Assembly (NCBI GenBank): GCA_015501055.1
Contig: JADNYV010000055.1
Coordinates: 145,881 to 209,880 of the forward strand
Length of the DNA stretch: 64,000 bases
Direction: 5' to 3'
Source of the DNA: Mucidula mucida
Lineage: Eukaryota > Basidiomycota > Agaricomycetes > Agaricales > Physalacriaceae
A program made the position numbers and the translations under genes. Shown piece by piece: positions 1 through 64,000 of the stretch. The notes under the pieces are model-generated. The model was not told the DNA's origin and searched no databases. It saw nothing but the letters and a program-made list of their open reading frames with translations. The stretch's first letter is position 1; each line of letters opens with the position of its first letter.

Positions 1-234
1 GTACTCGAGTACTCGAATACTCGAGACTCATGAAGTACTCTCGAGTAGAGTAGATATTCGAGTAGAGTCTCGAGTGAAGACTCGAGTCTTGAGTATTGGG
101 TTTGAGGTAAGAGTTACTCATACGATGAGTCCGAATATACTCGAGTATGGACTCGTGTCCATCTCTACTCTACTCGAATATCTACTCTACTCGAGAGTAC
201 TTCATGAGTCTCGAGTATTCGAGTACTCGAGTAC
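1..234. repeat. Perfect inverted repeat in CTCGAGTA-rich DNA
   Basis: Bases 1-67 are the exact reverse complement of 168-234, with a 100-bp spacer of the same simple-sequence character. The region is built from degenerate ACTCGAG/GAGTACT octamers. The left arm starts at the window edge, so the repeat may extend outside. Open frames crossing it are products of the repeat and are not annotated. Confidence 0.9.
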
Positions 235-977
235 GATCCGAGTATACTCGAGTATACTCACGTATCAGCAAGCAAATTCAAACATAACGATCCGCAACCT
301 GACACGGAGCTTGGGCAAGCAGTGCCTTACGACAATTTGGATGCCTCGTCTTTCGGTGACCGCCAGATGCAGATTCTCGGTGCACTTTTCAACGGCCGAG
401 TCGTCCCGGAGAGCATTGACTGGGGTCGGATGGGGCTGGCGGCAGCAACGTTTACGGGACGCGCGTCTGTCCTGGCTGCTTTGTACCGGGTGATGCGACG
501 CTGGTGTCGTGTTCCACCAATGCCGGCGGGAACTTCACAGGCCGCTCACAAGTTGATCTGTGGCTCTCTGATGTCAGAACGGGAAATGCGGACTGTTGAG
601 TACGGATTAGCTGAGTACTATGTGGACTGTTACGTTACAGTTTTCGGGCGCGCACCCCTTCTTCCTCACGGACTGTAGAGTATTCGTTTTTGTGGACGAT
701 TTTGTAGTTTTTTTGTATATTAGATGTATCATACTCTTCACCTGATGCGTCGTATGCGTCGCTTCGCAACAGTACTCGCATCAGGTTTGTTTGTAGCACA
801 ACATTTTGTATGGCCTTCATGGCCTTTGTCCTTTTTTTTGCTAATGGCATTTTACCTAATTATGTGTGATCTGGACTGAAATTGTATAATGAATATGCCC
901 TTGAAGTACATGCAGTAGTAACATTTCAACGGATACCAAGACATACAGCTACACATAGATCACACAACGTAAACGGC
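235..977. other. No supported gene; one short ORF at 322-678
   Basis: A 118-codon plus-strand frame (322-678) contains W, Y, C and R residues at protein-like frequency. I recognise no family and see no flanking splice structure. The rest (680-977) is T-rich and probably the 3' flank of the minus-strand gene ending at 978. Confidence 0.4.
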
Positions 978-2190
978 TTAAAACATCTCACATTGCCCGG
1001 CGTCGCGCAACTCCAAGAGTACGTTGCGCGCCTCATACCAGTTGGGTTTCTTGGCATAGATGGCGTGCTTGACACTGGTCACCTGAGGAGACACTAGGCC
1101 CCTGCGAATCAAGTCAGAGAAGATTTCAGAAAAAAGAATTGAGGCCTACCAATTGTTGGACAATCCAACACACTTGCCCTTGGAGACAGTGTACCAGTTT
1201 CCATTGTTGGCATTGGGTGGTGGTGTGTCCCAATTGACTGCATTGAGCGCATTATTAGTGTCCGCGTCCATGGCAGCTGTCAGCGGCTGGCATAGGTCCT
1301 GCGGGACTGAAGGCAGTAGCCGGCACTGCAAGTCGCGACTTTTCGAAAGCGAGCGAGCCAAAAACGTTCGCAAGCATGCTGACTGGGGAGGCCGCCTGAG
1401 AGACTGGGATAGAGGCCGCCTGAGAGACGGGGATAGAGGCCGCCTGAGGGACGGGATAGAGGCCGCCTGAGACACTGGCGCGTCGGAGACTGACGCGTCG
1501 GAGACTGGCGCCTCAGAGACTGACTTCTGGGAGACAGGCAAAAAGACGGGAGCCGAATCCTCCGACGCTGCTTCGAAAGCAGCGGTATCGCCGACGAAGA
1601 ACGAAACAGGGAGGGAGTGACCCGGCCCGACGATTGCCTCTGCGCAATTTGCACAAACTGTTCAATGAATGAGCTTCAAGAACAGATGAGAACGAGGTAA
1701 ACATACCTAGTGCAGTAGGGCCGTCATTCTTGGAATCAGTGGCCAGCACCTGTATATTTTCTATACAACATTGTTAGAAGAAACAAAAAACGCCAAAATG
1801 AAAACGTACTAGAAGCCGCATAGGCAATAAGGTCAGCCGCCTCATAAGCCTTGGGGTGACGAGAGACTTAGAAAGCAATCAGCTCGAGTCGCAAGATTTG
1901 CCGGTCTACTATACCAGGAGTGTCGGGCAACGCAACCGATGGAAGAGAGTCGATTGAGAGGGAGGAGACGGAAGAGGCACCATCGGAGTCTGAAACAAAG
2001 CGTCAGTGCAAAAAAAACCTAATTAAAGTATCCGAACCATCTAGAAGGAGATAGATCAGGACTAGAGAGATATCAGAAGCAAAAGTGACCTACGCGTTAT
2101 TGGTCCTGGCATCTCCATACCGTGCGCGCGCAGAAGAGCAACAACATCACTGAGGGAGTACTGCTGGTCGTTGTTGAGTGTGGAAGGCAT
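978..2190 (-). CDS. Six-exon protein with RNase H1 N-terminal (viroplasmin-like) domain
   Basis: Exons on the minus strand: 2190-2094, 1989-1915, 1866-1810, 1760-1707, 1657-1150 and 1101-978. Splices are GT-AG and join in frame to 304 aa starting MPSTLNNDQQ. A CANC (CxxC) motif follows the fourth intron. The C-terminus carries the signature WYTVSKGKCVGLSNNW, and the last exon adds VSPQVTSVKHAIY and NWYEARNVL. That spacing matches the small nucleic-acid-binding domain found at the N-terminus of RNase H1 and in caulimovirus viroplasmin. No catalytic RNase H domain follows, so binding of RNA/DNA hybrid or dsRNA is inferred, not shown. The middle is low complexity and crosses a minisatellite with a 23-bp unit among 24-bp units, so the frame there is the least certain part. 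Confidence 0.75.
1388..1530. repeat. Coding minisatellite (24-bp units, then 15-bp units)
   Basis: GAGGCCGCCTGAGAGAC-type units start at 1388, 1412, 1436 and 1459 (24, 24 and 23 bp apart). They are followed by GCGTCGGAGACTG-type 15-bp units to about 1530. They lie inside exon 5 of the minus-strand gene and encode Ser/Leu/Arg/Pro repeats. The 23-bp unit is a phase change within the array. Confidence 0.85.
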
Positions 2191-2453
2191 GTTAAGGAAG
2201 ACAAGGTAAAACACCGTGTTGATGTGTCTTTAATAAGGAATGTGATTGGAGCGGAGCTCAAATCCAGTGGATTGACTGTACAGATTCATGATCGCAAGTG
2301 ACTGATTCAAGACCGGCAGTTTCCGGAGGCAGTCAATGTCTCTTTTCTTCTTGGCGAAGGTCATATACGGTTATCAAGCTCGTACAACTGTGTATATATC
2401 ATGGTGAGAATATGTATGATTTTAGGGAACTGACACTGATCAAACCTTAGATT
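2191..2453. promoter_or_regulatory. Divergent intergenic region
   Basis: This 263-bp gap separates the minus-strand start at 2190 from the plus-strand start at 2454. It should hold both promoters. No clear TATA box or known operator is visible. Confidence 0.4.
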
Positions 2454-3962
2454 ATGGAAAGTCTCCCCGACAAGGTACCGCCGCCGCCAATCGGATTAGC
2501 TAGCGAGCCGGATGCAGTTCCAAATGGATCACCTCCCGCATCGGCGCCAAAAAAGTCTAAGGGAAAGACCATCAAGGTACTCCAATGCGGATAACGCGTA
2601 ACACAGAGATTGACGATCCTCATAGTCCCGTGTCCAACCCATTAAAAAAGCTCGGCCTCCTTTAGAAAAGCATTATAACCGCTGGACAACAACCGAGCAG
2701 TACGCGTTTTTGGATGAGTACCGCCCTAAATACCTGGAGTTCAAAGCAAAAAGCCAGTTAAACCTTTTCTGGCCTGAAGTTGAGATAAATTTCTTCAAGC
2801 GCTGGTCGGTGTCGACAGTCTATGAACAGCTCAAGATTGGCTTAGACAACACAGTTACCTAAGAGTCCAATACCGTCACCAACAGAATGCCGCAAACCAC
2901 CTAGTAGTTATTCCCACAAGAGCATTTTGGGTCTTGCGCTCACTCTCTGGCAGCGCCTTCACAACTGGTTTGAGAATAACAAGCCCTGAAACGGCCTTGC
3001 GCACCCGCCCAGAAGGACCCTTTAACTTCAACGCTTGTACTCGGATTCACCATGATGTGGAGATATTCCAACATCGTTACCGCGATCTAATTGATACTCA
3101 CCTGGAAATCCCTCAAGCAAGCAAACCGGACGCGGTACACCTTACTCTTTTTCGACGCACACCAAATTGGCTTGGACAAACACTTCTCCTGAAGTGCGCA
3201 AGGAGTGCTCGGAGGCAGTGGAACAGGAGAGAAGGGAGAAAGAGGAATTAATGGTGCTGGAGCAGGAAGAGGACAGCCAAAAGCGGACACCCGAGCAGTA
3301 CAGCAGGTATGTTGGTGTTTAGTCTTCTTAGTGAGCGCGTTTCACATGTGCTAGTGCTCTTGCTATGCTTCTCGCGCACATCAATGTTTTTACATCAAAA
3401 ATTGCCGAAAGAACTGGCCAGATTTTCTTGATTGCTTGTGTGGGTCCGGATGAGAGGGGTGCTATCACCTCGCAATTGTAAGCTCATCATTGCTTTTCTA
3501 CAATTTGATGCTGACATATAAAAAGGTGGCAGTTTGGACCCTCGTACGCGCAAGTCAACAACGTAGGCCATACCTTTGAAGACACATATTCCGGCTGTAA
3601 GTTGTATTTCTTGAACCAATTTGAAGAGTATGGAAGAGGTTGTTTCAGTGAGTTGGAAGTCTTTTCTGCTTGCAGTGGGCCTAACTTGGTATTCAGCATG
3701 CACTATGCGCAAAAGTCACATCCTTGAGGAGCGTTGGCGCAAGGTTGCGCCAGTGGCAAAAGCACCAGACATGATATTAATTGATGAGAGCACGATTCCC
3801 GCACCGGTACTCACTGGCCTCGTTGAAACCAAAGATGGACTCAATGTTCTTGGTCCCAATAGTACTGCTCCGGACAAAGAGCTCACTTCAGGCAAACCCA
3901 ACAATGACATCTGGGTACCAGATCCCTTTGTGATGAATGTGTCACAGTTACCCTCAGGTGTG

Positions 3963-4250
3963 TCATTGCCGAACATGGAATCATCCATGACTTTGGCGCC
4001 CTCATTCATGTTCCCTGTCTCTTTGCCACCCTCCATGGAATCATCCATGACTTTGGCGCCCTCGTCCACGTTTGCTATCTCTTCAACACCCTACATGGAG
4101 TCATCCATGACTTCCGATCCTCGTCTACTCAAGGCCCGTTGTTTCCAAACATGACTTTGGCGCCCTCGTCCACTTCAGACCCGTCGTTTCTGAACATGGA
4201 AGGATTGATAACTTTGGTGCCCTCATCCACTTCCCCTGTCTCTTCACCAA
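3963..4250. repeat. Degenerate tandem repeat inside the decayed gene
   Basis: Imperfect units of about 60 bp contain CATGGAATCATCCATGACTT and TTGGCGCCCTC. They encode repeated MESSMTLAPS-like peptides. Confidence 0.75.
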
Positions 4251-4799
4251 CATTCATGCTCGCTCCTTCTGATTCATCTAACTTTAGATTGGGCAAAATC
4301 TATGCCCCAGGTTGAGTGGGAGCAAATGAACAGCTTCATCAAAAAGCTCGATGCTACTTCAACTTCTGCTGTACAGCCAGTTCCCAACATGTCGTCCACC
4401 ACCGTGATGGCGCCAGCTGCTCCGGCACCAGTTGTTGCGCAGGAGGTTAGACCGTCAGTCTCTGGACTACTCTCAATTCCACTGGCGGCGCCTCACTCTG
4501 GGTCTACGCATTCCAGATTTAATTGGTTCAGCCGCCCAGAAGAGCCTTCCCTGTTTCCTCCTACGTCGACACCAATGATATCAAAGCCAATCTCCCCACC
4601 ACCATCTACCACTACGACAAAATTTATTCCATTAACAACGTCAGCGTGGAACCCTAATCCGCGCATCTTGAAACCTGCTATCATTAAAGACGCCCTTCCA
4701 CCATCAAGCCTGACGGATCTGATGTGGTTCTTAGAGGAAGTCTCATGGGAGAGACAACACCACCATCTGAACTACCCTCTTCTCGGGTAAGGAAGGGTA

Positions 4800-4925
4800 C
4801 AAAGAAAGCGCTTGCGGCAAAGAAAGCGCCCCCTGCCGCAAAGAAAGCGCCGGCAGCAAAGAAAGTGCCCGTGGCAAAGAAAGTGGCGCGGCAAAGAAAG
4901 CAGCTGCGGCAAAGAAAGGCCGCTT
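4800..4925. repeat. GCAAAGAAAGCG tandem repeat (Lys-Ala tract)
   Basis: Repeated GCAAAGAAAGYGCC units encode a basic AAKKAP/AAKKVP tract resembling a histone-H1-like tail. Small indels between units change the reading frame of the host gene near 4885. Confidence 0.75.
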
Positions 4926-5917
4926 CACAGCAAGCGCCAGTTGTTGCACCAACTTCCACGCCTGCACTGCCTTCCTCTGACTTGGTGCCACGCAGTTCCG
5001 ACTCCCCTCACCCTGTACCTCGTCCTATGCCTCGTCCTCGTGTTCTAGCAGACACTCAACAGTCAATTCAAGAATCACAAGATTTGTTGGGCCGACTTCT
5101 CAGCGGAAGCGAGGAGCTCCTATGCAAGAGCCGATCCCTCTAGTCAGCCGTTCAACTAACAAGGAGAATATACCGCCTTGGTACGGCGACCTGCATTAGG
5201 CATGCGGAGTCGCGCGATGGGCGATGATTGGGATGTCTAGTTCTAACTTTCGAGCATCTTGAAGGAGATATGAACAAGGATGGTGTTCACTAGTAAGTTG
5301 CCGTGGCCCTAGCTTGTATTCTTTGATCTGACCTTGCTATTAGCAGCGCTTACCTATTAGCTCTCTACAACCGAAAGAACTTATTGCGTGGCTGGCCAAC
5401 AGAAGCTTTGAGGAGCCGCCGCAACTGAACAACATTGATATGTATGGAAAGGCATGGCACGATTGGTGGAACGAGATCCAGCACCCCTTACATGTTGTAT
5501 GGCCAAATTGTCTCTACCTGTCACGAATACAAGCCCGAGCAGCTGATAACTTTACGGTGTGGTGGAGAACATGGGCTTGTTTCAGTCCTTTTAGGTTTAT
5601 TCTGGTGGGGCGCGCTTCTTGGAACGTCGAACAATTGTGATGCACAGTTGAAGTTGTGGTTGGAGGCCGTGCATGACTTTCACCAGTGTGTTGAAGTCAT
5701 GAATGACCTGGGTTCGGGTGTGGACGTGTCCGGAGCAAGGCTAGAAAGAAGGCATGTTTGTCTTAGGCATCTCTTTATGTGTTGTATCTTTTCTGTACTT
5801 CCGATGTTTTCTGTGTAGTCCTGTACTTGTTTTTTTCTTTCTTTTTTGATTCAGCATGCAAATAATATATAAAAATTTGAATCAACCTGGTGTGAATATC
5901 TTGTACTTTGTAGTCTT

Positions 5918-6025
5918 GACTTAGTAAAGTCAAGGGGGAGTACTCGGAACTTTGCGACTTAGCGAAGTGAACGGAGAATACTCGGACTTGTTGACTTAGC
6001 AAAGTCAAGGCGGAGTAGTTGAGGT
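5918..6025. repeat. Minisatellite, three units of about 37 bp
   Basis: Units begin GACTTAG at 5918, 5956 and 5993 and contain AAAGTCAAGG and GGAGTACTCGG elements. Non-coding. Confidence 0.8.
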
Positions 6026-6361
6026 ACATTCTTATGCCTACTGATCAGGGAATGTCCCGAATGTCCCCCCAGATCAAGATTCCATCGAGATCCCCAAGCA
6101 CGAGGTCGATGGACCATCCCAATCAGTAATGCTGGGGGCGCGCGCATTCCGTTTTGGGCAACGGTCGCTTTTAGAACCCAAAGCCCTGCCCAATGTGGAA
6201 GCGCGCAGGGAATTTTGGATTCTATGCGGAATCATACATTACCCCGCTTGGTCCATGCATGATTTCCTCTGCTCGAGGTGGACTGCTAATTACAAGGAGT
6301 CTTGTATGAACTCTAGGGTTCTAATTAGCAGGGGATCATGTATGGAATTACCCTTATAGCC
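6026..6361. other. Intergenic; small palindromic element at about 6235-6355
   Basis: CTGCTAATTA near 6283 faces TAATTAGCAG near 6322. The outer sequences CATGCATGATTTCCTCTGC and GCAGGGGATCATGTATG also pair imperfectly. This suggests a small MITE-like or hairpin element. No gene is supported. Confidence 0.45.
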
Positions 6362-7127
6362 TGACTGTTTGAATGTCTGAAATTGGAGTAACCGCCAATA
6401 CGTCTCGGGATTTGAATGAGGCTGTTAGCCTATGGCGTACAAGTTGCTCCCTCGTTGCCATGCTTTCAAGGAATGAGTAAGGATTCTGATGGGAAGGTGA
6501 CTGCACGTACATCGTCCCCTTCTCTAAACAGTTCTTGCAGAGTCTAATTCGTGATTGCCATTGTATATACTTGGTCGGTGTCTTCGAACAATGCTGAGAA
6601 GAGATCACGGACACACAAACACTTATCAATGGTTTGGATGCACGTACATGACAATGTTTATCGAATAGAAGATTCGCATATAACGGCTTGCTCAAGTCTT
6701 CAATCATAGGCGGAAGACCTTCCACCCCAAGCGCGCATGTCTCCAGATAAAGGCGCTCTCCTTGGTCATGAGATATGTGCGCAGCATTTTTTTACTCATG
6801 TGCAGGAGTCATAGGCTCCAAGTACGAGAAAATCTAGAGAGTTTAAGTAAGAAACATGAAGTGCAACGGGGAATAATCCAACCTCGAAAGAATGTCGAGA
6901 GGTGTGTCGGTGACTGCCTTAATTTTCCTTGTCGCCCGGGACATTGGTCGAGGATTCGACGGGACGCTAATCTTGGGCGCTTGCGGGGCTTTTTCTGAGG
7001 CACTTTTCTATTGTGTCCGCGGCATCCACGTCTGGGACGCTAACCGGGCGCGCTTCTTCAATGGCTTGGCTTTGGCTTCTGGATTCACGGCGGCAATTCG
7101 GTTGGAGCGACGAGGAGGAACAGACAA
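6362..7127 (-). pseudogene. F-box protein pseudogene (inverted copy of the 13.65-kb gene)
   Basis: The minus strand from 7127 (ATGTTGTCTGTTCCTCC) aligns with the plus strand from 13651 through 14446. Shared blocks include PPRRSNRIAAVN, QKKPRKR, the EPLDLLHMS-type F-box core, GLPP-IEDLS-P-YANLLFDKHCH and LCKNCLEKG. Relative to the other copy it lost about 18 bases near codon 24, then hits a stop, and the F-box core is frameshifted. Homology stops at about 6362 just after AAACAGT. It is a truncated relic with no 3' half. Confidence 0.8.
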
Positions 7128-7290
7128 CATTGTGGTGGTGGTAAAGCAACCTCATTGTACTCGGGTCTAATATCAGGAGGCCAAATTGGGTCACCTGATC
7201 GTACGCCTCCCTCAATTAGGCGAACAATGGGTGATGTGGATCGACAGGATCGCCACATCAATATCCGCGTGGCTCACGCGCCAAATTTAG
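7128..7290 (-). promoter_or_regulatory. Duplicated upstream region of the F-box relic (empty site)
   Basis: Read on the minus strand, this matches 12827-12910 joined directly to 13546-13650 of the other copy. It includes CACCCATTGTTCGCCTAATTGAG, ATCAGGTGACCCA and TTGCTTTACCACC before the ATG. It lacks the 635 bp present in the other copy, so it is the pre-insertion state. Confidence 0.8.
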
Positions 7291-7704
7291 ATCTCAGTAT
7301 TTCGCTGCATTGTAATGCGTGAAGACTAGTGAGAGCAGGAAGAAAGATCAAGCCGGCGGCGGCGGCTTGTCTTCCTAGTGTGGATGTCCAAATAGAGGTG
7401 ATTAGTCACCCAGCTTAGTCACCCCTACTACTGCTTTTTTCTTCTTCCTTGCTCACTCTTTACACTTGAAATACAGTTCTTCCGCAGCCGAGGCCTTTCG
7501 GCTCCACAGCAAACTCTCATTGTCTTACCGTCGCTTATTTTTGGGACCATGCTACCTCTCGAGGCATCGTTCCGAAAAATATCATCGTCGCAAAAACGCC
7601 ACATCTGAGGCTTGCTGTTTCCCCAGCGCACGCCAACCCTTCATCCTCTATCAACGACGCCCCATACTCTGCAATTCAAAGGCACTGGTTGGGTGTCATC
7701 CATC
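7291..7704. other. Intergenic, no supported gene
   Basis: Short open frames only. A GGCGGCGGCGG tract lies near 7354. Nothing recognisable. Confidence 0.5.
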
Positions 7705-8279
7705 ATGTCTTTCATTCTGACCTCCCAAGAAACTATCAATGACTTGTTCAGCAGGAGGCGGCTTGACGTCCGTTGCTGGCAGGACTTTCTCGAAAAGTCG
7801 GTTCCCGAGTATCAGTTCTATTGTGAAAGCAGGAAATTTACGAGACTCATTTCGACGTGGTTTCCAACGTCCCTGGTGTCATCATCCATATCAGTCCAAC
7901 TAACGACACATCTGGATGGACGGCGCTCCAAGTTCTCAATCTACCTGGGCACCTCTTTATCGGCGCCTCCTTCTTTCAAGAGGAAATGCTCCGAGAAGGG
8001 ATGGCATTATATAGCCCACACGACTTGAAGCATCTTGCCGGTAAATGACTCTTCCCCAAGTGACATGAACACTTTTTGACGTCTCTCCTTGGTGCCAGGT
8101 TCTAGAGGTGAACGGACGAGCCGACGAATCGGAAACAGGAGTACGTGGACGAATGGCATGCTTTACGGCAAAGAGTCCGGATCAGTATCTGGTTCATACA
8201 CGTCTCCTAAACACGCGTCGCATCCTTCGCGCGCGCCGGATGATAGTGCATCACGGCACGTCGACTTCATAAATAACAC
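7705..8279 (+). CDS. Possible small spliced gene, unrecognised
   Basis: From ATG 7705 the frame reads MSFILTSQETINDLFSRRR. A second, different frame from about 7833 reads HFDVVSNVPGVIIHISPTN and continues protein-like to LKHLAG at about 8041, where a GTAAATG donor and a CCAG acceptor (8097) are possible. I could not find a single set of GT-AG introns that joins all blocks without a stop. It may be a decayed gene. Function unknown; the boundaries are approximate. Confidence 0.25.
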
Positions 8280-8312
8280 AGGAAGTTGTATTCTCTTTCC
8301 AACAACAACGAC

Positions 8313-9449
8313 ATGACCACCCATCCATCTATTGCCATCGTTGGCGCGGGCCCTAGCGGTCTCATCTTTGCGCGTATCCTCCACCAGGGCGGAATAACAC
8401 CCACCCTCTTCGAACTCGATGCTTCCCCATCCGCGCGTGGCCAAGGCGGCACGCTGGACATCCACGAGGAGAGCGGGCAGCGCGCCATAGCTGCTGCGGG
8501 GCTGACCTCCGAGTTTCAGAAGATCGTCCGCCCAGAGGGCGACACGCTGCGGCTCGCGGACAAGACGGGCTTTCTACACATAGACGAAGCGAATCCTGGC
8601 CAGGAGCGCCCTGAGGTCGATCGCGCGCAGCTCAGACGCATGCTCGTTGATTCTCTTCCTGCGGCGTGCATTCGCTGGGGCTCCAAGGTCGCGTCTGTCG
8701 CCCCCGAATCCAGCGGGACCAAGTTTTCCATCACCTCTGCGGACGGATCCACGGCTGGCGGGTTCGACCTCGTCGTCGGCGCTGACGGGGCTTGGTCGCG
8801 CGTGCGTCCTCTTCTTACAGACGTGACGCCATTCTACTCCGGAATCAGCGGCATAGAATTTCACACGAGGCACCCGGATATGCTGGAGCTTGTTGGGCAA
8901 GGAAGCTACTTCTGTGCGAGCGATAATAAGGGTTTATTCGGCCAGCGCCAGGGCGACGGGAGCGTCCGTACGTATGCGATGCTGCGCGTGCCAGAGACGT
9001 GGCTCGAGGAGCAGGCGTTCAAGTTTCCCCAGGACAAGCATCGGTTTATGGAAGAGCACTTTGGGGACTGGAGCGAGGCGAATAAGAATCTGGTGTTGCT
9101 CTCTGGCGACGAGTGGAGTCCTCAGAGGAAGATGATAATGCTGCCGGTGGACCATACGTGGGTGACGCGCACTGGGGTCACGCTGTTGGGAGATGCGGCA
9201 CATGTGATGACTCCATTTGCAGGGGAGGGAGTGAATAATGCGCTGGTGGACGGGATGGAGCTTGCGCAGGCGGTGTTGAAGAGTCCGGGTGATTTGGGAA
9301 AGGCGGTGAAGGAGTATGAGAAGGGAATGTTTGAGCGAGTGGGCACGGTGGCGGAGCAGACGCTGCAGGGGCTGGAGATGATTTTCAATGATAGGGCACC
9401 GATTCCGTTCAAGGAGTTCATGGAGAGTCAAGGGCCGCCGCGTGAGTAG
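8313..9449 (+). CDS. FAD-dependent monooxygenase, TetX/PHBH-like, intronless
   Basis: A 378-aa protein starting MTTHPSIAIVGAGPSG. The earlier in-frame TTG at 8286 is unlikely in a eukaryote, and CAACGACATGACC precedes the ATG. Group A flavoprotein hydroxylase features are present in order: dinucleotide motif GAGPSG (residues 11-16), RGQGG near 40, the DG motif VVGADGAWSR near 160, and the GD motif LLGDAAHVMTPFAGEGVNNAL near 295. Length is normal for the family, which hydroxylates small aromatic or polyketide substrates using NAD(P)H and O2; the substrate here is unknown. It is a single exon among intron-rich neighbours and high in G+C. TetX-like genes are common in bacteria and fungi, so horizontal origin is possible but not shown. 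Confidence 0.9.
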   Translation: MTTHPSIAIVGAGPSGLIFARILHQGGITPTLFELDASPSARGQGGTLDIHEESGQRAIAAAGLTSEFQKIVRPEGDTLRLADKTGFLHIDEANPGQERPEVDRAQLRRMLVDSLPAACIRWGSKVASVAPESSGTKFSITSADGSTAGGFDLVVGADGAWSRVRPLLTDVTPFYSGISGIEFHTRHPDMLELVGQGSYFCASDNKGLFGQRQGDGSVRTYAMLRVPETWLEEQAFKFPQDKHRFMEEHFGDWSEANKNLVLLSGDEWSPQRKMIMLPVDHTWVTRTGVTLLGDAAHVMTPFAGEGVNNALVDGMELAQAVLKSPGDLGKAVKEYEKGMFERVGTVAEQTLQGLEMIFNDRAPIPFKEFMESQGPPRE

Positions 9450-9869
9450 ATGACTCCTTTGATCTGTCTTTCTTGGTAGGTATCAGTGCGTAGTAAGTAG
9501 AACTTTGGGGGTAACAATGGACGTCCTTTGATCTTATTTTGTTTTCGTGTTGCATTGTTCATAAGATTATGGCTCACATTCTTAGATCAACTTAAAGTAT
9601 AATGATGGTCTTAGAATGTCTGTGGCATCATTTCATTGAGTGTTAACATTAAACGCGTACACGCATATCCATTTCCATTCTTCGATATCGCTACATTCTG
9701 ATCCCGCAAAATGCTTTAAATCTGGAGATTTGAAAGAACCTCAGCTCTCCGTAGCTCTCCATCGTCTCTCCGAATTTCTATAGGAAACACGTCCACTTCT
9801 AGTACATCTTCATTCCTTTTTTTTATTGCTGATACAGGAATGGAAACACCAATTTATGGAGCTATATAA
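9450..9869. other. Intergenic, no supported gene
   Basis: A+T-richer DNA with the 3' flank of the monooxygenase and presumably the first exon and promoter of the next gene. A TATATAA sequence lies at 9864-9870. Confidence 0.45.
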
Positions 9870-10781
9870 TGGACATCTTTACTCTTGCGTCTCCGCCAGT
9901 ACGCATCTCAGCGTAGTGGTCTTTACCTGAAGAAAGCCTGGGGAATATATGTCGTGGATCGCTTCACAGGAATCGAGATCTGGGAAAATCCACACTTAAC
10001 ATTCTTCACGTTCCCTGCCCGCATCATGCAGGATGGCCATATCAGTACCGGCGATGGCATCTTTGGATTCGATAACATTGGGAAGATGCAGACCCGGCCG
10101 TATTATCTCGCCGAGGACACATCTCGAACGCAATCCGTGCTAACGCTTCGTCCACGGAGGGATTTTATACAGGCTGTCAAGGAACGATCAAAACGACTTA
10201 CCTCTGGGCAACGACCACCGACGTTCTCGAAGCAAGGGCAGGAGTACGAAGTGACTTTACAGCACGGAACGTATTCGCAGTGGCTTTGATTTCTGCAGGA
10301 GTTTTCCGTGCACTAATTACAATCGCGTACCGAGGTTTGATGTGAACAGGTGTGTTTCCTCTTTTCGGATGTCTTGCAACGGCCTTTTCCTGACGACTGC
10401 CAGATATCTCATGCGCCGCGCGCCGAACGGTCCTGTTACAGAGCGCGTCGAGCCTAATCCGCCGATACCCATTCATGTAACGTCGAATGCGACGGAAGGG
10501 AAGCATGAGTGGGATAACATACGTATTGGGGAGGCGCTTTACAATCGTTTCCAGGTTGAGAAGTACCGATGTGAGTTAATGCCGGTTCGTGAAACTAGCC
10601 TTCACTGATACATATCGCAGTGTACTGGTCTTACCGACAGAGAGTATTCCAGCTCTTTTTGTTCCCACTTGTGATGCCGGCAGAGGGAGATCGACTCCCT
10701 AACAACAGCCTCTTTTTTCCACGCTCGCCTGGGGCTTTTGTTGTTGGTCCCATCAGCCCTCGCACCCTTTCCTTTAAATAG
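9870..10781 (+). CDS. Unrecognised spliced gene, 5' end unresolved
   Basis: Model: exon to 10270, introns 10271-10349 and 10571-10620, last exon 10621-10781 (stop TAG). The three parts join in one open frame of about 260 codons. Conserved-looking blocks: VVDRFTGIEIWENPHLTFF, DGIFGFDNIGKMQTRPYYL, YLMRRAPNGPVTERVEPNPP, HEWDNIRIGEALYNRF, RLYWSYRQRVFQLFLFPL, LPNNSLFF. The ATG at 9869 is out of frame, so a first exon further upstream is likely. Within the first intron another frame encodes a hydrophobic segment (ALISAGVFRALITIAY), so an alternative model with a one-base shift near 10270 would give a membrane helix. I do not recognise the family. Confidence 0.55.
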
Positions 10782-10847
10782 CTGTGATTTTCACTCCCAA
10801 ACATCATTTTCTTCCCCCAACTTCGTAGGACACGGCGACTAATTCTC

Positions 10848-12355
10848 ATGTCTGAGTCGAAGGTACCGCTTATCCCTAACGCATCGGGGAACCACAACTA
10901 ACGGTTCACAGACCTACGAGTTTCTAGGCGATATTCCAACTGCCATCCGTGATCGCGCTATCAGCGACCTCAAGTCGAGTGGCGGCCTGCGTAAAACATC
11001 CTTTCTTGCTGTGACTCAACCGTACGCCGAAACCACAGAGGGTCTCTTGGTGCACATCATTGCTGGACCTTGGGTCGACGTCGATGATGCAGTGGACGAT
11101 TTCATGGACCGGATCTCTGACCGCCCATTCCTCGCCGAATGTCCGCGGAACCTTCTCCTTGAGGATAATCCTGCTGGCGGGATCTTCGATATCGTGAAGA
11201 GCCCAAATATTGGACCCATGATCTCGCTGTGTAGGAACTTGCTTGTTGTCGTTCTCGCCAATCTGGACTTTACGAAAGCGTCCGAGTCTTTTCGCTCGAC
11301 ATTCTGGACAAGTATCCAGGCGGCTAATTTCCGGCTTCAGGCTCTGGAGATCGTGCAGTGTACTCTGAGCGCTCGGCAGCTCGGCTGGCTCATCTCTATA
11401 ATTGCCAAAGAGCAGATAGACAAGCTCAGAATCTGCGGAATCGTCTTCTCCGAAGAGAATGGTGCTGTCCCTCAGGCTCTGAGGACAGCTGCTAAGCGTC
11501 CCCTCCATGTCAAAGAGCTGAACATCAGCATCATCTCATTCAACAGCGTGCATGTCTTTACTGTACTGCTAAACCTACACAATTCTACCTTTGGCATACA
11601 TGAGCTCGATGTAGACGCCCGACACATCACACCTGCAATCATGTTAATGATCAACGATTTCCTTCGCCACCAGCATGTCGAGATCTTATACTTTAACGTG
11701 CCTATATCGGTTACAAGTATGTCATTACTGTGCCTCATAACCTCTCTGATTAAGTTATTGAACAGTTGAAAACCCTTATCAGCTTCAGAATACACCAATT
11801 CGACTAACGGGCCTCAAGGAATTCCACTTCACGTGTCCAATCATGAATGGAATCTGGAACGTCGGCCTATTGACGTTGTATCGCGCAACTTTGCAGGGTT
11901 ACAGAGACACCGGCCTGAATTGGATTCACCCTGGACTATACTTCTATCAGGATTACGCCTCGACAGAGGACGTTATGTATGCACCTGTACCTGAACCGCA
12001 TGAGCTATGGACGAGCATTGAGACCCTCATGGCTGCACGTCCGGACATTCGGCATTTAGTTGTCTCAGTGGGGTGGTTCTCGAAGGACAACCGTGTTCAT
12101 GGGGGCCGCTTCCATCATGACGCGCTTCAGGATCCTGCCAGCAGCCCGACTTTATTGCGAGACTATCACCTCGTCTCATTAGGAAGCGAGGAGTCGAGGC
12201 GGCAGCTTCTGCGCCGAACGGTCTGGCGATTGTTCTCGAAAATGCTTCCCAGACTTGTCCCACAGAATGGACCACTAGCCGAACTCTTATTCGAGATCGG
12301 GTGTAACGATGGGCAGGTTCCAGCCGACATCGCACCATTCTCTGGTAGTTTGTAA
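10848..12355 (+). CDS. Hypothetical three-exon protein, LRR-like character
   Basis: Exons 10848-10862 (MSESK), 10912-11716 and 11766-12355 join with GT-AG introns into 469 aa. The first intron follows a five-codon exon. The middle has regularly spaced leucine/isoleucine segments (LQALEIVQCTLSARQLGWL, LHVKELNISI, IHELDVDARHITP), as seen in the divergent leucine-rich-repeat parts of agaricomycete F-box proteins, but I see no F-box at the N-terminus. No signal peptide or membrane helix is evident. The reading frame is intact. Function unknown. Confidence 0.75.
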
Positions 12356-12826
12356 CATACGCAAGTCATGTACCTTTCAATAAGACCACATAGTGGGATC
12401 TTTCAAACAGTCGCATTCGAAAGTTGACTATGTTGTGCAGAACAGAACATCGCTATTGATTCGCTGATACCAAAAGGAGTTGCCTTGGAAGGCAATTTGG
12501 ATAGATTCTTGGCTACGTACTACTAGGACGTAGATGCATTACATGATCTATGTCTTTCAGGCTCCCATCCAGCAGGCGCGCGCCGCGTCTACGTCATGAG
12601 TACTTAACTGTACTAGTCAATCGGTCTACCGGTCTATCAGCTTTAGATACAAATGTGCCTTTTCAGGGACATGCAGCAATACCGGGTGAATTACCTGTAG
12701 TACGAGGCGCTCCGACACCGAAGACGTGTCGCTCGATCAACAACCTGCAGCGTGGGAAGACAAGCCCAAACAGGAATGCCCCGGCTCCTTCATCTTTCTT
12801 CCTGCTCTCATTCAGTCCGACAGAGA
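12356..12826. other. Intergenic, no supported gene
   Basis: 3' flank of the preceding gene. A plus-strand open frame from 12550 runs into duplicated non-coding DNA and is not credible. Confidence 0.5.
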
Positions 12827-12910
12827 TCTGGATTTGGCGCGCGAGTCACGCGGATATTGATGTGGCGCTCAGGCTGCCGATCCACATCACCCATTGTTCG
12901 CCTAATTGAG
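12827..12910 (+). repeat. Duplicated upstream block, also at 7206-7290 (inverted)
   Basis: TTTGGCGCGNGAG-CACGCGGATATTGATGTGGCG and CCGATCCACATCACCCATTGTTCGCC recur on the minus strand at 7290-7206. It is part of the F-box gene duplication and ends exactly at the insertion described next. Confidence 0.75.
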
Positions 12911-13545
12911 ACTGAGAAAAACCACTGAGGTTTTATTACCCGATCCGCTGGGTACTTACCTGCCATGCCGCTGATCGGCATCCTAAATAGGCAATGGCAG
13001 GTAAGTCCCAACGGCGCGATATCCATTCTTGTTCGCTTGTTTGGCGCCTCAGCAGCGTAAGCACTGCTCAGAATGTTGGATATATGTTGATGCTGTCTTC
13101 ACCCATGCTGATCTGTCCCGGGAGGCTTCTTCAACGCCCAAATTTGCCGAATGACAGGTAAGTCCTTGTTTGATTAGTCATTGACTTACCTGCCACGCTG
13201 TGCACGGAACGCGTTTACTGAAAATCTGTCTTCTGGACCACTGGCTCTCTTGCACAAAACGGGAAGTACATTGATAGCTGGATAAGGTCCTTTATCTGTC
13301 TACAGACCAACTCAAACTTGACTTCATTGCTTTTCAGACTATCACTGGCGGAATTCCGGTGAAGACCGTACGCGGCGCGATGACTAACGGGTTCCGCGGC
13401 AGGGGAAGATTTTTTGCGTACTTCAGGCTCTCAGACAGGTTCTGTGGCCTCTTATGTTGCTCTATAAAGCTCTCTCTAGTTCTCTTTCCTTGAGTTCTTT
13501 TTCTGTGAGGTTTTGACGAGGATACCCAGTGTATTGGGTCAAAAA
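12911..13545. mobile_element. 635-bp MITE-like insertion with 10-bp target duplication
   Basis: CCTAATTGAG occurs at 12901-12910 and again at 13546-13555. The homologous empty site near 7212 has one copy with no intervening DNA. The insert has no coding capacity. Its inner ends are related as an imperfect inverted repeat: TTTTATTACCCGATCCGCTGGGTA near 12931 against the complement of the sequence ending GGGTCAAAAA at 13545. A 9-10 bp duplication is typical of Mutator-like elements, but the classification is inference. Confidence 0.75.
12945..13200. repeat. Two hairpins built from CAGGTAAGT
   Basis: ACTTACCTGCCAT (12954-12966) pairs perfectly with ATGGCAGGTAAGT (12994-13006), and the pairing extends imperfectly outward. 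CAGGTAAGTC (13155-13164) pairs with GACTTACCTG (13183-13192). The repeated 9-mer is the ideal fungal 5' splice-site consensus, present twice on each strand within the insertion. Confidence 0.85.
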
Positions 13546-13623
13546 CCTAATTGAGGACGAGGCTTACTATCAGGTGACCCAGTGTCCACATCTTATTAGA
13601 GCCGAGGACAAGGAGCTTGCTTT

Positions 13624-13650
13624 ACCACCACCACCACCACCACCACCACA
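13624..13650. repeat. CCA triplet microsatellite in the 5' leader
   Basis: About eight ACC/CCA repeats sit immediately before ATG 13651. The inverted relic has only about three. Confidence 0.85.
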
Positions 13651-16116
13651 ATGCCGTCTGTTCCTCCTCGTCGCTCCAACCGGATTGCCGCCGTGAATAC
13701 AGAAGGCAAAGCAAAGCGCAAGCCAAAGGCAGCTCTAGCGAAGAAGCGCGCCCAGCGTGCGTCTCCTGAAGTGGATGCAGCAAAAACAAGAGAAAGCTCG
13801 TCTCAGAAGAAGCCTCGCAAACGCGCCAAGACTGACGCCGTCGTCGAATGTTCCGACCAACGTCCCGGGAAACGAGGAAAATTACAGCAGATCACCGAGA
13901 CACCTCTCGACATTCTTCTCGAGGTTTGGATCATTCCCCTTTGCACTTCATTGTTTCTTACATCAACTCTCTCTAGATTTTCTCGTACTTGGAGCCTCTC
14001 GATCTCCTGCACATGAGTAACGCTGTGCACGTATCTCATGACCAGGGAGAACGCCTTTATCTGGAGACGCGCGCGTTTGGGAGTGAAAGGTCTCCCGCCT
14101 ATAATTGAAGACTTAAGCGAGCCGCAATATGCGAATCTTCTATTCGATAAACATTGTCATGTACGTGCATCCAAACCGTTGATAAGTGTTTGTGTGTCCG
14201 TGATCTCTTCTCAGCATTGTTCGAAGACACCGACCAAGTATATACAATGGCAATCACGAATTAGACTCTGCAACAACTGTTTAGAGAAGGGGACGATGTA
14301 GGTGCAGTCACCTTCCATCAGAATCCTTACTCATTCCTTGAAAGCATGGCAACGAGGGAGCAACTTGTACGCCATGGGCTAACAGCCTCGTTCAAATCCC
14401 GAGACGTATTGGCGGTTACTCCGAATTTCAGGCATTCAAACAGTACGTAGTTTAGTTCCTTGATCTTTCATGATGACTGACCTACACGCCCAGAAAGTGT
14501 AAGTATCTCGTGCTACGATATAATTGCATTCGAGAAGTTAGTCGAGGAGAGCGTACCATTGCAATATGGATCTCCCCAGTACAGTACATGGTTTGCGCAG
14601 AAGCAAAAGGAGCACAAGGCTCTTTCCAAGGTGAGCTTCATTGAATACCTCGAACGTCTACTTAAGTGTTGTTGCAGTCCTGCAAAGAATACGAGAAATG
14701 GGAGATGTCGAAAAGGGAGTCCCGTACGATAGAGCTAGATTCTCTTCGTCGTGCAAGGCTCGAAAGGTGCGGACAATCTCATTCGGCGTCCCGTATAAAC
14801 TGACGATGTGACAGCATCATTGCGCGTCTGAAGGCAGATGGGTGGGACGAAGAGGTAGAACTTCCGTATACCCGCGCAGCGCTGGAAGCGCATGTTGTAG
14901 TGAAACAGCCTCGGAAGCTGACAGATCGAAGTGCGTCTCATTCATCTCGGTCCCAGTTTCAAAATAACTTACCCATGTCAGTTTGGGACACTATCAGACC
15001 CACTCTTACCGAGATCATGTCAATATCCGCATCGACCTGTTGGAACAAAAGCTTCAGCGTGCTATTTCGGAGCGGACCCGTATCCTGGCGGGGCTCGCAA
15101 TGACTTCTTCGCGACATTGCCGGAAACACCGCACCACCCACCTCCCTCTGCCCTTTGCGTCCATCAACCGTTCTTCGATATCATCAAGAACACGCCTCCT
15201 GCCGAAGACGCGACGTCCAAACTCAAAGAAGCATTCGACTCGGAGACCGTCCTCGCAATATCCGCCGCGTGGAGGGAACAACAAGAGAAACATCTAATAG
15301 CAATGCTCCGCAGGAAAAAAGGGCGCAAAGCCGATCTCTCCTTGATCGTCAACGCCTTTACTTGCGTCGAGTGCAGCAAGTACGCCCCGAGAATCCCCCA
15401 TTACCCACACTTTGCTTCGCACTCGTGTTTCTATTCTACTGAAGCCGTCGGGGACACGAAGGTCACGGTATGGGCCGGGAAGGGCATCAAGACCCTCGAA
15501 AAGGCTGTCTACGCCAGATGCCAAGAGTTCGTCAGGATGTGTGGGCTCGACCCGGATACTGCGACCGCGGCGGATATGGATGGCGCTGATGTCTTTTTTC
15601 ACTGTGAGGAATGCGATGGCAGGCGGACATTGGTAAATGGTATGAAGCTGTTTAAGTTGATGCGTTGGCGTACGGCGATGGTAAGGTTTGCGTTTCATTT
15701 CATGAACATTGTTGTCTATTTTCGTAATAGAACCATCATCACATCGGGAAAGTGTCGCGCGTGGATGATGCCGAGCTTCTCGCTTGGGACATGCTCAAGA
15801 AAGAACCGATTTGGAGGAAGGACTAGCGGCCGATCCTCCGGAAGGGTCACCTTATCGACAGGCTTTTGTCTGTGTTCATTGTGGTGTGGTGGAAACGTCA
15901 AACGCAGCTGCTCGTGCCGAGCATCTCCGTTCCGTGTAAGTTTTTCGCTTCTTGCTCTCAATCATAGGCCGGTGCTGAGTCGTTTGCAGACATGAGATAG
16001 GCGGTGAGCCCAATATTGTGGACCACTATCGGCGTACTCTGAAGAACGCGAAGACAAACAAGCTCTCGGTTATAGTTCAGCAGGCCATACGTCAGGATGA
16101 AGTCGTCCAAGCTTGA
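13651..16116 (+). pseudogene. F-box protein with zinc-binding C-terminal region, probably frameshifted
   Basis: N-terminus MPSVPPRRSNRIAAVN, basic linker, then KRGKLQQITETPLDILLE, an intron (about 13924-13976) and the F-box core IFSYLEPLDLLHMSNA. Downstream blocks are the conserved agaricomycete sequence: IEDLSEPQYANLLFDKHCH, RIRLCNNCLEKG, NPYSFLESM, QPRKLTDR, TIRPTLTEIM, DFFATLPETP, FTCVECSKYAP, LDPDTATAADMDGADVFFHCEEC, FVCVHCGVVETSNAAAR and a terminal helix ending DEVVQA. F-box proteins of this type would recruit targets to an SCF ubiquitin ligase. Frame changes appear near 14300 (a C missing relative to the relic), near 15010, near 15080 and near 15795. It is either a young pseudogene or carries base-calling indels. 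The calling of exon ends between 14450 and 15000 is approximate. Confidence 0.7.
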
Positions 16117-17811
16117 AGGAAACTAGCATTCCTGGCTGTAACATTATGTCTCATATGTAAACAAGTGACAGAAGGAATGCTTTCGAGTATATACTTACTA
16201 CCCTCATTCAGTTGGACCGTGCAATGAAATCTGTCATTTTTCCATAGCTGTTCCGATCTCTAACGTTCCCCACTTTGTCTCCATTGTCCGCCGGTAAGCC
16301 ATGGCCACTGTCACCATTCCGATCTCGAGCTGGACATCCAGAATAAAAAGAGTCCCCGATTCGAAGTGTGAGTCTCAGTTCCCGATATGCCTCCTTCAAC
16401 TTATCCACCCTTTGATCACCTTGAGTTCAGGCTGAAAGACGTTGTCACACCGAGCTGTGCACAGACTCGAGCCAACTTGAATTTTGAGGCGATAATTCCC
16501 TCGTCGTAGGAGGTCTTGTTCGCTTGAGGCCCAACGATGGGACTTTCAGACGTTGAGCTGCGGGATTGGCATGTATCTGCGCAGGGATGGCGAAAGCGTT
16601 TTGGCCCCATCATTGGGCCTCCTTCACTCTCCGCCGGACAGGTCCTAAACGATCACTCGCCGCTCACGCCTCAGAAGATGACCATCCCCTCTTTCGGCTC
16701 CGTTTCTCATGGGACAGTGTCCGTTGTACTATGACCTTGCTGCCGAGGAAATCACACCGCTGGATCCTGAGCTTGTTTAGGGAAGCGACCCCTCCCGTTT
16801 AGACACAACGATGGGATTTTCAACTTACGGCAAGGGCGAGATAAACTGGAAGCTTCTGGCACTTCAGGTCTTCGAGGTTATTCCAGCCTTTTGATCGAAT
16901 GTCTCAAGACATCGCAACTGATGTTTACGAGTGCGTCCCCTTCGTGCTGATATTGGCGTCCATTGTTCAGTGACTGCCAGAAGCTCTCAAAGCGCCGTCG
17001 TGAAATGCGTCTGTGCATCCGATACTATCCGTCGCACTCATGACTGCCCAAGCTTTCACCAGTACACTGGCAAGCACGAGCAGTGACGCTAGCCAGCCGC
17101 TGAATTCTCATCACTCGTTGCATTACGACCGACAAAATGCCAGTGCAGAATACTTTAGAGATTGTGCGCCAGCAACATACGTCCCAATATCCGTGGACGT
17201 GTATTCTCCACTTCAGGCAGCGCCACCTACTTTGCCCAGCGTCGCTCCAGGATCACAACCTGTAGTATGTTCGCATCACACCCGCAAACACACCGTGATG
17301 AACGAAAGCCTGACCCCAAAGCGTTCGAAAAAGGGCGGTGTACGATAGTATAGAGTAAGATGACGCAGGTTTGAAGTTCTACTGCCCCAGGCGTATATCA
17401 CTCGAAGCACCTGAAGCGTAAGCACTATGAATCATATCGTTTGCAGATTCGTGACTGACATTGCCCGAAAGATACATGACGAACGGGATTCTCAGCCTGC
17501 ACCCAAGGTGACCGAGCAGAATTAGCGATGTGTTAAGAATATACTATGAAGGATATCTACTACTAGCTTGTCCTGAATGACAGATGCTTCTACAACTATC
17601 CCTCGTCGGCATGAAACCGCTAAGGACAATTGGTTCCATTTAAGCGAGTCTGGACTTCCTGCAAATTGTTTATCAGACGCCCAAGGTGCACCGGCAGTCT
17701 CAGTAATCTATAGTGTATTATGCGAGGTCTCCGAGTCCTACGATTATAATATATTCTAAATGATACGTATTTTCCTAACTTCTACCTCTATAAGCTCTAT
17801 AAATCTACTCG
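16117..17811. other. 1.7 kb with no supported gene
   Basis: Only short open frames. The frame at 17013-17348 is low complexity (Ser/Thr/Pro) and lacks splice context. Phrases ACGATGGGACTTTCA (16534) and ACGATGGGATTTTCA (16808) hint at an old local duplication. Nothing recognisable. Confidence 0.45.
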
Positions 17812-19049
17812 TCAGTTCGCAGCGATTCTTGAACACGAACGAAACCACGTACCTCTGACATCACTACTCAACAGTCCGCGACGCACGAGCTCCGGGCACG
17901 ACTCCCAAATCATCTTGGTCACGTTCTCTACATCGTTCTGAACACTCTGATACCCTTGTACCTCCTTGCTGAGCGAAAACATCACTGTGACCGCTTGTAG
18001 CCCGGAAATACCCTTCAGCGCGTCGTCCAACCCCGTCCATACGTCCTCAGAGCGAAGTGAGCCCCTCCCTAGCGATGCGCACCGCAGACGCGGGTATGCG
18101 CGCTCAAGTGTAAGATGTTCCAACTGCAGCGCCGACGCTTTTCCTATATTAGATGCCCACCACTGCAACCAACCCGAATCGTGTCCCGAAATGCATATGT
18201 GCAAATCTCGCAGACGCTGGAGAGCGAAGAACGGCATCTCGCGACTTAATCTCTCCTGTGCTACAAAGAGCGTAGGTTAGTAACCTGATCTGGGGCGAAG
18301 AGACGCGACATACTGAGCGGAAGGGATATGTCACCTAGGGGATCTTTGATGGTCAGGGAATGAAGCTCTGGTAATGCGTTGACGAGACGCGATAGCGCAG
18401 GGAGCTCGTTAACAAAGTACGTGTGTACATTAAGCCTTCCGAGGTGCGAAAGCCATCCATGCGCCGGATCTGCGAAGATAGAAGACCCGAGGGAAGATGA
18501 AACCATCCCCGCCGACACCGTTAACTCTGTGATAGACAAGGGGGGCACAACAAAGTCATCCGGACACATAGCGTGGACTTCGATCAAGCGGAGGGATGCG
18601 ATGGACGGAAAGTAGGAAAGGATGGTAAACAGCGATGATGGTGAATCCAGGAATACGGCATTCAACGATAGGCTTTTAACGTGGGGAAGGGCAATAATGG
18701 AAAGCAATCCACGGTCCATGCGAACCATGTGCGCGAGCTCTATGTCGTTTACATTGCGCAGGGCCTGAAAGACTCGGGTAAGCGCTGGGTCCTCATGCAC
18801 GTAGACCCGTATTCCATTGGCGACGGCGCCTGCAACAAGGCGCACGCGGTGGACATGAGATAGTACACGGGGCGAGAGAGCCAGAAGGCTCGACGGCGTT
18901 TTTTTGGTGGGACAGAGCGCTATTTCTCGAAAAAGATGCTTTTGAGCGCGATCACGGAAGCAATGTGATGCGCCAGTAAGCGCTATTAGGGCATGGCGGT
19001 CGTCGCGGAGAATGTCGACGATCTCGTCTACGAGTTCTTGGGGGAGCAT
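17812..19049 (-). CDS. F-box/LRR-like protein, two exons
   Basis: Exons 19049-18314 and 18260-17812 encode 394 aa. The 53-bp intron has GTATGT, a CTAAC branch site and TTTGTAG. The N-terminus MLPQELVDEIVDIL, followed by ALIALTGASHCFRDRAQKHLF, is the short F-box form common in agaricomycetes. The rest consists of leucine-rich segments (VKSLSLNAVF, IASLRLIEVHAM, ELHSLTIKD, LQLEHLTLER), likely a substrate-recognition surface. It is paralogous to the genes at 51982-53101 and 59754-60869: all three share the intron position after a GDI/GDL motif and the following E-MP-F sequence. Frame intact, so a functional SCF adaptor is likely; the target is unknown. Confidence 0.85.
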
Positions 19050-19680
19050 GATGGTCGTCGGCTTGGTGGGAGAAAGGTGAATTTGGGCTCCAGCGTAAGA
19101 TTATTTTAAAGCCTCCTCCGAGTGGGGAATGAATGGGATCCTCGTGCTCAATACATGGGGCAATGGAGAACGGTAGTGGAGCAGTCTTCGCCTCACAAAG
19201 AAAAGGGACAGGTCGTGGGGAAAGGCAAGTGCCACAAGGCGAAAACGTTACCGAGTCGAGGCCATGCCGAGTATAACAGCCGTCGGGTTTACGCACCGTT
19301 ACGTCCGCGTTGGCATGTTAACGCCGACATAACGTCGCGTTTTGTGGTGGCGCTGGAATTTCGTTGATCCGGGGCGCAGCTGCTATTTTTATGTCAGCCA
19401 CGGATCTGTGGCGTTTGCGATCTCGAATATTGGACAGGAGGAGAAGTCCGACTTGTTTTGAGGATTTCCGTCTGGTCCGGGGTACTGATACTGAGATCAC
19501 TTCGCAGGGAAGCCTTCGTCTTCCGGCTCTTCGCTACAACTCGCGGCTTCAAATGTACCACGCTACTCCGACATTTATGGAAGATGATATCGCAGGAGTC
19601 TGCCTTCCATAACCAGATTCCCCGACTCAAAAGCGCTTGCATAATAGATAGAAGCAGTCTACTCGTATACACACCCTTCA
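19050..19680. other. Intergenic, no supported gene
   Basis: Holds the promoter of the minus-strand F-box gene and the 3' flank of the O-methyltransferase. Short frames on both strands are not supported by splice sites or motifs. Confidence 0.5.
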
Positions 19681-21550
19681 TCAGTTTCTAAGAACGGCCT
19701 GAACCAAATCCAAAAAGTTGTTCGGGCGATCTTTCCTGTAAACCTTCTCGATGCGCCACCCCGACGCAGCCAACAGTTCAATCAACTTATGAATCGTATA
19801 CTCCTGTGTATTGCAGAGATTCATCATCTGAGCGACCAATCAGTCGCCGTGCGCATAAGTAGAGTGGATATCACGTACACACATATCCACGGCGAAACCC
19901 AGTTCATTGGCTGCACCATAGTTCGGAAGAAGTGGTGCTGGCGCTTCCTTGTATCCTGCGCCTGTTCCTTCCAAAGTTGGATCGTGGCAGGTGAGCGTAA
20001 TGATATTCATAGCGAGTAGTAGTCGCGTGGTGGGCATCGATGCCTCGGCAAGATTGGAGAGGATCTTCTTGTTACGTTCGAATGACCAGTTGTGTATGAT
20101 GTGTTGGAGCACGAAGACTGACGCGCTGCGAACCGGCTGCGGCTCGAAGAAATCGTGTGCTACAAAAATGTTAGCTGGTACGCTTCGAGTTAAATTAAAT
20201 ACACGCCTTGAAGAATGGCTCGCCAGACTTTAGCGCCTCGGGGGAATGCTTCGCCCAGAGCTACCGAAAATCTGTATAACAATGAGAGGAGATGATGGGG
20301 ACAGCATACCTTCTGTGCTTCACCGATGACAACTGGCGTGTCCTGAACAACGACTCGAAGGCGCGGGTGGTCACTTAGTAGTTCTTTGACGACAGCCCCG
20401 AAACCTCCCCCAACGTCAACAACGACTGAATCGTCAGGAAGTCCCGCCCAGTCGAAATCTTCGAAAACATTAGACAAGGCATGGCAAACATAAGGCGGAG
20501 TCGTACCTTCGAAAAGACCATCGCGTTCCATTAGCTTGGTTCCCGACATCCCGACACCGAACATCCGTCTTCGATACTCTTCCTCCGGACGATTGAGCGA
20601 CTGGAACATATTCATGCCATCAGGCATGTTGAAAGCCCGCGTCGCGAGGGCATGCTCGGGCAAGTCCGAAAACGCAGTGACCGGGTCTGTGAGGTTCTCA
20701 AAGAGGAAGCCCGAGGAACGAGCAGAGACGCTAGCACTAAAAGAGGTTCATCAGTAACAGATGATTGCAAATGTGCTAGAAAGGTACTGTAGCTCCGCCA
20801 GGGCAGGGAACCCGTTGCTCCCATCGTGCTTTCCCATTGGACTACGTGAAATGTGAGCATAAGCAGACGAAGAAGACTTCTGTGTATCCACGAACTCGGC
20901 CTTGATATCAGCAGTTGATCTTCCAGTGTCCAATTGGGCGGACAGGGCATTCTGAGCGAATACGTTCGGACTGATTTCTTTGAAAACGTGGACATTGCAC
21001 AGTGTTCTGATGCAGCGAGCTACGGGTCACAATCAGTATCAGATTTTTCCCCGTCAACAGATAGGCATAAACATACCTAGCTTGTCGCCGTCAACCTCGC
21101 ATCTTATACCAAGTTCTGAAGCAGACAATCCCTACACGATACAATCAGTAACGATTCTCGGATCCGATACGTCGTTTAAGTACCTCTGGGCCAGCTTCGC
21201 GCAGATGTTCAGCAACGTTGAATTGAATGCAAGCGCGGAGGGCAGCAGTTTTTGAGTGCTGAGTCAATGAATCGTCACGTCTTTCTATCATGTATCGTTA
21301 CACAGGTACTTACCGCGCATGCTATCTGGAACACGATCTCCCTTGGGGGCATCAAGAGAGTGTATAGCTGGTATGCCGCGGAGGCGATAGTCATGGCCAT
21401 GACCGCGCTTTCAGGGTTCGTGCTGATAGACTCAGCATGAGACGCGTTGTCCAATGTGGGAACAGCGAGGTTATGATCTCCGCAGAAGTCCACGAGTTTA
21501 GGCGTCAAGCTTGAGATGATGTCAGAGAGCTGTAGAATTGGCGAAGACAT
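19681..21550 (-). CDS. SAM-dependent O-methyltransferase, multi-exon
   Basis: The start MSSPILQLSDIISS (21550) opens the first exon, which ends at 21314. Further exons join in phase through HSKTAALRACIQFNVAEHL (winged-helix dimerisation region), LARCIRTLCNVHVFKE, SPMGKHDGSNGFPAL, SSGFLFENLTDPVTAFSD, the SAM-binding motif VVVDVGGGFGAVVKEL near 20400, VVQDTPVVI, SVFVLQHIIHNW and a C-terminus ending LIELLAASGW and FLDLVQAVLRN. About 465 aa, normal for fungal plant-type/aflatoxin-type O-methyltransferases, which methylate hydroxyls of phenolic or polyketide metabolites. No frame break found. No biosynthetic core gene lies next to it, so the substrate is unknown. Confidence 0.85.
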
Positions 21551-22738
21551 GTTGTGTGGTTTAGATGAAAGGGTGACGATGTGAGGTTCACATTGAAACG
21601 TACTTATAAGCCAAGATTTTGCCGTAAGAGGGCATATGATACGCAGGGGAGAAAAGCATCACACTGCGATGCGATAGTGCAGAGCGGAATCGAAGCATCC
21701 ATCACTTCTGTGGTTCCATCTTTTTTTGATAGTGACGCCTGATGGTGTGGTGAACCAAATCAACACTTTGACGGTTGAGCGCGCGATGTAAAGGCCATTT
21801 CGGGTGCCCAGGGAGAATCGGAGCCGCACAACGGCAGCCGGTAGTATACCTTGCCCTTGCAACGGAGAGGTATGGCCGCTTTTGGTCCATCCTGATAGTA
21901 CAATAAGCGTGAGTGTGAGCGTCCACATAATGAGCATGTATACCCCAGTAAGTGTATCATATGTCTTATTTGCTTTACAAGACGCCTAGGAGACGCACGT
22001 CGCTTTCCATTTAGCGCTTCCTACTCCCCACAAAGGTATCGATACCGCCGGTGTTTAGGTAGGGCAGGCATGTCGTGGCGAAGAGTGATTAGTACTATTT
22101 CCGCCACCTAAGCTGATGGACCAATGATACGACTTCTTAGCGCTGTGAGTCGTAGATGTGTACATCTGAGTATGCCAAGTACGAGTCACCAAGGAGTACT
22201 GTAGCAAGTCGGCATCTAGTTTCTCAAACGCGCAGTCTTGAACGTGATAGTCGTAGTCGAAAGAACGAGCCTTTTGTCGAGCAAATCCGAGAGGTTTCCG
22301 TCTTATCTAAAGGGTGTTCTCAACGGTGGGAGGAAGGCGATGAAGAGAATTGATCGGCGACGACCTTACGTAAGGTAATACTTTTTCCTTCCTGCCGCCA
22401 CCATCGCGCGATACTTGCTCCCATTCCTGCCAGTTCCGAAGGGGATCCCGTCTCAATCACTCTGAAGATAATTTTACCGCGCAGTCTGCTGGTCCGCTTC
22501 AGATTACGGTCTCCCACTCAGCTGACACCACCATCGCGATTTCAAAACAAGTCCTTCATGTAAAGAATGAACGTTACATACGTATCAGTACGAGATGGTT
22601 CGAGATTTGCTGATGTGAGGCCACTTTCTAGCGACTCGCTTCTACGTATTGAGCGACTAGACGGCGATCAGCCTTGTGTGGCCAGGTTACGCCTCGGTTA
22701 AAAAGTGAATCAAACAGAACCGAAGCTCAGCTTCTGTC
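21551..22738. other. 1.2 kb intergenic, no supported gene
   Basis: Contains the promoter of the O-methyltransferase (minus) and the 5' flank of the next plus-strand locus. Overlapping short frames at 21660-21960 have no family resemblance or splice support. Confidence 0.5.
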
Positions 22739-24201
22739 ATGGTATCGACCGATGTGCTAGCGCCCATGTAAGCTCTGATATGACATTTTTTAATTCGACA
22801 TTGACCGGGAAGGACGATATGGAAGGGCGGCGCCATTGGTCAGGATGACTTCTTTCCTTATGCCACCATAACTCATATCCCCAACATTATAGCTTGCAGG
22901 ATTTCTCGGAAACTGCGTCCTGTACGGAGTCTTCATCAACCAGCTTTGTAATTTCTACTCTAGCAGTCGTTTACCCTCGCCTTATCCGAGTCTGCAGACT
23001 GGTACTATATGTTCCCAAACAGGGACTTGTCGCTGTCATCGGAGTTCTTCAATCGGCGCAAAGCTCGATGGTTTGCTACGACGCGTTGGAAGGTTTCGCC
23101 GTCAACTTTGGGAGTTTCGATGCACTGGATAACGTCCATATGGCGTGGTTCGACATACCCTTTCTCACCTCGATTAGTAAGGGAATTTTCTTAGGACCTT
23201 CCACCACTTACCTGTTCCTTCAGTTGCACTCATCGTGCAGTCCTTTTTCGCCTGGAGAATCTACAAATTGTCCGAGAACTGGATTCTTGTTTCTGTCGTC
23301 GAGACTGTATGTTCTTTCACCTCTTCTCACACACCCCAATACTTTTGCGCGGGTTTCCTTAGGTTGCCTTGCTTCAATGTGGCGCAGGTGTTGCGGGAGG
23401 ACTGATCATTCAAACGTTCAGGGTATATTCCCGCATTCCTCTGTCGAAAGGAGCCTCCAACTCGGTAAACCGCTTCAAACTGATCCTCTGGCTTCCTTTG
23501 ACGGACTGTAGATCCAGGTCTGGCTGGCAGCCAGCGCTGCATGCGATATTTTCATTGCTGTCGTCATGGTTTGTCTCGTAAGTGCCCCTCGTGTCTCTCT
23601 GAGAACATTTTCTTAGCCTCAATTAGCTTATACGCACGCCGATACGCTTTCGTCGAACGAAGGTCCTAGTCTCCAAGCTGGTCAGACTGACTATCGAAAC
23701 TGGAACCATTACAGGTATGTGAATCGCTCCAAGCGGTTCCATCTTGATTGAAGAACGCCTGTCGCTGTAGCGATCTGCGCCGTTGTCGTCCTCATCCTAT
23801 TCTCAACCGTCGGCGGTAGCTACTACGCCTGCTTTGGCGCCCTAGTCGCCGTTCTTTATTCCAACGTCGCCCTAGCTGTTCTCAATAGCCGAATCCGGAT
23901 TATAGGAGGTCGAGACGAAACTGATCAAATCATATCGACAACACACTTATTCGCCGATCGTGTTCAAGAACAAAACACCAGTCCTCCGGTTTTCGAAGTC
24001 AACGTGAGCCGCACAGTGGAAACGCGTTTGGACGGCGGCGGAAAGAACGCGGACGAATGGGATGAGAATGCGATACCCCTGCATTCGATGGCAGCTAGTG
24101 TGAGTCGCTTCCCACGTCGGCGGCTTTCCATCTCATGCTTCTCAAAGGACATTGACCGAGAACAGTCGTATAGTATGCCACAACAGAAAGGCGAAATGTA
24201 A
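22739..24201 (+). pseudogene. DUF6534-like seven-helix membrane protein, copy 1, disrupted
   Basis: Exons recognisable from GFLGNCVLYGVFINQL (22900), VVIG-type helix and YDALEGFAVNFGSFDALDNV (about 23075), ALIVQSFFAWRIYKLSENWI (23222), ALLQCGAGVAGGLII (23365), VWLAASAACDIFIAVVM (23518), KLVRLTIETGTIT (23680) to a final exon with GSYYACFGALVAVLYSNVAL (23816) and a cytoplasmic tail. Introns are about 50 bp. Compared with copy 2, about 16 bases are missing after YWYYM (about 23015), which shifts the frame. The first exon (ATG 22739) ends at a donor whose phase does not fit the next exon. The family is fungal-specific with unknown function. Decay looks recent. Confidence 0.65.
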
Positions 24202-24240
24202 GCTAGTATACGCCGAATGACAAAACACTTCCTCAGCATG

Positions 24241-24729
24241 TATCAACTTCAGAGGCAGTGTGCGAGCCAGCCTTGAAGGGTAGGGTGTCATATCAACTGT
24301 GGCCTGTTATTATGCCACCGCCACCGTGACCACCACCATTCAAAATTAAACTCGTTATAGCTATTCGGTTCAGACCCGCAAATTATCGTTTCAAAAATAC
24401 ATCTGCCCATATCATGAACAAGGCCGATCATCCTTTCCAGCGCGCATGTGTTTGGTCCCCAACTGCCTTTCTCTCCTCCTCTCCCGAATTGACACCTCAA
24501 TAGGCCCCACCCTCCGTAGATCTTTCTCCCGGTATTATTACCTTTGTGGATCCTGATTCTCTCGCCCACATTGTACGCTTGCAGCTTTTTCCCACAGGTA
24601 TTCGAACCTGATCGAGGAATAACTCAGGTCGCTGTGGGTCCAACAAGTTGACGGTACTGTAGCATGCCTCCTACCCTCTCCCAGATGTGAGTCGCGTCCC
24701 ATTGAACTTGTTCGGACGCATGCTAAACT
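24241..24729. other. Gap between tandem pseudogenes
   Basis: No recognisable coding sequence. A GCCACCGCCACCGTGACCACCACC run lies near 24315. Confidence 0.45.
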
Positions 24730-25960
24730 TGAACTCACTGTTAGCGCGACGCCTTTGGTAAGGATTACTTACATTACTGCGAAGCAAGTTCTGTTTACCT
24801 ACCGGGTATCGTGTAGCTCGTAGGCTTCCTCGGGAACTGTGTTTTATTCGGAATCATGGTCGACCAGATCTGTGAGTCCCCTCCCTCCCTTACTTACATC
24901 TCACCATTCGATTCAAGTTTTCCTCGGCAGATTGGTACTATATGTCCTTTCCAAAGGACTCCCCAACGCTCAAAGCCTTCGTCGCGGTCCTTACACTCCT
25001 GCAGACGGCCCAGACCGGAATGATGTGGTACGATGCTCTAGCGGGGTACGCACTGGATTTCGGAAGCCCCGCGGCGCTTGACGATGTACATGTCGCTTGA
25101 CTGGATATGCCTATTCTATCAGCTATAAGTACGCGTTCCTTCATTCATTTTGATCTCCCTCCCTCAACGTATATTCTATAGTGGCGCTTTTGGTCCAGTC
25201 ATTCTTCGCATGGAGAATACACAGACTATCACACAGCTGGATCGCAGTCGTCGTGGTCGAATGGTAATCATACCTTCCCATTCATTCTCTGTACTGTAAC
25301 TCTTTCTTAGATCGCTCTCTTCAATGTGGCGCAGGAATCGTAGGAGGAATCATCATCCTGTCCTTCAAAGCGTACTCCCGCCTGCCTCAATCCCCATCTG
25401 CATCCCTTTCCGTAACTCATTTCCTAACCTCTCAGTCACAACATTATTAATGATGAAATCTGGCTAGCAACCAGCGCCGCATGCGATATCCTCATCTCAA
25501 CATCATGGTTCTTCTAATACATAAACCACCACCTCATCTCTCACACACCTTTCACTCTCTCACCTCATCCAGCTCCTCCGCGAACCAACCCGCTTCCGCA
25601 AAACCAAAATCCTCGTGTCCAAGCTGACGATCGAAACCGGCGCCATCACCGGTGCGCCACTTCCTCTTCCTTCAAATCCTCATAGTAACTCAACTTACCC
25701 CAGCCGTCTGTGCCGTAAGCGTCCTCATCCCGTCGGCGGGTCGTAGTATGCCTCCCTAGGCGCCCTCGTCCCGGCTCTATACGCCAACGTCGCGCTGGGC
25801 GTGCTTAACAGCCGGATACGCATCACTAGCGGGAGGGAACATGTCGTCTCGGCTGACGGGACTCAGCTCAGTCTACATGACACCACTTCAACTCTGAGTT
25901 CTCCCGTGTTCGCGATAACCATGTCGCTAGAGGGGTCAGGAATCGAATTTGTATGTAAAG
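24730..25960 (+). pseudogene. DUF6534-like membrane protein, copy 2, disrupted
   Basis: Parallel to copy 1 in exon order: VGFLGNCVLFGIMVDQI (24822), YWYYMSFPKDSP, LLQTAQTGMMWYDALAGYALDFG (25000), ALLVQSFFAWRIHRLSHSW (25185), TIETGAIT (25640), NVALGVLNSRIRIT (25790). A TGA replaces the expected TGG tryptophan at about 25097 (VHVA-stop-LDMP). A base is missing at about 25322 in the CGAG region, and the last helix (GRSYASLGALV, about 25740) is shortened and frameshifted. Confidence 0.7.
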
Positions 25961-26295
25961 CTGTGTTTTAGCTAAATAAAGCTAATGTTGCGTAGGACAG
26001 GAGTTGAATTCTTCTGTGCCACTTAGTCAACTTTGTAACGAAACTCATGCATGTAAACTAGCGGTCTACAATCAATGAATATATAACAAGAGAACAATAT
26101 TCGACAGCATGTAGCTATCAGTAACGACGAAAGAAACCAAAATAACAATCGATGAATATATAATAGAAGAGCGGCATTTGATAGCAAGTAGCTAGCAGTA
26201 ACGACGAAAGAAATCCAAACACATCAAATCCAAAATAAGAATGAAAGAAGAATCAAAAACGAGCATCATCGATCCTATATCGCGCGCATCCTACT
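25961..26295. other. Intergenic, A+T-rich, direct repeat
   Basis: AATCRATGAATATATAA and TAGCAGTAACGACGAAAGAAA recur at about 26070-26145 and 26148-26215, a degenerate tandem pair of about 75 bp. No gene. Confidence 0.65.
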
Positions 26296-27920
26296 CTACG
26301 GACGCATCCTACGCCTCGGAAGAGCCTTCACAGGTCGCGCAGCCCGCTCCTCAGCAAGCGTAGGATCCGGTGTCCACGTCGGCACCGCACGCGCCACCGT
26401 AAACTTGAACCCAGGGTTCGCCGGTGTCTCGGGAGTAAATGTAGGTGTTTGGAGAGGAAATGTTGGCGCTGCAAACGCTGATGTATAACGATTAGGCGCA
26501 GCAGTCGAGCCCAAAGATTCCAAGCTTGCCGAGCGCATCTCAGCGTCCTCCGGTTCAGCCGCCAACGTCTGCGCAGCGCGAACAGCCAACTCCTTCCTCA
26601 TCCGTTCACGTTCCTCATGGATCCGTTGAGCCTCAATCTGCAGGTCCTCCAGTGCTTTCTTCGTCTGAGTTGCCTCCTTCTGCAATAGCTCGTTCTCCTT
26701 CACGAAGCGCTCGTGTTGCTCTGCAATCTAATAATCGACGTCAGATACGCGCGTGAAGGAGAGAACAATGATCGTTGACTTGCCTTGTTCTTCTCAACCT
26801 CAAACTCGCCTCTTTCCTTATGAAACGCTTCCACTGCCTGTGCGAAACACATATCAGCTATGCGTTCTAATCAAAGGATAATAAACCGACTTACCCTTTT
26901 CTTTTCCGCCTCGAACGCGTCCCGTGCTTCACAAAGCGCATCGTACGACGTGTTCGCCAGTGGTAACTTTAGCTTCTCATCCTCTATCTGCTGCAACTGC
27001 AGCTGATAAATTTCGATCTTCCCATTGAGACGACGAATGGTCTCGTCCTTCTCGACGAGCTCTTGATCCTTGACCGCAATAGTCGTGTCCTTTGCCCGAA
27101 TGACCGCATCCCGTTCGGCGATGGTCTTATCGACAAGCTGAATCTTCTCCTGCACAAGCTCCTTCACGTCTGCACAGTGCTGCTGCGCCTTGAGACGACC
27201 AGCGTTCTCGATCTTGAGCCGCTTGCAATAGGCTTGTTGCTGAACGAGTAGGTCGGCCATGCAGCTGGCCAAGTGCGCAAGCTCTTTGTTGCTCTCTTCG
27301 CGAAGCTTTGTCAAGGCTTCCTCCAGGGCGATAATTTGAGCTTCCGCCTGGGCGATAATTTGAGCTAGAGGACGAGAGTCTCGGGGATGAGCCGCGTAGG
27401 CGTAGCGGAGTGGTCGGGAGTAGGGATGAGCTGTTGACTGGCGGGAGTGCCTAGGGTACAGGCGCGATGATGATGATATTGCCTGAGGCGTCTGACGTGA
27501 CGAATCCGTTATAGATGCATGTCCATATTGATTCGAACGGAGAGAGGCGGGGAATACGGATGTGGCCTGAGATGCTCCGCTGGATGAATCTGTTGCAAAT
27601 ACAAGTCCTGGTTTGGTTGAACGGAGCGAGGACTCGCGGAGTGAGGGGCCGGGGATTGTGGAATACGTTGAAACCGTCTGCCTCGTCGATGGGGTGGCTG
27701 CACCTGCAAAAGACTATGAGAATGAATTGAAATGAAGCGCTGCGCAAACGTACCCCGCGGGGTTGGCCAACTGGGTCGGAATGTAAGGGAAGGGGTCGAA
27801 GGGACTGCCTATAGGTCAGCACCAAGACAAGCGCATTCAGTACAGAAGACGCACCGGAAAACGAGGAGAGCCTATGTTTGGGGAAATGGTGTGCTTGTCG
27901 CTCTTAATCCGGGGGCTCAT
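26296..27920 (-). CDS. Coiled-coil protein with Ser-rich N-terminus, five exons
   Basis: Exons 27920-27855, 27808-27754, 27703-26895, 26837-26784 and 26727-26296 join exactly into 471 aa. The fourth intron has a GC-AG boundary (AAG|GCAAGT...TTAG); the others are GT-AG. The N-terminal 180 residues are Ser/Thr/Pro/Arg-rich and probably disordered. From about residue 200 a long heptad-rich coiled coil runs through IIAQAEAQIIALEEALTKL, a repeated Arg/Asp/Lys segment (IAERDAVIRAKDTTIAVKD) and YQLQLQQIEDEKLKL to HEERERMRKELAV. The tail is Pro-rich and ends in a basic RRRMRP. No motor, zinc or membrane domain is visible. A structural or scaffold role is inference. Confidence 0.85.
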
Positions 27921-30314
27921 ACGAGACAAGATATTCGAGAGGACCCACAAACAATCTCTCGTCTTTGTGGGCTTTTGCGCAGTTTTTGTGGACCGTGCTG
28001 GAGGCATTGTACGTCTAAGCGAACAGAGTTAGCGTCGTGCAGCATCAGATAGGTAGAAAGACGATACGCACATAATATTTCTGAGCTGACGCTGAGTAAG
28101 ACAGTAGGTGAATAGTGGATGGTGGTAGAGTGAAGAGAGTGTGATTGTTTGGCCGCCTAGCTTTGGGCCACCGCGATTGTGGTCACGTTATCTGTGGACC
28201 TATTGTGACGTGTTTGCATTGTTCTGGGCAAAGGACCCCAAACGGTTCAACAAACATGTCGGTCAAATGTGTACGGAAGCCAAAGATGCGTATGTATTAG
28301 ACCGGAGGTTCGTGGTCCATTTTGAACGTCAAGTGCGTCGCGGCTGACTACTGAGGAGGAGAAGTGTGGCGGCTTTCAAGCGTGACAACGCTGTGACTGT
28401 GACAATTATTTCCCGGTTGAGCAAATATGTAGCGGGGTCGGGGACGGTCGTAGGGACGGATGGGCAGTCATCGGGCGCTATCCGCGCCTTATACTGTCAA
28501 TCATCCTGGCGCTGATACATGGAATAAGCCATGCGACGCTGACGACGCATTTTCGGAGATGCAGCTGCATGTTCAAATGCAGTCTCCTCCTCTGCAATGT
28601 CCACCTGGGCAAATGTTCGCCTCGACGTCGCTTGAAGAGGGATCGTCCAGACCTAAATCTGCCAAATCAACTAACGTCCTACAGAGAAAAGCAAGCGCTC
28701 ACCAATTGGCGAGACGCGTAAAGAAGAAGATAATGCTCCCATGGGGATGGTTATATCGATAGGCGATAGAAGAAGCAGTATTCCAAAGCCCCCGCAATTC
28801 TCGTCGCATCCGCTGTTGTGTCTGCCTATGTATTGGCCTTGCTATTCGACGCAAGATCCTGAAGCCAAGGGTGGGGGTGTGATCGCCCATATGCTGAAGG
28901 GTCTGCGTGTATAAGGATATCGTCCTGGTCCCTCTACCTAGTCTACCTAGTAAAGAAGGATAATTAAGGAACGCGGCTTTCATTCGAATAATAAAGACGG
29001 GACTCACGAAAGCACGTGCAGAGAAGGAGGTGTTTTGTTAGGGGACAGGCCAAAACCTTCTTGATAGTTAGTACACGCGTATATGCATTCAAAATGTTGG
29101 CGTACCGTGTGTCTGCTACCAGTCCTATTCGTTTGCAGCGGTGGCGATGGCGGAGGACACTTAATGGCGGTTTTAGTGTGATACGGAATCGGGTATACGC
29201 CAAGGAGGGCAGTATGTGGAAGAATGCACTTGAGCGATTCGATCCATTCGTTACATTGTCGAGACAAGTTGGCATCTGGGTATTGGCGTGTATGCACTAG
29301 CCGTAGAAGCGCGCGCGCTTCGAAATGCATTCCGGGATTCTCTTGCTCTTTGCTAGACCCAGCGACGGTATGCGTTATCATTTGGGCTTGGCCGGCTGTC
29401 GTCCTAGAAGAAGCGGCCGATAAATGGTATCGTTGTAGCCATTAGATAGACGTAAAGTCGCGTTAAGTTGGAAACCGTAGACGCAAATATTTGACGAGTT
29501 TCGGTACATTAACAGACGGCGAGGTCAGAACCATCGAGTACATTTCGCGCAGAACAAATGACAGATCTGATGGGCGCAAAAGGGATTGTCAGCGCGTCGG
29601 ACTGATAGCAGAACATCATCCATATTAGATACCGTCACACCGCTCTTCCAGTATGCCTCAACCCAGCCATATTCAAGCAGCAGTTGAAATCCCAATCAGA
29701 ACGTCGCGTCGGCGTCGGCGTCGATGAACAGAAAGCCGAGACGATGGGGAGGGAAGGAAAAAATACACTGACTAATACGTGACGCCTAAGCTTACGAGTT
29801 GGGCGTGACTCAGCGATAGCAGAATAAAGCCTTCTGCCTCAAGTTCTGGTACAGCATAGATGCAGATTTGACATTGATTCATTTCAATCGTATTCAACGA
29901 TCTCGATACGCCTAATGCGAACTACGATCATTCACCTGGGAAGCACCTGTCCTCAAATGTGGCGCCTCGTGTGAATGTAACGCGTCCTGCCCACCTACAA
30001 TGAGGACCTTCGGCTGTTCATTGAACTCATAAACGTGCGTTGGCCCTCTTATCGCAACTTTATCGACACAGCACAGATATAGAACTCTCAGACGTCCTCG
30101 TCCTGACTAGGTCATTTAAGCTGATCATCTGCTCGTGTCAAGCATCATAGCCTCTTCATCTCCTACGGCGGATCAAACTAAAAGCACTCACTTTACCGTT
30201 GATCAACACACACCTTGACTCAAGCTTCCTTGCCGCTCAATCGCCACACTCGTGTTTCTCCCCGCATAAATACACGTACAGTGATCCTTCTTCTCCCAAA
30301 TTCAAACCGCCACC
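27921..30314. other. 2.4 kb with no supported gene
   Basis: Open frames here (28141-28347, 28460-28762, and minus-strand frames 28699-29381) lack splice context and recognisable motifs. From about 29935 to 30310 the DNA is the promoter of the membrane-protein gene at 30315 and matches 31780-32130 closely (ACCTGTCCTCAAATGTGGCGCC, CTCATAAACGTGCGTT, CTCTTATCGCAACTTTATCG). Confidence 0.5.
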
Positions 30315-30838
30315 ATGAGCACCTCTCCTACTCCATCGCACACGCCCATATTTTCCCGACTGCAGTCCTTCTACTACACCGCAGCCGCGGGTTGCATAAT
30401 CTTCGTTCCCGTCATCGTCGGCTACGCCGCCTTCTCAGCCCTCGGCTACGCCTTGCTCTCCATCTCCACAATCCCCAGCGGCAACGCCCTCTCCGCCTTC
30501 TACGCATCCCTCATCGGCGGCATCCTCCTCCTCCCCCCAGTCTACCTCCCAACCGTGCGCACATATCGCTATGTGTATGACTACCACCCGAAAGCCCGAC
30601 AGCTTCTCCGTGATTGGATGAGATACATTACCTACTTTTTCATATGCCTTTGTTTATCGCCGGTAACGCGTTGGGTATGACGATTTTGGAACGGTCGTCT
30701 TTCGACGGGACTCGTGTAGCTATGGGCCACTTGGTCGCCTCAAGTGCTTTGGGAGGATTCGTGTTCGAAATGATTTACGTGGGCATTGTACAATTCGTTT
30801 TGCGCTACAGTCGTTCGCTCCCGCCAGAGGATTACTAG
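30315..30838 (+). pseudogene. Small four-helix membrane protein, frameshifted copy
   Basis: Starts MSTSPTPSHTPIFSRLQSFYY and keeps the family core ALGYALLSISTIPSGNALS and FYASLIGGILLLPPVYL. Near 30640 a one-base change moves the frame, and the C-terminal part continues in another frame as IAGNALGMTILERSSFDGTR and GHLVASSALGGF, ending 30838. Paralogues at 32132, 50225 and 58788 are uninterrupted. Family function unknown. Confidence 0.75.
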
Positions 30839-30929
30839 GTGGTTCCTGACTCATCATTCATATCGAAGCTTAGAGGCTCGAGATTACTACTCGTATAACA
30901 CCGGTATGACTCATATGTATCTTTCAATC

Positions 30930-31120
30930 TACGTACCTCAACCATTCTCACATTCAACGACTTGAGCTTCGGAAGCTGCCTGATAGCCATTTCCGTGTCA
31001 GCCATTATATGCTACATCTCCTGCGCGTCCACATACAAGAGATCAACCTCCAGGTACTCCAATCTGACGGCTGCCGCCTGGGTCAGGTACCATACATTCA
31101 TAAAAGCGAGATTACTTGGA
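30930..31120 (-). pseudogene. Relic of F-box/LRR gene, 3' end only
   Basis: The minus strand encodes LEYLEVDLLYVDAQEM, a stop, then QLPKLKSLNVRMVEV. This matches the C-terminus of the 51982-53101 gene (LEYLAIDLQYADAREM, QLPKLKSVNIRTVEA). It lies convergent to the membrane-protein copy, as in the complete modules. Confidence 0.75.
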
Positions 31121-31144
31121 CCAGATATCAAATCGTCAGAGGTG

Positions 31145-31560
31145 CATATCGATAAGCAGATGAGCAGGAGGAATAAACGGCGTCGTTGGAGCGGAATGAT
31201 CGTCTAACCTCGGCCTTTCAGTCGAGTAAGAAGACTGGTGTGAATCCTCCGGGCGTGGAGGCTACGATGCTGGCGTAGCATCGAAGGTAGACCGTAGGGT
31301 GCAACATCTCGGAAGCTGGTTGCTGTATTATGACTGGCCATGGGGACGGCGCAACAGAATGGGGCATGGGTGAGAAGTGTGGTGTCGGTGCAGGGACAAT
31401 AGAGGAAGATATATTCACTGTGATCGCGGAGGGACAGATTGAGGTAGCGTGTTGAATATAAATAGAGTGAAAGTTTGATGAACGAGCCAACGATGATTTT
31501 GGGCGCGGGCGCGAGCACGGAGTTTCTGTGAGAGAAAGTTTAAAGAAGGGCGGCGGGATG
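31145..31560 (-). pseudogene. Relic of proline-rich gene also seen at 63669-64000
   Basis: The minus-strand end reads DDHSAPTTPFIPPAHL then LIDMHL-stop, matching YDHSAPTTPFIPPAHL with LADLHL-stop at the right window edge. Upstream similarity continues (PVIIQQPASEM against PVSTQQSAFEM) but with stops and frame changes. Confidence 0.65.
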
Positions 31561-32131
31561 AAGGATCAGAGACCACAACACCGTGCACGTGGGCAATTTT
31601 CCGCAACAGCATCATCCAAAGATGTCGATACCTAGATAAGTTGAGAAGTGACGTCCTGAAGAAGAAACAAAGCGCCTTATGGCACAGCATGGTGTGGCAT
31701 CTAGGCTGCTCACTCAACTCATAATCGACTAGCTCGAACTGACCTTGATGGGCCCGGTGACTGCGAAGCGAGATTCATCTGTGGCACCTGTCCTCAAATG
31801 TGGCGCCCAGGCAGTGCTCTTAATAGGGTGTAACGTGTCCTGCACACCTACAATGCGGGCTGTTCAATGAACTCATAAACGTGCGTTCGCCCTCTTATCG
31901 CAACTTTATCGACACAGTATAGTACTCCTCGTGCTGACCCCAGAGATGATTATCTGCCTCGTGTCAGGCATCACAGCCTCTGTGTCTCATAAGGCGGATC
32001 AAACTCAAAGCATTCGCGATTACCGTTGTTCAACACGCACCTCAACTTCTTTGCCGCTCAATCGCCACACTCGTGTTCTCCGCGCATATATACACTTGTA
32101 CCTATTCTTCTCTCAAATTCAAACCGCCAGC
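31561..32131. promoter_or_regulatory. Duplicated promoter region of the 32.1-kb membrane-protein gene
   Basis: 31780-32130 repeats 29935-30310 with small changes, including CTCATAAACGTGCGTT, TTATCGCAACTTTATCGACACAG and TTGCCGCTCAATCGCCACACTCGTG, ending in AAATTCAAACCGCCA-C-ATG context. The pair marks a tandem duplication with a period of about 1.8 kb. Confidence 0.7.
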
Positions 32132-32767
32132 ATGAACCCCTCCAAGACCACTCCTACTCCATTCCATAAGCGCGTCTTTTCCCGACTTGAATCCTTCTAC
32201 TACACCAGCATACATTGGAGGATAGTTATCGCAGCACTATGCTGCGCAATCTTTGTCCTCCTCACCGCCGGCTATGCCGCCTTCTCAGTCCTCGGCTACG
32301 CCTTGCTCTCCGTCTCCACAATCCCCACCGGCAACGTCCTCTCCGTCCTCTACGCATCCCTCATCGGCGGGATCATCCTCATCCCCATAGTCTGCATCAC
32401 ATCCCAATACACATATGAGTATGTGTATGACCACCACTTGGCAGCGTACTATACTCCACAGCTACTCGCCAAGTATTGGATGAAGTATGTGCCCCGCGTT
32501 TTCATTACGCCTGTCTACATTGGCGGTAACGCGCTGGGTATGACGATTTTGGGACGGTCGTCTTTTGACGGGACTCGTATAGATATGGGCCACTTGGTCG
32601 CAACGAGTGCTTTGGGAGGATTTATGTGCGAAGTGATCTACGAGGTCATTAGACGATTGGTATTAGTCTGCGGTACTATCCGTACCGGTGGTCCGGATAA
32701 TCACCTAGAAGCGGTTAAAGTGAAAATAAGTCCCAGAATACAGCATTTCCCGGTCTCGATGATTTAA
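32132..32767 (+). CDS. Small four-helix membrane protein (family member, intact)
   Basis: 211 aa from MNPSKTTPTPFHKRVF; no intron. The first helix pair is IVIAALCCAIFVLLTAGYAAF and VLGYALLSVSTIPTGNVLS, then LYASLIGGIILIPIVCI. A charged loop (YEYVYDHHL) leads to RVFITPVYIGGNALGMTIL and a last segment GHLVATSALGGFMCEVIYEV. No signal peptide. The GNALGM/GSALG and GHLVA-SALGG motifs are invariant in the four family members in this window. Function unknown; an integral membrane role is inferred from hydrophobicity. The last 31 codons lie in the left arm of a 240-bp inverted repeat. Confidence 0.75.
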   Translation: MNPSKTTPTPFHKRVFSRLESFYYTSIHWRIVIAALCCAIFVLLTAGYAAFSVLGYALLSVSTIPTGNVLSVLYASLIGGIILIPIVCITSQYTYEYVYDHHLAAYYTPQLLAKYWMKYVPRVFITPVYIGGNALGMTILGRSSFDGTRIDMGHLVATSALGGFMCEVIYEVIRRLVLVCGTIRTGGPDNHLEAVKVKISPRIQHFPVSMI

Positions 32768-33420
32768 GAATCTAAATCAGATACCTTTTTTACATCTCTG
32801 AGCGAAGCAGTGAGAAAATAGACGGATGGGAGGTATATGAAAACCGCGACGCGAGCATCAAAACTCACTGATCAGATCAGTGTTTGGGGTATTTCAGGCG
32901 CTGGAGGTTCCCAGGAGGTCTGGGAGAGCTATGATACATAGATCCATGCTCAATACACTGAGTGGCTATCATTTCTCAACAGAGAAAACACAGACGAAGC
33001 TATCGATGCATCCCGACTGTCAGAGCGTGACTATTCACCAAGTCAAGCGTCACGCTGTTACATCACGCTTCGACGACTCATTTCGAGGTATAAAGCTTCG
33101 TCACTCCTCTAAGTTGATAGCGGTCAGGCTAGACTACTACATACATGGTATATTTATGTACTACAGCTTTCCCAGATTTTCTGGGAACCTCCAGCGCCTG
33201 AAATACCCGAAACACTGATCTGATCAGTGAGTTTTGATGCTCGCGTCGCGGTTTTCATATACCTCCCATCCGTCTATTTTCTCACTGCTTCGCTCAGAGA
33301 TGTAAAAAAGGTATCTGATTTAGATTCTTAAATCATCGAGACCGGGAAATGCTGTATTCTGGGACTTATTTCCACTTTAACCGCTTCTAGGTGATTATCC
33401 GGACCACCGGTACGGATAGT
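32675..33420. repeat. Long inverted repeat, 240-bp arms
   Basis: 32675-32914 is nearly the exact reverse complement of 33181-33420 with no gap between paired positions (coordinate sums constant at 66095). Imperfect pairing continues into the 266-bp spacer (GGGAGAGCTATGATACATA against GGGAAAGCTGTAGTACATA). The left arm includes the 3' end of the membrane-protein gene, so the right arm is an antisense copy of that tail. Confidence 0.9.
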
Positions 33421-33617
33421 AGTGACCGTGCTCCGTGACGTGAAACACATGGGTTGGGTAATCTGCTTCTAACTTTAGATACATGTCGTTAATTGTCCTT
33501 TGTTGCGCAATAAGTATATACAGTTGTCATTGATTCTAAATTGTCATCCCGAGAAAAAGTAGACCATGTACACGAGCCTGAGAGATCGATGCTCAGAAGA
33601 GGTCGTCATTAGACGTT
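33421..33617. other. Spacer before the LTR element
   Basis: No gene. Continuous, before insertion, with 49954 onward. Confidence 0.6.
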
Positions 33618-33622
33618 CTCGG
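33618..33622. repeat. Left 5-bp target-site duplication (CTCGG)
   Basis: Matches CTCGG at 49949-49953, immediately outside the other LTR. Confidence 0.9.
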
Positions 33623-33878
33623 TGTAGCGAATAGTGACATAATCTGGTCACCGCCGGCGTCTATATTGTTTTCTCTCTCTCTCTTACTTACCGTACGCCC
33701 GTATATCATTTTAATCCTTTCGTCGTCCGAGTCGCACCCGACTCGGACTCTCTACTTATATATAAAGCCGCTACAATTGTCCTAGTTCTCTAGTACTCGA
33801 ATCAAGGATTATTCTACACGGTCTCTCAGTTCGACAAGCTCTCGTGTGACGCTACCGAGTTACCTCGCTAACACCACA
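33623..33878 (+). repeat. 5' LTR of the Gypsy element
   Basis: Begins TGTAGCGAATAGTGACATAA and ends GCTAACACCACA. It contains a TATATATAAAG box at about 33760 and a TCTCTCTCTCTC tract. No convincing tRNA primer site could be assigned just downstream. Confidence 0.92.
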
Positions 33879-34076
33879 TATTTTTGACCCACAACAACCC
33901 TCGACAAAAAACCCTCACCCCGTAGCCCTTGCTCCTGGACGCCATCGGTCTGATCAACCGGTATCAGCCTCGACACCGAGCTACAACAAAAACCCTCTGC
34001 TTTTCTTCTAGACCTTCTCAAAAAACTCGATAAACCCCGACAAAACATATCTGCTTAAATTCTCATCTCTACTACA

Positions 34077-37000
34077 ATGTCTGCCCCTCAAAAACAGTAT
34101 AATCTTCGCAGCTCCACCCGGAATGCAGCTTTGGCTGCGATCCCCGTGCCGCGCGTTGTTGATACTGGACATGGTACGTCCGCCGCTGTTGATGTCAATA
34201 CTGATCTTTCGTCAGTTTCAGCTCTGTCCGGACCACCCGAATCCGCTGCCTCGCGTGGCAATCCACAGGTGGGAACAAACACGTCGGGTTTATCCCAGAT
34301 GGACGACGCTGCCGGTGACCCCCAGCGGGCGCCCGCCGTTGATCCTGGAAATACGGGTCTCTCCACGTTTGGTGGAGGATCTGATATCTCCTTCAATATT
34401 GACCAGGGTCCGCCTGGTCTTAGTAGAGACAATAACGCGCCTGGTAGACGTACCAGTCGTGGTTTTACGGACAGTAGTCCCACTGCGAATGAAGAGCTCA
34501 CCAATGAGCAACTTGAAGCTATCATTTTCGCTGAAGAAGAAATGGATGACGATGAACGCGACAGGTACCGTCGCCGTCAAGCCTGGGCCGAGTCGCATCA
34601 AGAACGCGAACTCTCTTAGAGCCCCAAACCTGGCCCATCCCGCGATAAAGGGAAACAAGTCGATTACCGTGAGAAGAACATTCCCGGTATTGATCAGGAA
34701 GACATGAATCCTGAGGCACAAGCTGAAATGCTTCGCATCTACGAGATGCTCAGGAAACAAGATGTTGACATGCAGAGAGCCATCATGGATGGTTTGCTTG
34801 CCAAGACAACTCAGGAAGCTAGTGAAAGTCCTGACCCGGCACCAATGAAGCCAAAGCCAAGTGCGAGACGTCCGGTTACTATTGAGGAAGTAACGGACGA
34901 AGATGACATTGATGACAGCTCGAGTTCTGAATCAGAACCTGTCAACTTACCAAAGCCGGGTCCGAGACGTCCTGAGAATGCAAACAAGAATTCCGCACCG
35001 GCACCCACCAATCCAAAGCCGGGTCTGAAGCGAACTGTTACCATTGAAGAAGTTGTAGACAACAATAATAGTATGGAAGCTTCTCAGAAGGCTAAGAAAC
35101 ACCCTGAACATGAATCTACAGCTCCAGCACCCAGCGAGAGGTCACGTAACAGCAGTCGCATGTCTGCATCAGTCCAACCGGTGATTCAGAACCTAATCAA
35201 CAGCAATATGGCGCGAACACGCACCATAATCAACGGTAATCAGCCAGCTGTTCAATCGACAGCTGGAGGATTCGTTCAGAACGTTCCAAGTACCCAGGTT
35301 CCGACGAACAGCTTCTTAGCTCAGGCTCTTCGTGGTGCCGCCAACTGGAAAGGTGGATCAACGCTTCCTAAGAGACACACATCCAGGAAGAAGTCGCCCA
35401 CCAAGAAGCAGGCATCCAAGAAGAAGCAGGCAGCCAAGAAGAAGCGGTCGTCGCGGAAGGCACAGCCATCCAATAATCCAAGTGATAGTTCAGACTCGAG
35501 CAGCTCAGAGTCATCAACTGAATCCTCTGACGGCTCGGAGTCGAGCTCTGACTCGGATGAGTCTGGCAATGGTCGTGGCCGTGGCAATTATCGCTTTAGT
35601 CGCGCGAAACCTATTGAGCCAAAGTCGTATGACGGAACACCTGATGTACATCTCGTTAGTCGGTTCATTTCTGAATGTGATGTTTACCTTGAGATGTTAA
35701 ATGACAAATCGAGTCGCGACGTGTTCAACGTCTCTCGTTTCCTCGAAGGCAAAGCGAGATGGTTCTATGATAAGATGGTTCATCGAGACTACTGGCAATG
35801 GAAACTCATGTACTTCTTCAACGAGATGTTTAACTATTGCTTCCCGAAGGATTTCCTCACGGATCTACGGGATCAAGTTGATACCTGCCGCCAAGGTAGT
35901 CGAACCGTTCGTGATTACGCATATGAGCTTGATGATCTGTATCACATTCTGAGTGATGAATCGGATCGTGTGCGTGTCCTGAAACTGTTCAAGGGTCTGC
36001 GCATTTCAATCCAGAATGAGTTAAAGCTTCGTGGATACCACGCGGAGACATGTACCTGGGACCAAATCCTAGACATGGCGGAAACAGTTGAACAAGTTCT
36101 GAGCTCGAACGAAGCTACAAGTCGTCGGAATTATAATCACCAACAACGTGGAAATCAACGACATACCAACTTCCAAAGTGAGAATAACAAGTATAACCAG
36201 ATCCCGCGGCCCAAACGTGACTATTCTCCAAAGCCGGCGCGTCAGACTTCTACTGATGAGGGCCTGGAACGATGGGGAAAATGTCCCGTGAACTCGACAC
36301 GTCGTTGGTCGAAGCCGGCTCCACCGAAGAACAACCCTTACAAAGGGAAGAAAGGTGGCAATTCCGCCCAGCCAAACCGTCTCTCGCAGAAGGAGCGTGA
36401 TGAGCACATTGCAGAAGGAAGGTGTTTTGAGTGCCATGAGACTGGACACGTCTCAAGGAACTGTCCAACTCGGAACTCCGCCTCTGGAAGTCGCACAGCG
36501 CCTCCTGGCCTCCGTGCCGCGAGTATTTGGTTTGACGTGACAGAGACTGAACGTCTCAATCGCGAAGCATTGTCTGTGGAAGATCAGACACAGATTCAAC
36601 TTAATCATATGTTGATTAATGATCTAGATGACTTACCAAAGGCATTTGAACCTCAACTGCTTCCCCAGCTGACGGAACAACCCGTTATATGTGACTACTG
36701 GGAGTCTGAGCCTTTCTTCAATATGTTTACTGAGGAGGACATTGAAAAATGGACTCACCGGTGGATTGGGCCACTTCTGAGTGATTTTCACCTTGAAGAT
36801 TTGGAGCGAGGCGGACCTTATCCCGGCGATCCAGATACGCCAGACGATGACTCTCGTTTCAGCCTATACAACATATCAAGTAATGAATATGTGCTGGTTG
36901 ACAGCTATCATGATGAAGACCTACCTGATGGTACTTCCGCGGGTGTCAAGATCCCTGTTGATGCTCTGAAAGGTCAGGAGTTGTCCGTGTGGTACTGGAT

Positions 37001-38043
37001 GTACCGGTTCCGCATGGCTAATCAGCAGTCGCTTCCGTTGCCATACACAATGTTCCCAAAAGCGGGTGGAGATGTTCTTCTTGGCCTGGTCCGTGAGTTC
37101 CTGAACCAATGGGTTCATTCGCGTTCACGCTTCGACGTAGAGTTCTGTGACGTTGAAGGAACTGTGTTCAGCATCACGGACACTAGGCTCCAGATGATGT
37201 TCTATATTAATCGGACGGAGATCTTGAACTCTCACCTATCGCTTGGGAACTGGTGGATGCGACAGATCGAGAAGCTGCGTACTCATTGTAGTCGCGCCGA
37301 ATTCTGGTCCGATCCTGACTTCTACTTCGAGACTGAGGATGACCCTGTCGATCATCTGTATGTCGGCGCGATTGAGAGGAATGCAGGATCTGCACGTGAC
37401 TTTAAACGTTTGGTGCCCCGCCCACTTGTTATTGCAGTCCAGATTGGAGGGCATACTGCTCGTGCCTTGGTGGACTCTGGTTCGCTTGGTGACTTTATGT
37501 CCACTACATTGGCAGATCAGCTTCGTGTTAAGAAGATACAACTGGAGAAACCACTCGCATTACATCTGGCGGTACAGGGATCACGCTCAAAGATTAATCA
37601 TGGCACAAGAGCACTGTTCGAATATCAGGGTATTCGGGAACAACGTTACTTTGATATAATTAACCTGGCGAATTATGACTTGATTCTGGGAACACCTTTC
37701 CTGTTTCAGCACAAGGCGTCGTTCGGAGTCAATAAGTATCACCTGAACATTGGGAGTGAAGTCTCCGTGCCTATAGAAGGTGTTAATGTGAGCCAGATTG
37801 ATGCTCGGATAGCGGAACTTAGCGAAGAACGGCTGGAGGATGTCCGACAGCATCTTCTGGAGTATGCTGACCCGCTGTTTGTCGACGCGGCGAAGACACT
37901 ATTACCGCCGCTCCGAGCTATCAACCATGAGGTTCCTCTCATAGACGAGAACAAGGTCTACTCTTGGCGACCGTCGCGGTGTCCTGAAGCCTTGAAAGCA
38001 CAATGGATTCAGAAGAAGAATGATTATATTGCCACGGGATTCC
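34077..38043 (+). pseudogene. gag: Gypsy gag and aspartic protease, interrupted by an in-frame TAG
   Basis: ATG 34077 opens MSAPQKQYNLRSSTRNAAL; a TAG at 34617-34619 interrupts, and the same frame stays open from 34620 to 38135. After a Ser/Lys-rich linker the capsid-like gag region (KPIEPKSYDGTPDVHLVSRF to WDQILDMAETVEQVL) spans about 35610-36100. The nucleocapsid zinc knuckle CFECHETGHVSRNC is at 36423-36464. The retroviral-type protease motif ALVDSGSLGDFM starts at about 37467. From about 38035 the frame departs from the RT frame, so a deletion/frameshift separates PR from RT. The gag-to-RT spacer (36530-37400) is acidic and unusually long. Confidence 0.88.
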
Positions 38044-38801
38044 CATGCTCTGTATCTACAAGCCGCATCAGCCGAAAGATCAACCAGAACTGCGCTGCGT
38101 TGTGGACTTTCGTGAGCGGAATGCAAATACTGTAAAGATGTCTGCACCCTTACCTGCAATCCCGACGATGCTCTGGCGCGTTGCCGGCCACAAGTACGTC
38201 TCGATGTTCAACCTACAGAGTGGTTATGAGCAGATGCGCACCATTGATGCTCATATACATCGTAACGGGATCACCACACCCGACGGCGTGATTGAGAGCC
38301 TGGTACTGGTCCAAGGTGATACCAATGGTCCGGCGACATGTCAGGCATTGATGAACCACATGTTCTTGCCATATCTCGGCGTGTTCGTCGACGTGTACCT
38401 TGATGATATCGTGGTATACTCCGATACTCTGGAAGATCACATCAAACATTGTAAGATTGTGTTTGACATACTGCATCGGGAGAAATTTTACCTCAGTAAG
38501 AAGAAATGTCAGATAATGCCCAAAGAACTTCACATTCTTGGCCATATCATTGATGGTGCGGGGATCCAAATGGATCCAGCTAAAGTGGATAGTGTCAAGA
38601 CTTGGAAGATTCCGACAAGTAAGGAACTCTTACAGGGTTTCCTTGGTGCAGTCGGGTACCTTGCTGATAACGTTGCGAATGTCCGTATTCCGATGGGAGT
38701 CCTGCATAGTCTCACGTCAAAGGAGGTTCCGTTCCGCTGGAACGAGACTCATCAGCGCACATTTCTTGAAGTTAAAGAGTACGTTGAGGCTTACCGGGTA
38801 A
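38044..38801 (+). pseudogene. pol: Gypsy reverse transcriptase, split from RNase H by a transposon
   Basis: IPMLCIYKPHQPKDQPELRC, VVDFRERNANTVK, the catalytic VDVYLDDIVVYS at about 38390 and the KCQIMPKELHILGHIID thumb region are in frame. The frame ends at VEAYR where transposon A begins (38802). It resumes at 45740 on the minus strand as HHRKPLRYGPNEAT. It is open but lacks its normal start, because the upstream PR frame is shifted. Confidence 0.88.
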
Positions 38802-41800
38802 TGGGGGTGGGCAATCGGGGGGGTGTGCCTGTGCGCTTACTAAGCTGATCGAGAGCGCGAAACATGGCACAGCTAGTGTCAAACAACTTCTTGCTTCATT
38901 TCCACTTCATTTTAAGTCTTGCATCTCGATTTCTTGACTGGATTAGTATGGATTAGTGTTATGTATGTAGGTAATGCTCTAGAAGTAAAAAATGTAGGGA
39001 ATATTCCGAATATGAGTATCTATCAGGCTGATTATAATGCTTGTGGGATAGGTTCTCTCATTTCCACATCGTCGTCGTCGACCTCATCATCCGGGACATT
39101 GGAAGACTCATCTGAATGGGGTAAAGATCCTTCTTTCGCACCACCGCGTGTCTGATACAGCTTACTCGCGTCCACCAGAGCCCTGAGCTTCTCCGGTTTG
39201 TTCTTGTAATCCTTCTTCTTTGACGGCAACGACGACGGGTCCCAGGCCAGATAATGGAGCACCTGGACATTCATCTCAGCCACCGACATCGACATTGAGA
39301 AGGCTGATGGATCCACAATCATTGTGGCACTCTTCATGGCTTCATCATCTCGCGCTGCCCTGTCCGTCTTCTTCTGCTCCTTCTCCTTGGTCTTTGCATC
39401 ATTCTCATTAGCTCGCTCCTTCTGATGAGCAATGTGCGCCTCTCTCCGCTGCCTCTCCTCTCCCAAGCTCTCTTGTTCCCGCTGTGTCTTTTGCAGCCAC
39501 GCATGATCATCGTTCGTGAACATCACATCCATGAAATCCTGGGTGTTGTTCTGCTTGTACGTCGCAATCGCGTTGAACAGGAACAGCGAGAGCCTTGGAT
39601 TTGCCCGCATAGTGACACAATACGAGCCTAGAATGCCCTCGTTTACGTCGTTTGTCGCGGGCATCCATGCTCGGGAGCGTTCATCAACCAATGATTGATC
39701 AATGATGCCACCAGGTGCGTACTCGGATGAGAATCGGATCCAGGTTGTTAATGAGCCCTCCAGGAACTCAACGAAGAGCTCGCGAAGGTGAGGTAGTTCC
39801 TGCTTCATGTCGTGGATGGCGCTCATAACCACAGGATCCCATTCCATACCCTTCAGCACTGCCGTCTTGGGTGATGCATTGTCAGCTAAGACGAGATCTG
39901 GGTTCTTGAACAAGGTCTCCACATGTTCGATGGTTTCCTTGTGAAACGGTCCAAGGTCAAGTGCGTTCATCTCTTCATCTGCTCAAACATGTGTGAGGTA
40001 CGGCCGACAGATAAGCTGAGAATACAGCGACATGACCACAAGCTCCGTCACTGTAGGGATGTCCAACAAAGCACAATGAAGATTTAACTCCATGTTTGTC
40101 CAGCCCGGGCGTGCCTTCGCATCATGGATATGCTTCAAGAATGCGCGATAATTTGGGAGATCGCTAACCAGTTCCGACGCCGCCTCGCCATACGTGCCAA
40201 AGCGATCGTTACTTGTGTCCGGGAAGCGGCGATAGTTCTCGTTGCCGTAGCAGGTGCTGAAGTACATCTGGTGCGTATCTTGCTGCCCCTTCTTGTCATC
40301 CTTGTGGTTGAAGAGCGCACCCGCCAGCGCACAAGTCTTGACACCACCGCGTGTTGAGGCTTCAAGTGCCGTCATCTCCGTCTCGGTGAGTTCCCCATTC
40401 TCTGGTGGCTTTTTCGCAGGATCTAAGATGCGCTGCAGTAACGCGGCATTCTGTTTGTTCGCCAACGTAACCGGTGGTGGCAGGCCGAGCTTCTCGTATG
40501 CCGCCATCATCCTTGTATTCCCTCCCTTGAAGGCGTTCATGTCCTTATGCATGCAACAGCCCACCCAGAAGAACAAGGTCAGCTCTCGCTTCTCTGCTGC
40601 ATCCATCTTTTCAAACTGTTCCAGTCTCAGGCTTCAATACATCCCGTCAAGCGCGGCCAAATCACGAACCGAGCGCTCCTCTGCCGATAACCGATCCCAT
40701 GCTTCCTGTCCTCCTGCGTCCTCGATTTTCTGCTTTTGCCATGCCTCCGAAATGCGGAGAACTTCTTGCGCGTTCATCTCCAGTGCCGCTGTCACTCCAA
40801 GATCAACGATGGCGGAATCTGTCTTCTTTCCGTCAAGATCGCTGCAGATGGCCTTTTCGTTGTTGGCGTGATCACCGTGGATCCCCTTCAGCCATTTATA
40901 GAACAGTCTGAGGTCAGCCTTCATGCCTGTTCGCTGTCCGAGTGGACTAGTCCTTGCACGAGCCATATGGTGGGTGACAGTTTGCTCCCAAGACATAACT
41001 GAGCCTTTGCTAGAATGATCCAATGTCGAATGGACTCCCACAAGTCGACTCTTTGGCTTAGACGTAGCTGTCGGCACCGTCTTGCCCGCCTTATAGTCAG
41101 GTACGCGCATGTTGATATGCTTCGCCTCGTAATTGATGTTTCGGTTAGACGTGCTATCCTGACTGATTGTTACATCTTGTGGGCAGTTAGATAGTACATT
41201 CTATTAAGCAAGCGGTGCGTACTCTCTGATTTCTCCATTTCATAGGCCATCTGAACTTCAGCGGCAATGCCTGCTTCATGTATAGCTCGGCGCACCGTGC
41301 GACGACTCATGACACGGTCAACGCGGATACCAAGGCCTCCCGCGATAGTCTTTAGCAGCTTCCCAACGTTAGCCTGTGATACGCCACCGCATACCATCAG
41401 GCGCGCGAGTTTCCGTGCTTCAGGGGTGTAGACTCCTTGCTGGCGGAGACGTACAACGCCAGTGTTACGCGCGCGTGATCGTTGAACTGCGCCTCCGAGT
41501 GCTAGTAGTTTCAACTTCTGGCGAGTGCTCAGCTGAGCAAGAGCCTTTCGCGCCCTTTCAGTGTCTCGGAGTCTCGCTCTTGTAGCCTGGAGCTTGCTGT
41601 CGAGATCTGCAGCATGCTGTTGTGCCTCTTGGAGACGTTTCTCGTAGCGCCGGATGGAGACGGAGGCAGCCGACTGGATATCCTTGATCTGCTGACGGAG
41701 AAGCTGGTTCTCTTCAACAAGCTTCGTGTTTTTGAGCAGGACTCGGGTGAGCTTTTTCTTTGTATTGCGAAAGCCCTTCTTGAATTTTTCCACCTGCACC

Positions 41801-42498
41801 AAGGTCTGATCATACTTCCGCTTTGACACTTTGGGAGACTCGGGTGGGACAGGGATATTTTCCTTTCCGCATTTCGGGGTCGATTCCTTGCCATTTCGCT
41901 TGGCTTGCACGGCTGCAAACTGTGCTTTCTGAGCGCTAGAACGAGAAGGTGTTCTTTTCTCCTTTTGCAGGCCGAGAAAGCTTGTAGTACGCGACTTAGA
42001 GTCCCGTTTTGTATCCATGATCTGTATTCAACATTTTGGTCAATTATTCCACTGTGAAACCTGCCAAACTGACCCGCAACGTTGTTTTTTGGTCAGATCG
42101 TGCCACAAGTAACGCAAACTGTCACACATTCGTCACACAAAATGTTACTCCATCGTCGACGACAGCTCGCGCTTCGACGCGTCAACTGACCAGCTCAAAA
42201 AATTGGGGATGTATTTCAGGCATATAATGAAGGATTTTGGCCGGGGGAATTTCCCAAATTTGAAGTTTAAGCATGTATACTTATCGGGTTCACTGCCTTC
42301 CACTCAAAATTTTCGAAATCTGCCCGGCCAAATGACTTAGATATTATATCATACTACATCAGAATCTACAGAACCATCAAAATTGAGGTGAGGAAGCCAG
42401 GAGGGAGGTGTGCCATCGTGGTGGTGGAGGTAGCAGAGAGGGCCCAGGTAAGCCAAATAGTGGCAAGCTCGGGAAGGTCGCAGCATTGCCCACCCCCA
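38802..42498 (-). mobile_element. DNA transposon copy A, 3,697 bp
   Basis: Ends in the inverted repeat TGGGGGTGGGCAAT / ATTGCCCACCCCCA. The transposase reads on the minus strand. It is the inverted twin of copy B (45747-49443), of identical length, differing mainly by C-to-T/G-to-A changes. One of these turns CGA into TGA at 39983-39985 and truncates ORF3. Superfamily not assigned: the protein belongs to a large uncharacterised agaricomycete family. Confidence 0.9.
39032..42018 (-). pseudogene. Transposase of copy A, three open blocks
   Basis: ORF1 42018-41170 (282 aa) is basic with a long coiled coil and a helix-turn-helix-like segment near VCGGVSQANVGKLLKTIAGG. ORF2 41110-40634 and ORF3 40606-39983 / 39970-39032 follow. 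Same breaks as in copy B plus an extra TGA at 39983-39985. Confidence 0.85.
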
Positions 42499-43367
42499 GA
42501 ATTGGATATAGTCGCGTCCTTGGTACGGGGTGCCGTGATGGTGTTGGATGGCTGGATGCACAACTTGGGGAATGGGAGACGACTGCGCTGGTGGATCCTT
42601 GGAACACGCCCTCCGTTCATGCGGCTAGCCAATTGCGCGTTGTCGATTTCCTGCTTCCTTTCCTTCTGCAACTTCCTTCCCATCGAAATCCTCATCTTAA
42701 ACTTCTGCTCCCTTTCCTCCTTTTCCAACAACAACTGCGTCACCATCTTCCTCAAGCACTCCAACTCCTCCTGGTCAACGCAAGCCTGGGTTACTTTGGC
42801 GGGTAGTGGTGGAAGAAGGTCGTCAATGGTGACAGGACCGTTGTTGGGGACAATGACGGTTCTGTCGCGTTTGATGGTGGAGAGTTGTTTGAGGATGGTG
42901 GGGTCGTCGTTATACTGGACGCGGAAGAAGCGACTGCCGTGAGGACGAGCATACGTGGCCGGCCAGCTACCTCCTCTAGCCACGTCGCGGGCAATGACTT
43001 CTTCGTCGGCGATACCCTGGAGCTGGGCGCGGACCCAGTATTCATACACGCCCGAGTTGCCACGTACCAAGAGTCCATGAGGACCAAGGCACATAATATG
43101 GGCGTGTCCGTTGTATCTGGCATCGACTGGGGCCATGTTGCGACGAGTGTAGGTGGTGTGGTGACGAGGTTTGGGTGGTAGAGAGGCGATGTGGATAGAG
43201 AGGTCGTCGAGTAGATCGGTGATGAAGGCGGGGATGGATTGTTTGACTGATGGAGGTGCTGTGCTCTGGGATTTCGACTTCCCAGAACCATGACCTTTAT
43301 AGCACCGGGATGAATGGTGAGCGGGCGGACATCTTCCGCATTTCCGTAGTGTGCTAACCGTCTCCAT
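42499..43367 (-). CDS. Gypsy accessory ORF3, 5' part (inverted segment)
   Basis: From the ATG at 43367 (METVSTLRKCGRCP) the frame runs to the junction at 42499. It carries a zinc-knuckle-like cluster CGRCPPAHHSSRC near its start, a YEYWVRAQLQGIADEEVI segment, and a heptad-rich coiled coil (ELECLRKMVTQLLLEKEERE). The same frame is open further upstream to about 43556, including QDYLEVQGVKHAKDL, which normally ends Gypsy chromodomain polyproteins, so ORF3 may be expressed as a frameshift extension of pol. The 3' part lies at 49451-49661. No recognised family; a second nucleic-acid-binding, Gag-like role is inference. Confidence 0.7.
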
Positions 43368-43452
43368 AGCTTGCAGGTCTACTTGTAAATCGCCTGTGTC
43401 AATACTATTGATCTTGTTTTTCAAATCCTTTGCGTGTTTAACTCCTTGGACT

Positions 43453-45746
43453 TCAAGATAATCCTGAAATGAATTTCTCGACGTCTCGGTAGGGAAGCCA
43501 GGTACGATCGCCTGCAGCCCATTTGACTTCAAATTTCGCACTCGTTCCTCGTCCACGATGATCCAGTATACTTTTCACTTGCCATTTGGGTTCTTTTTCT
43601 GTTGAGAACCCAAGCTGATCGTGTTTTCGTCCAGGGAACAACCTGTCATCATTTGGAACATGAACTCGAAGCCTCGACGCGTGGAAAACAGGATGAATTC
43701 CTCGTCGCTTCAAATCAGGCGGAAGCTCGACCCGGTAAGAGTTATTTCCAAAGTCTTCGAGAATTTCATATGGACCAATGTATTTAGGTATCAGCTTGCG
43801 AGCGAGTCCCTTTGGAAACTTGATGTTCTCCGCGGATAGGTAGACTAGGTCACTTTTTTCAAACGGAGCGGGGCGCCGTCTACGATTAGCGTCGCAAATT
43901 TGCTTCACGCGGGCAGCAAGGATCACGTCATGCGCCTCAATAATTGCAGACTTGACTTGCAGAGCAAACTTTGTGACACCGGGGTATGTAGAATCTGTCG
44001 GTGAGTTCCAAATCATACTTCGAGGCATACGACCTGTATTGATGAAGAACAGCGCGTAGCCCGTGCTATCAGAACGAGCGGTATTGATTGCAAATTCAAT
44101 ACTCGGTAACTTCTGTACCCAATCTTTCAGGTCGGGCGAAATACAGTTTCGTATCATCTGCGTGACTGTTCGGTTCGCTCGTTCAGTCGATCCATCAGTT
44201 TGGGGATGGTGAGCACTTGACATCTTGAGATTGACGCCGAGGAGCTTATAGAGATGTTTCCAGAAGTTACTGGTGAACAAGACATCACGATCGGACATGA
44301 TGTGGCGCGGTAAGCCGTGGTGTTTGTATATCTCCGCAAATATCAACTCAGCAATCTGGGCAGCTGTATAGTCCGTTCGACTAGGTATCAAGTGCACCAT
44401 TCCAGACATCAAATCAATGACAACCGTGAGCGAATTGAAAATGCCATCTCGGTTCTTGGACTCAGGCAGCGGACCGACAAAGTCAATGTCAATTGACTCC
44501 CATGGATACGAGGGTACTTCAAGCGAGTTGAGTAGCCCGTATGGTCGCTGATTGTTAGGCTTACTCCGTTTACAGGTAGCGCAACTATCACAGAACGCGT
44601 GTACATCATGATTTACGGTTTTCCACCATACATGATTATGCAGGTACGCGGTAGTTTTACTCGGTCCTAGATGAGCTAACAATGAGTGCGCTTCAGAGAT
44701 GATAATCTCGCGTAGATTACGCCCATCGATGACGACTTTCTCAGGAATGCAAAGGAGATCTCGGCCTTGCTCCTGCAGATAGAGGAGTCCATCTCGAACA
44801 AGAAAGTTCTTAAACTCCTTTGGACTCAAAATGATTTTGCTGAGCAAGGTATCTTTCGAATAGTTCAATTTCATGATCTCTAACAGATCTATTCCTAGGA
44901 GTTTCTCGTTCACAATGCCAACGAGTGAACTCTTCGGCGCAGATTCTGTTTTGACTGGACGTGCTTCCGGATTAGGCAAGTCTTTTTCCGGATTAGGAAG
45001 TGGCGAGTCGGTAAGTGAATTGTGTACACTCCCGCCCTCCATTTGTTCCTCTGGCGCTTTAGGGCCTTTGAGAACGAATTTCCCAACCATTCGCTTGGCA
45101 AACGCCTCAGACTCAGTCAGCGGTTTTGGCGCGCAAGCCGTCTTTGCGGACGGTTCCCACTGTGCCTTCGCACCGGTTTTGCTGTGTGTGGCCATTGTGT
45201 TGGCTTCAACGCCCACGTAAACTGGCATAGTGATGGCTAACAACGCCATATCAGACACAGGATGGTCCTTGTCGTGACGTGCATACTCTGATGGTGCGCA
45301 TTCCATCCCCGGTGCATCGTTCGAGTATATCTGCGACAGGGCATCACTCAAGACGTTTTCAGCACCGGGAACGTAGACGACCTCGAAGTCAAAGTCGGAC
45401 AAGGACTCCATCCAACGGGCCTGGCGTCCCGACAGGTTCTTCTGCTTTAGAAGGTGAATTAACGATTTATGATCTGTATACCACTTAAAGTGACAACCTT
45501 GCAGGACATCGCGATACCGCTTCATGGTTTCCACACCAGCGAACATTTCCAGCTTGTGAACCAGATAGTTCTGCTGGGCCGGATTCAACTTGGCAGAATA
45601 GAATGTGGCAATCACGGCGGTCTTCCAGTCATTGCCTTGGCTAACGACGCCTGAAATTCCAGTGCTGCATGCGTCGGTTACGATGTTGATTGTCGCCTCA
45701 TTGGGACCATAACGTAGAGGTTTACGATGGTGATTACGGTAACTTG
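43453..45746 (-). CDS. pol: Gypsy RNase H, integrase and chromodomain (inverted segment)
   Basis: Continuous minus-strand frame of about 760 codons. RNase H: IVTDACSTGISG, MFAGVETM, YTDHKSLIHLL, LSDALSQIYS. Integrase: HSLLAHLGPSKTTAYLHNHV and CDSCATCK zinc-binding, catalytic DDE in IDIDFVGPLPES, MSDRDVLFTSNFWKH and HHPQTDGSTERANR. C-terminal chromodomain: WQVKSILDHRGRG to GDRTWLPYRDVEKF. The frame ends at 43453; the usual final DYLEVQGVK is in the next frame. The start is the junction with copy B (45747); the true N-terminal partner is the RT at 38044-38801. Confidence 0.93.
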
Positions 45747-46226
45747 TGGGGGTGGGCAATGCTGCAACCTTCCCGAGCTTGCCACTATTTGGCTTACCTG
45801 GGCCCTCTCTGCTACCTCCACCACCACGATGGCACACCTCCCTCCTGGCTTCCTCACCTCAATTTTGATGGTTCTGTAGATTCTGATGTAGTATGATATA
45901 ATATCTAAGTCATTTGGCCGCGCAGATTTCGAAAATTTTGAGTGGAAGGCAGTGAACCCGATAAGTATACATGCTTAAACTTCAAATTTGGGAAATTCCC
46001 CCGGCCAAAATCCTTCATTATATGCCTGAAATACATTCCCAATTTTTTGAGCTGGTCAGTTGACGCGTCGAAGCGCGAGCTGTCGTCGACGATGGAGTAA
46101 CATTTTGTGTGACGAATGTGTGACAGTTTGCGTTACTTGTGGCACGATCTGACCGAAAAACAACGTTGCGGGTCAGTTTGGCAGGTTTCACAGTGGAATA
46201 ATTGACCAAAATGTTGAATACAGATC

Positions 46227-47075
46227 ATGGATACAAAACGGGACTCTAAGTCGCGTACTACAAGCTTTCTCGGCCTGCAAAAGGAGAAAAGAACACCTTC
46301 TTGTTCTAGCGCTCAGAAAGCACAGTTTGCAGCCGTGCAAGCCAAGCGAAATGGCAAGGAATCGACCCCGAAATGCGGAAAGGAAAATATCCCTGTCCCA
46401 CCCGAGTCTCCCAAAGTGTCAAAGCGGAAGTATGATCAGACCTTGGTGCAGGTGGAAAAATTCAAGAAGGGCTTTCGCAATACAAAGAAAAAGCTCACCC
46501 GAGTCCTGCTCAAAAACACGAAGCTTGTTGAAGAGAACCAGCTTCTCCGTCAGCAGATCAAGGATATCCAGTCGGCTGCCTCCGTCTCCATCCGGCGCTA
46601 CGAGAAACGTCTCCAAGAGGCACAACAGCATGCTGCAGATCTCGACAGCAAGCTCCAGGCTACAAGAGCGAGACTCCGAGACACTGAAAGGGCGCGAAAG
46701 GCTCTTGCTCAGCTGAGCACTCGCCAGAAGTTGAAACTACTAGCACTCGGAGGCGCAGTTCAACGATCACGCGCGCGTAACACTGGCGTTGTACGTCTCC
46801 GCCAGCAAGGAGTCTACACCCCTGAAGCACGGAAACTCGCGCGCCTGATGGTATGCGGTGGCGTATCACAGGCTAACGTTGGGAAGCTGCTAAAGACTAT
46901 CGCGGGAGGCCTTGGTATCCGCGTTGACCGTGTCATGAGTCGTCGCACGGTGCGCCGAGCTATACATGAAGCAGGCATTGCCGCTGAAGTTCAGATGGCC
47001 TATGAAATGGAGAAATCAGAGAGTACGCACCGCTTGCTTAATAGAATGTACTATCTAACTGCCCACAAGATGTAA
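46227..47075 (+). CDS. Transposon copy B ORF1: coiled-coil and DNA-binding part
   Basis: 282 aa from MDTKRDSKSRTTSFLG. A Lys/Arg-rich N-terminus is followed by a coiled coil of about 100 residues (KLVEENQLLRQQIKDI, QEAQQHAADLDSKLQATRAR) and a conserved VCGGVSQANVGKLLKTIAG segment that may be a helix-turn-helix. After the stop at 47073-47075 the same protein appears to continue one base out of phase as DVTISQDSTSNRNINYEAKH, the expected first catalytic Asp block. Copy A is identical except Cys24 here is Arg there. Confidence 0.8.
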   Translation: MDTKRDSKSRTTSFLGLQKEKRTPSCSSAQKAQFAAVQAKRNGKESTPKCGKENIPVPPESPKVSKRKYDQTLVQVEKFKKGFRNTKKKLTRVLLKNTKLVEENQLLRQQIKDIQSAASVSIRRYEKRLQEAQQHAADLDSKLQATRARLRDTERARKALAQLSTRQKLKLLALGGAVQRSRARNTGVVRLRQQGVYTPEARKLARLMVCGGVSQANVGKLLKTIAGGLGIRVDRVMSRRTVRRAIHEAGIAAEVQMAYEMEKSESTHRLLNRMYYLTAHKM

Positions 47076-47134
47076 CAATCAGTCAGGATAGCACGTCTAA
47101 CCGAAACATCAATTACGAGGCGAAGCATATCAAC

Positions 47135-49213
47135 ATGCGCGTACCTGACTATAAGGCGGGCAAGACGGTGCCGACAGCTACGTCTAAGCCAAAGAGTCGA
47201 CTTGTGGGAGTCCATTCGACATTGGATCATTCTAGCAAAGGCTCAGTTATGTCTTGGGAGCAAACTGTCACCCACCATATGGCTCGTGCAAGGACTAGTC
47301 CACTTGGACAGCGAACAGGCATGAAGGCTGACCTCAGACTGTTCTATAAATGGCTGAAGGGGATCCACGGTGATCACGCCAACAACGAAAAGGCCATCTG
47401 CAGCGATCTTGACGGAAAGAAGACAGATTCCGCCATCGTTGATCTTGGAGTGACAGCGGCACTGGAGATGAACGCGCAAGAAGTTCTCCGCATTTCGGAG
47501 GCATGGCAAAAGCAGAAAATCGAGGACGCAGGAGGACAGGAAGCATGGGATCGGTTATCGGCAGAGGAGCGCTCGGTTCGTGATTTGGCCGCGCTTGACG
47601 GGATGTATTGAAGCCTGAGACTGGAACAGTTTGAAAAGATGGATGCAGCAGAGAAGCGAGAGCTGACCTTGTTCTTCTGGGTGGGCTGTTGCATGCATAA
47701 GGACATGAACGCCTTCAAGGGAGGGAATACAAGGATGATGGCGGCATACGAGAAGCTCGGCCTGCCACCACCGGTTACGTTGGCGAACAAACAGAATGCC
47801 GCGTTACTGCAGCGCATCTTAGATCCTGCGAAAAAGCCACCAGAGAATGGGGAACTCACCGAGACGGAGATGACGGCACTTGAAGCCTCAACACGCGGTG
47901 GTGTCAAGACTTGTGCGCTGGCGGGTGCGCTCTTCAACCACAAGGATGACAAGAAGGGGCAGCAAGATACGCACCAGATGTACTTCAGCACCTGCTACGG
48001 CAACGAGAACTATCGCCGCTTCCCGGACACAAGTAACGATCGCTTTGGCACGTATGGCGAGGCGGCGTCGGAACTGGTTAGCGATCTCCCAAATTATCGC
48101 GCATTCTTGAAGCATATCCATGATGCGAAGGCACGCCCGGGCTGGACAAACATGGAGTTAAATCTTCATTGTGCTTTGTTGGACATCCCTACAGTGACGG
48201 AGCTTGTGGTCATGTCGCTGTATTCTCAGCTTATCTGTCGGCCGTACCTCACACATGTTCGAGCAGATGAAGAGATGAACGCACTTGACCTTGGACCGTT
48301 TCACAAGGAAACCATCGAACATGTGGAGACCTTGTTCAAGAACCCAGATCTCGTCTTAGCTGACAATGCATCACCCAAGACGGCAGTGCTGAAGGGTATG
48401 GAATGGGATCCTGTGGTTATGAGCGCCATCCACGACATGAAGCAGGAACTACCTCACCTTCGCGAGCTCTTCGTTGAGTTCCTGGAGGGCTCATTAACAA
48501 CCTGGATCCGATTCTCATCCGAGTACGCACCTGGTGGCATCATTGATCAATCATTGGTTGATGAACGCTCCCGAGCATGGATGCCCGCGACAAACAACGT
48601 AAACGAGGGCATTCTAGGCTCGTATCGTGTCACTATGCGGGCAAATCCAAGGCTCTCGCTGTTCCTGTTCAACGCGATTGCGACGTACAAGCAGAACAAC
48701 ACCCAGGATTTCATGGATGTGATGTTCACGAACGATGATCATGCGTGGCTGCAAAAGACACAGCGGGAACAAGAGAGCTTGGGAGAGGAGAGGCAGCGGA
48801 GAGAGGCGCACATTGCTCATCAGAAGGAGCGAGCTGATGAGAATGATGCAAAGACCAAGGAGAAGGAGCAGAAGAAGACGGACAGGGCAGCGCGAGATGA
48901 TGAAGCCATGAAGAGTGCCACAATGATTGTGGATCCATCAGCCTTCTCAATGTCGATGTCGGTGGCTGAGATGAATGTCCAGGTGCTCCATTATCTGGCC
49001 TGGGACCCGTCGTCGTTGCCGTCAAAGAAGAAGGATTACAAGAACAAACCGGAGAAGCTCAGGGCTCTGGTGGACGCGAGTAAGCTGTATCAGACACGCG
49101 GTGGTGCGAAAGAAGGATCTTTACCCCATTCAGATGAGTCTTCCAATGTCCCGGATGATGAGGTCGACGACGACGATGTGGAAATGAGAGAACCTATCCC
49201 ACAAGCATTATAA
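47135..49213 (+). CDS. Transposon copy B ORF2-ORF3: putative catalytic part, with one in-frame TGA
   Basis: The open frame continues from MRVPDYKAGKTVP through GVHSTLDHSSKGSVMSWEQ and KGIHGDHANNEKAI to a TGA at 47609-47611, then reopens in the same frame (MDAAEKRELTLFFWVGCCMHKDMNAFKGGN from 47639) to 49213, 524 aa. Conserved-looking blocks: GALFNHKDDKKGQQDT, FPDTSNDRFGTYGEAASEL, ENALDLGP-like NALDLGPFHKET, EYAPGGIIDQ, MPATNNVNEG. Asp, His and Glu in these blocks are candidates for a DDE-type centre (inference). The tail is a Lys/Glu coiled coil and an acidic end. I recognise the pattern as a very common uncharacterised agaricomycete protein. Confidence 0.8.
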
Positions 49214-49450
49214 TCAGCCTGATAGATACTCATATTCGGAATATTCCCTACATTTTTTACTTCTAGAGCATTACCTACATACATAACACTAATCCATACT
49301 AATCCAGTCAAGAAATCGAGATGCAAGACTTAAAATGAAGTGGAAATGAAGCAAGAAGTTGTTTGACACTAGCTGTGCCATGTTTCGCGCTCTCGATCAG
49401 CTTAGTAAGCGCACAGGCACACCCCCCCGATTGCCCACCCCCACCAATTC

Positions 49451-49661
49451 CAACCAAGTCGCGTCTGCCTCCGGATCGGGCAGCACTACCGGTCCCGCGG
49501 TCCCTGTCGTCGGCACGATTACTCTTCAGGGTGGTCTGGACCCTGCTGCCCCTGCGTTCGTTCCTCTTCCGCAAGTCACCGAGGATGCAGAGATGGATGG
49601 AGATGGAGACGACGAGGACAAGTTGGAAAACTACAACGAGGAGATGGTGGGACGTGAGTAA
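49451..49661 (+). CDS. Gypsy accessory ORF3, 3' part
   Basis: NQVASASGSGSTTGPAVPVVG to a very acidic end (EDAEMDGDGDDEDKLENYNEEMVGRE-stop). The phase matches the 5' part at 42499 when the inverted segment is restored. Confidence 0.75.
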
Positions 49662-49690
49662 GGAACTTCGGATCGAAATCCCGGAGGGCG

Positions 49691-49948
49691 TGTGGAGCGA
49701 ATAGTGACATAATCTGGTCACCGCCGGCGTCTATATTGTTTTCTCTCTCTCTCTTACTTACCGTACGCCCGTATATCATTTTAATCCTTTCGTCGTCCGA
49801 GTCGCACCCGACTCGGACTCTCTACTTATATATAAAGCCGCTACAATTGTCCTAGTTCTCTAGTACTCGAATCGAGGATTATTCTACACGGTCTCTCAGT
49901 TCGACAAGCTCTCGTGTGACGCTACCGAGTCACCTCGCTAACGCCACA
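49691..49948 (+). repeat. 3' LTR of the Gypsy element
   Basis: Begins TGTGGAGCGAATAGTGACAT and ends CTAACGCCACA. Purine-rich CCGGAGGGCG directly precedes it and is a weak polypurine-tract candidate. Differences from the 5' LTR include G/A at CGAATC-G-AGG, C/T at GAGT-C-ACC and G/A at AAC-G-CCACA. Confidence 0.92.
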
Positions 49949-49953
49949 CTCGG
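49949..49953. repeat. Right 5-bp target-site duplication (CTCGG)
   Basis: Identical to 33618-33622. Confidence 0.9.
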
Positions 49954-50224
49954 ATAGCCTTTGGGTCTATGTATAAGTGTGGCACCCGCGAGATCAGCGC
50001 GTGTAGGCTCTTCAATGAGTCATCCACATTCCCGTGCCTTGTCAACACAGCACTAGTGACTGAATATACATGCTCATTCAATTACACGTCTCAACAGCTC
50101 ACCACGAGGACTTTACAGCATCAAGTTCCCTCCCAAATCAAGCTTCGGCTTCTCTTACTTCAGCGCGGCGCCCAATGCTCATATATAACCTTCTCAAGCG
50201 TACCACTATCCACTCCAACGCACC
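49954..50224 (+). promoter_or_regulatory. Promoter region of the 50.2-kb membrane-protein gene
   Basis: A CATATATAA box lies at about 50190, roughly 35 bp before the ATG. The left part was separated from its original upstream DNA by the Gypsy insertion. Confidence 0.5.
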
Positions 50225-50743
50225 ATGTCCACCGAGTTAGAGCCCACCGCTCCCCGCGCCCAAGCATCGACACCCCGCGTCATCGCCGAGCTCATCGCAA
50301 CGTGGGCTATAAGCGTTCCCACGCTCACAGTCCTCTACGCCGCCTTCACCCTCCTCGGCTACGCCCTGCTCTCCATTGCCACCATCCCCCAGGGCCAATC
50401 TCTCTCCGTCTTTTACGCCGCCCTCATCGGCAGCGGCATCCTCCTTGCCCCCATCTGCCTCCTCTCACTCCTTGTCGTGTTTGATCTGGTCGTGTTTGAC
50501 CTGGACCTCCACTCGTTTTTCTCCGACCTATTCAAATTTGGCATGCATCATCTCCGGAGCCTCTTCGTCATACTCATAATTTTGGGCGGCAGCGCGTTGG
50601 GGTGGAAGATCTTGCAAGTGTCGGGCGCCTCGCCAGGAGTAGATCGCGGTCATTTGGTGGCGGCCAGTGCTCTGGGAGGATACATATTTCGGATGATCCT
50701 CGAGCTTCTGAAGGTCTTCGTTCCGTATGATGAGAGCCAATGA
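50225..50743 (+). CDS. Small four-helix membrane protein (family member, intact)
   Basis: 172 aa from MSTELEPTAPRAQ, no intron. Hydrophobic segments: WAISVPTLTVLYAAFTLLGYALLSIATI, VFYAALIGSGILLAPICLL, LFVILIILGGSALGWKIL and GHLVAASALGGYIFRMILELL. Shorter loop than its paralogues at 32132 and 58788. Function unknown. Confidence 0.75.
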   Translation: MSTELEPTAPRAQASTPRVIAELIATWAISVPTLTVLYAAFTLLGYALLSIATIPQGQSLSVFYAALIGSGILLAPICLLSLLVVFDLVVFDLDLHSFFSDLFKFGMHHLRSLFVILIILGGSALGWKILQVSGASPGVDRGHLVAASALGGYIFRMILELLKVFVPYDESQ

Positions 50744-50867
50744 CGTACAGTATATTCCCAATCCATGTCAGTACATACGCGTTGTCCATGAATGAATTTT
50801 AAGTTATCGTCTTCAATCGTGCAGGATTCCTCATTCGTCGTCTGCGCGCGGCCCCGTTTCTAACTGA

Positions 50868-51180
50868 TCAAGGGCGTGTCGTCCACACCGCGAAGTAGGC
50901 AAGTTTGAGGCCGGCCAAGCCAGTTACGTTCAGCCCCATACTCGGCAAATAGCTCTTCCTCGAGGTGATATGGCGCACGGCGCGTCTCCAAAACCGCTCT
51001 TCTGTAGACAAGAACGAAGTGAAACCAGTGCATGTAGGCGTCAATATTGATGACGGGTGCAAGGTGTTGATAGGCGCCACCATGGTAGTCTTCGAGTTGT
51101 TTTTCGCGGCACCCTACCATACGTGCAAATCTCCCGAGGTCGACAACCCCAGGTTGAAAACGAGGCAAGATATCATCCGC
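50868..51180 (-). pseudogene. Relic of DAO-type FAD oxidoreductase
   Basis: The minus strand encodes PGVVD, YQHLAPVINIDAYMHWFHFV, RAVLETRR and EEELFAEYGAE, then in another frame NVTGLAGLKLAYFAV. This matches the middle of the DAO copies at 54.1 and 61.9 kb (AYQHLAPVIDTDAYMHWLRFV). Only this internal part remains. Confidence 0.75.
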
Positions 51181-51981
51181 TCGGATCGAAGGAGTAGAGT
51201 TTCAAGAGGGACTATGAGCCCGCAGACACGCTCAACTCTGAATTGCAGTGAACTGGAGTCGAGAGAGGTCAAGTTTTCACGATTATGGACGATATCGGGG
51301 AGCCTATAGCTCATGTATTGCCAATTGACAAAGACCATTCCCCAAGTCGGATAGCCGGTCGAGGCGGAATGACACTCGTGTCGTGTACATCGCCAGAGCA
51401 AGTAAGGACTCGGCCCTCGGGGTTGAATCTTGATGCAAAAGTTCAGATCCCTGGAGTTGATTTGCATCGTAGATCAGATCGCCTCGGAATGCGAGCCCAC
51501 ACAAGGACAAAGAGGAAAAGGGGGCTGGTGGTGATCCGTTTGTAGCCCTATGTGGCGGCATGTCAGTAGGTTTGCGTAGTGAGTAACATTTCCTTACCTC
51601 TTATACCCTCACTTGAGGGTAGACCAAGGAGAACACGAGAGAAGTATCGCATTTTGAGCGTCTCCTTTTACCACGTTAACTGTCAAAGCTTGTAAATTGA
51701 TATAGGATGATGGTTGAGAGCAAGTCGTTGTACCGCGATACATGTGACCCTGCCTGCCTCTAAAAGCGAGTCATTTGTATGGCGTAGGCGAATATCAAAC
51801 ATCTTCATCTTCAAAGCGATGGTCTTCAATGCACTATCCAAATGGTGCTGTGTATTGTAGACGTAGCCATCAGTAGAACAGAAGTCTCGCGAGTGTACGT
51901 ACTATACGTTTCTTGACTAGTTGATATCTGACTGGATACTTGGGAACTTTGAGATTACGAGTCGTATAACACGGGTATCAC
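51181..51981. other. Intergenic, no supported gene
   Basis: Probably decayed DNA of the DAO relic and the 3' flank of the F-box gene. Minus-strand short frames (51114-51561) show no family resemblance. Confidence 0.45.
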
Positions 51982-53101
51982 TCAGATCTTTCGTCGACCT
52001 GCTTCAACCGTCCTAATATTCACCGACTTTAGCTTCGGAAGCTGCATCAAGGTCATCTCCGCGTCCGTCCAAGCAGCCACTGAATCCTGCATCTCCCGCG
52101 CATCCGCATACTGGAGATCAATCGCCAGATACTCTAAGCTGACGGCTGCCGCCTGGGTCAGGCGGCTAAGCCACCATCTTGTCCAAGACGAATCGAAACC
52201 GAGAAGAGACAAGTAGAGGGACCTGATGTTATAGAAGGGAAAGACGGGCATTTCCGCCTCCAAACGTTGCTGCGCTGTACAACCAGTGAGTACATCATTT
52301 GGAGAACTTGGCACGACGCTTACTGTCTGGATGGCTGATGTCACCCATAGGACGTTTGAACGTCAGGGTGACGAGATTCGGCAGTTGGGGGATGACTCTT
52401 GAGATGATGAAGAGGTCCCGGGCGGAATAGCTCTCTATGATGAGACTACGCAAGTGACTCGACCATTCGCTGGCAGCGCTTTTGAACAAGGAAACACCCA
52501 GGGGCGACGATATCGTGCCCGTAGAAATAGAGATTTCGGTAAGAAGGATGTTCCCAGCGTCGAGTGAGGGAGACGCCATGCCCATCGCATGCACGTTATG
52601 AAGACGAAGCGACGAGAGCGAAGGGAAATAGGAAAGAAGTGTGAATAGAGACTGGGGTGTTGGGAGGAAAATTGTCCTCAGACTGAGCGTACAGACTGTG
52701 GGGGACGCGATGATGGGAAGAAGACTACCTATTGTGGTAAACGCCTCTAGTCCGAGCATTTGCATCAGCTCGATGGCATCCACATTGGGAACCGCATGGA
52801 TAAGGCGGCCCAAGGAGTTGTCTTGGTGAACAAATAGGCGCTTGCGAGGAGACGAAGAGGCTGAAAAATCGCCAGCAAAAATGCGAAGTCGGCGAACGTA
52901 TGTCAAAATGTGGGGCGACATTTCAAGAAGCGGTATATAGCTCGAAGGAGAGTTTGTGTTTGGCGACAACACCAACTCGTGGAATAGGAGCGCCTGCGAG
53001 CGTGCGCGGAGACAGTGGGATGTACACGACAGTGCCATAAGGGATGGGTGGTCGTCGAACAGCCAGTCGGCAATTTCATCGAATAGTTCTTGGGGGAACA
53101 T
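51982..53101 (-). CDS. F-box/LRR-like protein, two exons
   Basis: Exons 53101-52324 and 52274-51982 encode 356 aa. The start MFPQELFDEIADWLFDD is chosen because both paralogues begin at this point; a longer open frame to 53218 exists. F-box core: LMALSCTSHCLRARSQALLF. LRR-like segments: VCTLSLRTIFL, LSSLRLHNVHAMG, LRSLIIESYSARDLF, LVTLTFKRPMGDI, IRSLYLSLLGFDSSWTRWW. The second exon is 293 bp, the same size as in the 59754-60869 paralogue. It is convergent with the membrane-protein gene and divergent from the DAO copy. Likely an SCF substrate adaptor; target unknown. Confidence 0.85.
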
Positions 53102-54140
53102 GACGGCCGAACTCTGGAAGCTGGAGGATAAGTATGCGCCTTGGGAGGGCTTTAAAGACGCGGAAGTCAATTGAGAGTCCTTGTGTTTGAATGATACTTG
53201 TATGCTAGTAGTATCCATGGACTGTTCATTGTATGTTGGTCCGCGCCACAGGAAATCTTACCTTATTGAATGCAAGGAAGCGGAGATTGAAGGTTGACGG
53301 ATTTCCGAGGATGATCTAGGCATGAAGAGGCGCGAGGACGTGCAGGGATGCAGATCCGCTAGAGACCATGGAGGGAAGAGGTCAACCCGATTCCGACGGA
53401 TGTAGTAGCCGGTATCTCCGTGTTCGAGTTGCTACCCGACTCTCATCATGTCTGCCCGTCTTGCCATACAGAGCGTACTTCTCTTGCATCCGTCGCCGTG
53501 GACTTGAAATTGGACGTTTGAAATCATGTTCTCTTCAACTAGTAAGGCACAGTGGGCGCTGCTAAATGTGGTGTGATTTTCTTGATGAAAAACTTCTCTA
53601 ACTCACCGGTTAGAAACAACAAGCAAGGCTTAATCTGCCACGGATCTCTGCTCGGACGTATCTCATCGTCTTGTCCTCGGTAAGATCTTTCATCAATTCC
53701 GAGATTGTCAACTCAGATTCCGCTCAGCTCGCACTCCGGCAACTTGATAAAACTCATAGTGTCGCATATCCGTCGACTGCTCGTTCGCTGTGCAAGAACT
53801 CTGCACGTTAATCGATTCCTATGCGCGACTTTCATCTGCAGATGCAAAATACCTGCGAACTGCTGAACGAGCAGCTTACTACTCTTTACACCGACTCACG
53901 CCATAACCCCCCATCCGAGGCGATCGTTCACATTCGTCATCACCCGGGGTCTGCACGTCCTCCGCGCTGAACCCTACATGGACCTGCAGCTCGTCAGGGT
54001 GCCGCGGATGAGCACGACGTGATCGTTCTCCGAGCACTTTGCAAAGTCGCGGTCGCGGGATTGGTATTTAACATGGATCTGTTCAGCATGTTGGACCATC
54101 AGCATCAGTCCCACTCAGACTCAGCTTCTCTAACTCAACA
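53102..54140. other. 1-kb divergent spacer between F-box and DAO genes
   Basis: Shared with 60870-61855. No intact gene. A TCTGCACGTCCTCCGCGCTGAACCCTAC-containing stretch near 53950 is strongly conserved between the copies. Read on the minus strand it encodes QVLVGFSAEDVQTPGDD in the second copy, so it may be an old coding remnant or a conserved promoter block. Confidence 0.5.
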
Positions 54141-55558
54141 ATGTCTATCGCCTCATCTCCCGACTTCTTCTTGACTCGCCTCGGCGACGAGCTTGTCCTT
54201 CAAGAAGGCCAGCCTCCCCAAGCAGACCCGAATGTTCCGAGGAAGCGTATTTTGATCGTTGGTGGTGGTGTCACCGGCTTTACTGTAGGCGTTCATTGGT
54301 GTCTCTTGCCTCCAAGCTTCTAATAATGCCTTTAGACTGCCTGGGCCTTCTTAGATGCCGGCTACGATGTGACTGTCATTGCCGAACGATGGGCCGACCC
54401 CAAGAACCGCATCACTTCGCAAATTGCTGGCGCTTTGTGGGAATTCCCACCAGCAGTTTGTGGAAAACACACCGATGTGACTGGCTTTTCCGATACATTG
54501 GTCGCATTCTTACCTTTCGTTACAGGTCATCTCTCTTCACAATTCTAAGCGATGGTGCATGACTGCATACCGCGTCTTCGACAAGCTTCAAGCGATCATG
54601 CCCCGAAGCGATTACCTTGACCACGGTGTCCAGATGCGCATGGCCAACTTCTTCTTCGACCAAAAGATGGAGAACATGCCTGACCGGGGACAGCTTGACA
54701 AGTATGAAGAAATTGTTGCTCAGAACGATGTAAGAATGGATCCTTTCATCGATCAGCACGGACCTAACGCGTCTCCAGATCAAAGGAGTCCGACGGGATG
54801 CCAACATCGTCACTGAACACAAAGTCAATCAAAAGACTGGCGTTGTCGACGCCTATCAACATCTCGCCCCAGTCATCGACACCGACGCTTACATGCATTG
54901 GCTACGATTCGTTCTTGTCTGCAAAGGCGCAGTCATGGAGACGCGCCGCGTCAACGGCGATCTACTTGACCAAGAGGAAACACTGCCTGCGGAGTACGGC
55001 GCTGACGCGATCGTCAACGCTACTGGCCTGGCCGTTGCTGGGGACGCATCCGTCTACCCACTTCGAGGCGCTCTTATCCGAGTCGTCAACGATGGCAGCA
55101 AGTTCCCCAAAGTCACCGAGGCGCTTGCTGTCACTCACGATGACAAGACGAAGACATTGTATTCATCGTTCCCCCGCAATGACAACAACGCTCATCCTTG
55201 GTGGTAAGTCAGATCTACATATTTCCTTGGGCATGTTGTTCATTCGTATACCTTCTATAGGCTTGGCCCAACCACATAAATACGAACTCGACCTCACGCT
55301 GGACAGTCCGGAAATCATACGCATGCAACACCTTTGCACCTGGCCTTGAGCATGCCGAGTATGACCCCGACGCACCTTTGGTGCAAGGGTTCCCGCCCAT
55401 TCCGGGGCTCAAATGTCCGCGTTGAGCGTGAGTTACGCCCACGGTCAGATGGGTCGATGAGCCGCATCGTCCATTCTTACGGACAAGGTGGTGCGGCGGT
55501 TTCTCCCTTGTGCTATCGACGTGTTGGAGTTGTCGTTGATTTAGGAGCTAGACGATGA
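54141..55558 (+). pseudogene. DAO-family FAD oxidoreductase (D-amino-acid oxidase-like), copy 1, decayed
   Basis: Start MSIASSPDFFLTRLGDEL with the FAD motif ILIVGGGVTGFT, an intron of about 50 bp, then AWAFLDAGYDVTVIAERWADP and ITSQIAGALWEFPPAVCG, a second intron, YRVFDKLQ, GVQMRMANFFFD, AYQHLAPVIDTDAYMHWL, YGADAIVNATGLA, AGDASVYPLRGALIRVVNDGS. Breaks: a CCCCC run at about 55174 shifts the frame before the expected LILGG; residues are missing after ATGLA; a frame change follows IRM near 55325, another near 55400 before RGSNVRVEREL, and deletions occur in the final GQGG-FTLSFG region. The DAO family oxidises D-amino acids, giving H2O2 and keto acids; this copy is unlikely to be active. Confidence 0.85.
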
Positions 55559-56165
55559 TCTCCCTGCTACGAAGAGACGTAGAGTAGTGGCCCAGTTTTA
55601 GATTCAACGAACTACATTATTCCATCTCTCAATACGAGCTGTTAACGTTGCTTGCAGGGGCCGCTGGGAATACTGAGGACTCGTAGTGGTTTGCTGAGGC
55701 ACGTTGATCTCATGGAACTTGAGCCTACAAGCCGCTGATAACAGTATGTCATGTCTAGCGGGGCAACACTCGCAACGGAGAAAAGCTGAAGCTATTCGCA
55801 ATGTTTGATAAGCATTAATGTTGACGCGCACGATGTTGTGAAGCAGCGTTTGGTCAAGGATATTTTGGGTGCGCCGAAAGTGTAGTGTGTTTGTTTGCCG
55901 TTTTGTTGAAAAACGTCAGGTCGCCTTGTGTCATGGAAGCGCACATGGGTTTTTTGGCTGGATGCATTTGACATAATGGGTACATAGTAGTAAGCGCTAC
56001 GATTCAAGGCTAGGCTTACCCGCCTATACCTCTATCTCATTTATATAACTTTACTCACTTTCAAATTCCAAGTATGTTCAGCCCAGCCAAATCCATGTCA
56101 GATAGATACAGATTGAAGAAATTATAAGTGTATTGATACAACAGAGTTCTTGGCTACAAATTCTA
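55559..56165. other. Intergenic, no supported gene
   Basis: 3' flanks of two convergent loci. Short minus-strand frames only. Confidence 0.5.
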
Positions 56166-57569
56166 CTATTCAGCAACCACAACCACACTCTTTGCCACAT
56201 TCTCTCCCATCTGAATCTTCCTAAGCACCTCGCCCGCATGCTCCAGCCCGACCGTAATCTCCTCCCTATACTTGAACTCTCCGCTCGCAAGCTTTGCTGG
56301 GATAACACGATAAAACTCTTCTTGCCACTTGGGCATGAGGTCCCGAACGAGGAATCCGTTAATGGTGAGGCTCCTTGCGAAGAGCTGCCAGAGGTTCTGA
56401 TAAAGTAAAGTGGAGCTAGTGGTCAAAGAAATCAGACAGAGTAGCATACCTTGAAATGCTGCCCCCGCGGATCGTTATAAGCCGATATCGCCCCGCACGC
56501 AATGATACGCCCGTGGTCCTTCATTGACTCGATAGCAGCATCAAGGATCGCGCCACCTACGTTGTCCCAGTACCTGCCGCCATCATCATCATTAATCGTC
56601 CGAAATAAATGGAAAGGGACATACACGTCAAGCGGGCCCTCCCTCTTCAACACCCCAAGCGTATCCTCCGTCTTATAATTAAACACCACATCCGCGCCGA
56701 GCTCTTTCATAAACGCCACCTTTTCGTCTGTGCCCGCGGACGCGATTACTTTGAGGCCGTCCATTTTTGCGAGCTGTATGACGATGCTGCGGGCGGGGGA
56801 TCTGAGCACAAATAAGGAGTGAGAGTAGGAAGCTTACGATCCAACGGCGCCAGCCCCAGTACTCACAAAGATCGTATCGCCCTTTTTTGCGTGCGCGTAT
56901 TCCTTGTAGCCAAAGTACGCCGTCTCGCCGGGCATCCCTGCTACGCCGACGTACACTGACCACGGGAGGGTCGGAGCATCGCTCTTGGCGATGACGCGCA
57001 TGTCGACGCGCGAGGGGTCGCTAACGACGCTGTATTCTTGGAAGTCTGAAAAACAAAAGTTGCTCAGGTCCCGCTGTGATGGATGGATGGATGGATGGAC
57101 GCACTGAATATGCCCGAGACATGGTCGCCAACTTTGATATCCGCGTTTTCGGAGCGCACGACGCGTGCAACGCCATAGTTGTACAGGCTACCGTTGGTTA
57201 GTTGGATAGGGGCGCATGCGTCAAGGACTCACGGCTCGCCGATGAGGAATGCGGGCTAGCGATTATGCGTAAGCAACTCACGGATATAAGAAACCAAAAA
57301 AAACAGACGCACAAGGTAAGACTTGACGCTGGCATCGCGCATATTCCCGCGGAGGTACGGGTCGATGGACAAGACGAGCGTCTTGATCAGGATACCGCCG
57401 TTCAGCGGCACGGTATCAAGATCGATGGTCTGGCTCGTGTCGTAGACCGTCGTGCGCCCGGGGATTGGATACCCTGTATCATAGATATAAGGTGCTGTTG
57501 GAGGAGATTAAAGCGCCTACCCGTCGGGATCTCGTTAAAGGTTACGACCGCGTTCCGAATGGGTGCCAT
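56166..57569 (-). CDS. NADP-dependent alkenal/quinone reductase (zinc-independent MDR family)
   Basis: The start MAPIRNAVVTFNEIPT at 57569 is followed by GYPIPGRTTVYDTSQTIDLD, LVLSIDPYLRGNMRDASV, a middle exon with YVGVAGMPGETAYFGYKEYA, the nucleotide-binding STGAGAVGS split by an intron near 56838, VIQLAKMDGLKVIASAGTDEKV, ELGADVVFNYK, YWDNVGGAILDAAIESMKDHGRI, GAISAYND, FLVRDLMPKW and EHAGEVLRKIQMGENV, ending VVVVAE. About 345 aa, the normal length for leukotriene-B4-dehydrogenase / alkenal double-bond reductases, which reduce alpha,beta-unsaturated aldehydes and ketones with NADPH in the cytosol. No zinc ligands, as expected. GT-AG introns throughout and no frame break found, so probably functional. 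GGAT repeats (about 57082) lie in an intron. Confidence 0.9.
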
Positions 57570-58787
57570 TGGGTGTTCACGTTGTATGGAGGAGCGGGCT
57601 GTTTTATATCGGTGGGCGTGAGTAAGGATTAAGGATTTAGCGCTTAGCAATCGAGGGTGTGTGTGTGGAGTCTGGACGTGAGTCAATGATTAGGCGTGTG
57701 CTAGCAATCTCGACCGAAGCCCGAGGCGCGACAGAGCCATTTGTTGGCAGGCGCGTGCGTCAAGTGCGTGCGCCCGCATTGGAATTTGGGGGCGGCTGCA
57801 ATAGGTACGCGAAAAGCAAAGACTCTCTTGGTCTCTTGCAGTTACGAGAGTCGAATGGTCACAGGGGACTGATATAAGCAAGTATAGGAAGAATGTCGCA
57901 GTGGTCGTGGGAAGGAACGAGCACAATGCTGACAGAGATATGACTTGCCGCACCCGCTGACCGCGAAGGTTTTTTCCCACACCTGCCGAGCACGCTTCGT
58001 TGGTTTTCTAATCTGTACAAGTCGATATCCACGATCTCGACCTCAAATGGCATAGAACGCTGATAAAAGTGATGTGTCAAGACACCGTAAATGCTTCTGC
58101 CATATGTACATGTCTCATTGTCGGTTCCCAGTGGACATCATCTATGTCTACTGTGTCGATGATTTCTACCCAACCTACCGCTCAACGCCATCCCGTTGCC
58201 CTTTTAGAAGCCATGTTGATCGAGTCCCAGCTCGCTCAAGGTGTGTCGTTTAGTAAGACGAACTTCGGTGCATACTATAATACTATGTACATATTCACCT
58301 TTTTCGAAGCCTCGCATTACCACTCTACACCTGCCTTCAAAGTTCAAGCTGACCACACTGCAAAACTTCTAGCGTTGCGTCGGCTGTATAACGGAGCCGA
58401 AACTGTCCAATGAAATCATAAATATTTGCTCTTCATCGTAATTGTATTAACACAGCATCTCGCGGTCATCCGACCAAAAGTTTCTTACACGTTCTTTCAT
58501 GCGACCTTTCTTGCCCACTGACCGCATATCCAGGAATCGGAATACTTCGTCGTCCGAGTACTAGTCTGTGCTATTCGAGGCATTCGCCTCACGACAAGCA
58601 GCAGTCACTAGTGTCTCCAACTCATTACACGAATCAAGCTCAAGGCGTCCTTCAAACGCGTGCTTCATGTCGTTCGCTTCCGCTCAAGCGCCACACTGCT
58701 TGAAATCACCAAGTCCGTACTCAGATTCATATATATGTGCCACACTACCACGCTTTCAAAACTCAAGTCCAGTTTACAACGAACGTT
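57570..58787. other. 1.2 kb intergenic, no supported gene
   Basis: Promoter of the reductase (minus) and of the membrane-protein gene (plus). The frame at 58069-58413 lacks splice or motif support. AAGCTCAAGGCG and TCAAGCGCCACACTGCTTG near 58640-58700 resemble the CTCAATCGCCACACTCGTG block found upstream of the paralogues. Confidence 0.45.
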
Positions 58788-59360
58788 ATGGCCATCCCTA
58801 CTCCTAGTCCTCTTCCAGCCCCAATGACAGACTCCATCCCCGTCCCATTCTACTCCCATCTCCTCCACGGCGTCAAGGTCGTAGTCGCATGGCTTGTAGG
58901 CCTCTCTGTCCTCGTCATCACCGCCTCTGCCTTCACCGTCCTCGGCTACGCCTTATTCTCCACATCTACCATCCCCCCCGGCCACGCCCTCTCCGTCTTC
59001 TACGCGTCCCTCATCGGCGGGAGCATCCTCGTCCCCCCAGTCTACATCGCATGCGACGCGGCATTCCAATCCATCTGCCCGTCCGGGTACCGCGATCTGG
59101 ACATGGCCTCCATTCTCTGGATGGAATACGTCCCCCGTGCGCTCATCATACCCGTGTTTGTGGGGGGCAGCGCTTTGGGATTGAAGATCTTGGGTCTGAG
59201 CTCGGTGTTTGATGAGGAGCGGCTTGTGGATAGGGGACATTTGGTGGCGGCGAGTGCGCTTGGGGGATTCATTTTTCAGGTGATCTATGAAGCTTTGAGA
59301 GCTGGCGTTGTGATTACGACGCTTATTCGGGAACGTGGCGAGAGGAATTCGATTCGATGA
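58788..59360 (+). CDS. Small four-helix membrane protein (family member, intact)
   Basis: 190 aa from MAIPTPSPLPAPMTDSIPV, no intron. Segments VVAWLVGLSVLVITASAFTVLGYALF, VFYASLIGGSILVPPVYIA, ALIIPVFVGGSALGLKIL and GHLVAASALGGFIFQVIYEAL. The tail is basic (RERGERNSIR). Convergent with the F-box gene that ends at 59754. Function unknown. Confidence 0.75.
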   Translation: MAIPTPSPLPAPMTDSIPVPFYSHLLHGVKVVVAWLVGLSVLVITASAFTVLGYALFSTSTIPPGHALSVFYASLIGGSILVPPVYIACDAAFQSICPSGYRDLDMASILWMEYVPRALIIPVFVGGSALGLKILGLSSVFDEERLVDRGHLVAASALGGFIFQVIYEALRAGVVITTLIRERGERNSIR

Positions 59361-59753
59361 TGTTATTACCTTGTAGTTCCGTCTAACTTATACGATGTAA
59401 CCTTCCAACTACAAAGACTTCGCGTGCAGCGTAGTTGGTTCTACGAGTGCCCAGACAGTCTCAGGGCTTATGGGTTAGTCGTTTTACAAAGGCAATTAAG
59501 GCATTGACCACAAAGCATGAAGCCGGTAAGACCACTGGCAACCAAGATACGCTTCGTCGGCGCGTCTGGGTTGATCACTACACTGCAGCAGGACAATGGT
59601 CTCGGCCGATATGTAAGGACCAAGAAGAATTGGTTGGCAGTTTTTTATCAGCCTACCCAACACACACTACGGAACAGCGAAAAGTTTTGTAGTGGATCCT
59701 GGGATGTCCTTATGTATAAGAAAATCGGGAGTGTGCTCAATTGCTGGTATGAC
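59361..59753. other. Convergent intergenic region
   Basis: 3' flanks of the membrane-protein and F-box genes. Open frames here are short and not supported. Confidence 0.5.
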
Positions 59754-60869
59754 TCAGAATATAATGAAGCTGCGAGATTCTATGTACGTCTTCATACTCA
59801 CGGACTTGAGCCTCGGAAGACGCAGTAAATCACTCTCCGCGTCCTTCCATGCCACCATTGAATGCTGCATCTCCGACGCCGCGCTCGCGTCCGCATAGTG
59901 GAAAATGATCGCCAGATGTTCTAAGCTGACGGCTGCCTCCTGGGTCAGGTGGCTGAGCCACCATCTCGTCAAGGACGAAGTGAAGCCAGGGAGGGACAGG
60001 TGCAATGACCTGATTCTTTGCAAGGGAAAGACGGGAATCTCCAGCGCTGTATCGTCTATCAGTAAATCAGTCGCAGGACATGGGAATGGTCGCTTACTCT
60101 GTAAATCGCCAATATTATACTCTGGTCGGCCAAGCGTTAAGGATATGAGATTCGGAAGTTTGGGGATGAGTTCTGAGATGATGAAGAGGGTTTCGGCGGA
60201 ATAGCTTAGGAAAATTAGCCTGCGCAAGTGCTTCAACCATCCGCTGGCAACGGTATTGGACAGGAAAACACCTAGGGGCGATGATACCGTGAGCATATGT
60301 ATTTCGGTGACGTGAAAACTCCCGGGGTCGAGTGAGGGAGGCTTCCCCTTTATATGCAATCGGGCATCAACGTGAAGCGACGAGACCGAAGGGAAGTAGG
60401 AAAGAATGTGAAACAAATACTGAGGGTTTGAGAGGAAGGCTCCCCACAACTTGAGCATCCTGACTCTGGGAGATGATACGATGGGAAGAAGATCTGGGCT
60501 GTTTGCGACCGTGACGCTATGTATGCCTTCGAACTCAATTTTATCCACATTAATAAGTGCATGGATCAGGCGCCCGAATGAGTCGTCTTCTTGAACGGGT
60601 CGGCCTGGGAGAGGGTTACGAAGGGTGATGTGTTCAGCAACAATGCGAAGTCGGCGAACGTAATTCAGGATGTGGGGCGACATTTCGAGAAGAGGTATAT
60701 ATCTCGAAGGACGGTTCCTTGGTGACAGCTCCAAGTCGTGGAATAAGAGCGCCTGCGAGCGAGCACGGAGACACTGCGATGTGCATGACAGTGCCATAAG
60801 GGATGGGTGGTCGTCGAACAGCCATTCGACAATTTCATCGAGTAGTTCTTGGGGGAACATGACGGTCAA
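59754..60869 (-). CDS. F-box/LRR-like protein, two exons
   Basis: Exons 60869-60098 and 60046-59754. The 51-bp intron is a multiple of three and also open, so the unspliced frame reads through as 371 codons; splicing after GDLQ fits the paralogues. MTVMFPQELLDEIVEWLFDD and LMALSCTSQCLRARSQALLF form the F-box region. LRR-like parts: VRMLKLWGAFLS, LRRLIFLSYSAETLF, LISLTLGRPEYNIGDL, IRSLHLSLPGFTSSLTRWW. Closest paralogue in the window is 51982-53101. Intact. Confidence 0.85.
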   Translation of the reverse strand: MTVMFPQELLDEIVEWLFDDHPSLMALSCTSQCLRARSQALLFHDLELSPRNRPSRYIPLLEMSPHILNYVRRLRIVAEHITLRNPLPGRPVQEDDSFGRLIHALINVDKIEFEGIHSVTVANSPDLLPIVSSPRVRMLKLWGAFLSNPQYLFHILSYFPSVSSLHVDARLHIKGKPPSLDPGSFHVTEIHMLTVSSPLGVFLSNTVASGWLKHLRRLIFLSYSAETLFIISELIPKLPNLISLTLGRPEYNIGDLQSKRPFPCPATDLLIDDTALEIPVFPLQRIRSLHLSLPGFTSSLTRWWLSHLTQEAAVSLEHLAIIFHYADASAASEMQHSMVAWKDAESDLLRLPRLKSVSMKTYIESRSFIIF

Positions 60870-61855
60870 ATTTTGAAGTTGGAGGATAAGTATGCGCCTG
60901 AGGAGGGTTTCAAAGACGCGGAAGCTGATTGGGAGTCGTCGTATTCGATAGTAGATGGGTTCTAGTAGTAGTACACATGTTCAATGCATGTTTGTCCGCG
61001 CCACAGGAGAGCTTACCTTGATCAATGTAAAATATAAGCTTGAGGTAATTCTGAGTAAGATCTACGCATGAATAGGCGCGAGGATGTGCAGGGATGAAAA
61101 TCTATTAGAGACCACGGAGGGAAGAGGTCAACCCGATTGCCGGCGGATGTAGAAACCGATATCTCCGTGTTCGAGTTGCTACCCGACTCTCATGATGTCT
61201 GCCCGTCTTGCCATACGGAGCGTACTTTTCTTGCATCTGCCGCCGTGGACTTGAAATTGGACGTTTGAAATCTTGGTCTTGCAACCAACAAGACACGGTG
61301 GGCCTTGGTATCTGTGCTGACATTTTCATAATGAAAAACTACCATTTGGAAACAACAAGCTCGGCCTTTCAGAGACTTGATCTGCGACGGATCTCCGCTC
61401 GGAAATCTCTCATCGTCTTGTCCTCGGTGAGATCTTTCCTCAATTCTCAGATCATAGAACTCAGATTCAGCTCAGCTCGCACTCCGGCAACTTGATAAAA
61501 CTCACAGCGTTGCATGTCGGTTAACTGCTCTTCTGCTGTGTGATGATTTGCGCGTTACTCGACGCCTTTGGAAGAATCCCGTATGCAGGTTTCACTGACA
61601 TCCGAAGTATTGAACGAGCACCTTCAAAGTCTTTGCCATCACCTCTCATCCGAGGCAGTCGCTCGCATCTGTCATCACCCGGGGTCTGCACGTCCTCCGC
61701 GCTGAACCCTACAAGGACCTGCAACTCGTCAGGGTGCCGCGGATGAATACGGCCGTTCTCCGAGCACTTTGCAAAGTCGCGGTCCGGGATTGATATATAA
61801 CATGAACGTTTCAGCATGTTGGAGCATCAGCATCAGTCCAACTCATACACTCAGA
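60870..61855. other. Divergent spacer, copy of 53102-54140
   Basis: Conserved islands with unit 1 include TTGCCATACGGAGCGTACTT, CATCTGCCGCCGTGGACTTGAAATTGGACG and GAACCCTACAAGGACCTGCA. No intact gene. Confidence 0.6.
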
Positions 61856-63302
61856 CGGTCTATTGTCTCATCTCCTGACTTTTTCTTGACCCGCCTCCGT
61901 GACGAACTCATCCTTCAGCAAGGCCAGCCCATTACGCCTAACCCAGAAGCGCCGAAGAAGCGCATCTTGGTTGTTGCGGCGGTGTTACTGGTTTCACTGT
62001 AGGTGTTTGTTAGTATCTTTTGAGTTCGATGTTCTGAAAGTCCCTTCAGACAGCTGGGCGCTTCTCGATGCCGGCTACGATGTCACCCTCATCGCTAAGC
62101 GTTGGGCGGATCCCAAAAACCGAATCACATCTCAAATTACCGGCGCTTATGGGAATTCCGCCAGCTGTTTGCGGCAAACACGCCGATGTACATGGTTGTC
62201 TTCATAACTTGATCATCGTGTGCTTACCTTGGATCGCAGGTCATCTCATTGCACAACTCGAAGCGCTGGTGTTTGACCGCCTACCGCGCTTTCGACAAAC
62301 TTCAGGAGATCATGACTCGCGATGACTATCTCGATCATGGTGTGCAGATGCGCATGGCCAACTTCTTTTTTGACCAAAAAATGGAAAATATGCCTGAACG
62401 TGGCCAGCTGGACAAGTTCAAGGAGATTATGGCGCAGAAGGATGTATGTTTTCTTAACTACTATTGTAAAAGCAGCGATGCTGATAACTATGCTAGATCA
62501 AGGGCGCCAGACGCGATGCCAACATCGTCAATGCACACGAAGTCAATCAAAAGGCCGGTGTTGTCGACGCCTCTCAACATCTCGCCCCCGTCATCGATTC
62601 CTATGCGTATATGCACTGGCTGCGATTCGTGCTCGTCTCTAAAGGAACGGTCATGGAGACGCACCGCATCAACGGTGATCTACTTGACCAAGAGGAAGAA
62701 TTGCTCGCCGAGTACGGTGCTGACGCAATCGTCAATGCCACTGGCTTGGCTGGTCTCGAACTTGCAGGAGATGCCTCCGTCTACCCACTTCGCGGCGCTC
62801 TTATCCGGGTTGTCAACGATGGCAGCAAATTCCCCAAAGTCACCGAGGCGCATGCTGTCACTCATGATGACACTCGAGGAGAAGACGAAGACACCGTGTT
62901 CATCGTTCCCCCGCAACGACAACACGCTCATCCTTGGTGGTAAGTCACACCCGTAAATGTCTTTGACATGATGTCCATTCGAATACCTTCAGGTTTGGCT
63001 CAACCACATAAACACGAATTAGACCTCACACTGGACAGCCCCGAAATCATACGCATGCGCCCGCGCTCCAACAAATTTGTACCTGGCCTTGAGCACGCCG
63101 AGTACGACCCGACGCATCCTTGGTGCAAGGTCTCCGCCCATTGCGGGGCTCCAATGTCCGCGTTGAGCGTGAGTTATGCTCACGGTCAGACGGGTCAACA
63201 AGCCGCATCGTCCATTCTTATGGACAAGGTGGCGCTGGTCTCTCCTTGTCCTTCGGTTGTGCTAGCGATGTGTTGGAGTTGATTCAGGAGGGTAAAAGAT
63301 GA
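61856..63302 (+). pseudogene. DAO-family FAD oxidoreductase, copy 2, decayed
   Basis: Aligns with copy 1 from SSPDFFLTRLRDELILQQGQ onward. The ATG is replaced (ACGGTC in place of ATGTC). One G is lost in the FAD motif (GTTGTTGCGGCGGTG), so GGGVTG is out of frame. Later blocks remain: DAGYDVTLIAKRWADP, ITSQITGAYGNS (shifted), AFDKLQEIMT, GVQMRMANFFFDQ, HWLRFVLVSKGTVMET, NATGLAGLELAGDASVYPLRGAL, VTHDD. The same CCCCC run as in copy 1 (about 62908) shifts the frame before the LILGG exon end, and HPWC in place of the expected HPLVQG shows another lost T near 63120. The C-terminus (SRIVHSYGQGGAGLSLSFG) is in the original frame at the end. Confidence 0.85.
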
Positions 63303-63668
63303 TCTTCCCGCTACGAAAATGTCGCTCAGCAGACGACATCAGTGCGGAGGCTGAATTTTAGATTCAACGGATGCTAGTCGACTAAATCATTGGTATTTAT
63401 TTCATCTCTCACTACGAGCTGTCATATTTACTTCTGTTCATTTAGCGCGCGTGAATTATCTCACCTGGTGAAGTACTCCTTAACACTTCCCTCTAATGGG
63501 CGAGCTGCTATGGTTGTTTGTTCGTAAACTTTAAAGCAGAAGGCTTCAATGGATTCCCCGAAATGATAACAGTCTAATACAACTGAAGTAGAGCAACTAA
63601 ATGTACACATAGCCAAGCAGCGATCCAGAAAAGTGCGAAAACCTGAACTAAACATTTGACTTTAAATT
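63303..63668. other. Intergenic, no supported gene
   Basis: 3' flanks of convergent loci. Nothing recognisable. Confidence 0.5.
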
Positions 63669-64000
63669 TCAAAGATGAAGATCGGCAAGAAGATGAGCAG
63701 GAGGAATAAACGGTGTCGTTGGAGCGGAATGATCATATAACCTCGGCATTTCAGCAGAGTAAAAAGGCTGCTGGGAACTCCGCGGGCGTGGAGGGATCAC
63801 AGGCGACGGTGCGGGCGTCACTCCCCGCGATCTGGGCGTGCCGTATAACTCCCAAAGGTCGGATGTCCATTTGGCGGCGCAGCACCAAAGGGAGGGTGCG
63901 ACATCTCAAACGCCGATTGCTGTGTACTTACTGGCCTTGGGACGGATTCGAAATGGGCATGTGGTGGAACTGTGGCGTAGGGACGTTGAAGTATTGTGGG
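63669..64000 (-). pseudogene. Proline-rich gene, 3' part, runs off the right edge
   Basis: The minus-strand stop at 63671-63669 follows the frame ELYGTPRSRGVTPAPSPVIP, QQPFYSAEMPRLYDHSAPTT and PFIPPAHLLADLHL. Further upstream another frame is more protein-like (STQQSAFEMSHPPFGAAPP, GHPTFGSYTARPDRGE then stop), so either an intron is missed or a frameshift lies near 63815. A shorter, more decayed copy lies at 31145-31560. Product unknown, probably disordered. Confidence 0.5.

Follow-up and report, generated by a model that had tools for sequence, protein, structure and literature searches.

Reversed half of a Gypsy retrotransposon flanked by inverted hAT-like transposon copies, with one clean and one scarred insertion site, in Mucidula mucida

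The stretch of DNA analysed here (the window, 64,000 nucleotides of contig JADNYV010000055.1 of Mucidula mucida) contained an LTR retrotransposon at positions 33623-49948, which was bounded by LTRs of 256 bp (253 of 257 aligned bases identical) and had CTCGG on each side. Two paralogous sites without the element (L058 and L059) carried one CTCGG each, and this empty-site comparison bore out the target duplication that had been proposed from the letters of the DNA alone, in what we call the sequence-only reading. The LTRs, the short target duplication and the order protease, reverse transcriptase (RT), RNase H and integrase, as read in uninterrupted copies of the element, were those of the Ty3/Gypsy group. 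The features of the locus are collected in Table 1.

Table 1. Positions in the window of the Gypsy element, the two transposon copies and their four junctions
Feature	Positions	Strand	Basis
Left CTCGG target duplication of Gypsy	33618..33622	.	CTCGG once in empty sites L058, L059
5' LTR of Gypsy	33623..33878	+	Alignment with 3' LTR
Gypsy gag / aspartyl protease ORF, original orientation	34704..38135	+	Pfam Retrotrans_gag, zf-CCHC, Asp_protease_2, each under curated cut-off
Gypsy reverse transcriptase, original orientation, ends at breakpoint AL	38045..38801	+	PF00078, E 4e-25
Junction AL: CTTACCG (site-1 target) then GGTAA, odd palindrome TTACC-G-GGTAA	38790..38801	+	Five uninterrupted copies
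Transposon copy A, 3,697 bp; transposase frame with a private TGA and a TGA common with B	38802..42498	-	Sequence comparison
Junction AR: site-2 duplication of 7 bp, CCAATTC on the minus strand	42499..42505	-	Uninterrupted copies
Gypsy segment in reverse, with RNase H, integrase and the start of ORF3	42499..45746	-	Genome matches 98%; Pfam; 98.2-98.3% to L029, L030, L031
Junction BL: CAAG-TTACCG on the minus strand; G in place of C as first base of the target, AA palindromic to TT	45737..45746	-	Uninterrupted copies
Transposon copy B, 3,697 bp	45747..49443	+	Sequence comparison
Transposase gene of B	46227..49213	+	ORFs 46227-47075, 47135-47611, 47639-49213
Junction BR: CCAATTC, 7-bp duplication of site 2	49444..49450	+	Uninterrupted copies
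Rest of Gypsy ORF3 region, original orientation	49444..49692	+	99.6% to L029, L030, L031 over 239 bases
3' LTR of Gypsy	49693..49948	+	Alignment with 5' LTR
Right CTCGG target duplication of Gypsy	49949..49953	.	Single CTCGG in empty sites

The gag-protease and RT ORFs overlapped in different frames (38045-38135), which could represent either decay or a programmed frameshift, and two other Gypsy copies of the genome were internally interrupted (C354:5967-7911, about 1.9 kb, and C938:126079-127393, about 1.3 kb). The element was surrounded by a locally repeated region (27000-33440 and 49950-56000) with many copies on C58, C849, C875, C422, C572 and C842, the long matches to these contigs having about 75-99% identity. 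A 744-bp foldback element with TA on both sides lay at 32676-33419; the empty site L058 had a single TA, and many copies matching on both strands were found in the genome. The other empty site, L059 (C58:89980-90560), held a small insertion with inverted ends starting CTGTAGTGTTTCGACCG that was not present in L058. One host-like protein encoded in the window had as its best match, itself apart, a protein of Hymenopellis radicata, at 80% identity.

A portion of 3,248 bp of the Gypsy element was reversed and lay between two inverted copies (A and B) of one DNA transposon. Pfam matches placed RT on the forward strand ahead of A, and RNase H, the integrase zinc-binding domain and SH3_Tf2-1 on the reverse strand between A and B. 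A DNA search of the assembly (59.9 Mb in 1,047 contigs, with no N within the 64-kb window) gave three other near-full-length matches to the segment at 98%. All the Gypsy copies that covered a breakpoint aligned straight through it: at site 1, between RT and RNase H, five of five were uninterrupted and read GAGGCTTACCGTAATCACC (C336, C357, C151, C938 and C354), although some may be alleles of each other and hence are not five independent witnesses, and at site 2, in ORF3, four of four read ATATCCAATTCCAACC (L029, L030, L031 and L032). The reversed order itself is known from one assembly, in one orientation, and the "inversion switch" of the sequence-only reading is at most conjectural.

The Pfam strands and the uninterrupted copies thus confirmed what the sequence-only reading had claimed, that 42499-45746 runs opposite to gag-protease-RT and to the LTRs. 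Its order of RNase H, integrase and ORF3 within the segment also stood; for the chromodomain that it placed there, Pfam Chromo gave no match at an E value of 0.01. Restoring the orientation had been said to bring RT codons directly into RNase H and to carry ORF3 through CCAATTC without loss. Both passages were supported by the other copies, but the restored join was clean at site 2 only; site 1 carried extra GGTAA (38797-38801) and CTTG (45743-45746).

Inverted-repeat analysis gave arms at 38802-42501 and 45744-49443 with 3,242 nt between them, and the exact element measured 3,697 bp in A as in B and ended in 14-bp terminal inverted repeats (TIRs) TGGGGGTGGGCAAT. Two mutually inverted copies of this size had been described around the segment and were confirmed, but they were not the "identical repeats" of the earlier description, since A and B differed at 10 of 3,697 positions (99.7% alike). 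A chance repeat was rejected: the TIR 14-mer occurred exactly four times in the window, whereas shuffled sequence gave an expectation of 0.01 even with up to one mismatch allowed. Exact searches with each of the two ends located five elements in the assembly. Besides A and B these were three deletion derivatives, of which the pair on C548 and C84 had the same flanks. No full-length copy besides A and B was found in the 59.9 Mb by DNA and exact end searches, the copy counts of the DNA search being lower bounds, and both of those found sit inside one Gypsy element.

The 10 differences between A and B were not clustered (longest gap 1,003 bp, P 0.44), and a clustered signature of conversion was discarded on this result. 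At the five difference sites covered by the derivatives, B was derived at four and A at one. Motif-matched comparison with the protein family showed B departing at one further site (D to N, with D in 42 of 44 homologues) and A at another (R to C, with R in 41 of 44). One derivative (L033, on C338) was absent from a 99% identical locus, L063 (C906), and the family may be polymorphic by presence across contigs. Two regions elsewhere, C606:9000-15008 and C117:5431-11500, shared 99.6% identity across 6 kb; both haplotypes of a dikaryon may be present in the assembly.

In the transposase gene of B the last two ORFs were one frame split by a TGA at 47609-47611, which A carried at the same codon together with one extra TGA; this common stop had been overlooked earlier. 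A full-length transposase is predicted from neither of them. Unless conversion later carried the common stop from one copy to the other, this stop implies that the second copy could arise only with help in trans. Homologous proteins numbered 466 at an E value of 0.001, and those with species names among the 120 listed belong to mushroom-type fungi. The ORFs of the window transposon matched no Pfam family at 0.01, KDZ and every other named family included, and when 44 homologues, chosen among the 120 listed out of 466, were scanned, none matched a Pfam hAT family at that threshold. Assignment to KDZ or another named family was rejected, the homologues giving weak and unrelated names alone, with every E value above 0.001.

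A model of one homologue (P0021), built on the alignment of the 44, had Hermes transposase as its best match and displayed an RNase H-like DDE fold with a Hermes-type helical insertion. D257, C458 and H461 were invariant in 44 of 44 homologues and D353 and E764 were conserved in 42; judged by the fold, D257, D353 and E764 are probably catalytic, and the N that B has in place of D lies beside the likely catalytic E. We call the transposase hAT-like rather than hAT because no hAT Pfam domain was recognised. The model and the homologues point to a hAT-like family, common in the listed mushroom genomes, that has no Pfam name.

The derivatives L033 and L034/L035 showed that the transposon makes 7-bp target duplications, since the near-identical empty sites L063 and L066 carried the respective 7-mer once. 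The same duplication length was found on C606 for a related family whose ends read TGGTGGTGGGCA. The length at the two empty sites, at site 2 and in the related family is therefore 7 bp and not the 8 bp of the hAT definition, although hAT families with 7-bp duplications exist according to the extract of a study of such elements (PMC12730594). At site 2 a perfect CCAATTC was found outside A and outside B, exchanged as an inversion would give.

Site 1 had no clean 7-bp duplication. Its flanks had TTACCG alone in common and filler on both sides, being CTTACCG-GGTAA-element on the left and element-CAA-G-TTACCG on the right, and both the scars and the missing duplication had escaped the sequence-only reading. 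If CTTACCG is taken as the original duplication, the flanks form odd palindromes (TTACC-G-GGTAA on the left, AA-G-TT on the right) that both centre on the base adjoining the transposon. The terminal C of the right flank was replaced by its complement G; the same exchange of a terminal base for its complement is described for hairpin repair in Ac/Ds in the extract of PMC5873905. On the left the centre base G was unchanged, against the C predicted by a simple hairpin model, and on the right the palindrome reading left one base (C) over. Random filler would fit the palindrome rule with P 0.003 on the left (5 nt) and 0.048 on the right (3 nt), counted post hoc; on the right AAG fits the rule and the whole 4-nt CAAG fails it. 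The site-1 target TTACCGTAA is itself nearly palindromic. Re-insertion into an older footprint was rejected, as the element-adjoining 7-mers (CGGGTAA and CAAGTTA) mismatch, and no other footprints of the family were seen, both empty sites being plain and pre-insertion-like. The geometry of the palindromes fits that of hAT hairpin-repair scars, at one site and judged post hoc, with the transposon still present. It suggests that the transposon was once cut loose and likely sealed back in.

Half of the Gypsy element was most likely reversed by homologous recombination between A and B, which would have flipped the 3.2 kb between them; we put the probability of this reading at about 0.5. The Gypsy element inserted at CTCGG, as the empty sites show, and the other Gypsy copies show that one hAT-like transposon lies at site 2, with CCAATTC as its target, and a second at site 1, whose two flanks have TTACCG in common. 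We infer that the second copy arose from the first by a short hop, because no other full-length copy was found. Transposase would have cut the site-1 element from both flanks, which would have formed and reopened hairpins, and end joining would have sealed one transposon end onto each flank, leaving the odd palindromes. Crossing-over in the 3.7-kb inverted repeat would then have reversed the segment and exchanged the flanks without loss, and the copies would have diverged at 10 positions, afterwards or through partial homogenisation.

Two homologous inverted copies lie at the breakpoints, the arrangement expected for ectopic recombination, and recombination was preferred because a short hop and crossing-over in such a repeat need ordinary events only. 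Against it, no third full-length copy was found with which chimerism, the proof used for Galileo, could be recognised, and the scar requires an additional event. The sequence-only reading had proposed two independent insertions followed by recombination. Its nesting order and the exchanged duplication at site 2 were sustained; the independence of the insertions and the recombination after them were not established, as both full copies sit in one Gypsy element and the same duplications would result from a hybrid-end (sister-chromatid) transposition, which also explains the two full copies together.

Such a transposition would have taken one step: a single element would have paired its 3' end from one sister chromatid with its 5' end from the sister and transferred both to a position 3.2 kb away, so that second copy and inversion arose together. 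We consider it rather doubtful, and kept it alive because the only two full-length copies found in the 59.9 Mb lie here and the irregular junctions are at one site. With site 2 as donor the old perfect duplication would be kept and only the new junctions, AL and BL, which form a compatible 3'/5' end pair, would be irregular, as was seen. Published extracts describe the outcome as strikingly similar to that of recombination (PMC2775673) and alternative transpositions as a source of inversions in maize (PMC8225341). Recombination was preferred, however, because strand transfer during hybrid-end insertion would be expected to produce a clean 7-bp duplication at the new site, whereas site 1 is scarred on both sides. 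The copies should also have begun identical, and they now differ at 10 positions, although these may have changed later. Ordinary short hops are, moreover, generally expected to outnumber hybrid-end transpositions.

An error of orientation in the assembly, or the collapse of both orientations into one, is unlikely. The true or commoner order would then be an intact Gypsy element with two nested transposons, and a segment between 3.7-kb repeats 99.7% alike is easily mistaken in orientation; however, the window has no N, A and B were kept apart with their 10 differences, and no other contig was found with either full copy. Less probable still is that two independent insertions were followed by recombination and that the odd flanks of site 1 came from an imprecise first insertion instead of excision and resealing. 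The filler could be non-templated or copied bases, and adding GG to the target TTACCGTAA would also give TTACCGGGTAA, but the other insertions looked at (L033, L034/L035, site 2 and the C606 relative) had clean 7-bp duplications and the palindromes centre on the transposon-adjoining base on both sides.

The scar allows a tentative extension of the recombination reading, which we regard as possible. The hAT-like transposon may have been excised from site 1 with hairpins on both flanks and resealed by end joining into its own half-processed site, perhaps flipped, so creating the inverted pair that reversed half of the Gypsy element. If true, the element sits in its own footprint, and the inversion was set up by a transposition that aborted rather than by a second clean insertion. 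The open-access literature on a retained or resealed element gave neither 'abortive' nor 'aborted transposition' among the matches listed, and precedent may exist; one published study reportedly concerns excision from an atypical site. Inversions of this kind are already known; what is new here is a scar whose element is still in place.

Divergence was 0.27% between A and B and 1.6% between the LTRs, so that, if both are clocks, the Gypsy insertion would be several times older than the A/B pair; the pair could appear younger than its true age if A and B have undergone conversion. At this one mushroom locus mobile DNA is preserved in layers that lend themselves to dating: an LTR element with its empty site, a DNA transposon of recent origin and the inversion bounded by two copies of that transposon. 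That one insertion site is clean and the other scarred is relevant to how adjacent transposons come to start an inversion, a matter that the duplication pattern by itself cannot decide.

A close parallel is with the Galileo inversions of Drosophila buzzatii, where, in the extract of PMC2775673, the recombination and hybrid-end models were separated by the chimerism of the copies. In both systems an inversion lies between two inverted copies of a DNA transposon that makes 7-bp duplications, exchanged between the breakpoints in Galileo and at site 2 here, and the same two models compete. Unlike the present case, Galileo belongs to the P superfamily and had chimeric copies and two clean duplications, whereas here the transposase is hAT-like, one site is scarred, no third full-length copy was found and what was inverted is one half of a different transposon. 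Maize Ac/Ds elements similarly give inversions through the ends of two neighbouring or sister hAT elements, but there, as far as the extract of PMC8225341 goes, the junctions were examined for 8-bp Ac duplications, in contrast to the clean 7 bp at one site and the scar at the other. The hAT7 elements of rust fungi, as described, are likewise hAT elements of basidiomycetes that have 7-bp target duplications (PMC12730594, extract). Among mushrooms, the extract of PMC9674265 describes two copies of MarorhAT-10 about 2.5 kb apart in Marasmius oreades, one of them inverted in a derived, regenerated line (protoclone S1B). Those copies were head-to-tail and the middle was lost when one was inverted, and the family, whose definition rested on insertions carrying DUF659 as well as a hAT dimerisation region, differs from ours, which has no Pfam match and whose middle segment was kept and reversed; even so, the inversion of one of two adjacent hAT copies indicates that related events occur in mushrooms.
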